A DNA stretch of 64,000 bases from Balneola sp. (lineage in GTDB: Bacteria > Bacteroidota > Rhodothermia > Balneolales > Balneolaceae), in assembly GCA_003712055.1 (NCBI GenBank), contig RHLJ01000003.1, forward strand, positions 124,001-188,000. Direction: 5' to 3'. Shown piece by piece: positions 1 to 64,000 of this stretch. The notes under the pieces are model-generated. The model did no database searches. It was not told the origin of the DNA and saw nothing but the letters and a program-made list of their open reading frames with translations. How positions within the stretch are numbered: position 1 is the first letter of the stretch; every line of letters starts with the position of its first letter. The translations under genes were made by a program, and so were the position numbers.

Positions 1-1
1 A

Positions 2-760
2 AAAAATCTTGCCAGAATTGAACGCTACAGTGGTCCGACAAATGTAACTCGTATTAATCAGGAAAGGGTTACTGAAATCCGAACGGAGTTAGATGGCATT
101 GATCTAAAAACGGCATCTACTCAAGCCAGAGAAATTCTGGACACTATAGAATGGCCGGATGGATATCGTTATGAGCTTGCAGGCTCAGCAGAAGAGCAAG
201 CAGAGTCGTTTAATTTCCTCATGATTGCTTTCCTGATCGCAGGTATTCTTACCTATATGGTAATGGCTTCCCAATTTGAAAGCCTTCTTGAGCCTTTCAT
301 CATATTCTTTACCATTCCGCTTGCACTGTCTGGGGTACTGCTTGTTCTTTGGGTAACTGGAACGAGTATAAGTGTTACCTCCATGGTGGGATTGATATTA
401 CTCTCCGGTATTGTAGTGAACAATGGGATTGTAATGATTGACTATATCAAAATTCTTCAAGCTCGTGGTAAAGATCGCAAAGAAGCCATTGTAACTGGTG
501 CTACCCGAAGGTTACGCCCTATATTAATGACAGCCTTCACAACCATTCTATCGATGGTACCACTAGCACTTGAGCTTGGAGAAGGATCTGAAACTTGGAG
601 CCCTATGGCCAGAACAGTAATTGGCGGATTAAGTATGTCCACCATTCTCATGCTTTTTGTAGTTCCCTGTATCTACAATGTAATTAACAAAGCAGTATCA
701 AGCCTTGGCTTTGATGCTGTACACAAAGTTGACCCCCTAGCTGAAACGGAGCCAGTATGA
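2..760 (+). CDS. RND efflux permease, C-terminal part (gene starts before the window)
   Basis: This is the last 252 residues of a resistance-nodulation-division inner-membrane permease of the HAE1/AcrB type, which exports hydrophobic compounds or drugs using the proton gradient. The reading frame is open from base 2, so the gene begins upstream of the window. The visible part holds the end of the periplasmic docking region and the last five or so membrane helices. It includes the helix motif GIVVNNGIVMIDYI and the conserved TRRLRPILMTAFTT segment. The stop overlaps the start of the next permease by 4 nt (ATGA), so the two are almost certainly cotranscribed and translationally coupled. A paired arrangement like this suggests a heteromeric pump, as in MdtBC. 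The membrane fusion protein would be expected upstream, outside the window. The family call is firm; the substrate is unknown. Confidence 0.93.
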   Translation, partial: KNLARIERYSGPTNVTRINQERVTEIRTELDGIDLKTASTQAREILDTIEWPDGYRYELAGSAEEQAESFNFLMIAFLIAGILTYMVMASQFESLLEPFIIFFTIPLALSGVLLVLWVTGTSISVTSMVGLILLSGIVVNNGIVMIDYIKILQARGKDRKEAIVTGATRRLRPILMTAFTTILSMVPLALELGEGSETWSPMARTVIGGLSMSTILMLFVVPCIYNVINKAVSSLGFDAVHKVDPLAETEPV

Positions 761-3700
761 AAAAATTCAACCTAACCGGAGGTATCCTCAAGCGCCCAAT
801 AACTGTGATTATGGTTACAATCATCACGGTTGGCTTTGGGATTTTCTCACTTACCAATTTAAGAGTAACACTCAATCCGGAATATAATATTCCAATACTC
901 GCGGTATCTACTGGCTACACGAATGTAGCTCCGGAAGACATAAACCGGATTTTGGTAGAGCCTATTGAAGGTGCTCTTTCGGGAATTGAAGGAATTGAGT
1001 CTTTAGAAGCCCGAATTAGCAGGGGTAGCGCCTTTATTATCATGAGGCTCTATGAAGGGACGAACATCCGAAAAACCGAACTAAAGGTTCAGAAGGCTAT
1101 CGATCAAATACGGGATCAGATTCCTGAACAAGCGCGAGAACCGGTAGTATTCCAGTTCGATCCTGATAACCAACCTATTATGCAATTGAGCATCAATTCA
1201 GATATCAAAGGCCTGGATGAGCTACGGAATCTTGCTATTGATCTTGTAGAGCCTCGTTTAGAGCGTATTGTTGGCTTAGCTTCTGCTGAAACTCAAGGAG
1301 GGCTGGAACGACGAATTTATGTAGATGTTACCCCTATGCAATTGGCTCAGCATAAGCTGGTTCCTGATGATATCGAAAGTGCCATTCGAGATAACAATGC
1401 TCAGCTACCTGTGGGGAATGTAGTAGCTCAGAATATCAGCTATAGTGTACGTGCACAATCCATGTATAATAGTGTTGAAGAGATCGCTAATACTATTGTT
1501 ACGGTTACTGAGGATGGTATTCCGGTCCGGGTAAAGGATGTTGCTACGGTTTCTGATGGTTTTACGGAGGTAACAAATTTCGTAAGGGTTAATGGACGAA
1601 ATAGTGTATCTGTAGAGGTTCAAAAAAATTCCGATGCAAATACGCTGGATGTCGTAAATGCAGTAAAGGCTATTGTACCTGAGATAAATGAAATTCTTCC
1701 TCCGGGCACGGAACTACGGATACTTTCAGATCAGGGCAGGGTGATTGATGAGTCTATCAGTAATTTATCTCAGTCCGCTTTAATCGCTCTTTTTGTAGTG
1801 ATATTGGTAATTGTAATATTTATGGGAGGATGGCGTATTTCAGCTATTGTAGCAGTGACTATCCCAGTCTCTATTGCAGCAAGTTTCGCAGCAATGTACG
1901 CTACTGACCTCACCTTGAACACCCTTACCATATCAGCGTTAGCCCTTGCTATCGGTCTATTGGTAGACAATGCGATTGTTGTTACGGAAAGTATTGCACG
2001 AAAACTCGAAGAAGGCTTCTCTAGGTATCAGGCAGCACTAACAGGTACTAATGAGGTAATTGGTGCCCTATTAGGTTCTACCTTAACTACCCTGGGAGTA
2101 TTCATTCCTATTATCATGATGACTGGTTTTCAGGCAGATCTACTCCGCGACTTCGCACTTACAATCTGTTTTGCTATCGGGATGTCCTTCATCTCTTCGG
2201 TTGTTATAGTTCCTGTCCTGTCAGTGCTGTTATTAGACGGTAATCAGTTTAACAGAAGAAACTTCATGTTTAAAGCCATTTCCAAAATGGAAAAAGGATA
2301 CTCAAAAGTTCTAAACTGGTTCCTCCATAACAAATGGTTACCAACCGCTTTATTAGCAGTAATTGTGGTCGGCACATTTTACTTATTCAATACCATCGAA
2401 AAAGAAGGTTTCCCGGAAACTGATTCAGGGGAGATAGATATCAGCGTTCGACTCCCTGAAGGCAGCAAACTTCAGAACACGTATCAGGTTATGAATGCCT
2501 TTTATGATTCAATGAAGACAGATGCTGAAATTGAAACCATAGTATCTTCAATTGGCCGAAGTCGTTGGGTAGCTCAAAGTAATACCGGGCGTTTTAGCCT
2601 TGCACTAGTTTCTGTAGACGACCGCGAAATCTCAACCATAGAGTATGCCGCTAAGCTTAGGCAGCAGCTCACTTCCCCAGGAACAAGAGTAAATGTATCG
2701 GTTGAGGGAGGAAACAGTTTTGGAGGCCGTGGCTTCCGTGGGGGTAATAACTCTATTCGCTTAACGCTTGTAGGCCCGGACATCTCCGTATTAACTGATA
2801 TTTCTTCGAAAATTGAAAACAGGCTTTTAGAAGATCCAACCGTAGTTTCGGTAGATAATGGAAGAACTGATCCTACCCCGGAATTACAATTCATGCTGGA
2901 TAGGGAACGCATCAACAAATTAAATACCACTACCCTTCAAATTGCCAATGCCTTGCGAACCCAAACATTAGGTAACCAGGCAGGATTCTACAGAACCGAA
3001 GGAAGGGAAATCCCAATTGAAGTAAGAACATCAAAAGATGCATTGACATCGCGTGACGACCTTTTTGATCTGGAATTGGCTCAATTCGAGGATCAGCGAA
3101 TTCCTGTGATGGCTGTTGGAAATTTTGAACAAGTACAAGGTGTGGATGGATTCAGTAAAAGAAATCGTGAAATACTACTCGATGTAAACATTCAGGTAAC
3201 TGGAAGTGCTTCTGAGTACAGACCTCTCATAATAGATTTCCTTGAGAATGAAGTAGTGCTTCCGGATGGTTACCGTTACGACTTTACCGGAGCTACCAGC
3301 TTTTTCCAATCTGATTTCAGTGACTTCCTGTTCGCCGGATTAGCTGCTATAGTTTTGATGTTTATGATTATGGCATCACTATTCGAAAATTTCAGGGATC
3401 CATTTGTGATCTGGCTATGCATCTTTATGGCCATGTTTGGAGCACTAATGTTCCTGTTTTTTATTGGTGAAACCCTTAGTCAAACCGCGCAAATCGGACT
3501 CTTTATGCTGGTCGGGATTATAGTAAACAATGGAATTGTACTCGTCGACTATATGCATCTCTATACAAAAGGAAGAACATTTGATTTAACCCCTGGTTCC
3601 GATTTTATGGAGGCTATTTTAGAAGCATGTACTCGACGAATGAGACCAATTCTTCTAACTGCCATTACTACAGTCTGCTCTATGATTCCTCTTTCACTAG

Positions 3701-3885
3701 AATTAGGTGCTGGAGCTGAAATCTGGTCTCCTCTTGCGAAAACTGTAATTGGAGGCTTATCCTTTGGAGTAATCTTTACGCTGTTTATTACCCCGGCAAT
3801 CTCTGTCGGCTTTAAGCAGGTTATTATATGGTTCAGAAAACTCTTTAGGAGAAGAGAAAAAGTAGTTCAGATAGCAACTACATAA
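757..3885 (+). CDS. RND efflux transporter permease subunit (complete)
   Basis: A full-length (1042 aa) HAE1/AcrB-family inner-membrane proton-driven efflux permease. It has the usual two halves, each with a first helix, a large periplasmic loop and a block of helices. The first helix is near residues 10-30. The helix-4 motif GLLVDNAIVV carries D404-N405 where AcrB has two aspartates, and the second half has VNNGIVLVDYM where AcrB has its relay lysine. The TRRMRPILLTAITT segment near the end is typical. The start codon overlaps the stop of the preceding permease, supporting a two-permease operon. No outer-membrane TolC-like gene follows, so that partner would be upstream or elsewhere. A basic tail (RRREKV) ends the protein. 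The exported substrate cannot be read from sequence. Confidence 0.95.
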   Translation: MKKFNLTGGILKRPITVIMVTIITVGFGIFSLTNLRVTLNPEYNIPILAVSTGYTNVAPEDINRILVEPIEGALSGIEGIESLEARISRGSAFIIMRLYEGTNIRKTELKVQKAIDQIRDQIPEQAREPVVFQFDPDNQPIMQLSINSDIKGLDELRNLAIDLVEPRLERIVGLASAETQGGLERRIYVDVTPMQLAQHKLVPDDIESAIRDNNAQLPVGNVVAQNISYSVRAQSMYNSVEEIANTIVTVTEDGIPVRVKDVATVSDGFTEVTNFVRVNGRNSVSVEVQKNSDANTLDVVNAVKAIVPEINEILPPGTELRILSDQGRVIDESISNLSQSALIALFVVILVIVIFMGGWRISAIVAVTIPVSIAASFAAMYATDLTLNTLTISALALAIGLLVDNAIVVTESIARKLEEGFSRYQAALTGTNEVIGALLGSTLTTLGVFIPIIMMTGFQADLLRDFALTICFAIGMSFISSVVIVPVLSVLLLDGNQFNRRNFMFKAISKMEKGYSKVLNWFLHNKWLPTALLAVIVVGTFYLFNTIEKEGFPETDSGEIDISVRLPEGSKLQNTYQVMNAFYDSMKTDAEIETIVSSIGRSRWVAQSNTGRFSLALVSVDDREISTIEYAAKLRQQLTSPGTRVNVSVEGGNSFGGRGFRGGNNSIRLTLVGPDISVLTDISSKIENRLLEDPTVVSVDNGRTDPTPELQFMLDRERINKLNTTTLQIANALRTQTLGNQAGFYRTEGREIPIEVRTSKDALTSRDDLFDLELAQFEDQRIPVMAVGNFEQVQGVDGFSKRNREILLDVNIQVTGSASEYRPLIIDFLENEVVLPDGYRYDFTGATSFFQSDFSDFLFAGLAAIVLMFMIMASLFENFRDPFVIWLCIFMAMFGALMFLFFIGETLSQTAQIGLFMLVGIIVNNGIVLVDYMHLYTKGRTFDLTPGSDFMEAILEACTRRMRPILLTAITTVCSMIPLSLELGAGAEIWSPLAKTVIGGLSFGVIFTLFITPAISVGFKQVIIWFRKLFRRREKVVQIATT

Positions 3886-3961
3886 TATTTTCTAACTTTA
3901 TAAAAATGGTAATTGAGAATGGTTTTACCTATTGTTGGGTAATTAATTAAACAATAATGTC

Positions 3962-4267
3962 ATGAGTAAATCAGGAAATTTTTTAGCAGGATTATTGACG
4001 GGTGCATTAACCGGAACTGTATTGGCTTTATTATATGCTCCCGATACAGGAAAGAATACAAGAGACCGTCTTTCTTACCGGTTAAGCAATTACAGAGATG
4101 AATTGGTTGACCTGATATCAGAGCTAAGAAAAGAGAAGCAAAAACTCATTTCTGAAGCTAAGGAGAAAGGTGAAAAAGTAGTATCTGATGCCAAAGAAAA
4201 GGCCGAAGACTTGATCAAAGAAGCTGAAGATTTATTGGCTTCTATTGATTCTTCGGAGCAAGGCTAA
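3962..4267 (+). CDS. YtxH-like small membrane-anchored protein
   Basis: A 101-residue protein with one N-terminal hydrophobic segment rich in Gly and Ala (about residues 7-27, with the LLTGALTGTVLALLYAP pattern). A Lys/Glu-rich helical tail follows, predicted to form a coiled coil (about 45-95). This architecture and the APDTGKNTR segment match the YtxH/general-stress family, in which small membrane proteins are often associated with stress. It sits 76 nt after the RND permease and could be its own unit. The start ATG at 3962 is preceded by an attgtt/aacaat inverted repeat a few bases upstream, whose role is unknown. The biochemical function of the family is not established. Confidence 0.8.
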   Translation: MSKSGNFLAGLLTGALTGTVLALLYAPDTGKNTRDRLSYRLSNYRDELVDLISELRKEKQKLISEAKEKGEKVVSDAKEKAEDLIKEAEDLLASIDSSEQG

Positions 4268-4340
4268 CAGACTCGACTGCTAATAATACCTGTCTCTTTC
4301 ATCTTACACCCTCCTTTCCGTCATTCCAGGCAAAAACCCA

Positions 4341-4440
4341 GGATCTGTACAGGAACCAAACGTTGACTAAGCGATCGATATATCAACGAATAATCATACT
4401 TTACAGATCCTAAACAAACCTGCCTGTCGGCAGACAGATT
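4341..4440. repeat. Nested inverted repeats plus palindromic element in convergent gap
   Basis: The gap between the YtxH-like gene and the convergent parvulin gene holds two structured pieces. First, ggatctgt (4341-4348) pairs with acagatcc (4403-4410), and nested inside them cgttga (4361-4366) pairs with tcaacg (4383-4388). Second, a cctgcctgtcggcagacag palindrome lies at about 4419-4437. A related palindrome occurs in the gap near 43 kb. These look like interspersed palindromic repeats that could also act as transcription stops between convergent genes. No T-run typical of a terminator is attached. Confidence 0.5.
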
Positions 4441-4499
4441 GAGGATGACACTGAAAGAGAGCGCTATAGCTTAGAGACGAAGTAACCAGATTAGCCTCT

Positions 4500-6239
4500 T
4501 TAAGAGGATTCTTTCTCTCTATTCCATACCTCGTAGATATTGTCGAAGAGAAGGGTGTCCACTTTAATTACAGCCGCTTCTCTTAACTCCTCTATTTCTC
4601 CGTTTATCGTGCTGTACACTTTGAATCTTGTTTCGATATCAGCAACTGCAGTAGTATTACTTACCTCTGTCACTTCCCTGTCAGTAACGTTTAGTACCAT
4701 CCATCCATCCGTCGCTGAAAAGGCCAGTATGGGTTGTTTAATTAAACTCTTCTGGACTAAATCAAAGTCCTTATTTGAAGGATCAATAGTTTGATAGTCC
4801 ACTTCTTCATAGGTATCGTAACTGATTGGTAACTCACCGTTTTGAATATCCGCTTTTATTCTTTCTGCTTCGGAAAGATCCTCAGCATATATTTTCCAAT
4901 ATCCGGCTTTGAGCAGCAGATGCCTGTTATTTATCAACCGATCTCTGAATGTATTTGGAACTGTAATTGTGGAGGTATCGGTCAGCGCCTCTAAAGTAAG
5001 TTCGTATTGGTACAAATCGGAAAGGATATCATATCCACGTTCTTTTACCTTACCTATTACTCTGTCATCCTCCTTGTAACCTTCTCGCTCAGCAATTTTA
5101 AAAAGCACTTCATTTCTCATTCCCCTTCCTACGGAAGCACCGGTCCGATTTTTTGACTCAATAAAAGGCAAATATGGAAGCCAGTTCAAATAATCCTCGA
5201 AGGTAAAATCCGCTCGTTCACCACCAAATACATAAGTAGCCAATATGGTTTCATTATCAAATGAAGCTTCCAGTTCTTCTAACCTTTGATCGGTCCATCG
5301 ATCTGGCTGATTCTCATTAGTCGAAGTAGTATTCGCAATTTCATCTCCATCCAACTGAAGAATCACTTCCCGTAATGCCGACAGGTTTTCAGCATCAGGT
5401 TCCACCGAAAGACTCCCCATCAAATCTCTTACATAATCATTTGAAACGATTTGTTGTTTCCTCAATTTAACCTGACTTGATATACCCGGCTTTCGATATT
5501 GGTAGTCATCTTCAGCCAGCATAGCAGGGAATTCGATGTATTCGACATAAATGATGTGAAAACCAAAACGGGACCGAACAGGAGCAGTAAATTCTCCCTG
5601 GTTCGTTGAAAAAGCAGCCTCCGCAAAAGCATCATCTACTCCAAAATAACTTATCGGCCCAAGGTAGCCTGCATTCTCATCGTATTCTTCTGTTTCAAAA
5701 AAATCATTGGCTACATCAATAAAATCCTCCCCGTTTCTTAACCTGTCGTACGATTCTAACAGTTCTTCTTCTTGAAGAGAAAAGAGTTGACGGACAAATA
5801 CTTTACGCTGCTTTTTGGCGTAAGCCAGACGTACTTCTTCATCGGTAGGAGGGTCTATGAGTTTTCCCATTTCATCGACGAAGTAAAAGTCCATCATCGA
5901 TTTTCTTTCCTGGAAATACAATGCTCCCAGATACGTGGGATGATCCAGCAATCCTCTTGCTTCAGCTGCATCACCTAACACAAGATTATCAATCATCTGA
6001 TTCAGAAAATCATACCTCTCTCTTCTTGTATCGTTTCTACCCGTCTTTATGAGATGTTCTACATAATTGCTTTCGAAATCGAAAACGGTTCGTTCAATTC
6101 CATTTACTTCGAAGAGAACTTCATAATCCCTGTGTACGGGCTCCTCTTTGCAACCGATAAAGAGTATAAGGATTAGGGCAAATAACAAAGGCTGCCTCCA
6201 AGTGAAGCAGCCTTTATTCGACTTAAATAAGTCTGTCAT
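4500..6239 (-). CDS. Parvulin-type peptidylprolyl isomerase lipoprotein
   Basis: A 579-aa SurA/PpiC-like protein predicted to fold or escort outer-membrane and secreted proteins in the periplasm. The N-terminus carries a lipoprotein signal with lipobox LFIGC (Cys29). A SurA-like N-terminal helical region follows, then one PpiC rotamase domain at about residues 145-240 (RKVFVRQLFS..., GYLGPISYFGVDDAF, FGFHIIYVEYIE). The rest, about 340 residues, is a long C-terminal extension without recognised domains. Its start codon abuts the stop of the PorV-family gene, so it is the last gene of the TonB/T9SS/PorV operon. That suggests a chaperone serving the outer-membrane products encoded upstream. A strong terminator-like hairpin lies inside codons 9-18 (see separate entry). 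A later TTG start would leave no charged n-region, so ATG at 6239 is preferred. Confidence 0.85.
   Translation of the reverse strand: MTDLFKSNKGCFTWRQPLLFALILILFIGCKEEPVHRDYEVLFEVNGIERTVFDFESNYVEHLIKTGRNDTRRERYDFLNQMIDNLVLGDAAEARGLLDHPTYLGALYFQERKSMMDFYFVDEMGKLIDPPTDEEVRLAYAKKQRKVFVRQLFSLQEEELLESYDRLRNGEDFIDVANDFFETEEYDENAGYLGPISYFGVDDAFAEAAFSTNQGEFTAPVRSRFGFHIIYVEYIEFPAMLAEDDYQYRKPGISSQVKLRKQQIVSNDYVRDLMGSLSVEPDAENLSALREVILQLDGDEIANTTSTNENQPDRWTDQRLEELEASFDNETILATYVFGGERADFTFEDYLNWLPYLPFIESKNRTGASVGRGMRNEVLFKIAEREGYKEDDRVIGKVKERGYDILSDLYQYELTLEALTDTSTITVPNTFRDRLINNRHLLLKAGYWKIYAEDLSEAERIKADIQNGELPISYDTYEEVDYQTIDPSNKDFDLVQKSLIKQPILAFSATDGWMVLNVTDREVTEVSNTTAVADIETRFKVYSTINGEIEELREAAVIKVDTLLFDNIYEVWNREKESS
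6187..6215 (-). terminator. Terminator-like hairpin inside the start of the parvulin gene
   Basis: On the minus strand a 12-bp stem (6204-6215 with 6187-6198, one G-T wobble) closes a 5-nt loop and is followed by a T-rich stretch TTTGTTATTT. This is the form of an intrinsic terminator, yet it lies 24-52 nt inside the parvulin coding sequence. Translating ribosomes would unfold it, so it may act as a polarity or attenuation device that lowers expression of the isomerase relative to the PorV gene. The structure is seen directly; the function is inference. Confidence 0.5.
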
Positions 6240-7307
6240 TTAGTAATAGATTTTAAGGTCTACTATTGTTGTGTTGCCTAAATATTCGAAAGGTACCTGT
6301 GCAAAGTCAACCCCAATTGCCAATCCGCTTGAAGTTTTTAGAGTAAACCCAGCTCCGTAGGTGATGTGGGAATCCACATCGTCTCCAAGGAAGAGGTCTC
6401 TGTAACCACCTCTAACATGAAATTTAACCGTATTAGACAGGTAACTAAGCTCTGTTCCCGAGTCGAGGTTTAGGAAGTTATCGTTAGTTTGCTGTACCTC
6501 ACTCATTAATTTGAATTCGAGGTTTTCTCTTTTAATTGCAGGAACCATCACCCCAAACTTGAATGATAAAGGAAGTTCCCATTCATCAAGCTTAACATTC
6601 CCAACGATTGCATCATTATTACCTTCGCTATTTGGATCCTGATCGATAAACTCTTCCGTATTAATACCACTCATCTGCATATTATTACCAAAGTTGCTTA
6701 TTGATGCTCCAATCGTAATTCCATTCAGGTATTGGGTCTCCAACTGGAATCCAAGATCAAGAGCAAAGGCTTCTGCACTCATATCGTAAATTCTTTGTTG
6801 GATAAACTTTGCAGTACCACCAAACCGGAATGACTCTGTCAGGTTTTGAGCATAGGTAACACCAAGACTTAAATCATAAGCCCCAAAAGTGGAGCCTATT
6901 CCATCCTGATCTTCAACCGTGCGAACAAGCATTCGCCCATAATCGACGTAGTTTAAACCAAGACCTACATTTTTTCCTGGCTCTTTACCTACAGGAATTA
7001 CAAGACCTGCTCCGTAAATATTTACATCTACGAAATACTCATTAACACTAAAGAACCCTGAATTGTAGGTATCTCCATCATTGGGTGCTGCAATACCTGC
7101 AGGGTTCCAGAATAAGGCTTCAGCTCCTGATACATATACCGAATTTGCATTTCCAAGGGCGGCTCCTTTGGCGCCAACCCCGAGTGTCAGGAATTGTGCC
7201 GCTGTTGTACCAACCCTACTACCATTTGTTGATTGTGCACTCACTTGTGAAAAAGCAAGCACTAGAACTAGTTGAGTAAGAAAAAGTTTTTTATTCATTT
7301 TTTTCAT
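6240..7307 (-). CDS. PorV/PorQ-family outer-membrane protein
   Basis: A 355-aa outer-membrane beta-barrel of the PorV/PorQ family linked to type IX secretion. In that system PorV binds the C-terminal sorting domains of cargo and shuttles them to the attachment complex. A Sec signal peptide (about residues 1-24, ending VSAQ) precedes the family-typical N-terminal block with AQFLTLGVGAKGAALGNA and EALFWNPAGIA. The remainder is alternating beta-strand sequence ending in an aromatic residue (DLKIYY). The gene lies 14 nt after a T9SS-type cargo gene and directly abuts the parvulin gene, so cargo, shuttle and chaperone are encoded together. It is likely a cargo-specific PorV paralogue; whether it is the main genomic PorV cannot be told from this window. 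Confidence 0.85.
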   Translation of the reverse strand: MKKMNKKLFLTQLVLVLAFSQVSAQSTNGSRVGTTAAQFLTLGVGAKGAALGNANSVYVSGAEALFWNPAGIAAPNDGDTYNSGFFSVNEYFVDVNIYGAGLVIPVGKEPGKNVGLGLNYVDYGRMLVRTVEDQDGIGSTFGAYDLSLGVTYAQNLTESFRFGGTAKFIQQRIYDMSAEAFALDLGFQLETQYLNGITIGASISNFGNNMQMSGINTEEFIDQDPNSEGNNDAIVGNVKLDEWELPLSFKFGVMVPAIKRENLEFKLMSEVQQTNDNFLNLDSGTELSYLSNTVKFHVRGGYRDLFLGDDVDSHITYGAGFTLKTSSGLAIGVDFAQVPFEYLGNTTIVDLKIYY

Positions 7308-7321
7308 TGTTTGGCTCGCTC

Positions 7322-10300
7322 TTATTTCACAATTGCAAATTTATCGGTGAATTCACCAACTCCCGGTGCTTCTACATGGTAGAAATAAATGCCATAGGCA
7401 ACATCTTCGCTATCGTTGGATTTAAGATCCCAGGAAGCTGAACCATCATTTAAAGCCCCACTGTGCTCTATGGTTCTTATCAACTCCCCACGGATGTTGA
7501 AAATCCTGATGGTACATAACCTTGGCAGGTTGAAGAATTCAATTTTCCTCTCACCCCTACCGATTGAACTACTTCCTCTTTCCCAGGATGCAGCTCCTAA
7601 ATATGGGTTTGGTGCAACAAAGATATCATCCAGTTCCTGGCTGGCAAGATCATTGTCTACGGTACCACTGGTGACTCCGAATCTGAATGTATCATCAGGT
7701 CCGAATTGGCGGGTAGTCGATACTCTGATTTTATCACCTGGCGAAGGAGGTGTGCCCTCTCCATCTGCAAAGACGCTTATTGTAAACCTGTAGATTTGAC
7801 GATTTAATGAATCTGCTTCTGAAATAAACAGAACATCTCCTCCTGATATCGTACCTGTTCCATCATTATCTCTAAAGAAGAGATCAGCTTGGTCACCGGT
7901 AGTCACATTTCTTGCAAATACAGGTAGATCAACACGTGTAAAACCTTGTCCGAATAAAAGCGGAGGTCGATAAGTACTATCAGCCGGATCTACAAATAGC
8001 AACTCATAATCATGATCGGTACGAACAAAATTAACCGTAACAAGATCATCATCCGGAGCAATGGAAAGTTGCCAATCCGTACTTAAACCATCTAATTCAG
8101 AAGGATCAAGACCAAATAGTTCATTTTCCTGGCCTTCATTTGAGATCCATCCCGTTCTGTTTTCAATGATATCTCCTGGAGTATCATTTGAGAAATTGAT
8201 GATAAAGCCATCAACGATACTTGAAGCGGAAGAGTAATCACTGGCGCTTATCACATCTACACCTTCTGTTAGCTCCCTTACACTATAGGTACTTGTTTCC
8301 CGGTATACCCCAAGATCTGAATCAGTAGCGCCAAAGGTTACTTCGTATGCATTATCATCATTTACCTCTGAGTCGATGATAATATCTACTGAAGCAAACC
8401 CGGTTGCCGTACCTGTAGTTACACTACTAAGATCTACCGTAGATCCTCCCTGAACATACCCTGCAGGTAGTGTAGTTGGAATCACAATAGCCGCATTTGA
8501 AGACGTACCGGTAACCGATCCAGCAGCGTTTAATGCAATTCTAAAAGTATTTTCCTGAGGATCGATACCGGGGTCATCGCCTCCCGCAGATGGGATTCCG
8601 CGGTCGTAAGCTACAATTGCGTAGTAGTATATTTTCCCGTTAGTAACGTCATTATCTACATAGAAAAACTGAAGCCCGGTATTGTCTCCAAGGTTATATA
8701 CTGCTTCACCTTCAAGTACCGTGATGTTTCCAGAAAACTCATTGTCTAAATCCCATTGAGCTATTGGCTCGTAAAATGTAGGAGTACCATTTACATCTGT
8801 AATAGTTCTCGCATCACTTAATAGGTTATCCGTTCCTTTATATAGTCGGTAGCCCTCGAAATCGAAATCCTGTAAGAACCTGTCGAAACTTCTAATGGAA
8901 AGAGTATCCCAAGATAGCAGGACCTGATTGTCTCCAGCTACTGCTGATAATGTCGGGGTAATAGGTGGCTGAGCGAAGTTGTAGTCAGAGTTATAAATAT
9001 TCTGAACCGTTCTTCGGTTTTTGAAGAAGTCATCTTCATCGCTACCAAAGATCCAGGCTGTTGAGAAGAAGTCAGTAGACTTTGCTGTTGGGTCGTTTTC
9101 AGAAAACAACTCAACCTCACCTGATGTAAACAGGATAAACGGCTCATCAGCTACTACTGTTGAAGGTTCTACGTAATCCGGATTTGAGAATAGGGTTAAT
9201 GCTATTCGTTCAAATAACCAGGTGTCATCTCTCAAGTTATCTCCACTTTCGTAAAATGGACGTGTGTTCAAATCGAAACCAGTTAAACCAATCTGATCTG
9301 ATTCATCAACATCAAGTTCGTTGTAGTTCGGCTCACCATTTGTAGGAAGTCCATCTCCTTCTCCTTCATCAGGACCAGGGTACTCAAGTTCAAAAGGACC
9401 TAAACCATCTCGGCCCACATCATTGTTCAATGTTTCACCGGAATCAAATACTCCGTTATCATTGGCATCATTAAAACCAACCCAATCCAGATTTTCATCG
9501 GTTGTAAACCAACGCTCTGCATCAGCAGCAGGTCGATCCTCAACAGGCTCACCGTGAAATACCTCAAACTGCGCTACGTCATACTGACCAGATGCATAGG
9601 TAGTAATCTCACTTAATGTTGTGAATAACAAGTAATTCTCATCGAATCTTGATTCATCTGTAATACCATCCAAATCATCATCAATTGCATTTACGTCATT
9701 TGCAGGTGACTCCAGGAAAGCAAAACCGGTATAACCAGTTTCATATGGTGAATCCCCTGCTTGAGTAGGTTCTCCAATACCATCAGAATCCCAACCAAAT
9801 ACCAAATCCAGAAATGGATCATAATTGGCATTATCATCATCCTCTTCTACCCCTAAGCCATAATCAACAATCTGGGAGAAAAATAAACGAGTTTGATCAT
9901 TTTCACTTTTGTTGGTCACTCGATAGATGATGAACATGGTATCCTCTGCGAGGATATTTGCCCATTGGAATAATCGAATTTGTGTCTGAAGCCCTAAACC
10001 ACCCATAGTTGGATCTTCATTAGGACTTGGAAAGTAAACTCCTAATGCGCTATGAGGACCTGTAGTTTCGATATTGGCTGCATATTCAAGATCTGAAAAG
10101 TCATCCATTACATAGTAGGATTCCAAATCAGCACTAGCGAACCTTCCATCTCTACCATTCCAGGTTCCTGGCCAACCCGGATCATCCTCACCCAACCTAT
10201 CCGGCCAAAATGAAGGCCAGGAAGTCATGTCATTGGATAAAGCAGGTACAGGAGCAGCTCCCAGTGTTACCGGGTCAATTCTCAATGGATTATTGAAACC

Positions 10301-10753
10301 AGGTAACGGCAACCAACCCCAAAGATCGCCACTGTAAGGGCTAATCCTTGCTCCGGCTTGTCGATAATTAATGCTCACCGGATTAAGTGTCGTATCTGCT
10401 CCAAAGCCAGAACCAAAGAAGTCGATATACTCCTGAACATTATCTACTCTGTCGGAATACAGTGCATCTACATAAGCAGATACTACCACACCAACTCCAT
10501 CAATATGCCGACCACCTACACCTCTCGGCCAGACCCCCCATGGAAGGTCATTCCATCGAGAAAGTTCACCATGATTCCTAAAGTTGGTTTCGATAAGGTT
10601 ACCATCAATAACCCCGCGAGCTACACTTTCAAAATCACCCCTGTATACAACACCATCTGCTGAATCAGGAATAGTTTGTTGAGCCTCGGCACTTGACCAA
10701 GACAATAGTACGATAAGTACAAAAAATGATCTTTTAACTATTCTATTTAACAT
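7322..10753 (-). CDS. Large secreted protein with T9SS-type C-terminal sorting domain
   Basis: A 1143-aa secreted protein with a signal peptide (residues 1-24, ending SAEAQ). It contains acidic Asp-rich loops resembling calcium-binding dockerin/EF-type loops (for example DANDNGVFDSGE and DDDLDGITDE). A fibronectin-III-like stretch lies at about residues 600-720 (PTLSAVAGDNQVLLSW ... GYRLYKGT ... YYYAIVAYDRG). The C-terminus (APNPYLG ... IRIFNIRGELIRTI ... YGIYFYHV ... DKFAIVK) is a type A sorting-domain-like tail. It is 12 nt downstream of a TonB receptor and 14 nt upstream of the PorV homologue, so it is probably the surface partner of that receptor, standing where SusD would be in a Bacteroides locus. 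No catalytic domain was recognised. Its ligand is unknown. Confidence 0.82.
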   Translation of the reverse strand: MLNRIVKRSFFVLIVLLSWSSAEAQQTIPDSADGVVYRGDFESVARGVIDGNLIETNFRNHGELSRWNDLPWGVWPRGVGGRHIDGVGVVVSAYVDALYSDRVDNVQEYIDFFGSGFGADTTLNPVSINYRQAGARISPYSGDLWGWLPLPGFNNPLRIDPVTLGAAPVPALSNDMTSWPSFWPDRLGEDDPGWPGTWNGRDGRFASADLESYYVMDDFSDLEYAANIETTGPHSALGVYFPSPNEDPTMGGLGLQTQIRLFQWANILAEDTMFIIYRVTNKSENDQTRLFFSQIVDYGLGVEEDDDNANYDPFLDLVFGWDSDGIGEPTQAGDSPYETGYTGFAFLESPANDVNAIDDDLDGITDESRFDENYLLFTTLSEITTYASGQYDVAQFEVFHGEPVEDRPAADAERWFTTDENLDWVGFNDANDNGVFDSGETLNNDVGRDGLGPFELEYPGPDEGEGDGLPTNGEPNYNELDVDESDQIGLTGFDLNTRPFYESGDNLRDDTWLFERIALTLFSNPDYVEPSTVVADEPFILFTSGEVELFSENDPTAKSTDFFSTAWIFGSDEDDFFKNRRTVQNIYNSDYNFAQPPITPTLSAVAGDNQVLLSWDTLSIRSFDRFLQDFDFEGYRLYKGTDNLLSDARTITDVNGTPTFYEPIAQWDLDNEFSGNITVLEGEAVYNLGDNTGLQFFYVDNDVTNGKIYYYAIVAYDRGIPSAGGDDPGIDPQENTFRIALNAAGSVTGTSSNAAIVIPTTLPAGYVQGGSTVDLSSVTTGTATGFASVDIIIDSEVNDDNAYEVTFGATDSDLGVYRETSTYSVRELTEGVDVISASDYSSASSIVDGFIINFSNDTPGDIIENRTGWISNEGQENELFGLDPSELDGLSTDWQLSIAPDDDLVTVNFVRTDHDYELLFVDPADSTYRPPLLFGQGFTRVDLPVFARNVTTGDQADLFFRDNDGTGTISGGDVLFISEADSLNRQIYRFTISVFADGEGTPPSPGDKIRVSTTRQFGPDDTFRFGVTSGTVDNDLASQELDDIFVAPNPYLGAASWERGSSSIGRGERKIEFFNLPRLCTIRIFNIRGELIRTIEHSGALNDGSASWDLKSNDSEDVAYGIYFYHVEAPGVGEFTDKFAIVK

Positions 10754-10765
10754 TCTTAGATACTT

Positions 10766-13498
10766 TTAGAAATTATAGCTTAAGCCAAGTTTAACGGATC
10801 GGGGAGCACCTCTTCTGGACTCATCCAAATACCACTCCTCATAAGTATTAAGACCACCGGGTTGTCCTCCACCAGCAAGTCTTCTTGCTAACGCAGTGGA
10901 TTCATCTGCCAAACCAGTATCCGTATAAATACCAAAGTGTGGATTAGTATCGAATACATTATCTACCTGAAGGAAGAGTTCAATATCATGAGAAACTACT
11001 GGTGGCTTGTAATACACTCGCATGTCTGAGTTGAACCATGTTGGTGCATTTTCATTATTTGGAACATTCGACTGTAGGAAGTCACGAATTGAGGTATAAG
11101 GATTTCCTGTTTGAAGACTGTTTATTGAGGAAATAGTAAGACCAAATTTACTTACCCATGTAATTGAGTTATTAAGTACATGCCTTCTGTCCCAGTTTAG
11201 TCGATTGATGCTAATGATATCATCGGCTCCATTTACAAATCGATTAAATCGCTCATTAGGATCAGATGCTGATCCACTGGCGAATTGCAGAGTATAGTCA
11301 AAAGTCCAGGTTACTGGAAGATTTCCACGTTGGTATAGTGAAAGAGTCACCCCTTTTACCGTACCATAATCAATATTCTCCAGACGACTCACCGGAATAC
11401 CTACCGCACTTCTCACTACTTCGTTACCAGCCAGCTTACGAATATCTTTTGAGAATACAGTTAAGTCTAATCCTAAGGTTTCAGTAAGACCTTGTTGAAG
11501 ACCGACCTCAAATTGAAGAGTACGCTCTGGCTCAAGGTTTGCGTTACCATAAGAGAAGGTGGCAGCCCCTGGGTTTCTGTCAAACTCGTTGTTAGAGTAT
11601 AATAAGCTCAACTGAGGGGTTTGGAAAAATAACCCAGCAGAGAATCTCATTACACCTGTTTCAGAAATTGGAAAAGCTACTCCTAATCTTGGGCTTAACT
11701 GGAAAGTAGGGTCAGCGTCTGTACGGTTGAATAACGAATCACCAGGGCTGCTTGGATCTGGAATCATTTCTTCGCTTGCCTGAGCTACATCAATTGGAAC
11801 CACGAAATCAGGCTCAAAATAATCGAATCTAAGTCCGGCATTTACGATTAGGTTGTCGAATTCAAGTTTTACCTGAGAATATCCGGCTCCTTCCCAAGGA
11901 TTAACATCTAATAAATTGTTGTCTAGCTGGTTGTCTCCCCTAAATGCTGTTTCATCAGGTAAAACTAGAATACCAAATGATTCATTTTCGAGACTGTGGA
12001 ACCTTGCAGAAACCCCTGTTTTCCATAGTACAATATTATTTACTTGTGAGGTGTAATCTGCAACGATAGTATGAGATTGAGTAATTCCTCTGCTCGAAAA
12101 CAGATCATTTCCACCCATGTTGAAGGCATCCTGACCCTGCTGAGTAGAAAGTTCAGGAGCAACATATCTTGAATCTAATATTCCTGAAGCATCAACGTCA
12201 TCATACAGATAATTATCATCTCTATCATTCAAGAAGCTGTAAGAAACGTTTGCAAAAGAATTATCCCCCATCGTGTATCTCAGACCTAAAATGTGAGTCT
12301 GGTTTTGGAAATAGTATTTATTAGTACCGAATGGATTGTACTTATATGCCTGATTGTAATTTCTACCATCTCCAGTTTGATAAAACAGGTTGTAATCTAA
12401 TTTTAATCGGCTGTTAAACTCATACACCACCGATGCATTCATTGAAATTCTTTCCTGGTTATTCATCTCGTAAAAATCACCAGTTCCTGAAGCATTGATC
12501 AGCCAGGTACTAGGATCTCCACTACCCGAAACACCAGATTGTAAATCGCTTGGTCGGTATAAATCTCTTCCAATCAAATGACCGGGATTATTTACATATC
12601 TAAGAGTAGCCTGAATACCAAGCTTATCTTTAATGATCGGACCACCTAGAGAAACCTGCATATCACGTTCTTCGAATGTTGAGGAAGCCTCTGTATATGA
12701 AAAGGTTTCATTTGAAAAATCACTAACCCCCAGGAAACTAGTTTGAGAGGTATTTCTTGTTACAAACTCAAGCTCTCTATCACTTACAATAGTGCCTGCA
12801 TAGCCAAGAAAATTTCCTGTCCATTCGGAACCTACTCCTTTAGTTACAATATTAACTACCCCACTAAGAGCTTGTCCATATTCTGCATTAAATACCCCAC
12901 TAATTACTTCCAGACTGGAAACCATATTTTGTTCCACATCAAAAGAAGCTCCGTTACTAAATGCGTTGTTAATTGGCACCCCATTTACCAAATACGAAAC
13001 TTCACCAATTCTTCCCCCTCTAAAGTGACCGTCAACTACCCCGGCTTGCTGATTAATAGCTTCACTCAAATTTACAATCGGAAGCGCTTCAAGCTGCTCG
13101 GAGCTTATGTAAGCAGTAGTAGTAGTCCTGTCTTTTTCTACAATAGGTCGTTCAGCGGTTACAATTACTTCCTGACCTTCTATAACCTCTTCATTCATGG
13201 TTACGTCAACTTCGGTGGTTAACCCCAGGATTACTTCCACCTCCTGTACTCTTGTTGTTGCAAAACCTATATAGCTGAAAACAACGACATATTTACCCGG
13301 ATCCATATTCACAATGGAATACTTACCATCAATATCAGTTAATACCCCTTTTGTAGTACCATCGATAAATACCTGAACACCAATAAGTGGTTCTCCAAAT
13401 TCATCTATAACTGTTCCGGCTATCTTACCTTTACTTTGCGCCAGAAGGGGAGCGCTTGTCATTAATAACGCAAAAAGAAGAAGAGTGAAGCGTTTCAT
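10766..13498 (-). CDS. TonB-dependent receptor with carboxypeptidase-like N-terminal domain
   Basis: A 910-aa TonB-dependent outer-membrane receptor that would import a ligand, probably an oligosaccharide or siderophore-like compound, using TonB/ExbBD energy. The order is a signal peptide (about 1-20, APLLAQ), a CarboxypepD_reg-like domain at about 24-105 (GKIAGTVIDEFGEPLIGVQV...), a plug domain at about 120-235 (LPIVNLSEAINQQAGVV ... YLVNGVPINNAF ... GVVNIVTKG), and a 22-strand-type barrel ending in SYNF. The open frame extends 15 codons further upstream, but that part overlaps the terminator at 13524-13558 and precedes the signal peptide, so ATG at 13498 was chosen. It heads a unit with the T9SS protein, PorV homologue and parvulin. 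Lack of a SusD neighbour sets it apart from classical SusCD loci. Confidence 0.92.
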   Translation of the reverse strand: MKRFTLLLFALLMTSAPLLAQSKGKIAGTVIDEFGEPLIGVQVFIDGTTKGVLTDIDGKYSIVNMDPGKYVVVFSYIGFATTRVQEVEVILGLTTEVDVTMNEEVIEGQEVIVTAERPIVEKDRTTTTAYISSEQLEALPIVNLSEAINQQAGVVDGHFRGGRIGEVSYLVNGVPINNAFSNGASFDVEQNMVSSLEVISGVFNAEYGQALSGVVNIVTKGVGSEWTGNFLGYAGTIVSDRELEFVTRNTSQTSFLGVSDFSNETFSYTEASSTFEERDMQVSLGGPIIKDKLGIQATLRYVNNPGHLIGRDLYRPSDLQSGVSGSGDPSTWLINASGTGDFYEMNNQERISMNASVVYEFNSRLKLDYNLFYQTGDGRNYNQAYKYNPFGTNKYYFQNQTHILGLRYTMGDNSFANVSYSFLNDRDDNYLYDDVDASGILDSRYVAPELSTQQGQDAFNMGGNDLFSSRGITQSHTIVADYTSQVNNIVLWKTGVSARFHSLENESFGILVLPDETAFRGDNQLDNNLLDVNPWEGAGYSQVKLEFDNLIVNAGLRFDYFEPDFVVPIDVAQASEEMIPDPSSPGDSLFNRTDADPTFQLSPRLGVAFPISETGVMRFSAGLFFQTPQLSLLYSNNEFDRNPGAATFSYGNANLEPERTLQFEVGLQQGLTETLGLDLTVFSKDIRKLAGNEVVRSAVGIPVSRLENIDYGTVKGVTLSLYQRGNLPVTWTFDYTLQFASGSASDPNERFNRFVNGADDIISINRLNWDRRHVLNNSITWVSKFGLTISSINSLQTGNPYTSIRDFLQSNVPNNENAPTWFNSDMRVYYKPPVVSHDIELFLQVDNVFDTNPHFGIYTDTGLADESTALARRLAGGGQPGGLNTYEEWYLDESRRGAPRSVKLGLSYNF

Positions 13499-13523
13499 AG
13501 ACGTAATAGTCTTTAGTTTTTGT

Positions 13524-13558
13524 TTTAAAAAAAGAGCGGGCACTATAATGGTGCCCGC
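13524..13558 (-). terminator. Intrinsic terminator after the carbohydrate-binding T9SS gene
   Basis: An 8-bp perfect GC-rich stem (gcgggcac 13536-13543 with gtgcccgc 13551-13558) closes a 7-nt loop. On the minus strand it is followed by TCTTTTTTT. It sits about 20 nt after the stop of the 805-aa secreted protein and 26 nt before the start of the TonB receptor. It may therefore be a partial terminator giving more of the first product than of the receptor. Confidence 0.88.
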
Positions 13559-13578
13559 CTAACATTGAATACTGCCTA

Positions 13579-15996
13579 TTATTTAATAAGCATCATTTTT
13601 CTAGATTGAGAGAAGCTCTCAGTACTTAATCTGTATAAGTACATTCCAGAAGAAAGATTTGCAGCATTGAATAATTGCTGATGACTTCCAGCACTTAATC
13701 TTTCGCCATCAAGTAGCGTAGCTACTTTTTGACCAAGCATGTTATACACTTCAAGAGTAACATTAGACGCAGATGCTAATGTGAACTCAATGTTTGTGCT
13801 TGGGTTGAATGGGTTAGGATAGTTTTGCTCCAATGAGAAAGCATATGGGCTTTCTGCATCAGGATCTTCTTCATTTGAAACTGTAAATGAAGCGTCCAAA
13901 CCTGTCATTGCAACAGTTACCCATCTTGATGGAGTATTCCACCAGTCATCCTGACCAGCAAGTGGAGACCAGGAGATTTGAGTATCTCGAGAAGTAGCAT
14001 CGTTATCATTCAGTGCAAACTGGAATGGTACAGTAGTTACTCCGGTACCTGTTGGGAAATCGAAGTTTACTGACGTAGTGTTTACAGTACTGAATTGAAT
14101 AGTACTAACAATAGTAAGTAGTCGATACATACCTGCCTGAGAACTATCACCAAGTGTAGCTGAGTTTGGTACTAATTGATCATAAGAACCGGCACCGCCA
14201 TCCCATGCACTAATAAATGGAGCAGCATCAGAGAAGAATCCAGCACGGAACTGGTAATCAGGCTCATCACCAATCTCAAAAGCATCATGGTCAGATCCTC
14301 TAATGAATGACTCAGGAGCATAGGCACCAATGCCCATTTCCCAGCTATCAAAGTTCCAGGCACCGTTACCACCACTAGCTAAAGGTGCAGGTACTAAAAT
14401 ATCATCCATAATTTCTGCATAAATGATCATGAAATCAGCTCCTGAACCAGTTTCGAAACCGACCCACATTTGACCAGAAATATCTGCATCACCGTCACCA
14501 CCAGTACCGTTCTCGATAGAACGATTTTCACTGTTTATTGTAAAAGGCTGGTAACCTTCAGGGAAGTAACTAGCAATAGTAGCTGCATCTGGGAAAGTCT
14601 CGGTATCAACTGCAGTAAAGATTGCATCTGCATCATCAGCGCTAATTTCAGAAATGTAATTTGGCTGAACGCCCATACTAGTTTCGATAGAGCTAACTAC
14701 AAGGTCACTTTCAGTTCCTGAACCTGTAACAGCTACCACACCATAGTATGCGGTAAAGTCATCAACTAATGTTGGGTGAGGCGCTAATGTAGAGTGATCT
14801 AGAGTAAGACCATTCGCAGGATCAATAGTACCTACGTTAACTCCACCATCAGTGGTAGTAAACGCAGTATCACTAAAGAATACTTCGAACATAGCTGCAT
14901 CTGATTGATCATCAGCTGAAATAGTTACTACACCATTTTCGGTAGCAAGACCGAAGGTAGGAGCTTCTGGTTTAATTTCACGAACTCTTCTAACAATTAC
15001 ATTGTCGAAGTATACGCTTGAAGCATCTGAACCAACTTCAAAACCAAACTTCATCATTGGGAAGTTACCAGTTGCATTTGCTTGCATAGAGTAGGTTTGC
15101 ATTTCAGTACCTACTTCGATAGTTCCACCAAAGTTTGTCCATCCACCACCTGGTACGTTCTCACCAAAATACACTGTGAATGATTTTGTTGCTTCAGCAC
15201 GAGCGTCAAAGAAGATTTCATATGGCCCGGCATACACCGAATCAATTTGATCCTGTGTAAATTCCTGGAAAGCCTGAATATGGAACGTAGTTCCTGTACT
15301 TGTAATATCAGTAATAGCTAGCTGGCCATCTGTGTTAGAGAAAGTTGCAGCAGCACCGTCAGTAGTTACTGTTCCCCAATTTGAACTTAGGGTATCGCCT
15401 GCGAATCCACCATCAAAAAGAATGTTGTCATTTACACTGCGAACTACAATGTTGTCTATAAATAAACTGGAAGTATCGGTTGCAACTTCAAAACCAAATT
15501 TCATGTTTTCCCAAGTTTCATCCACATCAGCAACCAGGGTGTAAGTTTCCATGCTATTAGTTACAGTTACATCCCCATCTCCAGGAGATTGCCAGTACCT
15601 TGCCCAAGTTCCTCCGTTTTCACCTAAGAAAACGTGAAAAGTTTTTGTGTCCGCAGTTGTGCGCGCATCAAAGGTAAGTTCTATTGTCCCGGCATTGCCT
15701 AGAGCGCTGATCTGATCTGCACTTAAGATCTGAATAGCTTGCACATTCCATTGGTTTCCGGCTGGTACAATATCCGTAATCGAAAGCTCATTATTAGTGA
15801 CTCCAATAGTAGCAGTTGCTCCACTGTTAATGTCAGTTGCCCAATTGCTAGATAAGGTATCAGCAGAAAAATCACCGTCTAGAATGATGTTTTCGCCGTA
15901 AAGTGTGTTCTGAGCAAATGTTGTATTTGCAAAACCCACCATCATAATCATCACTAAAGCGAATGTAGCTAATCGCTTAATAGTAGCATTAATCAT
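13579..15996 (-). CDS. Secreted carbohydrate-binding protein with T9SS type A sorting domain
   Basis: An 805-aa secreted protein with a signal peptide (about 1-29, NTTFAQ). Two tandem CBM4/9-like jelly-roll modules follow, at about residues 35-185 and 190-335. Both share the pattern [20 protein letters not shown] ... ITDI ... SADQI/TQDQI ... FDAR ... [21 protein letters not shown] further domain (about 440-700) has a CBM9-like [23 protein letters not shown] block. The C-terminus has [18 protein letters not shown] and ends in [10 protein letters not shown], a canonical type A sorting domain. It is divergent from the LacI-type regulator, whose likely operator lies between them, so it is a candidate regulated gene. 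It probably captures polysaccharide at the cell surface; no catalytic residues were recognised. Confidence 0.85.
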
Positions 15997-16341
15997 GTTT
16001 TATCCTGATTTGTTAAGATTGATGTTTCATAGTTTTTTAACATTCTGAATATGCTTAGTTAAACATTTCCAGGATGAGCATACATATGAGAGATAATTTT
16101 ATAGAAACCCTTCCAAAGAAACAACAATAAAAAGCGAAATTTTTCGGATCTCATGAGAAATTTTCTCACATCTATTCTCTGAGTAGGCCTTTTTAAACAA
16201 GAAAAGCGCTACCGTACTTTATTTACTAAAATGAATTGATTAAATATTTGTGAAAGCGCTTCTTTTTTTGCGCAAATTTTTTATCATTCAGAATAATTTT
16301 TTTCACCAGATTAAGTATAATTCTATCCTGAAATTCTCCTA
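15997..16341. promoter_or_regulatory. Divergent control region between T9SS/CBM gene and LacI regulator
   Basis: This 345-bp AT-rich gap separates divergent genes and must hold both promoters. It contains a LacI-type operator palindrome at 16252-16262, a partial copy at 16202-16210, and a 15-bp palindrome TGAGAAA-T-TTTCTCA at 16154-16168. No clear -10/-35 pair was assigned. No open frame in it looks like a gene. Confidence 0.6.
16252..16262. promoter_or_regulatory. LacI/CcpA-style operator palindrome
   Basis: The sequence gaaagcgcttc contains the 8-bp perfect palindrome AAGCGCTT (16254-16261) with the central CG typical of LacI-family operators. It lies 80 nt upstream of the LacI-type gene and upstream of the divergent secreted-protein gene. 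A second copy of most of it (aaaagcgct) lies at 16202-16210, 50 bp away. The match is by eye; binding is inferred. Confidence 0.65.
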
Positions 16342-17349
16342 ATGGAAAAAGCCACATTACATGACATAGCGGAAAAAACTGGTCTCTCTGTTTCCACTGT
16401 TTCTCGAATTTTAAGAGGGGAGTCAAAAACAAGTTCTGAAAATGTAGAGCTTACAATCAGAACTGCCCAAGAAATCAATTACCCCATAAACTCAAGGGTA
16501 CTAAACGGTAAGTACAGTTATAAAAGGCGAATTCAAGTCGCCCTTATTACTTCACTGTACCCCGATGAATTTTACTCAACCTTTTTTTATGGCTTTAATG
16601 AAGCAGCTATAGGAAATAATATTGGGTTGTCGCTTCATGTATTTAACCCCGAGGTTTCTACCCTGGGAGAATTTATCACGGAGTTGAGCTATAATTCTAT
16701 TGATGCGGCAATACTTTTTTTGCCCACCCTCCAGGAAAAAGATTACGCAGAAGTATTAGAAACTATACCCTCGGATTTTGTAATTCTTTCAGTAGCCCCT
16801 TTATTCAACCCGGTTCTTGATACGGTTACCTTTGATTCTTATAGAGGTGGATATATTGTGGCCAAGCATTTTTATAAAAAGGATTATCTGGATGTAGGGA
16901 TAATTACAGGCCCAGTTAATAAAAATGAATCTTTGTTGCGCAAAAATGGATACCTGGATTTTATTAACCAGACAAATAACATGAACCTTGTATGGCATTT
17001 CGAAGGAGATTATAGTTTAGAATCTGGGAAATTGGCATGCAAAGAGTTCGACAAACTTTCCAAAAAGCCCCGAGCCATTTTTTGCAGCAATGATTACATG
17101 TGCCTTGGCTTCCTCGAACAAGCAAATTTATTAGGCATTGATATACCAGGCGAGGTAGCGATCTCAGGGTACGATGACCTCCCGATTTGTAGCTATGTAC
17201 ACCCTGCAATAACCTCAGTACATACTAACTATGAGATCCTGGCTAAAAAGGCGTTCAATATTCTTTTTGAAAAAATGGAAGGCTCTGCCTCACACAATGG
17301 AATTTTAAGTGTTATTCCTGTTTCGCTATCAGAGCGAAAAACCACATGA
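16342..17349 (+). CDS. LacI-family transcriptional regulator
   Basis: A 335-aa LacI/GalR-family repressor. The N-terminal helix-turn-helix (about residues 4-25, TLHDIAEKTGLSVSTVSRIL) and hinge precede a periplasmic-binding-protein-like sensor domain (about 60-330). Conserved family segments include GLSVSTVSR, ISGYDDLPICSYVHPAITSVH and FCSNDYMCLGFL. Members bind a sugar or sugar phosphate and repress or activate carbohydrate genes. It is divergent from the CBM/T9SS gene and its own upstream region has an AAGCGCTT operator, so autoregulation and control of the adjacent uptake genes are likely. Its 3' end converges with the SGNH hydrolase gene only 15 nt away, with no terminator visible. The effector is not identifiable. 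Confidence 0.93.
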   Translation: MEKATLHDIAEKTGLSVSTVSRILRGESKTSSENVELTIRTAQEINYPINSRVLNGKYSYKRRIQVALITSLYPDEFYSTFFYGFNEAAIGNNIGLSLHVFNPEVSTLGEFITELSYNSIDAAILFLPTLQEKDYAEVLETIPSDFVILSVAPLFNPVLDTVTFDSYRGGYIVAKHFYKKDYLDVGIITGPVNKNESLLRKNGYLDFINQTNNMNLVWHFEGDYSLESGKLACKEFDKLSKKPRAIFCSNDYMCLGFLEQANLLGIDIPGEVAISGYDDLPICSYVHPAITSVHTNYEILAKKAFNILFEKMEGSASHNGILSVIPVSLSERKTT

Positions 17350-17364
17350 CCCTCATGCTTTCTC

Positions 17365-19149
17365 TTAATTAGCTTGAGAAGCCTGAACATATTTGCTGTA
17401 ATACTCACTTGCTCTCAGAGTATCCCCTGTAAGAATATGGTATCGAGCAAAATTATAGAATAGCATGGGTGCATTAGAACCCCTACCCTCACTCTTCTCT
17501 AGCCAGTATCTAGCCTTATCTAAATCCTGATTCATTATATAAACTGCGGAGAGCACATCCATATACCTTGGATCCTGTAAGCCGTCATTTAATACCTGAT
17601 TTACCATATACACAGTGTAGTTATCATCTATTCGGCTTTTTACTGCTATATCAATTCCTTTTTCAATAAGGTTCACAGAGTTGAGTTGCCACTTCAATAA
17701 TTCATAATAGTGCGTAATGACAGCTAGTGTATCATTCCTGCTTTGCGCTTTATTTATGACTTCAGTAAGTGCTTCAGGAACTAACCTTTGATTTCTCGCC
17801 GCATGTGCAGCAATAGAGTCGATGTACGAGGCCTGCAAATATCCTTGATAGATCTTTTGGAATTCCGCTAGTTCCTGGTCTTGAGTAAGTCCTTTTTGAA
17901 ATGGGTATCCTACTAACAATCTGGATATTGCGGTATTTGAATAGGTTTCTTCAAATGTGCTGATTGCATCAGGAAGGTCAAAACTGTTAGGCCGATAAGC
18001 TCTTTTGAGCTTTTCAACTTCAAGAAGATGCTCGAAAAACAATGTAGCCATTAATCGATGCCCCTTATAATCAGGGTGTAAATGATCTATGAACAGTGAT
18101 TCATCTTCAATCCCACTTGAAGATTGTGCTCTAAGTAATGCTTCGATATCTACCAGTTTGGCTTTATGTTCTTCTGCTACTGATCGAATCACTTCGTTAA
18201 TTTTATCCGGAGCTCGAAACCGGATTCCGTCCAACTCTTTTGCCTCTTTATACTTATTCACGGCAGACATAGTATCTGCTTGAGCAAATAGCGACTCAGC
18301 TTCACGAAAAGCGGATGCAGCATCTTCTTGATCAGTAAAGGGTGCCTGATCTTTTAAATTAGATGCTACTGTACCGATGTATACTGGGATATCATTCCTT
18401 TCATAAAGCTCGAGTACATCACCAATATTTTTTTCGAATTGTTGAATACCTTTATCAAACAAGGGACTGTCTAATTCGATATTTGATTCACTAACAACCT
18501 TAGCCATCAATGTCCTGTTATCCCCTGCATCAGGGTTATCCGGCTTCATAGCATTCTCAAGCAGTTGATATAATCTCAGATTCTTGAGTTTAATCACCAA
18601 TCTCTTCAGGCCAATATTATTTACGAGTCCAAATTGAGTAGTACCTACTCCAAATGAACCATAGTACTCATTATGCCCAGCATATATAACAACAGCATCA
18701 GGTTCATAGGGAAGTATTCGCTTTGATAAATCACGAATTACATAACTATTAACTGCCGTCATACCAAGGTTAACTACTTCGATATTGAGCCCGTCTGTTT
18801 CGAGTACAAGTTTTTGCTCAAGTTGTTCGGAAAAACTGTAGTAGAAATTATATGGAAAACCTTGTGTTGAAGAACCTCCGAAAACAAAAACTCTGAATGT
18901 GTTTGGTCTTTTTTCCTTCCTAAAAGCATTGGGTGCAATCTGTGGAATAAAGGATGGGAAGTACCTGCTAATAAATGAGGAGTTTGAAATCAGAAAGTTG
19001 GAATCATTAGGTGCTTCCACAAATAAGGGTTGCGCTTCTTTATTATAACCGCCAACTCTTAGACCTATTTCCACAAGGGCAAGAAGCAGGAAAGGAAATA
19101 GAACAGTAATGATCCAGAATACAATTTTTTTAGTCGAAGCTTGAGCCAT
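17365..19149 (-). CDS. SGNH/GDSL-like hydrolase with membrane anchor and C-terminal helical repeats
   Basis: A 594-aa protein with one N-terminal transmembrane segment (about 9-30), placing the rest outside the cytoplasm. The SGNH hydrolase core follows: block I FGGSSTQG with nucleophile candidate Ser93, block II NLGMTAVNS, block III GHNEYYG with the Asn, and block V DHLHPDYKGH with the Asp/His pair. Such enzymes are esterases or deacetylases, often acting on acylated glycans. The C-terminal roughly 200 residues look like TPR-type helices (ARYWLEKSEGRGSNAPMLFYNFARYHILTGDTLRASEYYSKY). It lies 37 nt downstream of the GH30 lipoprotein gene on the same strand, so both may act on one polysaccharide. 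Substrate is unknown. Confidence 0.82.
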   Translation of the reverse strand: MAQASTKKIVFWIITVLFPFLLLALVEIGLRVGGYNKEAQPLFVEAPNDSNFLISNSSFISRYFPSFIPQIAPNAFRKEKRPNTFRVFVFGGSSTQGFPYNFYYSFSEQLEQKLVLETDGLNIEVVNLGMTAVNSYVIRDLSKRILPYEPDAVVIYAGHNEYYGSFGVGTTQFGLVNNIGLKRLVIKLKNLRLYQLLENAMKPDNPDAGDNRTLMAKVVSESNIELDSPLFDKGIQQFEKNIGDVLELYERNDIPVYIGTVASNLKDQAPFTDQEDAASAFREAESLFAQADTMSAVNKYKEAKELDGIRFRAPDKINEVIRSVAEEHKAKLVDIEALLRAQSSSGIEDESLFIDHLHPDYKGHRLMATLFFEHLLEVEKLKRAYRPNSFDLPDAISTFEETYSNTAISRLLVGYPFQKGLTQDQELAEFQKIYQGYLQASYIDSIAAHAARNQRLVPEALTEVINKAQSRNDTLAVITHYYELLKWQLNSVNLIEKGIDIAVKSRIDDNYTVYMVNQVLNDGLQDPRYMDVLSAVYIMNQDLDKARYWLEKSEGRGSNAPMLFYNFARYHILTGDTLRASEYYSKYVQASQAN

Positions 19150-19186
19150 ATAGTTTTAGACGATTATATCTGCTGTAAATGAATTA

Positions 19187-20587
19187 CTAAAATACTAGCG
19201 TAGCCACCGAACCTGCAAGCAAAGAAAATTCATACTGCTCACTATCTACAGATGCGTTTACTTGTTGTGTAGAGCCGGAATCATTTAAAACGATTAGAAT
19301 GATCTCGCCTTCTGGATTCTTAAAAGCTACATTTGGCAAGCCGTCAACTTCATTTGATCCAATCCTTACTGAACCAGGCCTAACAAATTTTGAGGCATGG
19401 GCAATGATATAATAAGCAACATTTCGACTCACATCATTTCCGGAGATAGTAAGCGCACCTAAACAGTCATCACATCCTCCTTCAGTATGAGGATTTTGAT
19501 TCGGATCGGAAGCCAGATTCCACTCCAGTACCGTCCTGCTCCAATTTCTGGTACCCCCAACAATTAGGTTCCGCGTATGCCAGGCCAAATCTCCTGAAAA
19601 ACTAGCACCGGCCTGCACCCACTGTTCCGTGAAATAAATATTTTTCTCCGGATGGGCGTCCCTAACCGTTGAAAGTGCAGAAATATTACCAGCATATAAA
19701 TGAAATGCGGTACCGTCTATATATTGCTTTGCCGCAGCGTCAGAGAGAACCTCAAGAGGATAGTCTATCCGGTCAGGGTTATGATCATATATAATAATCT
19801 TAGTGGTTATTCCTGCTTCACTAAACGCAGAGCCTAAATGATCTCGAATAAAATTTGTTTGAGCTTCAGCACTCATACTCAAACTCGGGTTATTAAAAGG
19901 ATTAAGTGGTTCGTTCTGAATAGTAATAGCATCAATAGTTATTCCTTCAGCTTCCATTTGCTGTACGTATTTAACAAAATAGTTAGCATAGGCAGGATAG
20001 TATTCTTCAAGTAAGGTACCTCCAACAGTGGAACTATTACTTTTCATCCATACTGGCGGAGACCAGGGAGATCCCAGAATTTTTAACTCCGGGTAGATTT
20101 CCAGTATCTCTTTTAAAACGGGGATCAGGTGATCACGATCAGCTCCTAAATCAAACTCACTCATATCAGGGTCTGTTTGCCCTTGAGGAAGATCATTATA
20201 AGAAAATGTTGAGGCGTCAAGATCAGAAGAACCAACACTTACTCTTAGATAACTAACCCCTATTTCTCCCTCTCCCTGGCCAAATAATTCCTGCAGAATC
20301 TGTTGTCTGCTTGATTCATCCATATTATTTAGCAGAAAAGCACTACCACCTGTTAATGTATAGCCGAATCCGTCCATTTCCTGGAAAATTTCAGAACTAT
20401 TAATCACTATGTCCGGTTCTGTAGAACTTTCTGAAACCGTACTAACCCGATCTTCAAGGTTTTGAAACAACGCTTCTTGATTTGAAAAGGTAACCCAAAA
20501 TTGCGGTTGTGAGTCACCGTCCGAATCTGTGCTTTTACAGCTTATTAATAAGCTCGTACATAAAGTGAAAATGAATAGTCTGAACAT
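19187..20587 (-). CDS. GH30-family glycoside hydrolase lipoprotein
   Basis: A 466-aa glycosidase of family GH30 (glucosylceramidase/beta-1,6-glucanase-like). It has a lipoprotein signal with lipobox LLISC (Cys17), so it is membrane-anchored and periplasmic or surface-exposed. The TIM-barrel begins near FQEMDGFGYTLTGGSAFLL (about 68-86). The acid/base Glu226 lies in ITIQNEP, and the nucleophile candidate Glu321 in YFTEQW. Other family features are LGSPWSPPVWMK and a small C-terminal beta domain. Family members cleave beta-linked glucans or related glycans. It starts only 25 nt after the rpoC terminator, so its own promoter must overlap that region or it depends on read-through. With the SGNH hydrolase and LacI regulator it suggests a small glycan-use locus. 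Exact substrate is not deducible. Confidence 0.9.
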   Translation of the reverse strand: MFRLFIFTLCTSLLISCKSTDSDGDSQPQFWVTFSNQEALFQNLEDRVSTVSESSTEPDIVINSSEIFQEMDGFGYTLTGGSAFLLNNMDESSRQQILQELFGQGEGEIGVSYLRVSVGSSDLDASTFSYNDLPQGQTDPDMSEFDLGADRDHLIPVLKEILEIYPELKILGSPWSPPVWMKSNSSTVGGTLLEEYYPAYANYFVKYVQQMEAEGITIDAITIQNEPLNPFNNPSLSMSAEAQTNFIRDHLGSAFSEAGITTKIIIYDHNPDRIDYPLEVLSDAAAKQYIDGTAFHLYAGNISALSTVRDAHPEKNIYFTEQWVQAGASFSGDLAWHTRNLIVGGTRNWSRTVLEWNLASDPNQNPHTEGGCDDCLGALTISGNDVSRNVAYYIIAHASKFVRPGSVRIGSNEVDGLPNVAFKNPEGEIILIVLNDSGSTQQVNASVDSEQYEFSLLAGSVATLVF

Positions 20588-20611
20588 AGTAATAGAGGCT
20601 TTTTTGATAAA

Positions 20612-20644
20612 ATAAAAAAACCCCGCACAAATAAATGTGCGGGG
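20612..20644 (-). terminator. Intrinsic terminator of the rpoBC operon
   Basis: A 9-bp perfect stem (ccccgcaca 20621-20629 with tgtgcgggg 20636-20644) with a 6-nt loop is followed on the minus strand by seven T residues. It lies 26 nt after the rpoC stop codon and closes the ribosomal protein/RNA polymerase operon. Confidence 0.93.
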
Positions 20645-20670
20645 TTCAATTCGACTAGAGAATATGGATT

Positions 20671-23600
20671 TTATTCTCCTTCAATTGCTTCGGCATCATC
20701 GCCACCAAGGGCTTCAAATACCTTTGCGATTTCCTCATCTCCTTCTTCGAAGTCTCTCTTCGTACCAACGATAATTTCGTTGTACTCTCTGAGACCTGTA
20801 CCAGCAGGAACTTTATGACCTACCACCACATTCTCTTTCAGACCTCGGAGGAAGTCCTTCTTGGCTTCGATAGAAGCCTGGGTAAGAACTTTTGTGGTTT
20901 CCTGGAAGGAGGCAGCTGACAACCAACTTTCAGTAGAAAGGGCAGCCCGGGTAATTCCAAGAAGAATTGGCTTCGAGATAGCTGGTTCAGCTTCTCTTAT
21001 TTGCAACTCGTCTTTTCCTTCTTTGATCAATCCGTTATTGATATCACGTACTTCTCTACGATCAAGGATAGTACCTTTCTTAAGCTCGCTTCCTCCCTCA
21101 TCGGTGATAATGAATTTACCAATGAGTTCATCATTTCGAAGGTTTACTTCAAAACGGTCTACTTTATCGCCTTCCAGGAACATAGTGTCGCCTGGGTCGG
21201 TGATTTCAGCTTTCTGCATCATGGTGCTTACAATTACCTCAATGTGCTTGTCATTGATCTTCACACCTTGCAGGCGGTAAACCTCCTGGATCTCATTAAC
21301 CAGGTAAGATTGTACTGCATATGGCCCAAGTATATTCAGGATATCCTGAGCTGGAATAGTACCATCAGAAAGTGGCTGACCTGCTTTTACAAAGTCATTC
21401 GATTGAACAAGGATATGCTTACTCAAAGAGATTAGATATTTTTTCTCATCGGTACCATCTTTTGATTTGATGATTACCTCTTGAGAACCTCTTTTTCTTC
21501 CTCCCATTTCAACAATACCGTCAATCTCAGAAACCGCAGCCGGGTCACTTGGTGATCGAGCTTCAAACAACTCAGTCACACGTGGAAGACCCGCCGTAAT
21601 ATCCTTCGATTTAGAGGTAGCACGAGGAATTTTTGCAATCACCTGACCTGAGAATACTTTCTCACCATCATCCACAACAATGTGGGTATCTACTGGTAGA
21701 GTACTTTCTCTTATGATATCGCCTTTGCCTTTTACTGCAAGAGTAGGTACAAGCGCTCTATCTTTTGAATCGATAATTACCTTTTCGCGGTGGCCTGTTT
21801 GCGCATCAGTGTCATCCGTAAAGGTCACCCCTTCAAGGATATCCTTGTAGTGCAAAGTACCATCAATTTCAGAGAAGATAAGTGCGTTATATGGATCCCA
21901 TTTACAGAGCTGGGCTCCTTTAGGAACCATATCACCTTCTTCAACAATCATTTCACAACCATAAGGCACATTGTAGCTGATAAGAACCTTACCTTCATCA
22001 TCAACAATCTTCAATTCGCCTGCACGGCTAAGAACGATGTTATGCTCTTCTTCGCCATCATCATAAACAACAACACGTATGTTCTCGAATTCAACCTTAC
22101 CGTCGAATTTAGCTTTGTGCTGCGAATCTGCTTCCAGACGAGATGCCGTACCACCAACGTGGAAAGTACGAAGTGTAAGCTGTGTACCTGGCTCACCGAT
22201 AGATTGTGCAGCAATAACACCTACTGCCTCACCCTTTTCTACCACGGTTCCCCTTGCAAGGTCACGTCCATAACATTTTGCACACACACCTCTACCTGTT
22301 TCACAGGTAAGTACAGATCGAATATCTACTTCTTCGATTGAAGTTTCGGCAATTCTCTTTGCTACATCTTCATCAATCATCTGATTTGCTTCACAAATAA
22401 GCTCATCAGTAATTGGATCGACAATATCATATAGAGAGAATCGGCCAATGATACGATCTTCTAGGCGCTCAATAATGTCTTCATTATCTTTTAATGCCGA
22501 CATCTTGATACCACGAAGTGTACCGCAATCTTCTTCGGTAATAATCACATCCTGAGATACATCAACAAGACGACGTGTTAGATAACCGGCATCGGCAGTT
22601 TTAAGAGCCGTATCAGCAAGACCTTTACGAGCACCGTGCGTAGAGATGAAGTATTCAAGTACCGTTAATCCCTCTTTGAACGAAGAAAGAATCGGATTCT
22701 CGATTACCTCGTTACCCTGTTGCATTGAACTCTTCTGAGGCTTAGCCATCAGACCTCGCATACCACCAAGCTGACGAATCTGCTCTTTTGAACCCCTCGC
22801 ACCAGAATCGGCCATCATAAATACAGGGTTGAAACCTTCTCTGTCATCAGCTAGCGCCTGGAACAGAGTTTCAGATACACGGTTAGTAGTACTTGTCCAC
22901 TTATCGATAACCTGGTTATAACGCTCATTATCGGTAATGAATCCCATTTCATAACGTCCCTGAATATCAGTTACTTCATCTTTCGCACCGTTAATCAGGT
23001 TGGCTTTCATATCAGGAATGATGATGTCTTCAAGAGAGAATGAAAGACCACCTAGCGTAGCGTTTTCATATCCAATCTTCTTCATGTCATCAAGGAAAGC
23101 AGACGTCTTGGCTGTACCACATTTTGCATGGATATCACCAATAAGTATTCTAAGCTCTTTCTTACCTAGTGTTTTATTGATGAAGCCCATTTCATCCGGA
23201 ACAATCTCATTAAAGATAACCCGCCCGGTAGAAGTTTTTACTACCTCATGTTCTACTTCACCTTCTGCATTTACAGTAGCGATTCGAACATTGATTTTGG
23301 CATGGATATGAAGTCTGTTCTGATCGAAAGCAACGATTACTTCATCAGGAGATGCAAATGTTTTTCCTTCTCCTAATTGACCGCTTCTTGGCTTTGTTAA
23401 ATAATAAAGACCCAAGATCATATCCTGAGATGGAACCGCAATAGGACCACCACTCGCAGGGCTCAAGATGTTATGTGATCCAAGCATCAATACAGAAGCT
23501 TCAAGCACCGCATCATGACTCAACGGTAAGTGAACCGCCATCTGATCACCATCAAAGTCAGCATTAAATGCTGTACACGCTAATGGATGCAGACGAATCG

Positions 23601-24975
23601 CCTTTTCCTCAATAAGCACCGGCTGGAAAGCCTGAATACCTAACCGGTGAAGCGTTGGAGCACGGTTTAGAAGTACCGGGTGTCCGTCAATTACATTCTC
23701 AAGAACTTCCCAAACTACCGCATCTCTGCGATCAACAACTTTCTTGGCGCTTTTCACGGTTTTTACATAACCACGCTCGATAAGTCTACGGATAATGAAT
23801 GGCTTATAAAGTTCAACTGCCATTTCCTTTGGAAGGCCACACTCATGCATCTTAAGCTCTGGTCCTACTACAATTACAGAACGGCCAGAGTAATCAACAC
23901 GCTTACCTAAGAGGTTTTGACGGAAACGACCGCTCTTACCTTTAAGCATGTCGCTTAGAGATTTCAACGGACGATTGTTATTCCGAACAGCGTTTGACTT
24001 ACGCGAGTTGTCATATAATGAATCAACAGCTTCCTGAAGCATACGCTTCTCATTTCGAAGAATCACATCAGGAGCTTTGATATCAATCAATCTCTTTAAA
24101 CGATTGTTTCGAATAATTACTCTTCGATACAAATCGTTAAGGTCAGAAGTAGCAAAACGACCACCCTCAAGTGGTACTAATGGACGCAGTTCTGGTGGAA
24201 TTACCGGAATTACGCTCTGGCACATCCATTCTGGCCGGTTTTCTGTGTGCATTGCTGCGGCACGGAAAGACTCGATAACCTGAAGTCTCTTTAGCTTCTT
24301 TTTCTTACGCATTTGTGAGGTTTCATTTTTAACCTCGTAGCGTAATTGATAAGCAAGATCATCCAGATCCAGATCTGCAAGCATAGCTGCAAGAGCATCT
24401 GCTCCTTCTTTTACAATGAATTTATCCTCGTCGTCATCATCAAGATCAAAATTGTCTTCTGGTAACTGGTCAAAGATGTCATACTTCTCTTCTTCAGAAA
24501 TAAGGTCACCTTTAGCGTATCCTAAGTCGCGAGCTAATCCTGGATTGATGATTACGAAAGTTTCGTAATAAACAATTCGATCCAGATTTTTAGAAGACAG
24601 ACCTAGTAAGTAGGCAATTTTGTTTGGTAATGACTTGAAATACCAAATGTGTACTACAGGAACGGTAAGGGTAATGTGCCCCATACGCTCTCTTCGAACA
24701 GCTTTTCTTGTTACTTCAACACCACAACGGTCACAAATGATCCCTTTATATCTGATCCGCTTGTACTTTCCACAATGGCACTCATAGTCTTTTACAGGCC
24801 CGAAGATCTTCTCACAGAAAAGACCGTCCATTTCCGGCTTGAAAGTTCTATAGTTGATAGTCTCAGGAGTAAGAACTTCTCCATGAGAACGTGATAGAAT
24901 TGTTTCAGCAGAAGCAAGGGATATTCCGATGCTATTAAAATCGTTCGTTACTGCTAATGTTTTTGTTATTGGCAA
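20671..24975 (-). CDS. rpoC: DNA-directed RNA polymerase subunit beta'
   Basis: Full-length (1434 aa) beta' subunit of RNA polymerase. The N-terminal zinc site has the [20 protein letters not shown] cysteines. The catalytic NADFDGD motif (about 471-477) holds the three magnesium-binding aspartates. The trigger-loop/bridge region and second zinc cysteines ([13 protein letters not shown]) are present. The start is TTG at 24975, preceded by a GGAGG Shine-Dalgarno at 7-nt spacing. The first in-frame ATG is about 48 codons later, inside conserved sequence ([12 protein letters not shown]), so TTG is very likely real. The C-terminus is acidic. It follows rpoB by 31 nt and ends at a strong terminator. 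Confidence 0.98.
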
Positions 24976-24990
24976 GGGTTTTCCTCCGAT
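24976..24990 (-). promoter_or_regulatory. Shine-Dalgarno deciding the TTG start of rpoC
   Basis: Read on the minus strand, the sequence just upstream of the TTG codon is atcggaggaaaaccc, giving GGAGG at 7-nt spacing. It supports TTG as the true initiation codon. Confidence 0.8.
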
Positions 24991-25006
24991 ACTTTATTAA
25001 CAGTGA

Positions 25007-28000
25007 TTAGTCTAAATGGATTTCAAGTCCGAGACCCATAAGCTCTCGTAATAATACCTTGAATGATTCCGGAACGTCTCCATCAGGAAGGTTTTCACCT
25101 TTTACAATGGCTTCATAAACTTTGGAACGTCCTTTAACGTCGTCACTTTTTACAGTGAGCATTTCTTTCAGGATGCTTGAAGCACCGTATGCATATAGTG
25201 CCCATACCTCCATCTCACCAAGTCGCTGACCACCAAACTGAGCTTTACCACCAAGTGGCTGCTGAGTGATAAGCGAGTATGGCCCGATAGAACGAGAGTG
25301 CATCTTATCCTGAACCAGGTGATTCAATTTGATCATGTAAATGTAACCAACTGTAGTTTTTTGAGAGAACGCCTCTCCTGTTCTACCATCGTATAGATTC
25401 ACACGACCATCTTCCGGAAGACCTGCTTCTGCAAGCTTGGCTTTCACATCATCCATGCTGGCACCGTCAAAAATTGGTGAAGCAAATGTGGTTCCAAGCT
25501 TCTTGGCAGCCCATCCAAGAATAGTTTCGTAAATCTGACCAAGGTTCATACGAGAAGGTACACCTAGCGGGTTTAGACAGATGTCAACCGGGGTACCATC
25601 TTCCATGAATGGCATGTCCTCAACAGGTACGATCTTAGCAACAACACCTTTGTTACCGTGACGACCCGCCATCTTATCACCTACCTGAAGCTTACGCTTC
25701 TTAGCGATATATACTTTTGCTTTTTGGATGATTCCAGGAGGTAGCTCATCTCCTACCTGAATTGCAAATGTTCTTCGCTTGGCTTCACTATCTATATGAC
25801 GACGAAGCTCACGGTAGTTGTGGAACAGAAGCTTAACATGCTTCACTAGTTCCTGGTCAGTTGCCCAGTCAATATTCTCATTGATGTTTACCGGGTCAAT
25901 TTCTTCAAATACAGACTTCTTGTACTTCTCGCCTTTTGGAATAAGCTCTACATTGCTGTAGTTGAATACACCTGGAGAAGTTTTATCTCGAAGCAGAGAA
26001 TACATTTTATCTGCCCACTGCTGGTTTAGTTCAGTAAGCTTTTCAGTATGTCTTTCTTGTTCCTGCTCAACACGCTTTTTCTCTTCTTTTCGAGAAACTA
26101 ATTCGTCGCGTTTGCGGCTGAATAACTTCGTGTTGATTACTGTTCCGGACACACCTGGAGGTGTTTTTAGAGAAGCATCTTTTACATCACCAGCTTTGTC
26201 ACCAAAGATAGCACGTAGAAGTTTTTCTTCCGGAGTAGGATCAGTTTCACCTTTAGGAGTAATCTTACCAACAAGGATATCACCCGGGTTGATTTTCGCT
26301 CCAACGCGGATCATTCCACGCTCATTAAGGTTACGAGTAGCTTCTTCGCTCACGTTAGGAATTTCACGAGTAAGCTCTTCTTCACCTCGCTTGGTATCTC
26401 TAACTTGCTGCTCGAATTCAGTTACGTGGATAGACGTATAAATATCTTCCTGAACGATACGCTCTGAAATTACGATCGCATCCTCGAAGTTATATCCTCT
26501 CCAAGGCATGAAAGCTACCAGCAGGTTTCTACCTAGTGCTAGTTCTCCACCATCTGTAGAGCATCCGTCTACGATAGCCTGGTGTTTCTTCACCTTGTCT
26601 CCAACCTTTACAATTGGACGTTGGTTGGTAGCTGTATCCTGGTTAGTTCTGGTGAACTTCTCAAGATTGTACACTTTTACACCGCCATCAAAGTAGCAGT
26701 TCTGCTCCATTTCAGTACGATCGTACTTAACATGTACTTCAGTAGCACTTACATATACTACTTCACCATCAGCTTCTGCAGTAATGATAGCTCTTGAATC
26801 GCGAGCTGCTCTGTGTTCTAGTCCGGTACCTACTACAGGTGCTTCCGGACGAAGAAGTGGTACTGCCTGACGTTGCATGTTCGAGCCCATCAAGGCACGG
26901 TTCGCATCATCATGCTCAATAAAAGGAATTAATGCTGCTGCCAAAGAGGTAATCTGGTTGGTAGCAACATCCATATATTCGATTTCATCCTTGCGAGCAT
27001 TCGAGTAGTTACCCTCACGCATTCTGGAGAAAACGAGATCGTTTTTAAACATTCCTTTTTCGTCTAACTCAGCATTAGCCTGGGCAATCACAGTTTCATC
27101 TTCCTGCTCAGCGGCTAGATACTCAACCGACTTACCTACTTTACCGTCTTTCACTTTTCGGTAAGGAGTTTCAATGAAGCCGAAGTCATTCACTTTTGCA
27201 TGAATGCAAAGAGAAGAAATCAAACCGATATTCGGGCCTTCAGGTGTTTCAATCGGACAAAGTCTACCGTAATGAGTATAGTGAACGTCACGAACCTCAA
27301 AACCAGCTCGTTCACGAGTAAGACCACCAGGCCCTAGTGCAGACATACGACGCTTGTGTGTCAATTCTGCTAATGGATTGGTTTGATCCATAAACTGAGA
27401 AAGCTGATTAGTACCAAAGAAAGTATTAATCACACTTGAAATAGTACGTGCATTCACAAGATCCTGTGGAGTCAACTGCTCAGCATCACGAGAGTTCATT
27501 CGCTCACGAATGGTTCTGGCCATACGAGCCAAACCTATCGCGAATTGCTGACCTAACTGCTCACCAACTGTACGAATACGTCGATTACTCAAGTGATCAA
27601 TATCATCAACTTGAGATTTCAAGTTCTTAAGACGGATTACCTCCTTAATAATGGCAACAATGTCCTCTTTTGTAAGGAACTGTACATCCGTGAGATCCAA
27701 TCTAAGTCGCTTGTTAAGTCTGTATCGACCAACTTCGCCAAGATCGTACTTCTTATCGCTGAAGAATAATCTTTCAAGAATAGCTCGAGATGTTTCAGGG
27801 TCTGGCATCTCACCAGAACGAATTTGCTGATATACTTCTCCGAGTGCAGAATGCTCATCCCATGTTGGATCCTTTCGGAGCGTATTCATCATTACTGAAC
27901 GCTCAGACTCTTCAGCAGTAATTTTTTGTATAAGAACGGTTTTAACTTCCGCATCTTTTAACATTCCATAATCATCTTCCGTTAGTTGATGATCACGCTC

Positions 28001-28831
28001 GAAGATGATTTTTCTATTTAATGCTTCAGATACTTCACCAGTCTCATCATCAACTACCTCTTCCATCTCTTCAACGATGATGTTTTGAGCAAGGCGCTGA
28101 CCAACTAGCTTTTTATTGTAATCAGCTTTTGTTCCGAATTTAACGTCATCAGAAAGCTCGAATAGACTCAATAATTCCAAGTCAGTGGAGTAGCCAAGTG
28201 CACGTAATAGAGTAGTAGCAGGAATCTTTTTCTTTCTATCAATATACGCCCATAGTACGTCTCTGATATCAGTAGTGAATTCGATCCATGAACCTTTAAA
28301 AGGTATTACTCGTGCAGAATAAAGTTGGGTACCATTTGGGTGAACAGACTGTCCGAAGAATACCCCCGGAGATCGGTGTAATTGACTTACAATTACTCGC
28401 TCTGCACCGTTAATGATGAAGGTACCACGGTTGGTCATCCATGGAAGATCTCCTAAGAAAACTTCCTGTTCGATGGTTTCGCTGGCTTCATCACTGTCAT
28501 CTACTGATGATAATCTAAGCTTAGCTTTTAGTGGTACCGAATATGTAAGACCACGATCCTGGCATTCTTTGATCGTGTATCGGGGCACATCCACATTGTA
28601 GTATAAAAATTCTAGAATGTGAGTCTCACGAGTATCCTGAATAGGAAAGTTCTCGTTAAATATTCGCTGTAATCCTTGATTCTCTCGCTCGTTTGGAGCA
28701 ATATCAAGTTGTACGAATTTTTCAAAAGACTCTAGTTGAATATCCAGGAAGTCCGGATAGTCTAAAACATGTTTAGTGCGCCCAAAAGATTGGCGTTCCG
28801 TATTTGGAATTATTTGCATCTTATTGCTCAA
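25007..28831 (-). CDS. rpoB: DNA-directed RNA polymerase subunit beta
   Basis: Full-length (1274 aa) beta subunit of RNA polymerase. The rifampicin-binding cluster region is intact (FFGTNQLSQFMDQTNPLAELTHKRRMSALGPGGLTRERAGFEVRDVH), with wild-type-like residues at the usual resistance positions by eye. Other conserved blocks are PIETPEGPNIGLI, GRNLLVAFMPWRGYNFEDAI, the KLQVGDKMAGRHGNKGV segment and the C-terminal EMEVWALYAYGA. It lies 31 nt upstream of rpoC and 134 nt after rplL, with a hairpin in the rplL-rpoB gap. Confidence 0.98.
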   Translation of the reverse strand: MSNKMQIIPNTERQSFGRTKHVLDYPDFLDIQLESFEKFVQLDIAPNERENQGLQRIFNENFPIQDTRETHILEFLYYNVDVPRYTIKECQDRGLTYSVPLKAKLRLSSVDDSDEASETIEQEVFLGDLPWMTNRGTFIINGAERVIVSQLHRSPGVFFGQSVHPNGTQLYSARVIPFKGSWIEFTTDIRDVLWAYIDRKKKIPATTLLRALGYSTDLELLSLFELSDDVKFGTKADYNKKLVGQRLAQNIIVEEMEEVVDDETGEVSEALNRKIIFERDHQLTEDDYGMLKDAEVKTVLIQKITAEESERSVMMNTLRKDPTWDEHSALGEVYQQIRSGEMPDPETSRAILERLFFSDKKYDLGEVGRYRLNKRLRLDLTDVQFLTKEDIVAIIKEVIRLKNLKSQVDDIDHLSNRRIRTVGEQLGQQFAIGLARMARTIRERMNSRDAEQLTPQDLVNARTISSVINTFFGTNQLSQFMDQTNPLAELTHKRRMSALGPGGLTRERAGFEVRDVHYTHYGRLCPIETPEGPNIGLISSLCIHAKVNDFGFIETPYRKVKDGKVGKSVEYLAAEQEDETVIAQANAELDEKGMFKNDLVFSRMREGNYSNARKDEIEYMDVATNQITSLAAALIPFIEHDDANRALMGSNMQRQAVPLLRPEAPVVGTGLEHRAARDSRAIITAEADGEVVYVSATEVHVKYDRTEMEQNCYFDGGVKVYNLEKFTRTNQDTATNQRPIVKVGDKVKKHQAIVDGCSTDGGELALGRNLLVAFMPWRGYNFEDAIVISERIVQEDIYTSIHVTEFEQQVRDTKRGEEELTREIPNVSEEATRNLNERGMIRVGAKINPGDILVGKITPKGETDPTPEEKLLRAIFGDKAGDVKDASLKTPPGVSGTVINTKLFSRKRDELVSRKEEKKRVEQEQERHTEKLTELNQQWADKMYSLLRDKTSPGVFNYSNVELIPKGEKYKKSVFEEIDPVNINENIDWATDQELVKHVKLLFHNYRELRRHIDSEAKRRTFAIQVGDELPPGIIQKAKVYIAKKRKLQVGDKMAGRHGNKGVVAKIVPVEDMPFMEDGTPVDICLNPLGVPSRMNLGQIYETILGWAAKKLGTTFASPIFDGASMDDVKAKLAEAGLPEDGRVNLYDGRTGEAFSQKTTVGYIYMIKLNHLVQDKMHSRSIGPYSLITQQPLGGKAQFGGQRLGEMEVWALYAYGASSILKEMLTVKSDDVKGRSKVYEAIVKGENLPDGDVPESFKVLLRELMGLGLEIHLD

Positions 28832-28913
28832 AAGAACCTCTCCATTTTGTTGAAGGGTGATTGTACAGGAAAACCCCAGTACTAACCGAGGTTAATTATA
28901 TATAGACGCCAAT

Positions 28914-28941
28914 AGCCAATACCGCTTTCACGATATTGGCT
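28914..28941 (-). other. Hairpin in the rplL-rpoB gap (attenuator or processing site)
   Basis: An 8-bp perfect inverted repeat (agccaata 28914-28921, tattggct 28934-28941) with a 12-nt loop lies in the 134-nt gap between rplL and rpoB. No T-run follows. In Escherichia coli this gap holds an attenuator and an RNase III site that set the ribosomal protein to polymerase ratio; a similar role here is inference. Confidence 0.5.
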
Positions 28942-28965
28942 ACCAACGAAATGTTTACTAAGTGC

Positions 28966-29349
28966 TTACTTGAGCTCTACAGTAGCTCCAGCTTCTTCAA
29001 GCTTGCCTTTGATCTCTTCTGCTTCATCTTTAGCAACGCCTTCCTTGATAGTGTTAGGAGCGCCGTCTACTAATTCTTTAGCTTCTTTAAGACCTAGGCC
29101 AGTGATACCGCGTACTTCTTTAATTACAGCGATTTTCTTAGCACCAGCAGATTCAAGAACTACATCAAATTCAGTTTTTTCTTCTGCTCCACCAGCACCA
29201 CCGTCTCCACCAGCAGCTGGTCCTGCAACTGCAACAGCAGCCGCAGCAGGTTTGATGTCGTATTCTTCTTCTAGAACTTTAGCTAGTTCGTTTGCTTCTT
29301 TGATAGTTAGGTTGACAAGCTCTTCAGCTAGTTTGTTAACGTCAGCCAT
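28966..29349 (-). CDS. rplL: 50S ribosomal protein L7/L12
   Basis: 127-aa ribosomal stalk protein that recruits translation factors. The N-terminal dimerisation domain binding L10 ([30 protein letters not shown]), the Ala/Gly-rich hinge (about 35-55) and the C-terminal factor-binding domain ([42 protein letters not shown]) are all present. It follows rplJ by 47 nt in the conserved rplKAJL-rpoBC order. Confidence 0.98.
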
Positions 29350-29396
29350 TGTTATCTCCAGTTGATTTAATAAAAATTCTTAGTTGTAAATAAGGG

Positions 29397-29918
29397 TTAG
29401 TTTTCGCCTTTTTCGGCGATGGTTTTCACAGCTCCAACAAGGTTTGACCCAGACGCGTTGAGCGCTCCAAGTACATTTGCCATAGGGGCGGATAGTAAAC
29501 CAAGGATATCACCAATGATCTCATTTTTAGATTTCATTGATGCTAGAGCGTCTAGCTTGTCCTCACCAAAAAACTCTCCATCTATGATGGCCGCTTTAAA
29601 GTGTGGCTTGTTGTTATCCTTGATAAAATCTTTTAAAACCTTTGCTGGTGCAGATAATTCTTCTTCAACAAAAGCGAATGCATTTTGCTCATTTAGAGAA
29701 GGAATGATAGCGTCGTATCCTCCAACCTCTTCCATAGCAAGTTTCATAAGCTTGTTCTTGTAAACTTTGAAGAAGACATTTCCCTTACGAAATGCACCTC
29801 GCAGTTGGTTAGCTTCATCTACAGACATGCCAGAATAATTGGTGATATACACCGCATTGGCATTTTTTAAATTTTCTGAGATTTCGTCTAATACTGCTCT
29901 TTTTTCTGCTGTAGGCAT
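29397..29918 (-). CDS. rplJ: 50S ribosomal protein L10
   Basis: 173-aa protein forming the base of the ribosomal stalk and binding L7/L12 dimers through its C-terminal helix. It has the family N-terminal domain (ENLKNANAVYITNYSGMSVDEANQLR). A strong AGGAGG Shine-Dalgarno precedes the ATG. The gap to rplA is only 13 nt, too short for the long autoregulatory L10 leader known in Escherichia coli, so that feedback mode is probably absent or works elsewhere in the transcript. Confidence 0.97.
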   Translation of the reverse strand: MPTAEKRAVLDEISENLKNANAVYITNYSGMSVDEANQLRGAFRKGNVFFKVYKNKLMKLAMEEVGGYDAIIPSLNEQNAFAFVEEELSAPAKVLKDFIKDNNKPHFKAAIIDGEFFGEDKLDALASMKSKNEIIGDILGLLSAPMANVLGALNASGSNLVGAVKTIAEKGEN

Positions 29919-29931
29919 AATTTAATTCCTC

Positions 29932-30633
29932 CTAATTAAGAGCTGTAACTGCGGTTCTGCTTATCGGGATGCTCGGCCCCATGGTGGAACTCATATACAC
30001 GCTTTTAACATACGTGCCTTTTGCTGAGGCAGGCTTCAGTTTCATTACTGTTTGAAGAAATGCTTCTGCATTCTCTTTCAAATCAGCAGCTCCGAAGCTT
30101 ACTTTACCTACAGATGTGTGCAAGATTCCGGTTTTGTCAACACGGAAATCGATTTGACCAGCTTTAACCTGCTTTACAGCAGCAGCTACATCCATAGTTA
30201 CGGTTCCACTTTTTGGGTTTGGCATCAATCCACGAGGACCTAAAAAGCGTCCAAGCTTACCGAGTTTGCCCATTACATCCGGCGTGGCGATAATAACATC
30301 TATTTCCGCCCAGCCTCCTTCAATTTGTGCGATATAATCATCCAAGCCCACATGGTCGGCTCCAGCTTCAGTAGCTTCGGCTTGCTTTGCTTCGTTAACA
30401 AGGGCTAATACCCTTACTTCTTTACCAGTACCATGAGGTAAACTCACTGTACCACGTACCATCTGATCAGCATGCCGTGGATCAACACCTAAACGGATGT
30501 CGATATCTACGGAAGCGTCAAAGCTGGTAGTAGAAGTTTTCTTAACGAGATCACAAGCTTCTTCCAAAGAATATTCTACCTCTGGATTAACCAATTCGGC
30601 GACTTGTTGATATTTTTTTCCTCTTTTTGCCAT
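29932..30633 (-). CDS. rplA: 50S ribosomal protein L1
   Basis: 233-aa L1 stalk protein that binds 23S rRNA and takes part in release of deacylated tRNA. Conserved segments include [59 protein letters not shown] and the C-terminal SSTMGPSI. It lies 9 nt after rplK, and L1 often represses the rplKA pair in bacteria. Confidence 0.98.
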
Positions 30634-30642
30634 GAGTATATG

Positions 30643-31074
30643 TTACCTGTCGCGGTTTACTCTAAGACCCATACTCCGAGCCGTACCTGCAATCATTTCG
30701 GCAGCTGCTTCAACGTCGAACGCATTTAAGTCCTCCATCTTCTGCTCCGCAATTTCCTTGCATTGGCTCCAGGTTACCGTTCCCACTTTAGCGCGGTTAG
30801 GTTCGCCTGAGCCGGATTTAATTTTGGCTGCCTGCTTAAGAAGTACAGGTGCTGGCGGAGTTTTAGTCTTAAAGGTAAAAGACTTATCCGCGAACACGGT
30901 GATTTCAACAGGAATAACCGTTCCGGCTTTGTCCTGAGTCTTTGCATTAAAGGCTTTGCAAAACTCCATAATGTTGATACCTGCCTGACCGAGAGCCGGT
31001 CCTACAGGAGGGGCTGGGTTTGCCTGCCCGCCAACAATTTGGAGCTTCAGGATTCTTTCAACTTTTTTAGCCAT
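30643..31074 (-). CDS. rplK: 50S ribosomal protein L11
   Basis: 143-aa L11, part of the GTPase-associated centre and needed for RelA activation. The N-terminal proline-rich block ([32 protein letters not shown]) and C-terminal rRNA-binding domain (GTARSMGL) are intact. It is 75 nt after nusG and just before rplA, as in most bacteria. Confidence 0.98.
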
Positions 31075-31149
31075 GGATTCTCAGGATCCTTTCTAATTAT
31101 ATAACTTCAGTTTATCGCGTAATAGCTAGTGTGCATCAACTAGGTTCTT

Positions 31150-31704
31150 TTATGTAGTGGACTCGACCTGGTTTACATCTACTTCAACAGGAGTTCTTCT
31201 TCCGAAAATACTTACCAATACCCTGAGCTTGAGTTTTTCAGGGTTCACCTCCTGCACAGTACCATCGAAATCTTTGAATGGTCCTGATATCACTTTTACC
31301 AAGTCGCCTTCACTGTACGGAATCTCAACATTCCGTAATTCATCTCCAGCTTCCTGCACTCGCCCAATGATGCGTTGAACTTCGTGCTTTTTCAGAGGAG
31401 AGGGCACCAAATCAGCTTTTCCTTTCAAAAAGCCAAGGCATGATGGTGCACTTTGTATGAGGTTATTTACCTCTTCATCGTAATGAGTATTCAACAAAAT
31501 ATACCCTGGGAAAAAGTTCTTCTCCCGGGTACGCTTCTTACCTCCGCGAATCTCTACTACGGTCTCAGTAGGTACCAGGATATCTATAATCTTATCTCCC
31601 AGATCCTGGTCTTCGATCTCACGCTCAAGAAACTCTTTTACTTTTTTCTCATGGCTGGAAAAGCAGCGTACCACATACCAGCCATGCTCCAATTCATTAC
31701 TCAT
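31150..31704 (-). CDS. nusG: Transcription termination/antitermination protein NusG
   Basis: 184-aa NusG with an NGN domain (about 6-110, WYVVRCFSSHEKKVKEFL ... KNFFPGYILLNTHYDEEVNNLI) and a C-terminal KOW domain (about 130-175, EGDLVKVISGPFKDFDGTVQEV). It binds RNA polymerase and links it to Rho or the ribosome. Its start ATG shares one base with the secE stop (TAATG), so translation is coupled. Confidence 0.97.
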   Translation of the reverse strand: MSNELEHGWYVVRCFSSHEKKVKEFLEREIEDQDLGDKIIDILVPTETVVEIRGGKKRTREKNFFPGYILLNTHYDEEVNNLIQSAPSCLGFLKGKADLVPSPLKKHEVQRIIGRVQEAGDELRNVEIPYSEGDLVKVISGPFKDFDGTVQEVNPEKLKLRVLVSIFGRRTPVEVDVNQVESTT

Positions 31705-31889
31705 TATCTGTTATAAATAGCTTCTAGTACTGTGCTATACACCTGATCAATTCCGAAAATAAATGCTGATACTATGATCGAGAATACAACTACAATAATT
31801 GTGTTATCTACTAATTCTTTTTGGGTAGGCCAGGACACTTTTTTGAACTCGTTACCTACACTCTCAAAGAAATTTATAAGTTTTTCCAT
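31704..31889 (-). CDS. secE: Preprotein translocase subunit SecE
   Basis: 61-aa single-span SecE of the SecYEG channel. It has the short amphipathic helix with the conserved EFKKVSWPTQKEL motif, followed by one transmembrane segment (about 30-50). It lies between tRNA-Trp and nusG, the conserved location. Confidence 0.96.
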   Translation of the reverse strand: MEKLINFFESVGNEFKKVSWPTQKELVDNTIIVVVFSIIVSAFIFGIDQVYSTVLEAIYNR

Positions 31890-31911
31890 TTTACAGTACT
31901 ATATAATGTTG

Positions 31912-31984
31912 CACGGGTGGAGAGACTCGAACTCCCGACACCTGGTTTTGGAGACCAGTGCTCTACCAACTGAGCTACACCCGT
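31912..31984 (-). tRNA. tRNA-Trp (CCA)
   Basis: 73-nt cloverleaf. The acceptor stem pairs ACGGGTG with CACCCGT and the D-arm contains TAGCTCAGTTGG. The anticodon loop CTCCAAA gives anticodon CCA, and the T-arm contains GTTCGAGTC. The 3' CCA is not encoded. It lies between tuf and secE, a very common bacterial position for tRNA-Trp. Confidence 0.97.
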
Positions 31985-31995
31985 AGATACACACA

Positions 31996-32022
31996 AGAGT
32001 AGACAGTGAAACTGCCTACTCT
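31996..32022 (-). other. Strong hairpin between tuf and tRNA-Trp
   Basis: A 12-bp stem (one G-T wobble) with a 3-nt loop, agagtagacagt/actgcctactct, fills the gap after tuf. On the minus strand it is followed by TGTGTGTATC rather than a clean T-run. It could be a weak terminator or a processing signal that frees the tRNA from the tuf message. Confidence 0.5.
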
Positions 32023-32048
32023 ACATGCGCTACGAATATGTTCTTAGA

Positions 32049-33236
32049 TTAATCTAAGATTTTAGTTACCACACCGGCTCCTACGGTTCGCCCACCCTCA
32101 CGGATCGCAAAACGTAGCCCTTCTTCCATCGCCACCGGCTGAATCAACTCTACCGACAACTTCACATTGTCGCCAGGCATCACCATCTCCACGCCACTCG
32201 GCAGCTCACACGCTCCCGTTACATCCGTGGTACGGAAATAAAACTGTGGACGGTAGCCCTTGAAGAACGGCGTGTGACGACCTCCTTCATCTTTGCTCAA
32301 CACGTACACCTCACACTCAAACTTCTTGTGGGGAGTGATTGAGCCTGGCTTACATAATACCATCCCACGCTGGATGTCTTCCTTAGCAATACCTCGAAGC
32401 AGGATCCCCGCGTTGTCGCCCGCCTGACCCTGGTCAAGCAGTCTACGGAACATCTCAATACCAGTCACTACACTCTTTAACGGCTCTTCTACGATCCCTA
32501 CAATCTCGATCTCGTCGTTAAGCTTCAAGATTCCACGCTCAATACGGCCTGTTGCCACAGTTCCACGGCCCGTAATAGAGAACACGTCTTCCACTGGCAT
32601 CAAGAACGGCTTGTCTACATCACGCTCTGGAGTAGGGATGGTGGTATCTACCGCCTGGATAAGCTCCACAATCTTCTCTTCCCACTGCGCTTCACCGTTA
32701 AGAGCACCAAGGGCTGATCCCTGGATCACAGGAATGTCATCACCATCAAACTCATAGCTAGAAAGCAGCTCACGTACTTCCAACTCTACCAGCTCAAGAA
32801 GCTCCTCGTCGTCCACCAGGTCTACCTTGTTCATGAACACTACGATTTGAGGCACCCCTACCTGACGAGCTAACAAGATGTGCTCGCGGGTTTGTGGCAT
32901 CGGGCCATCGGTAGCCGCTACTACTAAAATAGCACCATCCATCTGAGCTGCACCCGTTACCATGTTCTTCACATAGTCGGCGTGGCCTGGGCAGTCTACG
33001 TGCGCGTAGTGACGTGCTTCAGACTCATACTCCACGTGCGCCGTAGCGATGGTAATCCCACGCTCTCTTTCCTCCGGAGCGTTGTCAATCTGATCGAAGG
33101 CCTGGGCTTCTCCCCCATAAGTCTTCGCCATTACCGTCGTGATCGCCGCCGTCAAGGTCGTCTTGCCGTGATCTACGTGACCAATGGTGCCCACATTCAC
33201 GTGGGGCTTGGTGCGTTGAAAGGTCTCTTTTGCCAT
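32049..33236 (-). CDS. tuf: Elongation factor Tu
   Basis: 395-aa EF-Tu, which delivers aminoacyl-tRNA to the ribosome. GTPase motifs are complete: GHVDHGKTT (G1), the [12 protein letters not shown] switch I region, DCPGHADYV (G3), NKVDLVDD (G4) and GSALGAL (G5). Domains 2 and 3 follow and end VVTKILD. It is embedded in a tRNA-tuf-tRNA-secE transcription unit. Codon choice is more GC-rich and restricted than in neighbours, as expected for a very highly expressed gene. Confidence 0.99.
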
Positions 33237-33293
33237 GTCTAATTTAGTTTATGTGTTTTGTTAAAAAATTTTTCCGAAACATATCAACCTGAG

Positions 33294-33365
<72 letters not shown>

Positions 33366-33375
33366 TTAGTTGTTG

Positions 33376-33448
33376 AGCGAGCGACCGGGATCGAACCGGC
33401 AACATTCAGCTTGGAAGGCTGACACTCTACCAATTGAGTTACGCTCGC
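33376..33448 (-). tRNA. tRNA-Gly (TCC)
   Basis: 73-nt cloverleaf. The acceptor stem pairs GCGAGCG with CGCTCGC. The anticodon stem-loop TCAGC-CTTCCAA-GCTGA gives anticodon TCC, and the T-arm contains GTTCGATCC. CCA is not encoded. Confidence 0.97.
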
Positions 33449-33464
33449 TAGTCAATATGTCAAG

Positions 33465-33547
33465 TGGGGAGAGCAGGATTCGAACCTACGAAGTCGTAAG
33501 ACAACAGATTTACAGTCTGCCCCAGTTGGCCGCTTTGGTATCTCCCC
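33465..33547 (-). tRNA. tRNA-Tyr (GTA)
   Basis: 83-nt tRNA with the long variable arm typical of bacterial tRNA-Tyr. The acceptor stem pairs GGGGAGA with TCTCCCC. The anticodon loop CTGTAAA gives anticodon GTA, and the T-arm contains GTTCGAATC. CCA is not encoded. Confidence 0.97.
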
Positions 33548-33560
33548 ATTTCACAAAATG

Positions 33561-33633
33561 AGCCAGTGACCGGATTTGAACCGATGACCGACGGTTTACA
33601 AAACCGTTGCTCTACCAACTGAGCTACACTGGC
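33561..33633 (-). tRNA. tRNA-Thr (TGT)
   Basis: 73-nt cloverleaf. The acceptor stem pairs GCCAGTG with CACTGGC. The anticodon stem-loop ACGGT-TTTGTAA-ACCGT gives anticodon TGT, and the T-arm contains GTTCAAATC. It is the first gene after the promoter. The order Thr-Tyr-Gly-Thr-tuf is the same as thrU-tyrU-glyT-thrT-tufB in Escherichia coli. Confidence 0.97.
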
Positions 33634-33651
33634 TTTTTGCGAAAGACTTAA

Positions 33652-33680
33652 AAAATACCCATGTATTCAAAAATTGTCAA
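33652..33680 (-). promoter_or_regulatory. Promoter of the tRNA-tuf(-secE-rpo) unit
   Basis: On the minus strand TTGACA (33675-33680) is followed after exactly 17 nt by TATTTT (33652-33657), about 18 nt before the first tRNA. This is a near-consensus housekeeping-sigma promoter, as expected for a strongly expressed tRNA operon. A 7-bp inverted repeat attcaaa/tttgaat (33665-33671 and 33683-33689) brackets the -35 box. Confidence 0.78.
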
Positions 33681-33700
33681 CATTTGAATAGCAAAAAATT

Positions 33701-34351
33701 TCACTCTTCAACTTCATTCTCAGATGAGATTTTTCTACCGAATTTAACCCATAGAAATCGAGCTAAAATTGTTATACCGATACAAAGCAGTATGACTTTC
33801 CCATAAGTAGATAGATACCCTCCGATTACCTTCCAGTTATCCCTCACAAACCAGCCTGCAAGTAACAATAAGGCATTCCAAAGAGCAGAACTTATAAAGG
33901 AATTTAAGATGGTAAACCGCAGGTTTAAATGAGACATCCCTGCAGTAAGAGAAATAACCGAGCGGGTGCCTGCCAAAAAACGATTCCCAAAAATCACCCA
34001 CTGCCCATACTTACCCATCCATTTTTTCCCTTTCTCGAAGTACTTATAGTTGATAAACCTGAGCAGGAAATGCGTCTCTTTGTTTTCCTCAACATGCCCA
34101 CCCAGCTTATTACCTATCCAGTACATATTCATAAATCCCACAACTGAGGCAAGCACTGTAATTATCCACAGAACCGGAAGAGATAAACTGCCATCAGCAG
34201 CGAGATACCCCCCGAATGCAAGAAGTACATCGCCAGGTAAGGGTGGAAGCACATTTTCAATGTAAGCAATAGCTATAAAAATGAGATAGATCCCAAATGG
34301 AGGAATAAGATAAATCCAGTCTACTATGGATTGAACAACCTGTTCGGCCAT
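33701..34351 (-). CDS. DedA-family (VTT domain) membrane protein
   Basis: 216-aa integral membrane protein of the DedA/SNARE-associated family, likely a scramblase-type carrier for undecaprenyl phosphate or another lipid. It has several hydrophobic segments. Family motifs are ENVLPPLPGDVLLAFGGYLA (N-terminal re-entrant region, acidic Glu and Asp) and FGNRFLAGTRSVISLTAGMSHL (Arg-containing VTT core). Its start is 1 nt after the ispF stop, so it is the last gene of queA-ispD-ispF-dedA. The link between isoprenoid precursor synthesis and a polyprenyl-phosphate carrier is suggestive. Confidence 0.9.
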   Translation of the reverse strand: MAEQVVQSIVDWIYLIPPFGIYLIFIAIAYIENVLPPLPGDVLLAFGGYLAADGSLSLPVLWIITVLASVVGFMNMYWIGNKLGGHVEENKETHFLLRFINYKYFEKGKKWMGKYGQWVIFGNRFLAGTRSVISLTAGMSHLNLRFTILNSFISSALWNALLLLAGWFVRDNWKVIGGYLSTYGKVILLCIGITILARFLWVKFGRKISSENEVEE

Positions 34352-34352
34352 A

Positions 34353-34826
34353 TTACACTTTCTCTATTAGTACTACTGCTGTTGCAGATATCCCCTCTTC
34401 TCTACCAACGAAACCCATTTTTTCAGACGTAGTTGCCTTTATCGAAATATTTTCGAGAGTAGCCTCCAGGTCATCGGCTATTGTTTTCCTGATTTTAGGA
34501 AGGTGCGGCATTAGCTTTGGACGTTCGGCTACAATAGTGACATCAAGGTTGACCAGCTTATAACCCCGCTCCCTGATCAGTTTGTAGCAACTCCTCAATA
34601 ATACCCTACTATCTGCATCTTTAAACTCAGGATCATTATCCGGGAAATGTTGACCTATATCTCCCAAGGCTAATGCACCTAATAACGCATCGCTAATTGC
34701 ATGAAGGAGAACATCGGCATCGGAATGTCCCAATAATCCTTTCTCGAATGGGATTTCTATACCTCCGAGAATCAACTTCCTTCCGGAGACTAATTTATGA
34801 ATATCAAATCCGTAGCCTATTCTCAT
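34353..34826 (-). CDS. ispF: 2-C-methyl-D-erythritol 2,4-cyclodiphosphate synthase
   Basis: 157-aa IspF, the fifth step of the MEP isoprenoid pathway, which cyclises CDP-methylerythritol phosphate with release of CMP. The metal-binding GYGFDIHKL (Asp8, His10), [25 protein letters not shown] and [16 protein letters not shown] motifs are intact. It lies 2 nt after ispD, and adjacent or fused ispDF genes are common. Confidence 0.97.
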
Positions 34827-34828
34827 AA

Positions 34829-35521
34829 CTATATTTCCTCTTTCAAAATGAGCTCAGCAATTTTCAAGTCAATTGGATATGTAATCTTAAGATTCCTTCG
34901 ATCCCCCTCTACAACCCCGACTTCATACCCTAGCTGCTCTACTAAAGATGAATCATCGGTTCCTATGAATCCATTACTTCGTGCCGACTCGTAAGCTTCA
35001 AGTATAATCTCTTTCTTAAATATTTGAGGAGTCTGTGCCTGCCAAAGAAACTTTCGATCAGGAGTTCCATCAATTAGATATGCTTCGTTAATTCTCTTGA
35101 TGGTATCCTTAGCAGGCACTGCAATAATGGAAGCGCCTACCCCAACTGCCTTCTCACAACAAGCTTCTATTAAATTGGCAGATATAAATGGTCTTACTGC
35201 ATCGTGTACAGCCACCAAATCAATTTCATCACTAACGCACTTGAGAGCATTGTGGATAGAATACTGTCGCTCCGATCCACCTTCTACAACCATCATTTTC
35301 AGATCTTCCCTATCCAAAGACTTAAAGATGTCTTCAACTCTCCCTACAGATTCTTTGGAAGTAGGTATAACTATTTCACTGAGGGAAGGGACGTTGAGAA
35401 AAGCCCTTATGGTATGCTCAAGAATAGTCGAACCTTCGAGCTCAATAAACGGCTTTGGAATCCGTGAACCCAAGCGGGAACCGGAACCGGCAGCCGGTAT
35501 TATGACTGCCAGTTTTGTCAT
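34829..35521 (-). CDS. ispD: 2-C-methyl-D-erythritol 4-phosphate cytidylyltransferase
   Basis: 230-aa IspD, which transfers CMP to methylerythritol phosphate in the MEP pathway. The nucleotide-binding loop [17 protein letters not shown], the [10 protein letters not shown] motif and a [16 protein letters not shown] segment identify it. It is 1 nt after queA and 2 nt before ispF. Confidence 0.96.
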
Positions 35522-35522
35522 A

Positions 35523-36578
35523 TTAAATGATCAACATTGCATCGCCGAATGAAAACAGACGATAGTCTTTCGACTTTGCTTCTTCATAGGCTTTCATCAA
35601 AAAGTCATACTCCGCAAAAGCAGCACCAAGCATTAGTAATGTTGACTCTGGCCTGTGGAAATTCGTAACCAATGCTTCGGTAATTTTGAACTGGTAAGGA
35701 GGATAGATGAATTTATCTGTCCAACCTGTTCCCATCTTTGACATTCCGCTCGCCATTACGCTTGTTTCTATAGCTCGAACTACACTGGTACCAATGGCTA
35801 CAACCTTATTGGTTTTCTTTTTTAAGGCTACATTGATCTTATCCGAAGTATCCTGTGAGATAAAGTAATTCTCAGAATCCATTCTATGCTTAGTAAGATC
35901 TTCTACCTCAACATTTCGGAAGGTGCCCCATCCTATGTGTAAGGTTATAGGAAGAAACTCAACACCTTTTGCTTTAATCTTTTCAATTAATTCTTCGGTG
36001 AGATGCATGCCTGCTGTAGGAGCTGCTACCGCACCACGCTCAGTTGCATATACCGTCTGGTACCGTTCTTTATCTTCATCAACCGGCTCTCTTTCTATAT
36101 AAGGAGGAAGAGGCATTTTGCCAAGCTCATCCAGTCTTTCATACAGCTCATTATTAGGACCATCAAATAAGAAACGGATGGTTCTTCCTCTTGAAGTTGT
36201 ATTATCTACAACCTCAGCCATTAACTCATCTTCTCCTTCTCCGAAATATAGCTTGTTTCCGATCCTGATTTTTCTGGCTGGCTCTACCAACACATCCCAA
36301 AGCATATTTTCGGGCTGAAGTTCTCTAAGTAAGAATACTTCGATATCAGCTTCTGTCTTTTCCTTTTTACCATTCAATCGTGCCGGGAATACTTTTGTGT
36401 TGTTGTATACAACTACATCCCCTTCGTTTAGATACTCATGGATATCAGAGAATTTGCGATGCTCTATGGTTTGCTCGGCTCTATTAAGAACCATAAGTTT
36501 AGCATCGTCTCGTTTTTTTAATGGCTCGTCAGGAATGTTAAGTCCTTCGATTTCGTATCTAAAGTCGGTGAGTTTCAT
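35523..36578 (-). CDS. queA: S-adenosylmethionine:tRNA ribosyltransferase-isomerase
   Basis: 351-aa QueA, which builds epoxyqueuosine in the wobble position of GUN-anticodon tRNAs using SAM as the ribosyl donor. Typical segments are VVYNNTKVFPARL near the N-terminus, PLPPYIER, YQTVYATERGAVAAPTAGMHLTEEL and the late TNFHRPESTLLMLGAAF. It is the first gene of the tight queA-ispD-ispF-dedA operon. The window's tRNA-Tyr (GTA) is one of the modified substrates. The 172-nt gap upstream holds the divergent promoters. Confidence 0.97.
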   Translation of the reverse strand: MKLTDFRYEIEGLNIPDEPLKKRDDAKLMVLNRAEQTIEHRKFSDIHEYLNEGDVVVYNNTKVFPARLNGKKEKTEADIEVFLLRELQPENMLWDVLVEPARKIRIGNKLYFGEGEDELMAEVVDNTTSRGRTIRFLFDGPNNELYERLDELGKMPLPPYIEREPVDEDKERYQTVYATERGAVAAPTAGMHLTEELIEKIKAKGVEFLPITLHIGWGTFRNVEVEDLTKHRMDSENYFISQDTSDKINVALKKKTNKVVAIGTSVVRAIETSVMASGMSKMGTGWTDKFIYPPYQFKITEALVTNFHRPESTLLMLGAAFAEYDFLMKAYEEAKSKDYRLFSFGDAMLII

Positions 36579-36750
36579 CTCTCCTCAGCTGTTTGTACAA
36601 TTTGGTTAAACATTTTCAAAAGAGCGCAAAAATAGTGTTTTTTGTACTCTATTTCAAAGAAGATTCATTATTCATACTGTTTCTTATTAGCAGCCAAATA
36701 TGTATAATTATAATCGCTCGCACACGTTGCATCAGCAAAGTCTCAAGCTC

Positions 36751-37251
36751 ATGAAAAAAATATTTATTCCTGTTCTATTTATTGCTCTCTTTTCTTCCAC
36801 TGCATTAGCTCAGCTACGCTCTGATCTTGCTACACCTACTGATTATTCCGGATCTATTATAAATAGCACTGTTCCTACTGTTGAAAACGGATTGAACCGC
36901 TTTTTTAACAGCTTGGAAATGAGCCATTCCTACAGCATGAATTTTTCTTCGTTTGGTGGCAGCTATCAAAATGTAAATGCCTATACCAATACAGTTACTT
37001 TCGATATTAGCCCACGAATGAATGGTAGGGTAGACGTTTCTTTCCTTCACTCTCCTTTTGGAGGAAGCACAGCTTATGGTCAAACTGATTTTCAGAATAG
37101 GGTCATGATTGAAAATGCTGAATTGAACTACAGGATAAATGACAAAACTTTTATCAAATTTCAGTTCCGTCAATCACCTGCAGGATTTTATGGATATAAC
37201 CCTTACGGGTATAATCGTTTTGACAGACGATTCAATGACTTCTGGTACTAA
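36751..37251 (+). CDS. Small secreted protein, predicted beta-rich, unknown function
   Basis: 166-aa protein with a clear signal peptide (MKKIFIPVLFIALFSSTALAQ). The open frame extends 17 codons upstream, but the signal peptide begins at the ATG at 36751, which is therefore preferred. The mature part has alternating polar and aromatic strands (VTFDISPRMNGRVDVSFLHSPFGG, AELNYRINDKTFIKFQFRQ), suggesting an outer-membrane or periplasmic beta structure. It ends with a Tyr/Gly/Asn/Arg/Phe-rich tail. It lies 10 nt before the LytR_C gene. No family was recognised. Confidence 0.72.
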   Translation: MKKIFIPVLFIALFSSTALAQLRSDLATPTDYSGSIINSTVPTVENGLNRFFNSLEMSHSYSMNFSSFGGSYQNVNAYTNTVTFDISPRMNGRVDVSFLHSPFGGSTAYGQTDFQNRVMIENAELNYRINDKTFIKFQFRQSPAGFYGYNPYGYNRFDRRFNDFWY

Positions 37252-37261
37252 CTGTATTTGA

Positions 37262-37729
37262 ATGACTGAAAACCAACCGGAAAAATCCGGTACTAATACT
37301 GAAGGTCTTCTATTTAATGCTGCAATTGGCTTCCTCAGCATTCTCCTGGTTGTACTACTTATCGCTCTTACTACGCGAATTATCTATCCGAGAATTTTCA
37401 ATGAACGGTCAGAAGAAAACTCTCAATTAATTAGCGAAATAATTCAGATTGAAGTTTTAAACGGGTGTGGGATTGCAGGGATTGCTAATTCTTATACCGG
37501 ATTATTACGCTCAAATGGATTTGATGTAGTTGAAACCGGAAATTTCGATCATTTCGATCTTGAAGAAACCATTGTTATCTCAAGAAGTGGAGTTATGGAT
37601 AACGCAAAAAGAGTAGCAGCTGCATTAGGAATAGATGAAACCAATGTATTAAGAGAAGAATCACCTGACTTTTTTCTGGATGTAACTGTGGTTATAGGCC
37701 ACGATTATGAAACACTTAATACGGAGTAA
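37262..37729 (+). CDS. Membrane-anchored LytR_C-domain protein
   Basis: 155-aa protein with one N-terminal transmembrane segment (about 17-42). A C-terminal LytR_C domain follows at about 60-150 (IEVLNGCGIAGIANSYTGLLRSNGFDVVETGN ... TIVISRSG ... AKRVAAALGI). The domain occurs at the ends of LytR-CpsA-Psr enzymes and alone in many Bacteroidota-type genomes, where it is next to rsfS; the exact role is unknown. Its TAA is immediately followed by the rsfS ATG. Confidence 0.85.
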   Translation: MTENQPEKSGTNTEGLLFNAAIGFLSILLVVLLIALTTRIIYPRIFNERSEENSQLISEIIQIEVLNGCGIAGIANSYTGLLRSNGFDVVETGNFDHFDLEETIVISRSGVMDNAKRVAAALGIDETNVLREESPDFFLDVTVVIGHDYETLNTE

Positions 37730-38131
37730 ATGACAGATATCAACCAACCAGGAAATAATCAATTTATTGATGCCAATCCTGACTCAAAAAACCTGGTCGA
37801 AATAATTATAGAGGGACTTCGAAAAAGAAAAGCACAGGATATAGTTGTTCTGGATGTTTCCGAATTAACTACGCTCACCGATTATTTTGTGATTTGCAGT
37901 GGTAATTCGGATACCCAAATAAAAGCCATTGCTGATTCAGTTGAAGAAGAGCTTTTAGAACAAACCGGAGAAAAGGCCTGGAAAAAAGAAGGACTACAGG
38001 CTCGTTCGTGGATTATCCTCGACTTTATCAATACAGTTGTCCATATCATGAGTAAGGAAAAGCGTGAGTTCTACAGCATTGAGAGAATGTGGAATGACGC
38101 TAAGATTACCTATATAGAAAACGAAGACTAG
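37730..38131 (+). CDS. rsfS: Ribosomal silencing factor RsfS
   Basis: 133-aa RsfS/Iojap protein, which binds L14 and blocks 30S-50S joining under nutrient limitation. Family segments are KAQDIVVLDVSELTTLTDYFVICSGNSDTQIKAIADSVEE and EGLQARSWIILDFINTVVHIMSKEKREFYSIERMW. It directly abuts the LytR_C gene and is 6 nt before the dehydrogenase gene. Confidence 0.95.
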   Translation: MTDINQPGNNQFIDANPDSKNLVEIIIEGLRKRKAQDIVVLDVSELTTLTDYFVICSGNSDTQIKAIADSVEEELLEQTGEKAWKKEGLQARSWIILDFINTVVHIMSKEKREFYSIERMWNDAKITYIENED

Positions 38132-38137
38132 AATACT

Positions 38138-39121
38138 ATGTCTGGTTTTCGCATACTCGTAACTGAACCTATTCCTAAACAGAACATAGACTTTTTGAAG
38201 TCGGTTGGTGAAGTTACGATTGGTGCAAAAGGAAAATTTTCGGAACCTGATCAACTAAGTGCAGTTCTACCTGGCTTCGATGCTCTACTTTGTATGCTTT
38301 CAACTCCCGTTACTAAAGATGTACTCAATTCATCCCCAAATCTTAAAGTAATTGCTAATTTTGCAGTGGGGTATAACAATATTGATGTTGACACGGCTAC
38401 CAAACTCGGTATCAAAGTAGCAAATACTCCTGATGTACTCACCGAAGCTTGTGGAGATTTTGCTATGGGCTTGCTTATGGCAACTACAAGAAGGTTCAAT
38501 GAAGCGGAAAACTACCTGAGAAATGGTCACTTCAAGGGATGGGAGCCATTAGGGTTTTTAGGAATGGAACTAAGAGGCAAAACTCTTGGCATTATTGGGA
38601 TGGGAAGAATTGGCCAATCATTTGCAATGAGAGCCAGGGCATTTGGAATGAACATACTCTATCACAATCGATCCAAACTGCCGGATCAATTGGAGAAAGA
38701 GCTTGAATGCACCCTAATATCATCTGTTAAGGAACTTGCATCGAAAAGTGACGTTTTAAGTATTAATTGTCCTTTAACAAAGGATACCCATCACTTAATA
38801 AATGAAGAAATCTTAGAAGCCATGCCTTCTCATTCCATATTGATAAATTTATCCAGGGGTCCGGTAGTAGATGAAGAAGCATTGGCGAATGCTCTGCATC
38901 AACAAATAATTTGGGGAGCTGGTCTCGATGTTTTTGAAAAAGAACCGGAGGTACACCCCCTGCTTCTTACTGCTCCCAATTGTACAATACTCCCTCATAT
39001 AGCAAGTGCAACGTTTGAAACCAGAGAAGCCATTGGGATGCTTGCTGCAAAGGCAATTTCTGATGTATTAAATGGCGTTCCGGATCGTAATATTACTAAT
39101 CTAGTTAATCCTAATTCCTGA
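38138..39121 (+). CDS. D-2-hydroxyacid dehydrogenase (glyoxylate/hydroxypyruvate reductase type)
   Basis: 327-aa NAD(P)-dependent D-isomer-specific 2-hydroxyacid dehydrogenase. The Rossmann motif GIIGMGRIGQSFAMRARAFGM lies at about 149-169. The catalytic set is Arg in INLSRGPVVDEEAL, Glu in DVFEKEPEVHPLL and His in ILPHIASAT. N-terminal FAVGYNNIDVDTATKLGIKVANTPDVLTEACGDFAMGLLM is typical of the glyoxylate reductase/glycerate dehydrogenase branch. It may interconvert glyoxylate with glycolate or hydroxypyruvate with glycerate; the exact substrate is not certain. Confidence 0.92.
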   Translation: MSGFRILVTEPIPKQNIDFLKSVGEVTIGAKGKFSEPDQLSAVLPGFDALLCMLSTPVTKDVLNSSPNLKVIANFAVGYNNIDVDTATKLGIKVANTPDVLTEACGDFAMGLLMATTRRFNEAENYLRNGHFKGWEPLGFLGMELRGKTLGIIGMGRIGQSFAMRARAFGMNILYHNRSKLPDQLEKELECTLISSVKELASKSDVLSINCPLTKDTHHLINEEILEAMPSHSILINLSRGPVVDEEALANALHQQIIWGAGLDVFEKEPEVHPLLLTAPNCTILPHIASATFETREAIGMLAAKAISDVLNGVPDRNITNLVNPNS

Positions 39122-39143
39122 ATAGAGGTTTAGACTCTATGTA

Positions 39144-42100
39144 ATGGATGCATCCACTAACAATACCACTACCTGGCTTTTTGCCTTGCTAAGCATAATT
39201 GCTATTGGGTATGGTTTTTTTGAGTGGATGAATGTTCAATCAGATCCGGCTATGGAGGAGGTTCAACAAATAGCTGAAGATGCAGTTCATGAAGCTTCAG
39301 AAAACTTTCAGCAATTTGTTTTCGATTATACCTCCGAAGCCACCTCCTTTACAGAAGACGTTCGAACTCAAATTGAATCCGGAGCGACAAAAGAGCAAAT
39401 CTCCAACACCATAGTTCCCAACTATTCATTTTGGGGAATACTTATTACCAGAGATAGCACTAAATGGCTCTGGAATGATTTTGCTCCTGACCATTTTGTT
39501 AATGATTCCAGTACCAGCGCAGGCTCTATCTATGTTTCGATTGGAAGAGAAAACAATGTCGGTTTCTTATACAGTATTATTCCTTTCTTTATCGAAGACT
39601 CATCAAAAGTTACCCGGTACGATGTATATACCAGGGTCAAGCTTCTACAAGAAAATGTTCTCAACTTTGGGAATAACCTTGAGATTAATCCCGAAGCATT
39701 ATTTAGCAAATCTGATACTTATCCTGTTTCCTTTAATCTCAATGGGGTAACTGATAGAAAGACATTAGCTAGATCTATATTAAGTACTGCAAGCAGTGAT
39801 TCATTGGGCGAGATAATCGCTGAACAGAATGATCTGGATGAGTTTAAGATTCAGCGGGATTATGCTGTAGGAATTTGGAGAGCCCTTTTTCTCGTCGTCA
39901 TTTTTTTACTGATGGTTGTTCTTGTGTTCAGCCTCTCAAAAAACCTACCTACTAAATGGGCAGTGTTGTTCGAAATTTCTTCCGCTATCATTCTTTGGTT
40001 GCTCATTCATTTTTTAAGTTCTAAAGTTCAGATAACCCATCCCTCATTTTCTTTTTTTGCCAACAAAACCTTGTTTGGTTACTTGGTCAATTCCACATTC
40101 AGCGTCTTGATTTCTTTTTCAATTTCGCGAGTGTTGCTTAATCCAAAAAATCGAAGTATTACTTTGAACAGTACCTCTCTCAATGCTCTCTCATTTTTTG
40201 GTTCTTTAATATCCGGGTGGTTCATTTCATATTATCTGGTGAATAGCTCCACGACCATTACAAATTCTGAAGTGAATGTAATGGACCTTGCTCTTTATCC
40301 TTCTTTATCGACATTTGTCTTTTATATTTCTTCCGGCTTTTTCTTTGCCTCTATAACGGCACTATCGATAATTTTCTTCAGATACTTACTATCTCAGGAT
40401 ACAAAGAAGATTCCCGGAATCATCATCTCCTTTCTGGTTGGGTCTTCCATTTTCTTTTTCGTGGCTAAGTTTTTCATCTATACCACCAACTTTGATGCCT
40501 GGATACCGTTGATAAGTTCCTTGTATTTGGTACTGGTTTTTGTGCTTTCTTTTTTCTGGAGTCGTAAGAAGTTGGCGCTTCAGTCCTCTTCAAAATTAAG
40601 ACTGGTTATTTTTATCTCTTATATTGCCACTTGCTTTGTATACATCGCATATTCAAGCGGAAATACCTTTAGGCAGAACGAACGAATGCAGGAAGCTGCT
40701 CAGCCTTTTTTAGATGAAGGTTCTAATGAAGTTGAATCCATAACTATTCAATTGCTTGGCAATCTAAATGCGTCACTCTCGGAAAATTCACTAACACAAA
40801 ATACCGCCTCGCTTGAAGAGCTTGTAGAAGGTTATATAAGACCGGACTGGCTTCGATATACGATATCCGTTCAGCTTATTGATACTGTTGGCTCACTGAT
40901 TTCAGACTATACAACCAGCCTTTCACCTCCCCAATGGAGTACCGAATTTAGAATACAAGACCTTGTAATACCTTTTGAGGATGAACAAATCAGGAGATCC
41001 AATCTCCGGCCAGTTCTTCGATACCGTCCTATTAACACCATCAATGCCAGTTATTCAGATTTTATCCGTGGCTGGATTCCCATTTTTGAAAATTCAGAAT
41101 CTGAAAAGATAACAGGTTGGATATTATGCTCGGTGTATGAGGAGGTGCCTCAACTTGAGAAACCACTACGAGCTGTACTTTCATTAAAAAAAGAAGACGC
41201 CTGGCAAGAAACATTCTCTGTTACCGAATATCAGAATGGAATCCTGCTAAGGCAATCAATTATTGGAATTCCACTTGATATACCAGGGCCTACCGCACTG
41301 GTCGATGAAGTAGTAGCAAGAGTTAACGCCGATTCAATCTATACAACTTCCTTTGTTTCCGGTTCAAACGAAATAAAGGAATTGTATATAAATAAAAGTA
41401 ATGGTGGTATTGTACGAGTTGCCACTATAAGAATGAGCTTCAATAACCATGTATTTTCATTTTTGCGGCTTTTTATGGTTATAGTTTTTGGGGGCATCAT
41501 CTTGCTGTTCATCCTATCAAAAGTGAATAACCGGAACTTATTAGGAAGTTCACGCCGATTTAAAGACCGCCTCATCGACCGGTTAATCTTTGCCAGTGCG
41601 ACTTGCCTGATTGCATTAGTTGCTGCATCCTATTATGTATTAACACTTCAAAATGAGCAAGAAGTAAAAACACAACTATTCAACCGTTTAGAGAACCTTA
41701 CTTCCAGCCTGGAAGAAGATTATGCCGGAATAGAAATATCACCCGAAGAGCTTCAACGAATAGCCTCTGTATTAGATATTGATGCCTCATTATTTGTTTC
41801 CGGTTCTCTGACGAACTCAACAACTCCCCAAATCTTCAATCAACACCTATTATCATCCAATATCCCCTGGGATGTATTTAGTAACATAACAACATTCAAA
41901 AGTAACGAAGAACTAAAGGTAGTTTCATTTGATGACCAGCAAATGATGATTGGCTATATGCCCTGGATGAGTGATAACAATACCATTGCTGGTATAGCGG
42001 CTATACCTACATTCCTGAAAGCACCTCAGTTTTATGACCGCTTGCTTTCGACCATAAGTTACCTTATAGCTTTCTATGCTCTCATTTTTGGCCTTTTGAT

Positions 42101-42977
42101 GCTTGGTGTAGGGTATATAACTGCTCAACTTACCTCTCCATTGGAAGAAATAAGGGAAGCACTTAAAGATTTATCAGAGGGTGATTTCAACACGCGCTTA
42201 CCTGTTCGAAGTAAAGATGAAATTGGTACCCTAACCCGGGCTTATAATGAGATGACCAGGCGTTTAAAAACTGCACTCGATGAACTGGCTCAAACAGAAC
42301 GCGAAGCAGCCTGGAAAGAAATGGCTCAACAAATAGCTCATGAGATTAAAAACCCTCTTACTCCCATGAAACTGAATCTTCAGCATCTTGAGCGCCAAGT
42401 AGAATTAGCTAAAGAAAACGGACCGGAACAAGATCAACGAGTTGCAAAAATTACAACCAGTATGATTGAGCAGATTGATGCATTGAATAAAATTGCTTCT
42501 GACTTCTCCACGTTTGCTAAACCTATTCAGCAAGAATTTAAGAAGCTGGACATCAATGCATTGATTCAGTCTGTAGGTGAGATGTATGAGTTGGACAAGC
42601 ACTTCTCACTTGATATACACACTACTAACAAACCGCTTTGGGTTAATGGAGCAAAAGAAGAATTAAGAAGGGTTTTTGTTAATCTGATAAAAAATGCCTC
42701 CGAAGCAGTTTCTCAGGATGGCAAGATCAGCATCAACACCAAATTCAATTCAAAGAAGAGAAAGGCACAGATTGAAGTCTCTGATAATGGGCAAGGTATT
42801 TCTCAAGAGGATCAGAAGAATATCTTTATGCCTAATTTTTCTACAAAAACCAGTGGCACCGGATTAGGACTGGCAATTACCAAGAAAATAATCGAAGAAC
42901 ATAATGGGGAAATTGCGTTTCAGTCAACTCTGGGCCAAGGAACTACATTCACTATTATTCTACCCCTGGGCAAATAA
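39144..42977 (+). CDS. Large multi-span sensor histidine kinase with HAMP domain
   Basis: 1277-aa membrane histidine kinase. An N-terminal helix (about 8-27) and extracytoplasmic sensor region (about 30-240) are followed by a block of seven or so transmembrane helices (about 245-510). A second extracytoplasmic region (about 520-760), a transmembrane segment near 775 and a third periplasmic region lead to a final helix near 975. A HAMP domain (about 990-1045), HisKA with His1066 in QQIAHEIKNPLTPMKLNL and an HATPase (NLIKNASEAV, DNGQGIS, GTGLGLAITKKI) complete it. The kinase end resembles NtrY. No response regulator lies beside it, so it is an orphan in this window. The signal sensed is unknown. 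It starts 22 nt after the dehydrogenase gene. Confidence 0.92.
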   Translation: MDASTNNTTTWLFALLSIIAIGYGFFEWMNVQSDPAMEEVQQIAEDAVHEASENFQQFVFDYTSEATSFTEDVRTQIESGATKEQISNTIVPNYSFWGILITRDSTKWLWNDFAPDHFVNDSSTSAGSIYVSIGRENNVGFLYSIIPFFIEDSSKVTRYDVYTRVKLLQENVLNFGNNLEINPEALFSKSDTYPVSFNLNGVTDRKTLARSILSTASSDSLGEIIAEQNDLDEFKIQRDYAVGIWRALFLVVIFLLMVVLVFSLSKNLPTKWAVLFEISSAIILWLLIHFLSSKVQITHPSFSFFANKTLFGYLVNSTFSVLISFSISRVLLNPKNRSITLNSTSLNALSFFGSLISGWFISYYLVNSSTTITNSEVNVMDLALYPSLSTFVFYISSGFFFASITALSIIFFRYLLSQDTKKIPGIIISFLVGSSIFFFVAKFFIYTTNFDAWIPLISSLYLVLVFVLSFFWSRKKLALQSSSKLRLVIFISYIATCFVYIAYSSGNTFRQNERMQEAAQPFLDEGSNEVESITIQLLGNLNASLSENSLTQNTASLEELVEGYIRPDWLRYTISVQLIDTVGSLISDYTTSLSPPQWSTEFRIQDLVIPFEDEQIRRSNLRPVLRYRPINTINASYSDFIRGWIPIFENSESEKITGWILCSVYEEVPQLEKPLRAVLSLKKEDAWQETFSVTEYQNGILLRQSIIGIPLDIPGPTALVDEVVARVNADSIYTTSFVSGSNEIKELYINKSNGGIVRVATIRMSFNNHVFSFLRLFMVIVFGGIILLFILSKVNNRNLLGSSRRFKDRLIDRLIFASATCLIALVAASYYVLTLQNEQEVKTQLFNRLENLTSSLEEDYAGIEISPEELQRIASVLDIDASLFVSGSLTNSTTPQIFNQHLLSSNIPWDVFSNITTFKSNEELKVVSFDDQQMMIGYMPWMSDNNTIAGIAAIPTFLKAPQFYDRLLSTISYLIAFYALIFGLLMLGVGYITAQLTSPLEEIREALKDLSEGDFNTRLPVRSKDEIGTLTRAYNEMTRRLKTALDELAQTEREAAWKEMAQQIAHEIKNPLTPMKLNLQHLERQVELAKENGPEQDQRVAKITTSMIEQIDALNKIASDFSTFAKPIQQEFKKLDINALIQSVGEMYELDKHFSLDIHTTNKPLWVNGAKEELRRVFVNLIKNASEAVSQDGKISINTKFNSKKRKAQIEVSDNGQGISQEDQKNIFMPNFSTKTSGTGLGLAITKKIIEEHNGEIAFQSTLGQGTTFTIILPLGK

Positions 42978-43178
42978 AAGTATGCTTAGTCATCCTGAAC
43001 CTGTCTGCCGATAGGCAGGCTTATTTCAGGATCCTACGGAATGGCTTTATCACTGATCCATAAATAAATTGATTATGCAGCTCTACTAGAAGCTGAATGA
43101 ACTCGGTATCACAGTTCATGCTTCCCCATCCTGATAAACTCTATCTTAGTGATCAAAACAGTTAGCTCCCTGAAGGTC
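42978..43178. repeat. Gap with palindromic interspersed repeat
   Basis: After the kinase gene, atcctgaa (42992-42999) and ttcaggat (43025-43032) form an outer stem. It encloses a palindrome gtctgcc-gata-ggcaggc (43003-43020). The inner part is related to the palindrome at about 4419-4437, in inverse orientation. It may serve as a transcription stop for the kinase gene. The remaining sequence to 43178 shows nothing recognisable. Confidence 0.5.
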
Positions 43179-43241
43179 TTGTCCTTTTTGTTATAGTTTT
43201 TGTCCGATTTGAAATAGTTTTTGTCCGATTTGTAAGTATAC
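43179..43241 (+). repeat. Three 21-bp direct repeats upstream of FG-GAP gene 1
   Basis: TTGTCC occurs at 43179, 43200 and 43221, exactly 21 bp apart. The units read about TTGTCCgatTTGaaATAGTTT with small differences. The last GTCC lies 60 bp before the start codon. The same three-unit array with 21-bp spacing precedes the paralogous gene. Phased on one face of the helix, these look like binding sites for an activator that recognises direct repeats. Confidence 0.7.
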
Positions 43242-43282
43242 CTAACATTAAATTCTGGACATTTTCAATCAAAAGGTAATAC

Positions 43283-46200
43283 ATGAATGTGATAAAGCAG
43301 AATACATTTCATTCGCCGTTGGTTACTGAATCAAATCGGAAAATGCGGTCATTATATAAATGGCTTTCCAGGGTAGCGGGTTTGAGAACATGTTGGGTAG
43401 AAGGAATTGATGAACATAACCAACCGTTATGGGGTTTTATAAAACGTTTAACCAGGCACAAGTTTGCAGTATTCAGCCGAAGGCTAGTTCTTACTTCGCT
43501 ACTACTCTCCCCACTGTTGGTATCCCCCCAGGCTTCGGCGCAAACGTCCTTTGAACTGTCGGAGGTTAATGGGATTAACGGCGCCATTTTTAATGGCTTA
43601 GATGACGGTCAAAAAGCAGGTAAAGCAACAGCTTTTGGGGATATTAACGGAGATGGCATTGACGACCTCGTTATCGGCGCACCCTTAGATTACTATGGGG
43701 GCGAAATCGGAGAAGTGTATGTGGTCTTTGGTTCATCCTCCGGATTTTCTTCTTCCACAGAACTGAGCTCCCTGGATGGTACGACCGGCTTTACCCTGAA
43801 TGGGATTAATTATAGAGACCGTACAGGCTATAGTATTGCCACAGGAGATATCAACGGAGATGGCATGGACGATGTGATTATTGGCGCACCCGAAGCGGAT
43901 CCGGATGATAAAAGCAGTGCAGGGGAAACCTATGTGGTCTTTGGGCAGAGCAGCTTTAGCGGATCTTCGTTGATCGAGCTAAGCTCCTTAGATGGAAGCA
44001 ACGGTTTTACCCTGTATGGGATAAATACATCCGATCTAAGTGGCTTCGCTGTGGCCTCCGGAGATATCAACGGAGATGGCATTACCGACGTGATTATCGG
44101 GGCACCCGTTGCGGATACGGATGATAACAACAGTGCAGGGGAAACCTATGTGGTCTTTGGCAGCACCACCGCCTTTACCTCTTCTATAGAACTAAGCGGC
44201 TTGGACGGCAGCGCAGGGTTTACGATCCATGGAGTATCTGATAACAAATCTGGATGGGGTGTTGCCGCAGGAGATATCAATGGCGACTCCTATGATGATA
44301 TAATCATAGGTGCTCCTGATACAGATCCTGGTATAATTGATGCCGGAGGAGTATATGTACTCTTTGGTCAAAGCGCTTTTGCCTCTTCTGTTGACCTAAG
44401 TAGCTTAGATAGCAGTACCGGCTTTACCCTTCTAGGAACCGACCAAAATAATTCAACCGGGAAAAAACTTTCAGCAGGCGATATCAATGGAGATGGCTTC
44501 GACGACCTGATTATTGGCACTGCCTCGGCGAACCCTAATGGTAATAATTCCGGTAGTACCTATGTGGTTTTTGGTCAAAGCACTGCTTTTGCCTCCTCCA
44601 TTGAACTAAGCGGCTTAGACGGCAGTACTGGTTTCGCCGTTTATGGGATTGACGCACAAGATAGAAGCGGTTATGGGGTAGCAACCGGCGATGTAAATGG
44701 AGATGGGATTTTCGATGTGATTATTGGTGCTCCCGGGGCAGATGCTAATGGTGATTATACCGGTGAAAGCTATGTGATATTTGGGGACACTGCTTCGTTT
44801 GATGCTTTTATTCAGCTATCTTCTTTAGATGGAAGCATAGGCTTTGCGCTAAATGGACCTAATACATATGAATACAGTGGCACCTCGGTAGCTACCGGAG
44901 ACTTTAACGGAGATGGCATTGATGACATCGCTATCGGAGGTGAGGGCTATTACAATGACGCTAATCCAAGTGGGGCGATCGTATTTTTCAACTCCATTTC
45001 CCAGGCCATCACCGGAGATGAGGGCTTCCGCACCCTGGCCGCCCCCAGCAATGGCACTGTGTTCGATGAACTCCTTGGAGGCTTCTGGACCCAGGGCTTC
45101 ACCAATTCAGACGACAACACCGACCCTACCCCCACCGCAAACGTGTGGACCTGGGACCAGGACACTCAGGAATGGGCCAGCCTTTCCGACCAAACCACCG
45201 ACAACCTCTCGGCAGGCAACGGCTTCCTGTTCTACATCTTCTCCGATGACAACTGGGTCGAGGACGGCGATGCCGGCTTCCCTAAATACATTTCTGCTAA
45301 CCAGTACGGCGGGGATGGCAGCGTCAACTCCGGCAGCGTGAACCCCGTTAGTGACCTGGCCGACTCCGACTTCTTCTTTGCCGGCAACCCCTACTTCTAT
45401 CCCATCGACTGGGACCTGCTTACCAAATCCGGGCTCTCCGAAACCGTGTATATCTACGATGATGCCAATTCTACCTGGCAGACCTGGAACGGTTCAACAG
45501 GGAATATTACCGACGGGGAAATAGGTGCCTTCCAGGGCTTCTTTATTGAGGGCTTTGGGGGCAGTGGCTCGCTGACCATTGAGGAAGCAGACATCACCTC
45601 CAATTCTGTAAGCCTGCTTAAGACGGTAGACACCGAACCCAAAGCGCTCAAGATCCACGCGGAAGCAGGTAGCTTTTCTGCCGACGCCTGGCTTTCCTTC
45701 CAGCAAGGGGGGGAACTAGGACGGGACGCCTTCGATGGGCTGTCTTTAACACCCCTGTCTTCCAGTTATCTAAAATTGGCTACCCACGCGAGTAATAATG
45801 AGGAGCTGCAGATCAATGCCCTTCCTCTTGATTATGAGCAAGAACTTCGTGTACCGCTGGATCTTTCCGGGATGGGGGCGGCCTCTCAGGCCGAAGTCAC
45901 CTTCGAAGGATTGGAGCAGTTCGAAGATTGGACGATCACCCTCGAAGACCTCGAGACAGAAGAAGTCGTTGAGGTAAACCAGGAACCCCTTACCCTTGCA
46001 ATCCGGAGCATTCAAGCGAAAGAAGCAGGTACAGTGCCCGCGTCCCTGGCTACCCCTAAAGCAAAGGCTGACGGGCACCGCTTTGAACTTGTCCTTACTC
46101 CGGTAATTGGAGTAAATACACAACCCGACCCAAGCCTGCCGGAGCAAATTACCCTTGCGCAGAACTATCCGAACCCCTTCAACCCTGGTACGAATATTCT

Positions 46201-46405
46201 GTTTGAGGTGCCCCGCGCAGGCCGGGTTTCCCTGGAGGTCTTTAACCTGGTGGGGCAGAAAGTAGCCCAGCTGGTGGACGAACAAAAGCCGGCAGGTCGC
46301 TATGAGGTGACCTTTGATGCTTCGGCTCTCTCCAGTGGGGTGTATGTGTACCGGCTTACCACGGGCGGACAACAATTAACCCGAAAGATGACCCTGATTA
46401 AATAA
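43283..46405 (+). CDS. FG-GAP repeat (beta-propeller) protein with T9SS sorting domain, copy 1
   Basis: 1040-aa surface protein. A long pre-signal segment (1-67) ends in a hydrophobic core and cleavage-like site ASAQ (A86), so the signal region is unusually extended. Seven integrin-alpha-like FG-GAP repeats (about 90-570), each with a GD-x-NGD-x-x-D calcium loop and xIxGAP end, should fold as a seven-bladed propeller. A middle domain follows (about 580-780, ITGDEGFRTLAAPSNGTVFDELLGGFWTQGF...), then a Ser/Ala-rich linker. The type A sorting domain ([20 protein letters not shown] ... SGVYVYRLTTGGQQLTRKMTLIK) ends it. The 3' half is markedly more GC-rich than neighbouring genes and is nearly identical to the next paralogue. 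Probable role is adhesion or binding at the surface. Confidence 0.88.
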   Translation: MNVIKQNTFHSPLVTESNRKMRSLYKWLSRVAGLRTCWVEGIDEHNQPLWGFIKRLTRHKFAVFSRRLVLTSLLLSPLLVSPQASAQTSFELSEVNGINGAIFNGLDDGQKAGKATAFGDINGDGIDDLVIGAPLDYYGGEIGEVYVVFGSSSGFSSSTELSSLDGTTGFTLNGINYRDRTGYSIATGDINGDGMDDVIIGAPEADPDDKSSAGETYVVFGQSSFSGSSLIELSSLDGSNGFTLYGINTSDLSGFAVASGDINGDGITDVIIGAPVADTDDNNSAGETYVVFGSTTAFTSSIELSGLDGSAGFTIHGVSDNKSGWGVAAGDINGDSYDDIIIGAPDTDPGIIDAGGVYVLFGQSAFASSVDLSSLDSSTGFTLLGTDQNNSTGKKLSAGDINGDGFDDLIIGTASANPNGNNSGSTYVVFGQSTAFASSIELSGLDGSTGFAVYGIDAQDRSGYGVATGDVNGDGIFDVIIGAPGADANGDYTGESYVIFGDTASFDAFIQLSSLDGSIGFALNGPNTYEYSGTSVATGDFNGDGIDDIAIGGEGYYNDANPSGAIVFFNSISQAITGDEGFRTLAAPSNGTVFDELLGGFWTQGFTNSDDNTDPTPTANVWTWDQDTQEWASLSDQTTDNLSAGNGFLFYIFSDDNWVEDGDAGFPKYISANQYGGDGSVNSGSVNPVSDLADSDFFFAGNPYFYPIDWDLLTKSGLSETVYIYDDANSTWQTWNGSTGNITDGEIGAFQGFFIEGFGGSGSLTIEEADITSNSVSLLKTVDTEPKALKIHAEAGSFSADAWLSFQQGGELGRDAFDGLSLTPLSSSYLKLATHASNNEELQINALPLDYEQELRVPLDLSGMGAASQAEVTFEGLEQFEDWTITLEDLETEEVVEVNQEPLTLAIRSIQAKEAGTVPASLATPKAKADGHRFELVLTPVIGVNTQPDPSLPEQITLAQNYPNPFNPGTNILFEVPRAGRVSLEVFNLVGQKVAQLVDEQKPAGRYEVTFDASALSSGVYVYRLTTGGQQLTRKMTLIK

Positions 46406-46777
46406 GACCACGTAACTTTGTCATTTCGAACCTGCTTGTGTCGGGAGACAAGCAGGGTGAGAAATCTAAAAATCGCTTCTAACGTCAATGGTTAGATTTC
46501 TCGCTTCGCTCGAAATGGCAAAAGCAATATTAATTCACCATCAGATATATAAGGGGCCATCCCGACAGCTGTCGGGAGAAGGTAGGCACCCTCGCTGAGA
46601 TTGCTTCTGCTGGCCTTCGCCAGAATCGCAATGACATTGATTAAATAACTAGGATAAATAACAGGTGATACGTGGGCAACCCTCACCTATCACTGGTTAC
46701 CTATCGCCGGAAGGCATGTATACCTGCAAGAAACTGAGAGATAGAAGCAGCGCATAGGCGCTCAAGAACCTCCATGA
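46406..46777. repeat. Intergenic region of palindromic interspersed repeats
   Basis: Between the two FG-GAP genes lies a compound palindrome. gtcatttcga (46420-46429) pairs with tcgaaatggc (46510-46519) with one mismatch. Inside it cctgcttgt (46431-46439) pairs with acaagcagg (46448-46456), and gagaaatctaa (46459-46469) with ttagatttctc (46492-46502). A perfect 16-bp palindrome cccgacagctgtcggg follows at 46561-46576. A second repeat type (46591-46637, ctcgctgagattgcttct...) recurs at 50041-50087. No coding gene is supported here. Confidence 0.65.
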
Positions 46778-46840
46778 ATGTCCGGTTTGTTAGTGTTTTT
46801 GTCCGCTCTGTAATAGCTTTTGTCCGATTTGTTAGTGCTC
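46778..46840 (+). repeat. Three 21-bp direct repeats upstream of FG-GAP gene 2
   Basis: GTCC occurs at 46780, 46801 and 46822, again spaced exactly 21 bp, with flanking TTTTTGTCCGatTTG-type sequence as before gene 1. The last unit is 66 bp before ATG 46888. The array is in frame with the gene and open, so it mimics coding sequence (a 7-residue-period peptide), but it is the counterpart of the non-coding array at 43179-43241. Confidence 0.7.
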
Positions 46841-46887
46841 TTACCCCCAACTTGTGGATACTTAAAAATATTCTCGAGGAAAAAATA

Positions 46888-49800
46888 ATGAAAGAGATAG
46901 AAAACCGTCCATTAGTGGTTACGGAACCCCACCGCAAAGTACGCTCATTATATAGATGGCTTTCCAGGGTAACCGGCCTGGAAGCATGCTGGATAGAGGG
47001 GAACGATGACCATAACCAACCGTTATGGGGCTTTATAAAGCGGTTAACCAGGCATAAGTTTGCGGTATTCAGCCGAAGGCTAGCTCTTGCTTCCCTGTTG
47101 CTCTCCCCCCTGTTGGTATCCCCCCAGGCTTCGGCGCAAACGTCCTTTGAACTGTCGGAGCTTAATGGGATTAATGGAACCCTTTTTAATGGGGTAAGTA
47201 GCGGCGACTACACAGGCAACGCTTTAGGAATCGGCGATATCAACGGAGACGGGATCGGTGATCTGATTATTGCCGCACCACGTGCCGCTCCGAATGGTAA
47301 CAGCAATGCAGGAAAAACCTACGTAGTATTTGGCCAGTCCACGACCTTTGGCTCTTCTTTCGAACTAAGCTCCTTAGATGGCGGTAATGGTTTTACACTT
47401 AACGGGATTGATGCAGGCGATAACACCGGTCAAGCCATCGCCGTGGGTGATGTTAATGGAGATGGTATTGACGATATGATTATAGGGGCAAATGGTGGGG
47501 CCCCGAATGGTTCCTATTCCGGGGAAATCTATGTGGTTTTTGGGCAGAGCAGCTTTAGCGGATCTTCGTTGATCGAACTAAGCTCCTTAGATGGCAGTAA
47601 TGGCTTTACCCTGAATGGGATAGATGCATACGATGACGCAGGTCTTGCCCTTGCCTCCGGAGACATCAATGGCGATGGGATCGGTGATGTGATTATTGGC
47701 GCACACCGTGCGGATCCGAATGATAACAGCGAGGCAGGGGAAGCCTATGTGGTATTTGGTCAAAGCCCAGCCTTTGCTTCTTCCTTCGAACTCAGCTCCT
47801 TAGATGGAAGCAACGGTTTTACCCTCAATGGGATTGATGCAGACGATAGAAGCGGTAATAGGGTAGCTACGGGTGATATCAACGGAGATGGCATTACCGA
47901 CGTGATTATCGGCGCTCAGTATGCGGATCCTAATGCTAACAGCGAGGCAGGGGAAAGCTATGTGGTCTTCGGCCAAACCACGACCTTTGGCTCTTCCTTC
48001 GAACTCAGCTCCTTAGATGGAAGTAATGGCTTTACCCTCAATGGGATTGACGCAGACGATCGAAGCGGACGCAGCTTGGCCTCCGGAGATATCAACGGAG
48101 ATGGCATTGCCGACGTAATTATCGGCGCAGTCTTTGCGGATCCTAATGGTAATAGCAGGGCAGGGGAAAGCTATGTGGTCTTTGGCCAAAGTAGCTTTTC
48201 AGGGTCTTCTTCCATCGATTTATCCTCCCTGGATGGAACTACCGGCTTTATCCTGAATGGGATTGACGAAAACAGTCTTAGTGGTAGGGCGGTAACAGCC
48301 GGCGATGTGAATGGAGATGGGATTGGGGACGTACTTGTTGGCGCTCCTTACGCAACTGGTGGTAGTACTTATTCTGGTCAGAGTTATGTCATTTTTGGGA
48401 AAACGGCCTCTTTTGATTCTTCCATTGAATTATCCTCCTTGGACGGGGATACCGGCTTTGCGCTCACTGGAACTGATTTTCTCGAATTATCCGGTGCCTC
48501 TGTAGCTGCCGGAGACCTCAATGGGGATGGCATGGACGATATCGCTATTGGAGCTATGAGCTTTCTCGAAAACGGTGAGGCAGCTGTTTTTTTCAACCGC
48601 ATCCCCCAGGCCATCACCGGGGAGGAGGGCTTCCGCACCCTGGCCGCTCCCAGCAATGGCACCGTGTTTGATGAGCTTCTCGGAGGCTTCTGGACCCAGG
48701 GATTTACCGACTCTGATGGTCCCTCAGGCGATGATAATGTATGGACCTGGGACCAGGGCACTCAGGGCTGGACCAGCCTTTCCGATCAAACCACCGACAA
48801 CCTCTCGGCAGGCAACGGCTTCCTGCTCTACCTGTTTAGTGACGATGATTTTGATGGCTCTGCGGAGGGTTTCCCTAAATACATTTCTGCTAACCAGTAC
48901 GGCGGGGATGGCAGCGTCAACTCCGGCAGCGTGAACCCCGTTAGTGACCTGGCCGACTCCGACTTCTTCTTTGCCGGTAACCCCTACTTCTACCCCATCG
49001 ACTGGGACCTGCTTACCAAATCCGGGCTCTCCGAAACCGTGTATATCTACGATGATGCCAACGCTAACTGGCAGAGCTGGAACGGCTCGTCAGGGAATAT
49101 TACCGACGGGGAAATTGCCGCTTTCCAGGGCTTCTTTATCCAGGGCTCCGGGGGCAGCGGCTCGCTGACTATCGAAGAGGCCGATACCTTGCTTACCACG
49201 GTGAGTTTACTAAAGAGCGTGGACACCGAGCCCAAAGCGCTCAAGATCCACGCGGAAGCAGGTAGCTTTTCTTCCGACGCCTGGCTTTCCTTCCAGCAAG
49301 GGGGGGAACTAGGACGGGACGCCTTCGACGGGCTTTCTTTAATACCCCTGGCTTCCTCCTATCTGCGCCTGGCTACCATTATAGACAACCAGGACCAGCT
49401 CCAGATCAATGCGCTGCCGGTAGATTATGGGCAAGAACTCCGGTTCCCCCTTGACCTGTCCGGGATTGTAGATTCCTCCTTTGCCCAGGTAAGCTTCGAG
49501 GGCCTGCAGGACTTTGGCGACTGGGAGATTTCTATTGTGGACCTGGAGACCGAAGACGTCGTTGAGCTTTCCCAGGGCGACACCCTCTCCCTGGCCATTC
49601 GCAGTGTTCAGGCTAAAGCCGTGGGGGCGCCCGCTTCCCTGGCTGCCCCTAAAGCAAAGGCTGACGGGCACCGCTTTGAACTTGTCCTTACTCCGGTAAT
49701 TGGAGTAAATACACAACCCGACCCAAGCCTGCCGGAGCAAATTACCCTTGCGCAGAACTATCCGAACCCCTTCAACCCTGGTACGAATATTCTGTTTGAG

Positions 49801-49998
49801 GTGCCCCGCGCAGGCCGGGTTTCCCTGGAGGTCTTTAACCTGGTGGGGCAAAAGGTAGCCCAGCTGGTGGATGAGCAGAAGCCCGCAGGCCGCTATGAAG
49901 TCAGCTTCGATGCTTCCGCACTTTCCAGTGGGGTGTATGTGTACCGGCTTACCACGGGCGGACAACAATTAACCCGAAAGATGACGCTAATTAAATAA
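46888..49998 (+). CDS. FG-GAP repeat (beta-propeller) protein with T9SS sorting domain, copy 2
   Basis: 1036-aa paralogue of the preceding gene. ATG 46888 was chosen because it aligns with the start of copy 1. The 38-codon upstream extension would translate the 21-bp repeat array. The same long pre-signal segment (LYRWLSRVTGLEACWIEGNDDHNQPLWGF...) and ASAQ cleavage site (A83) appear. Seven FG-GAP blades follow (GDINGDGIGDLIIAAP, GDVNGDGIDDMIIGAN and so on), then the conserved middle domain and the type A sorting domain. About 205 bp near the 3' end (49646-49850) match copy 1 (46053-46257) without differences by eye, pointing to recent duplication or gene conversion, while the propeller repeats differ more. 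A surface binding role is inferred. Confidence 0.88.
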   Translation: MKEIENRPLVVTEPHRKVRSLYRWLSRVTGLEACWIEGNDDHNQPLWGFIKRLTRHKFAVFSRRLALASLLLSPLLVSPQASAQTSFELSELNGINGTLFNGVSSGDYTGNALGIGDINGDGIGDLIIAAPRAAPNGNSNAGKTYVVFGQSTTFGSSFELSSLDGGNGFTLNGIDAGDNTGQAIAVGDVNGDGIDDMIIGANGGAPNGSYSGEIYVVFGQSSFSGSSLIELSSLDGSNGFTLNGIDAYDDAGLALASGDINGDGIGDVIIGAHRADPNDNSEAGEAYVVFGQSPAFASSFELSSLDGSNGFTLNGIDADDRSGNRVATGDINGDGITDVIIGAQYADPNANSEAGESYVVFGQTTTFGSSFELSSLDGSNGFTLNGIDADDRSGRSLASGDINGDGIADVIIGAVFADPNGNSRAGESYVVFGQSSFSGSSSIDLSSLDGTTGFILNGIDENSLSGRAVTAGDVNGDGIGDVLVGAPYATGGSTYSGQSYVIFGKTASFDSSIELSSLDGDTGFALTGTDFLELSGASVAAGDLNGDGMDDIAIGAMSFLENGEAAVFFNRIPQAITGEEGFRTLAAPSNGTVFDELLGGFWTQGFTDSDGPSGDDNVWTWDQGTQGWTSLSDQTTDNLSAGNGFLLYLFSDDDFDGSAEGFPKYISANQYGGDGSVNSGSVNPVSDLADSDFFFAGNPYFYPIDWDLLTKSGLSETVYIYDDANANWQSWNGSSGNITDGEIAAFQGFFIQGSGGSGSLTIEEADTLLTTVSLLKSVDTEPKALKIHAEAGSFSSDAWLSFQQGGELGRDAFDGLSLIPLASSYLRLATIIDNQDQLQINALPVDYGQELRFPLDLSGIVDSSFAQVSFEGLQDFGDWEISIVDLETEDVVELSQGDTLSLAIRSVQAKAVGAPASLAAPKAKADGHRFELVLTPVIGVNTQPDPSLPEQITLAQNYPNPFNPGTNILFEVPRAGRVSLEVFNLVGQKVAQLVDEQKPAGRYEVSFDASALSSGVYVYRLTTGGQQLTRKMTLIK

Positions 49999-50314
49999 GC
50001 AGTCATTGCGAGGGGGCCTGCGGAGCGCGACCGCGGCAACCTCGCTGAGATTGCTTCTCCTGGCCTTGGCCAGGATCGCAAAGACATTAATTCAATAGGC
50101 AATTAGGAATAAAGACTTCCCTATTCCTAATTGAGTTATTCCTGATTCAAAACAGGTAGGTATAAACCTAAACCATTATCCAGTTACATTCTCTTCCGAT
50201 CTCTCTACGATATTTAGGAAAGAGAGCCTAAAAGCCAGGACGAACCCTTTTATTACTTATCCCTGTTAGTTTAACTAGCCAATGTTTTGTACCATTGGCG
50301 CTCAGTAATTGAGC
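49999..50314. repeat. Repeat-rich gap before the MATE gene
   Basis: Just after the stop codon a palindromic interspersed repeat starts with gtcattgcga (50002-50011) and ends with tcgcaaagac near 50075-50084. Its right part matches the element at 46591-46637. A perfect 12-bp inverted repeat caattaggaata/tattcctaattg (50100-50111 and 50122-50133) follows and could end transcription, though no T-run follows. No gene was recognised, and no promoter for the MATE gene could be fixed. Confidence 0.6.
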
Positions 50315-51649
50315 ATGAATAGTATCCCCGACTTTAGAAAAGAAACTTCCCAACTATTTAAAATTGGACTTCCTATAGTAGGCACCCAACTCCTTGGGAT
50401 GGGGCTCAATGTTACCGACACCATTATGGCAGGCAGGCTTAGCGCGGCAGATCTTGCCGGAGTTGCTGTTGGGAATGCACTTTATCTTCCGGTTGCTCTT
50501 TTCTGCATGGCTACTCTGGTTGCTATAAACCCTATTGTATCTCAATTCTTAGGAGCACGCAAATTCAATGAAATTGGGAAGAGCGCACGACAAATGCTTT
50601 GGCTGGTTGGCTTCTTAACCATACCGGCAATATTCATTATCCGCGATATGGACATACTTATGCATTGGGTGGGGGTAGATCCGGAAATTATTCCTTTGGC
50701 GGATGGGTATCTGAAGGCGGTATCCTGGGGCATGCCCGGACTTCTGATCTTCATGGGACTTAGATATTTCAGCGAAGGATTGGCCATCACCAAACCAGCA
50801 ATGTATATGGCGCTGGGAATGCTGTTACTTAACATTCCCGCTGATTACATACTTATGTATGGCAAGTTTGGCTTTCCTCAAATGGGAGCTATAGGTACCG
50901 GATATGCCACCACTATTGTGCAATTGGTTTTTGGGCTAATCATGATAGCGTTCACTGCTTCCTTTAAACCTTTTCGCCGGTTCAGTATTTATGCAAAAAC
51001 CAGAGGGCCGGAATGGAAATACATCAAAGATTTACTTCATGTTGGTATTCCAAACGGAATCAGCTCTACAATGGAAGTGCTCCTTTTTGCCAGTGTAAGT
51101 GTATTAATGGGTACGCTGAGTGTAACAGCATCTGCTGCCCATCAAATTGCCATAAATATTGCTGCTACCATATTTATGATTCCATTCGGACTTTCGATGG
51201 CTATTTCTCAACGAGTAGGGGTCGCCGTTGGGCAGGGCTCATTGGAAAAAGCCCGATTCCGGGGATTCCTTGGAACAGCAGCTTGTACGGGGATTATGAT
51301 TTTTACCGCAATACTGATCTTCTCTATACCGGAAATGATTGTTGGCATTTACACCGACGCTCCCGAGGTAAAAGCCCTGGCCGTTTCCCTGGTATTTATG
51401 GCAGGATTATTTCAAATATCGGATGGCCTCCAGGTAGGTGGCTTTGGAGCATTACGAGGACTTAAGGATACTAAAGTCCCGATGATATTTAATTTTATAA
51501 GCTACTGGTTGATAGGCTTCTCCGTTGGGTACTACCTCGGTATTCATGGCGGATATGGACCCAAGGGGCTTTGGATTGGGTTGATCTCAGGTCTAACCGT
51601 TGCTGCTATTCTGCATAACACTAGGTTTCATCTGCTTACAAAAAAGTAA
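50315..51649 (+). CDS. MATE-family multidrug/sodium antiporter
   Basis: 444-aa inner-membrane transporter of the multidrug and toxic compound extrusion family (NorM-like). It has about 12 hydrophobic segments in two homologous halves. Conserved segments include LPIVGTQLLGMGLNVTDTIMAGRLSAADLAGVAVGNALY at the N-terminus and GALRGLKDTKVPMIFNFISYWLIG in the second half. An in-frame TTG lies two codons earlier, but ATG 50315 is preferred. Single gene, closed by the hairpin at 51649-51669. Substrates are unknown. Confidence 0.95.
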   Translation: MNSIPDFRKETSQLFKIGLPIVGTQLLGMGLNVTDTIMAGRLSAADLAGVAVGNALYLPVALFCMATLVAINPIVSQFLGARKFNEIGKSARQMLWLVGFLTIPAIFIIRDMDILMHWVGVDPEIIPLADGYLKAVSWGMPGLLIFMGLRYFSEGLAITKPAMYMALGMLLLNIPADYILMYGKFGFPQMGAIGTGYATTIVQLVFGLIMIAFTASFKPFRRFSIYAKTRGPEWKYIKDLLHVGIPNGISSTMEVLLFASVSVLMGTLSVTASAAHQIAINIAATIFMIPFGLSMAISQRVGVAVGQGSLEKARFRGFLGTAACTGIMIFTAILIFSIPEMIVGIYTDAPEVKALAVSLVFMAGLFQISDGLQVGGFGALRGLKDTKVPMIFNFISYWLIGFSVGYYLGIHGGYGPKGLWIGLISGLTVAAILHNTRFHLLTKK

Positions 51650-51669
51650 GAGCCTCAAAATGAGGCTCT
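51649..51669. terminator. Bidirectional terminator between convergent genes
   Basis: An agagcctc-aaaat-gaggctct stem-loop (8-bp stem) begins at the MATE stop codon and lies 12 nt from the stop of the convergent 1060-aa secreted-protein gene. AT-rich flanks are on both sides, so it can serve both genes. Confidence 0.8.
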
Positions 51670-51680
51670 TATAATTCGAA

Positions 51681-54600
51681 CTACTTAAGTAAGTACAATT
51701 GTTTTGTGGCTGTAAAATCTCCTGAAGTCAGCCTGTACACATACACCCCGCTGGCAAGGTCGGAAGCATTAAATGTTACGGTATATCTGCCTACTTCCTG
51801 GACATCGTTAACCAGCATCCTCACTTTTCTTCCCAGTATGTCAAATACTTCGAGTTTAACCAGACCAGTAGTCGGTATAGCATACTCTATTTGAGTGCTT
51901 GGATTAAAGGGGTTAGGATAATTCTGGGATAAGATGAATTCTACAGGCTGTTCGTCTTGAATCGGTTCCAATTCCTCATAATCTTGTACCTGAACTTTAC
52001 CTCGTGCAAAGTCATCGGAATACGAGGTTTCTACTTCCGCTTTTAACCCTTCAAAATTTGCCTGAACCATCAGCTCAACTCTTACATTTCCTTCTTCTAA
52101 TGTATTCGTGTTTACACTCCAGGATTTCTTTTGTCTGGTTAGCCCTCTTTTTCCATCAATCGTAAACTCCCTTAGTGTTGCAATAAGCTCATTACTAGCA
52201 TCATCAACAAGGTTTATCTGAATAGAAACCCTCTTGTCGCTACCCAAAAACTGTAATGCACTTAATGAATCTCCAAAACTAAACTGCTCATCAAAAGTGA
52301 ACTTGGTATTTTTGGAAATGTGGAAAGGCTCTGTGGTTAGATAGGGCTCAACATCTTCCACACCCTGAAATCCTGGTTGCACCTCATCAAATTCCAACGG
52401 TTCATATTCGGGTAAAGGAATAAATGCTATGGGTTGCCCATCTACATATAATTCCCCTATTCCAATACTAAACCCTGCTGTTCCGGCGGTATCAGAGAGC
52501 ACCAGGCTTCTGCTTTGGGTAGCTGTTAACGGAGCTTGTTTTAGATAACTCCCCAAAGAGTTGGATTGCAACCAGTAATAAGGTTGGCTTTTCGGATAAA
52601 AAGAAAAGGCGTAAATATCATTGTCTGAAGAAGCTCCCGTGAGTTGAAGATCCCACCCTTTTGTATTGAGCGTCTTAAAGGTAGATAAGGCAGACTTCTC
52701 TACGAATTTATTATAGTCTATATAACCCGATTGATCATAAATCTGGCTCCATCCTACATACGCCTCGCTATTATCTGACAGCTTATTCACACTTACGGAG
52801 CGAACATGATGATCGAGATTACTTCGGCTTGTGCATATGCCCCACGGACACGCTGTCAGGGTAGCTACAGTCGCTTTCGTATCATAAGGGCTACCCCAGG
52901 AAGAGTTGGTCGTTATTCCGGATATCCATCCTATAATATGTGTCCCTGTTTGAGTACTAATTATAGACGGCTCTTTATTACGAACTACTGATCCGCTAGA
53001 AACGCGCATTGGAGCTACTGCTACCGTTACCGATGTTGCTCCGGTTATATATCTAATGCTGGCATATTTGATCTCCGTTCCCCAATAATAGGGAGCACCA
53101 GAAATCCCCATATCTTCTTCCCAGGCGATACTTATAAATGTATTATTTGCTGTAGAGCTGGTAATTGATGTAGCCGCGATATTATTAGCACCGGAAGTAC
53201 TGCTTACAGTACCTGAGGTCATGAGGTTTAAATATACATTTGGATAATCAAATTCATAAATCCTGTACTGTATCCCGGAACTTGTACGATAAAGAAGTAC
53301 CAGATCGTCGTCATCTGTCCAGATTACATTAGGTTGGGTATCATAGGAAGCTGATTGTCCGGTAGATATGATCTCATATGGAGCGGCATTTACATAGGTT
53401 CCTGAGCTAGAATTATAGCGGAAGGTTTGTAGCCGTATGTTCGTGCCGTCTTGCCAGGCAGCGACTGTCATATATTGCCATGGCCAGGTTGTAGTGGTGG
53501 GTTTAACGGCAATGGAAGGAGACTTAGTACCATTTCCCATATGCAATTCATTTTGACTCTCGATAAATTCCCAGTTGCCAGAAGGTGCTTTGGCTTCGTA
53601 CCAGGTATTACCCAAGCTTTCATACATCATATGCTCCCAACCATCTAGAGAACGGACAATCTTGCGTTGGTAAGTTTTGAAAGTTCCAGAATCATTAGAC
53701 CGTAGATTACCCTTAAATTCTGCTTTTAGATCAATATCTTGATTTATAATTATACTTCGCTGCTTGTTTTCATTTCCATCACTCCACTTCCAAAAAACCC
53801 AGTCTGTACCTTGCGTTCCATTTGAAACATTCGCATCAATCGTTTTGCTAACTGTATTGTCATAAAAGTCATAGTCATCAAAACTAAAATAACTACTACC
53901 ATCATATGTAACTGTTCCATTCGAAAAAGCACCTCCCTCTAATGAGTTATCAAGTTCCACTCTTCGTGCTGGATCAAATTTTGCCTCTAAAACTTCATCC
54001 TTTGTACCAACTGAGTATTGAATTCTTCTAGTTGCAATTTCAGTTTGAACGTCATTTTCGTCATTCACCCAATGTCTATACTTATTTTTTCCATTAGCCT
54101 CATCTATTAGTTCATATGGAGTTTGTACTTTATTTGTTGTCCCAGTACTCCATTCGAATGTATTAGGAGAATCGTAAGTAGTGATAGTACTACCGCTTAT
54201 TCCATCAACTTTCTGAATAGATCCTATATTAGTTTTCCCATTTACCTGATTTTGTACAGTTACAAATCTAGGGCCAGCTTTTAAGGTATAACCTATTGTT
54301 ACTTCATCTGAGGTAGTTGTAAGAGTAGGAGTCGCTGAAGTAAAAAAACTAGTAGCTGCATCTGCTAAAAAGGGAAGGTCAGCACCAGTAGAAATCTCAG
54401 GAAGGTTTAGAAGTAATGACGTGAAATTAATTGCACCACTTAACCAGTTACTTGTCTGATCGGTAAAGGATGTAGGCGTCAACACTATTTTGTAACCAGT
54501 TCCCTCATTTACTATTGTTACATCTCCATTTACAACTATTACTTGATTACTGAGCCCAGGAAGATCAAAACTGAATGGACCTAATTGAAAATTAGCAATC

Positions 54601-54863
54601 GCTTCTCCACTGAAGGTAACGGAAAAAGAATTTCCTGAGAATAATTCTAACGTTGCGGAAGTAGGCTTGTAGCCATAGTAATTGACTATTGCTTTGCTAC
54701 TTGTTGAACCATAAGAAAAGGCTCTAGCTTCAATCATTTTATCCAGTACTATCTGAAGCGATGTCTTAGAGATTTTAATTTGCACATCATTTGCACTGGA
54801 TGAAATGGTATTGATCAAACCAATTGATACTGTTAACAAACAGATTCTTATTACTCTATTCAT
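51681..54863 (-). CDS. Large secreted protein with T9SS type A sorting domain, unknown function
   Basis: 1060-aa secreted protein, signal peptide about 1-24. The N-terminal domain (about 25-200) is beta-rich. A stretch near 350-395 (DWVFWKWSDGNENKQRSIIINQDIDLKAEF) resembles an InlB B-repeat/Ig-like bacterial repeat. A long beta region with regularly spaced Trp/Asp follows (about 440-780, QPNVIWTDDDDLVLLYRTSS..., ISIAWEEDMG), perhaps a propeller. The sorting domain ([21 protein letters not shown] ... SGVYVYRLTSGDFTATKQLYLLK) ends it. It is the last and largest gene of a four-gene minus-strand cluster and probably its surface-exposed cargo. No catalytic motif was recognised. Confidence 0.82.
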   Translation of the reverse strand: MNRVIRICLLTVSIGLINTISSSANDVQIKISKTSLQIVLDKMIEARAFSYGSTSSKAIVNYYGYKPTSATLELFSGNSFSVTFSGEAIANFQLGPFSFDLPGLSNQVIVVNGDVTIVNEGTGYKIVLTPTSFTDQTSNWLSGAINFTSLLLNLPEISTGADLPFLADAATSFFTSATPTLTTTSDEVTIGYTLKAGPRFVTVQNQVNGKTNIGSIQKVDGISGSTITTYDSPNTFEWSTGTTNKVQTPYELIDEANGKNKYRHWVNDENDVQTEIATRRIQYSVGTKDEVLEAKFDPARRVELDNSLEGGAFSNGTVTYDGSSYFSFDDYDFYDNTVSKTIDANVSNGTQGTDWVFWKWSDGNENKQRSIIINQDIDLKAEFKGNLRSNDSGTFKTYQRKIVRSLDGWEHMMYESLGNTWYEAKAPSGNWEFIESQNELHMGNGTKSPSIAVKPTTTTWPWQYMTVAAWQDGTNIRLQTFRYNSSSGTYVNAAPYEIISTGQSASYDTQPNVIWTDDDDLVLLYRTSSGIQYRIYEFDYPNVYLNLMTSGTVSSTSGANNIAATSITSSTANNTFISIAWEEDMGISGAPYYWGTEIKYASIRYITGATSVTVAVAPMRVSSGSVVRNKEPSIISTQTGTHIIGWISGITTNSSWGSPYDTKATVATLTACPWGICTSRSNLDHHVRSVSVNKLSDNSEAYVGWSQIYDQSGYIDYNKFVEKSALSTFKTLNTKGWDLQLTGASSDNDIYAFSFYPKSQPYYWLQSNSLGSYLKQAPLTATQSRSLVLSDTAGTAGFSIGIGELYVDGQPIAFIPLPEYEPLEFDEVQPGFQGVEDVEPYLTTEPFHISKNTKFTFDEQFSFGDSLSALQFLGSDKRVSIQINLVDDASNELIATLREFTIDGKRGLTRQKKSWSVNTNTLEEGNVRVELMVQANFEGLKAEVETSYSDDFARGKVQVQDYEELEPIQDEQPVEFILSQNYPNPFNPSTQIEYAIPTTGLVKLEVFDILGRKVRMLVNDVQEVGRYTVTFNASDLASGVYVYRLTSGDFTATKQLYLLK

Positions 54864-54884
54864 TATTGCTCTCCTTTAATATTG

Positions 54885-56063
54885 TTAATTTGAAACTCCT
54901 TGCACGACCACATAAACTTGAGAGTTTACTTCGGTCGGAAAAAAAATTTTCCCATTACTGGTTTTAATCATTTTTCGTTGCTGTCCAAATTGGACATCAT
55001 CATTTGGGATACCCGGAATATTCATTCTCTGGAAACTTAGTCCATCCCAATGGTAAAAATTAAACCTTGTCCCATAAATCCAAATATCATTTGGATTAAA
55101 TAAGTCTATTCCTAAGCCCGTACGATTGTTTTGCCTCAGTGGCAATCCCAAGGCTGAAAGATTAGTTGCACTATAACTTAATGATTGACCTTCTGAAGTA
55201 ATTAAAAAAGATTCATTACTTATCAGATATAGATATAATGAATCTGTAGCTGCACACCTGTAGGAATCGACATCTCCTACTCCACTGTTTAGGGGATCTA
55301 ATGCATCTCCTAGCTGCAGATAAATGCCCGTTGTGTCTTGATTGTCGTACAACTTGTACCATTCCTTTCCATCATACTTCCAAAGTTGATTATAATTTGG
55401 CTCACCTGGGACTGATAAGAATCCTCTTATATATATTTCATTTCTGGAGACACCATCTACATCTGTTAGATTGAATTCAGACGGTGCTTTAGAGTAAAGC
55501 CATTCAGAATCATAACCATCTTTGGTATAGATCATACCACTATCTCCAACTGCCAAAAAAAAACCATCTTGATCCGTCCAAACTCCACGAAGCGCTCCTT
55601 TTCTTTCGAACTGGGTACCTTTCCATGCTTTGGTTTGATTATTAAACTCAGCTAATCCTACTTTTTCATCACTTTTATCCCAAAAACCAACTGAGACCAT
55701 GTAGAAGCTATCACCAGTTACATCAACAGAATTATGCTTTATTTCTGAGATAGGAACTTCATCAGGTGACCACCTGATTCCATCCCAATGCAATCCTAAA
55801 TAACCTATAAATTCTCCTTCCTCATCATATTGGAAAATACTTCCCATTACGTACGCATCATCATCAGAGAAAGCCCAGACCCCCCCTACTTCTGACGGCC
55901 ACCAACCTACGGTATCAACTTGCCAGGCGAAATTCCTGTTTCCCGGTTGGAAATCACAATTATTAACACTTTCAGTTCCCGTATTACATGAACTCATCAT
56001 AATTGTGACCAATGAACATGATAGAAAAACCAATTTATAATTATATAGCCTTGATTCTACCAT
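54885..56063 (-). CDS. Lipoprotein with repeated beta/Trp motifs, unknown function
   Basis: 392-aa lipoprotein. The N-terminal signal is short and ends in lipobox MMSSC. Mature sequence has repeated strands with aromatic and Asp/Gly turns (VGWWPSEVGGVWAFSDDDAYVMGSI, GLHWDGIRWSPDEV, LRGVWTDQDGFFLAVGDSGMIYTKDGYDSEWLY), a pattern seen in BNR/photosystem-stability-factor-like propellers. It lies 4 nt after the 225-aa outer-membrane gene and 21 nt before the 1060-aa gene. Function unknown; a surface or periplasmic binding protein is plausible. Confidence 0.72.
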   Translation of the reverse strand: MVESRLYNYKLVFLSCSLVTIMMSSCNTGTESVNNCDFQPGNRNFAWQVDTVGWWPSEVGGVWAFSDDDAYVMGSIFQYDEEGEFIGYLGLHWDGIRWSPDEVPISEIKHNSVDVTGDSFYMVSVGFWDKSDEKVGLAEFNNQTKAWKGTQFERKGALRGVWTDQDGFFLAVGDSGMIYTKDGYDSEWLYSKAPSEFNLTDVDGVSRNEIYIRGFLSVPGEPNYNQLWKYDGKEWYKLYDNQDTTGIYLQLGDALDPLNSGVGDVDSYRCAATDSLYLYLISNESFLITSEGQSLSYSATNLSALGLPLRQNNRTGLGIDLFNPNDIWIYGTRFNFYHWDGLSFQRMNIPGIPNDDVQFGQQRKMIKTSNGKIFFPTEVNSQVYVVVQGVSN

Positions 56064-56067
56064 TTAC

Positions 56068-56745
56068 TTATCCGAAAATTTTTTTGGATTGGGGTAAGTA
56101 ATACCTTAATCCAAATGAATAACTGTAGCCACCAAAATCTCCTATATACACAATGAAATTATCGTTTGTGGTATTATACTGGTTATCAAAAATTAGAGCG
56201 AAAGCAGAGCCACGTATTTTCTTTTCAACCCCTATACCTCCAAAAAATCCAAGCCACCCATCCCTATTGTCATAAAAAGGCTCCTCATTTTCTCTTTCAA
56301 TGAGGTTCTTACTTTTTATTAAAGTAATTCCTCCCTTAAGCTGTAAAGAGAAATATTTTGATAATAGAAAAGATCTTTGGAATCCTATATTACTTCTTCT
56401 CATTTGAAAATCCGAAGTACCATTTGCTTCAGTGCTCATTTCTATTACCCTTCCTCCAGTATCAAAAGAAGTGATTTTTTCGAAATTAATGCCATTCGTT
56501 TCGAAATACATCAACTGAATATATATATAGGTAACCCTTCCCACAGGAAATCCAACCGAACCTCCATATTGAAACAAAGCTTGACTTCCATAAGCTTGTT
56601 TTTGTAGATCTCGAGAAAAAAAATATACACCTGAACTTCCCGTAATAAAGAATTTACCTAGCCCTTTATCTTGTGCATTTAATTTTTCAAAAAAGAATAC
56701 AGAAACAACAATACAACAGTAAATTAAGATGATAGGCTTTTTCAT
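56068..56745 (-). CDS. Predicted outer-membrane beta-barrel protein, unknown function
   Basis: 225-aa protein with a signal peptide (about 1-24, ending LNAQ). Alternating strand patterns are typical of small outer-membrane barrels (GKFFITGSSGVYFFSRD, GGSVGFPVGRVTYIYIQLMYFETNG, YSFGLRYYLP). The aromatic-rich last strand is near the C-terminus. It lies 24 nt after the first gene of the cluster. No named family was recognised. Confidence 0.7.
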   Translation of the reverse strand: MKKPIILIYCCIVVSVFFFEKLNAQDKGLGKFFITGSSGVYFFSRDLQKQAYGSQALFQYGGSVGFPVGRVTYIYIQLMYFETNGINFEKITSFDTGGRVIEMSTEANGTSDFQMRRSNIGFQRSFLLSKYFSLQLKGGITLIKSKNLIERENEEPFYDNRDGWLGFFGGIGVEKKIRGSAFALIFDNQYNTTNDNFIVYIGDFGGYSYSFGLRYYLPQSKKIFG

Positions 56746-56769
56746 AAATTCATCACTTACTATGAGATA

Positions 56770-57735
56770 TTATTCTCCCCAAACTTCTGTTATACCCGTA
56801 AAATTTGTCCAGGTATCTGTATTTGAAGTTGTAAATGATTGAACAGTCCAAACCGTTTCAATAAACTGTCTCATTATCTTTAGCTTTGAAAGTAACTGAC
56901 CACTTGCACTACCTCCTGTAAAACTATAAGTAGCAACATATTTGTTCAATGCCTGATCAAATACTGCGGTTACTGATACATTTAATGAGCTTGCCTGCCC
57001 TGCAGTAGTAGTATTTTGTATCGATTTTAGATCAAATTTATTATTAGAGAGTACTCTTATATGATATGAAGTAGATCCAGGTCTTCTCCATTGGAAACTG
57101 TATTCAGGGGGATTTGCATAAATTTCAGGAGATATTGTCAAAATTATTTCTCCTTCTCCTATTGCAAAAGATATTTCAGGCAATCCATAAAATCCTAAAT
57201 CGAAAGTATCCGTCCATCTGATAGTGGTTTGTGTAAGTACTTCTCCTTGAAAAATTATCCAGTCAATATCGTCAAGTATATCTTCAAGAACATCCCTTAT
57301 CCTTTGATCTGGAATAAATGGATTGTTGTCTATAGCTGCTTCAAGGTTGTTATACTCTGTTCTGACATCCTCTATTACACTATCAGGATTAATTACTACA
57401 GCAGGGATAAAAAGTTCAGGGGTAATAGATGTAACATCATCATAAATTGTACTACCTCCTGCAGTAGCATTAATATCAAGTGTAAGAATAACTCTAAAAG
57501 TATTTTCTGTTAAATCAACAATAGGTCTATTTAAAGTAATATTGTAGCTGAGCCCTTGGTAAGTGCCTGTCCAATTACTTGTAATTGAACTCCATTGATC
57601 TGCTATAAACCTATTTATTCCTGTACTAGTTATCGAAAAATCTATAGGAACTGGAGTTGTGTTTGGCTGGGCTTTTGAGGTACCAACAAAGAGCAATAAC
57701 AGGGTTAGTGTTAGAATACTTTTTTTCATGTTCAT
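56770..57735 (-). CDS. Secreted protein, unknown function, first gene of cluster
   Basis: 321-aa protein with signal peptide (MKKSILTLTLLLLFVGTSKAQ). The N-terminal part (IDFSITSTGINRFIADQWSSITSNWTGTYQGLSYNITLNRPIVDLTENTFRVILTLDINA) reads as long amphipathic strands and resembles the N-terminal domain of the 1060-aa protein in the same cluster, so the two may share a fold. A possible lipid- or ligand-binding tubular fold is speculative. It has no sorting domain, so it is probably periplasmic. The 198-nt upstream gap is shared with the divergent polyketide synthase. Confidence 0.68.
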   Translation of the reverse strand: MNMKKSILTLTLLLLFVGTSKAQPNTTPVPIDFSITSTGINRFIADQWSSITSNWTGTYQGLSYNITLNRPIVDLTENTFRVILTLDINATAGGSTIYDDVTSITPELFIPAVVINPDSVIEDVRTEYNNLEAAIDNNPFIPDQRIRDVLEDILDDIDWIIFQGEVLTQTTIRWTDTFDLGFYGLPEISFAIGEGEIILTISPEIYANPPEYSFQWRRPGSTSYHIRVLSNNKFDLKSIQNTTTAGQASSLNVSVTAVFDQALNKYVATYSFTGGSASGQLLSKLKIMRQFIETVWTVQSFTTSNTDTWTNFTGITEVWGE

Positions 57736-57933
57736 GACCTTAATTTTTTAACTATGGATAGTGAAGAACTCTCAATCGATGTAAAAAAGAAAGCATTTTT
57801 AGCATAGAAAACAACCTTTTGTTAGCTAAGAATTTAATAAATTTTTTTATATGCGCTTCATCCTGATTTTAGGATCGAACCTTCCCATTAAAACATAGGT
57901 TCTAACTTTCATTACAAACCTGTATCCTCATTC

Positions 57934-59034
57934 ATGCCTGTGTTTATTCATGATATTGTTTCTGCAAATCCCGAGATGTCTTTTGAGCAGAACCTGGCCC
58001 GTGATATTCTTAAAGAAAAGCTTGGTCAGAACCGCAAAGTTAGGGCCATCCTTCATGCCATTTATGGCTATTCGGGAATAGAAAAAAGGCATACCGTTCT
58101 GGATGACGCACTGGATGAATCGCCCAACTCCTTTTTCAACAGGGCATTTAGTGACGAGGTTGAAGGTCCTACTACGGAAGAGAGAAATGAAGTTTATACT
58201 GAAGCGTCATCAAAGTTATTTCTTGAAATAGGAAATAAGCTTTTAGAAAGAAATACATCTTTTTCTACTTCCGAAATTACGCATGTCATTACCGTTTCGT
58301 GCACAGGCTTCTATGCCCCGGGACCCGACTTTGAAATCGTAAAAGGTCTTGGACTCAAACCCTCTACTCAACGTTTTCATCTTGGCTTTATGGGATGTTA
58401 TGCAGCTTTTCCCGCCCTTAAAATGGCTGAAGCATTTTGCAAAGCAGATCCAGATGCTACCGTGATGGTAATCTGCACTGAGCTATGTACACTTCACTTT
58501 CAAAACAAAACCGATCTTGATAATCTGGTTGCAGCTTCTGTATTTGCAGATGGTTCTGCCGGAGTATTAGTTTCATCCAAAGAACCAGCCGGGAAAGGAT
58601 ACCAGATGGATGGCTTCGCCTCTTCTCTGGCTTATGAAGGCGAAAAGGATATGGCATGGACTATTGGTGATACCGGTTTCGACATGATCCTATCCTCTTA
58701 TGTTCCTGATATCATCGAATCAAACCTTGGCGGTATTATCACTCCGCTCTTAAATGAGTTCTCCATTACCAAAAAAGATGTGGAAACCTGGGCGATTCAT
58801 CCCGGAGGAAGAGCCATCATTGATAAAGTGGTTGAAGCAATGCAATTGAAGGAAGAACAGGTTCAATCTTCAAGAAAGGTGCTGGCAAACTATGGGAATA
58901 TGAGTAGCGCCACAGTCCTTTTTGTCCTAAAGGATATCTTGAGCAGATGCCCGGAAAATGGAAGCCGGGTATTACCCATTGCGTTTGGTCCGGGTCTGAC
59001 GATTGAATCCGGTTTGTTTAGAGTTGTATCCTGA
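57934..59034 (+). CDS. Type III polyketide synthase
   Basis: 366-aa homodimeric chalcone/stilbene-synthase-like enzyme that condenses an acyl-CoA starter with malonyl-CoA units. The catalytic triad is visible as Cys155 (LGFMGCYAAF), His289 (WAIHPGGRAI) and Asn322 (LANYGNMSSAT), with spacing matching chalcone synthase. Other family marks are VSCTGFYAPGPDF and CTELCTLHF. Its stop is one base before the start of a methyltransferase, which overlaps a flavin monooxygenase. That gene set matches operons making methylated, hydroxylated alkylresorcinols or alkylpyrones/quinones in other bacteria (srsABC of Streptomyces griseus). A long-chain fatty acyl starter is plausible but not shown. Confidence 0.95.
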   Translation: MPVFIHDIVSANPEMSFEQNLARDILKEKLGQNRKVRAILHAIYGYSGIEKRHTVLDDALDESPNSFFNRAFSDEVEGPTTEERNEVYTEASSKLFLEIGNKLLERNTSFSTSEITHVITVSCTGFYAPGPDFEIVKGLGLKPSTQRFHLGFMGCYAAFPALKMAEAFCKADPDATVMVICTELCTLHFQNKTDLDNLVAASVFADGSAGVLVSSKEPAGKGYQMDGFASSLAYEGEKDMAWTIGDTGFDMILSSYVPDIIESNLGGIITPLLNEFSITKKDVETWAIHPGGRAIIDKVVEAMQLKEEQVQSSRKVLANYGNMSSATVLFVLKDILSRCPENGSRVLPIAFGPGLTIESGLFRVVS

Positions 59035-59035
59035 C

Positions 59036-59743
59036 ATGCCTTTTTTTCTTCGTCATCGCCAGCCTGATATTATTGAAGAAATGGATAAGGAAAACTGTGA
59101 TCAGGCAAAACTCAATAAAACCTATCATCACTTTGCTACGATTAATGAGTTTCTCTCCAATTGGAGAAATATCTATTCAAAGCAATTGAAACCTCTCATG
59201 AGTGAACCGAATCAATCATACAGCTTGTTGGATATTGGTTTTGGTGGAGGGGATATTCCTATAGCTATTTCAAAATGGGCAAATCAAGATGGGATCAAAC
59301 TCGAAATAACTGCTATTGAAACGGATAAACGAGCGCTCGATTTTGTAGCTAAACATTCGGAAGGATCAGAAGTCAGCTTTGTGTATAGTAGTTCCTCGCA
59401 GTTGGTAAGTAAGACAATGCAGTATGATTTTGTGATTTCAAACAACCTGCTCCACCACCTAACAGCATCAGAGACAGATCAGCTACTTTCTGATTCTATA
59501 TCACTTTCTAAAAAACGAGTAATATTTAATGACATCAGACGGAGTGATATTGGTTATGCATTATATAGTGCCTATTCCAGAATATTTTTTAGTGATTCCT
59601 TCGTGACTATTGATGGGCTTGCCTCCATAAAACGTAGCTATACAAAGAAAGAATTAGCGGAGGCAGTACCTTCCGGTTGGAAGGTAGAAACTCAATACCC
59701 ATTCCGTCTGTTATTAATTCATGATAAAGAGTATGAAAACTGA
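59036..59743 (+). CDS. Class I SAM-dependent methyltransferase
   Basis: 235-aa methyltransferase with motif I LLDIGFGGGDIPIAI (about 62-76), an acidic motif II end (ITAIETDKRALDFV) and a VISNNLLHHL segment. ATG 59036, one base after the polyketide synthase stop, is preferred over an in-frame TTG 11 codons upstream inside that gene. Its 3' end overlaps the FAD monooxygenase start by 11 nt. It likely methylates the polyketide product, but whether on O or C is unknown. Confidence 0.88.
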   Translation: MPFFLRHRQPDIIEEMDKENCDQAKLNKTYHHFATINEFLSNWRNIYSKQLKPLMSEPNQSYSLLDIGFGGGDIPIAISKWANQDGIKLEITAIETDKRALDFVAKHSEGSEVSFVYSSSSQLVSKTMQYDFVISNNLLHHLTASETDQLLSDSISLSKKRVIFNDIRRSDIGYALYSAYSRIFFSDSFVTIDGLASIKRSYTKKELAEAVPSGWKVETQYPFRLLLIHDKEYEN

Positions 59744-60890
59744 AGATGTTGTAATAGTTGGTGGTGGGCCGGTTGGTCTTTTTATGGGATTATGTTTACA
59801 CCACCTTGGTATACCATGCACCATATTTGAAAAACGAAGCAAGATTATCTCTGATACCCGATCGCTTGGTATCCACCCCGTTTCGCTCGAGCTTTTTGAA
59901 AAAATGGGAATAGCCGAAGATTTCGTTAATTCGGGCATACAGGTTAAACGGGGAATTGCGCACAATGGAGAAAAGGAGTTAGGCTCTATTACGTTCGAAG
60001 GCTGTCCGCCTCCCTTTAATTATGTATTAATCAATCCCCAGTTCGAAACCGAGCGAATACTCCGGGAAAAATTTATGGAGAGATGTCCTGACGCCTTGAT
60101 AAAGGGCGCCGAAGTCATAGCTCTAAACCAGGAATTTGACCATATTTCTATTGATATAGCTATGGGTGGAAAAACGGAAAGTTTAGAAATCGGCTATGTA
60201 ATTGGATGTGATGGCAAGGATAGTTTTGTACGAGAAGCTTCTGAAATCCCATTTCATGGAAAAAGATATCCGGATACCTACATAATGGGCGATTTTAACG
60301 ATTCTACCTCATTTGGAAATGATGGTGTCATTTATCTCACTAAACACGGATTAGTAGAATCCTTTCCAATTCCGGATAAGAAAAGAAGATGGGTAGTAAA
60401 AACGGATGAATATATCTCTGAACCTACCCCGGAATTCATCTCTCAGATTATAGAGCAAAGAACGGGTAATCAGATTGATCATCAATCCAATTCAATGATG
60501 AGCGCTTTTGGGGTTCAGCATTATCTTGCCGAACGTTTTGTTAAAGACCGGGTGATTTTGGTCGGCGATGCTGCTCATATAGTAAGTCCTATTGGAGGGC
60601 AAGGTATGAATCTGGGCTGGCTGGATGCCTGGCATTTAGCCAATTTAATGTCCTTTTGCAGAGGAATTTCTAAAGACCTGCCTATTGCTGATTTGTTTGT
60701 ATATGAAAGCAAGCAGAAACCCATTGCAAAAAAAGTGGCACGCCGGGCAGAATTAAATATGCGAATGGGTAGAAAGAATAAAATTCCCGGCTTTAAGAAA
60801 GCAATTGCTACAGTCGTGTCTGGCCCTGCCTTCCAAAATAAAACTGCCCAGCTTTTTACCATGCGCGGTTTGGAGAGCTGGTGGATTTGA
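59733..60890 (+). CDS. FAD-dependent monooxygenase (PHBH-like flavoprotein hydroxylase)
   Basis: 385-aa class A flavin monooxygenase. The N-terminal dinucleotide-binding VIVGGGPVGLFMGL, the mid DG motif region (VIGCDGKDSFVREASE) and the FAD-binding RVILVGDAAHIVSPIGGQGMNLGWLDAWHLANLM identify it. Members hydroxylate aromatic rings with NAD(P)H and oxygen. ATG 59733 is preferred because an AAAGAG lies upstream; an ATG at 59721 is possible. It is the last gene of the polyketide operon and would hydroxylate or oxidise the ring to a quinone. Confidence 0.9.
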   Translation: MKTEDVVIVGGGPVGLFMGLCLHHLGIPCTIFEKRSKIISDTRSLGIHPVSLELFEKMGIAEDFVNSGIQVKRGIAHNGEKELGSITFEGCPPPFNYVLINPQFETERILREKFMERCPDALIKGAEVIALNQEFDHISIDIAMGGKTESLEIGYVIGCDGKDSFVREASEIPFHGKRYPDTYIMGDFNDSTSFGNDGVIYLTKHGLVESFPIPDKKRRWVVKTDEYISEPTPEFISQIIEQRTGNQIDHQSNSMMSAFGVQHYLAERFVKDRVILVGDAAHIVSPIGGQGMNLGWLDAWHLANLMSFCRGISKDLPIADLFVYESKQKPIAKKVARRAELNMRMGRKNKIPGFKKAIATVVSGPAFQNKTAQLFTMRGLESWWI

Positions 60891-60891
60891 T

Positions 60892-60929
60892 GATAACTAC
60901 TAGCAGACAGCTGTCAGCTAACAGTTATC
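60892..60929. terminator. Hairpin between convergent monooxygenase and transporter genes
   Basis: gataact (60892-60898) pairs with agttatc (60923-60929) and encloses a near-perfect 20-bp palindrome tagcagacagctgtcagcta (60901-60920). The stem overlaps the transporter stop codon. A run of A follows on the plus strand (T on the minus side upstream), so it is not a textbook terminator for either gene, but its position suggests that use. Confidence 0.5.
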
Positions 60930-62349
60930 AAAAAAAATACCCCTCAAAAAAGTAGCTGTACAGAGCAATAATTAGAATACACAGGATATTTAAAATAATC
61001 CCGACTCTGGCCATCTCTCCCATTTTTATATGACCACTTGAAAATACAATGGCATTGGGTGGAGTAGAGATCGGAAACATAAACGCACAACTTGCTCCAA
61101 TGGTAAGCGGAATTGCGAGTTGTAATTCACTTAATCCAAAGCTTTGGGCTATCACAAAGGAAACCGGAATAAATACCGCAACCAAAGCAACATTACTCAT
61201 TATTTCAGTAAGGAAGACGGCAAAAGCACAAACCACTAAAATGACAAGTAGTGGATTTGGAGCAATGCTTGAACTTATCCACTCTCCCAATAACCCAACA
61301 ATATTGGTGACTTCCATCCCCTTGGCCAAAGAAATACCTCCTCCAAAGAGTAGTAAAATATCCCAGGGAAGCCTCTTTGTATCTTCCCAAACCAACAAGG
61401 GTTCACTTTTATTTCCAGATGGTAAAATGAACAGCATGACGGAAGCAAAAATGGCAATACTCGTATCATTTAACGCCTCCAGACCCGGTACCTTAGTGAG
61501 CTGAGAACGAGTAATCCAAAAGAGAGCAGTTACCGCAGTAAGAACCAACACATTACGTTCGCTTTTTGTCATAGACCCAAGAAGTGTTAGTTCCTTTCCT
61601 ATCAACTCTTTGATCCCTTTCAATTCTTTGATCTTGACCGGATAAACCACCTTGGTATTAATGAGATAAACTACGGTAAATAAAACGATCACCAAAGGAG
61701 CAGCAAAAAAGAACCAGCTTGCAAAATCTAAAGAGGGCATTCCAGCTTCATCGACAAGACTGGCTAGTACAAGGTTTGGGGGAGTTCCAATAAGCGTGGT
61801 AATTCCTCCTATGTTCGCAGCAAAGGCAATCCCGAGCATAAGAGTAAGAGCGAAATTATGCGCCTCTTTATCGGCGTTAAGCTTATCCTTGAGTAGCGCC
61901 ACCACCGATAAACCAATCGGGAGCATCATTACTGTAGTGGCCGTATTGCTAATCCACATCGAAAGAAGAGCAGTAGCAAGCATACACCCCAAAATTACCC
62001 GGGATGGTTTCTCTCCAGCAGTCTTCATAATGTTCAATGCAATCCTTTTGTGGAGATTCCACTTCTCTATTGCCAATCCAATCACGAAGCCACCAAAGAA
62101 AAGATAAATCACCGGATTGGCGTAATTAATGGTAGTATCTCGTAATCCCATTACTCCCGTCAATGGAAAAAGAATAATTGGAAGAAGGGCGGTTATCCCA
62201 ATGGGAACTACACTAGTGATCCACCAACTTAACATCCAGGCTACTATGCCGAGCATTAATACCTGCTGATTATGAAAACCAGCTAAACTGCTAACAGTAA
62301 AAAATAGGACCGGGCCTAGCAGAAGTTTAAAAATCCTATTTGCTTCCAT
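60928..62349 (-). CDS. DASS (SLC13) family sodium/anion symporter
   Basis: 473-aa inner-membrane transporter of the divalent anion:sodium symporter family, which takes up dicarboxylates such as succinate, or sulfate/phosphate-type anions. It has about 11-12 hydrophobic segments. The two SNT/TP family sites are SNTATTVMMLPIGLSVV and the later NVALVAVFIP segment, with GTPPNLVLASLVDEAG and TPPNAIVFSSGHIKMGEM. It lies 11 nt after the sensor kinase gene on the same strand and may be under the same control. The exact substrate is not certain. Confidence 0.93.
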   Translation of the reverse strand: MEANRIFKLLLGPVLFFTVSSLAGFHNQQVLMLGIVAWMLSWWITSVVPIGITALLPIILFPLTGVMGLRDTTINYANPVIYLFFGGFVIGLAIEKWNLHKRIALNIMKTAGEKPSRVILGCMLATALLSMWISNTATTVMMLPIGLSVVALLKDKLNADKEAHNFALTLMLGIAFAANIGGITTLIGTPPNLVLASLVDEAGMPSLDFASWFFFAAPLVIVLFTVVYLINTKVVYPVKIKELKGIKELIGKELTLLGSMTKSERNVLVLTAVTALFWITRSQLTKVPGLEALNDTSIAIFASVMLFILPSGNKSEPLLVWEDTKRLPWDILLLFGGGISLAKGMEVTNIVGLLGEWISSSIAPNPLLVILVVCAFAVFLTEIMSNVALVAVFIPVSFVIAQSFGLSELQLAIPLTIGASCAFMFPISTPPNAIVFSSGHIKMGEMARVGIILNILCILIIALYSYFFEGYFF

Positions 62350-62360
62350 CTTCTTAGAAG

Positions 62361-63494
62361 CTAGATATAGAACAAGATATTAAAGGTGCTTCCACCTTCG
62401 TCATTTCTTCGTTGGCTAAGATTGGCATCTAATTTACCAGCAAGAGTTTTAATAATTACCGAAGCTAATGAGTCTTCTTCGCTTCCATCCAAAATGGAAT
62501 TGAGACCGTTTCCATCATCGGAAATACTTATAACCACACAATTCTGCTCATCCTTTTTTACACCTAACGCAATTTTGCCATAACTGCTATTTTCAAAAGC
62601 ATCATTATACATATGTATAAGCACTTCATTAGTAATAAGACCTACAGTAAGTGCCACACTGGCTTTTAATGCAATTTTATCCATATCCAGGAGCAGACTT
62701 ATTTCCTTCTCTTCACTTTCGAATATTTCGGTAGTCATAGAAGTAAGACGACCTAAATATAGACCAAGATCGATGTATTCAAATTCTTCCTGGTTATAGA
62801 GAATATGGTGTGCATTAGCAATTGCCTCAATACGGGTTCCTGTAGCCTTCATTACAAATCGAGCATGATCATTCTCAACGTTAGGTATTTCGAGCTGTAC
62901 TAATGCATTAATGGCACCAAGGTTACTTTTCAAGCCCTGGTGAACCTCTTTTAATTTCTCTTCCTTCTCTTTGATCTTCTTTTTGAGATCGTCAACCTCT
63001 TTTACTTTTTCAATAGAGAGAGCAATATGACCTGCTAAGGTTTCAAATATTGGAATTTGCTCTTCTTTGAAGTCTTTTCCTCCTTCTCTGTTTAACACCT
63101 GGATTACTCCAATAGCTTCTTCTCTTGAGTTTAAGAGAGGTAGACAAACAATATTTCTTGTATTAAACTCACTACTTAGATCTTTCCAAAAAATATCTGA
63201 ATTGCCTAAAGAGTTTGAGATATAGGGCTGCTTATTTTGTAATACCCAGCCAGCAACTCCTTTATCCTTGGGAATGGTCATCCCGGTAATTTTATCTTTA
63301 ATTGGGCCAGTGGGTATACTTACCTGAAGATCTCCGGTTACTTCGTCGATAAGGATCAATGAACTAGCTTCTGCTTCCATCAATTTGCATGCCGAGTTCA
63401 TACACTTGAGCAATAAGGCCTTCAACTCCATAGTCCGGTTTATGCCTTCAATAGCATGAAGTAATAATTGCATATGCTTAAAATTTTCCGCCAT
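62361..63494 (-). CDS. GAF-domain sensor histidine kinase (HisKA_2-like)
   Basis: 377-aa cytoplasmic protein. An N-terminal GAF domain (about 20-165, MEAEASSLILIDEVTGDLQV ... NIVCLPLLNSREEAIGVIQVLNREGG) is followed by a short coiled coil (about 165-190). The next region resembles a HisKA_2/HWE kinase with EVHQGLKSNLGAINALVQL, where the His is the likely phosphorylation site. The C-terminal ATPase part has an N-box-like TNEVLIHMYNDAF and G-box SISDDGNGLNS, but the later G-boxes are weak. No transmembrane region is present. It lies 11 nt upstream of the DASS gene. Signal and partner regulator are unknown. Confidence 0.82.
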   Translation of the reverse strand: MAENFKHMQLLLHAIEGINRTMELKALLLKCMNSACKLMEAEASSLILIDEVTGDLQVSIPTGPIKDKITGMTIPKDKGVAGWVLQNKQPYISNSLGNSDIFWKDLSSEFNTRNIVCLPLLNSREEAIGVIQVLNREGGKDFKEEQIPIFETLAGHIALSIEKVKEVDDLKKKIKEKEEKLKEVHQGLKSNLGAINALVQLEIPNVENDHARFVMKATGTRIEAIANAHHILYNQEEFEYIDLGLYLGRLTSMTTEIFESEEKEISLLLDMDKIALKASVALTVGLITNEVLIHMYNDAFENSSYGKIALGVKKDEQNCVVISISDDGNGLNSILDGSEEDSLASVIIKTLAGKLDANLSQRRNDEGGSTFNILFYI

Positions 63495-63557
63495 GAACCA
63501 AGCCTACTTTTTTTTGATAAAAAGCTTTGGAAGATGCCTTATCCATATCAGAAATAC

Positions 63558-63590
63558 AAAAAAACCCCAGCCCATAAATAACCAGGGATT
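63558..63590 (-). terminator. Possible terminator of the aconitase gene
   Basis: On the minus strand AATCCC and GGGGTT can pair around a loop of about 16 nt, followed by a run of seven T. The stem is short, so the call is tentative, but the T-run and location just after the aconitase stop fit. Confidence 0.35.
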
Positions 63591-63606
63591 AGATATAAGT
63601 CTTTTG

Positions 63607-63999
63607 TTAGTATTTGCTCTTTTTTAAATAATCGAGAAGAACAGTATGGAGAATTCCCCCATTGCGATAATAATCAACCTCAACCGGAGTATCTATTCTA
63701 CTTCTGGTTGTAAAGTTAATGCTTTCCCCATTCTCTTTTACAGCAGTTACTGCAACTTCACCTCTTGCTTTGATATCGTCAGAAAGATGGATAGTAAATG
63801 TCTCTGAGCCATCAAGCCCTAAGGTCTCCGGATTATCTCCTTCTTTAAATTGCAATGGTAATACCCCCATTTGAACCAGGTTTGAACGATGGATTCGTTC
63901 ATAGGACTCCGCGATCACGGCTTTTACACCGAGTAGATTCGTACCTTTTGCTGCCCAGTCACGAGAAGAACCCGTTCCATATTGATTACCAGCAATAGC
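63607..63999 (-). CDS. Aconitate hydratase, C-terminal part (continues past the window end)
   Basis: Only the last 130 residues lie in the window; the frame stays open to the edge. The visible segment includes the aconitase swivel-domain motif [21 protein letters not shown] followed by [25 protein letters not shown], which holds the substrate-contacting Ser/Arg residues. Aconitase interconverts citrate and isocitrate through a [4Fe-4S] cluster; the cluster cysteines are outside the window. It ends in [13 protein letters not shown]. The apparent internal start at 63918 is a GTG valine codon inside the conserved domain, so it is not a real start. Confidence 0.95.
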
Positions 64000-64000
64000 A

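Follow-up and report, generated by a model that had tools for sequence, protein, structure and literature searches.

Three adjoining genes in a Balneolaceae genome raise the question of what is made by a compact operon for a type III polyketide synthase (PKS), a methyltransferase, and a flavin hydroxylase, and whether this operon belongs to the phenolic-lipid operons typified by srsABC of Streptomyces griseus, as the sequence-only reading had suggested. The window, i.e., the whole 64,000-nucleotide stretch of DNA analysed, encodes on its forward strand, in this order, the PKS (366 aa, 57934–59034), a class I SAM-dependent methyltransferase (235 aa, 59036–59743), and a PHBH-type (class A) FAD aromatic hydroxylase (385 aa, 59733–60890; 389 aa with the alternative start at 59721). 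The TGA codon of the PKS gene ends at 59034 and the methyltransferase ATG begins at 59036, leaving a gap of 1 nt, and the methyltransferase and hydroxylase genes overlap by 11 nt or, with the alternative start, by 23 nt. The trio is preceded by a divergent intergenic region of about 200 bp and followed by a convergent gene for a DASS symporter (60928–62349), which together mark it as a unit of its own. A scan for sigma-70 promoters around the operon returned fewer sites than expected by chance and gives no information on how the operon is transcribed. The compact architecture that had been noted, with its 1-nt and overlapping junctions, thus holds both in the coordinates and in the gene order of the family, and since this order recurs nearly family-wide with near-zero spacing, the arrangement is no product of chance. 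The Pfam domain scan likewise bears out the identities assigned to the methyltransferase and the class A hydroxylase.

The PKS matches the Pfam families Chal_sti_synt_N and Chal_sti_synt_C at 92 and 91 bits, and its thiolase-fold triad (Cys155, His289, Asn322), described before as intact, is in fact invariant in 65 aligned homologues. Trp242 aligns with Trp230 of Mycobacterium tuberculosis Pks11, a position equated with Trp281 of ArsB, which is required for resorcinol formation (PMC5916927; PMC9927152). In the phylogenetic tree of 65 rows, the window enzyme falls into a clade of 38 (support 98/98) comprising Balneolales, the Rhodothermia family f10, Deinococcus, Microbacterium, and MAGs labelled Trueperaceae or Gemmatimonadales, and all 38 members carry Trp at the ArsB-281 position. 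A Trp at the same position is also found in Pks11, in an ICMT-associated Bacillus PKS, and in a Rhizobium PKS; owing to its occurrence in the latter two, Trp242 is consistent with resorcinol formation but not proof of it. The PKSs of planctomycete hid-like, alphaproteobacterial, and Bacteroidota operons form separate clades, and the ICMT-associated enzymes of Streptomyces (L155) and Bacillus (L160) lie far from the window clade. Placing the Streptomyces enzyme within the window clade by constraint was rejected (p-AU 1.1e-6); in this tree it stands in for SrsA, which like PkqA and ArsB is not among the rows, and it was chosen for the ICMT gene in its operon. The check proposed earlier, a phylogeny of the PKS, therefore separates the enzyme from the ICMT-associated clade, and the clustering with a clade of different product type that had been considered was not seen. 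No characterised member of the window clade was found in the literature, and an open-literature search for Balneolaceae together with type III polyketides returned nothing.

The methyltransferase matches the Pfam families Methyltransf_25 and Methyltransf_11 and exceeds the cut-off of the NCBIfam equivalog PRK06202 (266 bits; cut-off 243). Only class I families were matched in the domain scan and an ICMT domain was absent; a search for ICMT in the genome from which the window derives, run without a positive control, was empty. The protein aligns with the operon enzymes of planctomycetes, Algoriphagus, alphaproteobacteria, and Deinococcus, with 15 invariant columns, and the invariant residues shared with two planctomycete enzymes (L108, L165) follow the pattern MD...N...D.G..D...HH...D..R, which places it, as judged from sequence, in the methyltransferase family of the planctomycete hid-like operons. 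The closest structural matches of its AlphaFold model (pLDDT 93.5) are NovO and CouO (Z about 19), C-methyltransferases of aminocoumarin rings, with plantazolicin methyltransferases tying within 1 of these scores. Published work describes HidA as an O-methyltransferase and the enzyme of Gimesia as probably a C-methyltransferase (PMC10896814).

In the hydroxylase, which matches FAD_binding_3 with 182 bits, the class A motifs GxGxxG, DG, and GD are kept (GGGPVG, CDGK, GDAAH) and the fold is PHBH-like. Its model (pLDDT 90.4) matches phenol hydroxylases; the best TM-score was obtained with PnpA (0.89/0.86), with PHBH and UbiH close behind. The tree of FAD enzymes from the compared operons splits into two halves (support 100/100), one of PHBH type with the enzymes of the window, other Balneolaceae, Deinococcus, and Microbacterium, and one of KxCGE/KxCGG type with those of planctomycetes, Algoriphagus, Psychrobacter, alphaproteobacteria, and Streptomyces. 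BLAST scores between the two sets are near background: the window hydroxylase reaches 27–28 bits against a planctomycete FAD protein, whereas the planctomycete proteins score 181–188 bits among themselves. PKS clade and type of oxidoreductase thus go together closely, though with an exception, since the PKS of a Bacteroidetes MAG (L096) lies outside the window clade and yet has a PHBH-type neighbour.

How the operon relates to known systems follows from these three proteins. The srsABC operon of S. griseus and pkqABC of Mycobacterium smegmatis have the same order of PKS, methyltransferase, and FAD enzyme as the window, and their proposed chemistry is alike, in that an alkylresorcinol is methylated and then oxidised to a quinone. 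An srs-like operon of Streptomyces leads to respiratory polyketide quinones (PMC9927152), and the M. smegmatis pkq operon is cited as doing so too (in PMC9927152 and PMC5916927). The srsB-type methyltransferases, however, are ICMT-family proteins (PMC6669644) and unrelated to the class I enzyme of the window, and the ICMT-containing Streptomyces operon L155 combines a distant PKS with a KxCGE-type FAD enzyme. Orthology with srsABC is ruled out by the methyltransferase family and by the PKS tree, in which L155 represents SrsA. What survives of the comparison with srsABC is the logic of the pathway, for which published operons with this layout (PMC10896814; PMC9927152) and the Trp typical of many resorcinol-forming enzymes provide good support, whereas the kinship fails on ICMT and the PKS clade. 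The hidABC operon of picocyanobacteria, which is responsible for hierridin, and the planctomycete operon likewise combine a PKS and an FAD oxidoreductase with a class I methyltransferase from the family to which the window enzyme belongs (PMC10896814; PMC8086630). The hid order is methyltransferase, oxidoreductase, PKS, unlike that of the window, and some cyanobacteria show the alternative order hidC-hidA-hidB (PMC8086630). With the planctomycete operons standing in for HidABC itself, the oxidoreductase is a KxCGG-type FAD enzyme instead of a PHBH-type hydroxylase, and the PKS, 36–38% identical to that of the window, belongs to a separate clade. The trios of Deinococcus and Microbacterium agree with the window in order, methyltransferase family, PHBH-type subfamily, and PKS clade (98/98), and differ in their chromosomal or plasmid context and in a PKS that is about 40–50% identical to the window's. 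By the tests run, the operon thus works like srsABC and hidABC, yet is a member of neither; the operon kind of PKS, methyltransferase, and FAD enzyme was known already, and this version is set apart by a PKS clade of its own and the PHBH-type flavoenzyme. In a further operon of the general kind, on plasmid pKN1 of Sphingobium yanoikuyae (L162), genes for a carrier protein and a ketosynthase precede the PKS, methyltransferase, and FAD genes, which suggests an ACP-bound starter.

Among Balneolaceae genomes of at least 90% completeness, 63 of 66 contain the full trio, so that the survey of relatives proposed earlier showed near-complete retention and not the loss of one gene in most relatives that would have spoken against the reading. 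Two genomes lack all three genes (G037, G069); a weak PKS match in the latter (E 3e-4 over 83 residues) was not counted as a PKS. The apparent partial losses in G061 and G090 are contig ends, the contig of G061 breaking off about 500 bases after the PKS gene; in G006 the hydroxylase sits on another contig, and G053 (64% complete) has an unrelated ATPase-like ORF at the PKS position. The same-genus relatives of the window's source, itself a Balneolaceae genome, are Balneolaceae MAGs. Outside the family, the trio was found in three other Balneolales families, in the Rhodothermia family f10, on Deinococcus plasmid records including one of Deinococcus radiodurans (L154, 5992–8951), in Microbacterium, and in a small number of MAGs that bear the labels Trueperaceae or Gemmatimonadales. 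The PKS on the Gemmatimonadales MAG contig (L074) nests inside the Balneolales family f5; this trio and the similar ones of the Trueperaceae MAGs (L043, L044) may reflect either misbinning of the contigs or gene transfer. In other Rhodothermia families, a related PKS gene occurs with no matching methyltransferase or hydroxylase gene nearby (L147–L153); in L149, L151, and L153 its neighbour looks, by eye, like a gene for a MazG-type pyrophosphohydrolase. One genome with a full trio also encodes another PKS, a more divergent copy that lacks the partners (L139, G150:C5).

In most of 21 Balneolaceae loci compared for synteny, the trio is part of a conserved block (window 33701–63918; loci L112–L131). 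A first part on one strand holds a tRNA cluster, VTT/DedA, ispF, ispD, and queA; a second part comprises a small gene, LytR_C, rsfS, a 2-hydroxyacid dehydrogenase gene, a gene for a HAMP/HisKA sensor kinase of about 1280 aa, a gene for a MATE-family exporter, and the trio; and a third part on the opposite strand encodes a GAF-HisKA_2 kinase and aconitase. An rRNA operon, considered for the conserved contig breaks 10–13 kb upstream of the PKS gene in relatives, was dismissed because Rfam showed a conserved tRNA cluster near these breaks instead. That the site is fixed points to inheritance from the ancestor of the family more than to repeated gain. In the genome of the window, about 6 kb of other genes lie between the MATE gene (50309–51649, forward strand) and the PKS gene, and two insertions of secreted-protein genes part the kinase, MATE, and PKS genes; the segments 43283–49998 and 51681–57735 hold secreted FG-GAP and Por_Secre_tail proteins (about 1040–1074 aa) with their neighbours, apparently inserted. 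At the edge of the window, a 179-aa ORF (221–760) that matches only the C-terminal end of AcrB-type RND pumps (profile 866–1020) directly precedes a full RND gene (757–3885) and is possibly part of a frameshifted or split gene.

Taken together, we consider it probable that the operon forms a decorated long-chain phenol, namely a methylated and hydroxylated 5-alkylresorcinol that ends as a membrane hydroquinone or quinone. The PKS would load a fatty acyl-CoA and add three malonyl-CoA units, and C2-C7 aldol condensation would close the tetraketide to a 5-alkylresorcinol; the methyltransferase would place a methyl group on the ring, either O- or C-linked, and the flavoenzyme, with NAD(P)H and O2, would hydroxylate the ring to an alkylhydroquinone that passes into the alkylbenzoquinone. 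The order of methylation and hydroxylation, the methyl position, and the role of the product are, in this scheme, our inference. The final oxidation step may differ from that of the other operon types compared, because the PHBH-type hydroxylase is unlike their oxidoreductases. The product would either remain in the membrane, as a redox-active quinone or phenolic lipid, or the MATE protein encoded in the same block would flip or export it. An experimental precedent comes from planctomycetes, where PKSs of the same three-gene operon kind gave 5-pentadecyl- and heptadecylresorcinols, which were methylated when the partners were co-expressed (PMC10896814).

A different ring closure, by lactonisation or C6-C1 condensation, would turn the PKS into a source of alkyl-alpha-pyrones or acylphloroglucinols, which the partner enzymes would then decorate. 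The Trp marker is shared with a Bacillus BpsA-like PKS and with Pks11, which was deposited as an alpha-pyrone synthase, and MMAR_2193 was assayed with both pyrones and resorcinols (PMC8730385); a PHBH-type phenol hydroxylase, however, is a better fit for a phenolic than for a pyrone ring, and three PKSs of planctomycete origin, encoded in such operons or in a two-gene version, yielded alkylresorcinols in Corynebacterium glutamicum (PMC10896814), so that we regard pyrone-type products as unlikely. Another rival reading starts from the MATE gene, which is present in 19 of the 21 loci, in most relatives on the same strand some 40–140 bp upstream of the PKS gene; judging from synteny, its protein is a possible exporter of the product, which might then be a secreted signal, allelochemical, or antibiotic and not a membrane lipid. 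We find this quite unlikely: in the genome of the window, 6 kb with genes on the opposite strand lie between the MATE and PKS genes, neither of the two Deinococcus trios inspected adjoins a MATE gene, the substrates of MATE proteins are many, and near-universal retention would be unusual for an antibiotic. Such PKSs are often annotated as chalcone synthases (CHS), with flavonoids as products, and flavonoid synthesis has been argued for a Deinococcus isolate, where the forward primer for the assigned CHS gene encodes MSSVTV (PMC10386165). The PKS is indeed homologous to plant chalcone and stilbene synthases, yet these are distant relatives only, the PKS tree and the operon partners match bacterial phenolic-lipid operons, and no phenylpropanoid genes were seen adjoining the operon, which makes a flavonoid highly improbable. 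Deinococcus PKSs in trios carry the motif MSSATV, close to the primer-encoded one, and the CHS gene of Deinococcus sp. 43 (PMC10386165) may be a trio PKS like that of D. radiodurans (L154).

The reading as a decorated alkylresorcinol leaves the role of the product in the cell to be considered. The genome contains menD, the classical menaquinone gene (409 bits); a second quinone is therefore not required, the operon is not needed as a menaquinone substitute, and its product, if it acts as a quinone, would do so alongside menaquinone. That the whole of the Balneolales and D. radiodurans maintain a standing second, polyketide-derived pool of respiratory quinones, made with a PHBH-type hydroxylase in place of the enzyme of the Streptomyces/Mycobacterium route, is an extension that we consider unlikely. 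Since look-alike operons of PKS, methyltransferase, and oxidase use non-homologous parts, a label assigned automatically, e.g., 'alkylresorcinol (srs)', can be misleading. Phenolic-lipid operons are usually regarded as accessory metabolism; retention of the trio at one site in nearly the whole family suggests a basic role in the Balneolaceae, e.g., as a membrane or respiratory lipid, and both product and role are testable in D. radiodurans, which is genetically tractable and has a homologous trio (M7777_RS15120–15130 in NZ_OV024759.1) with the same order and enzyme types.
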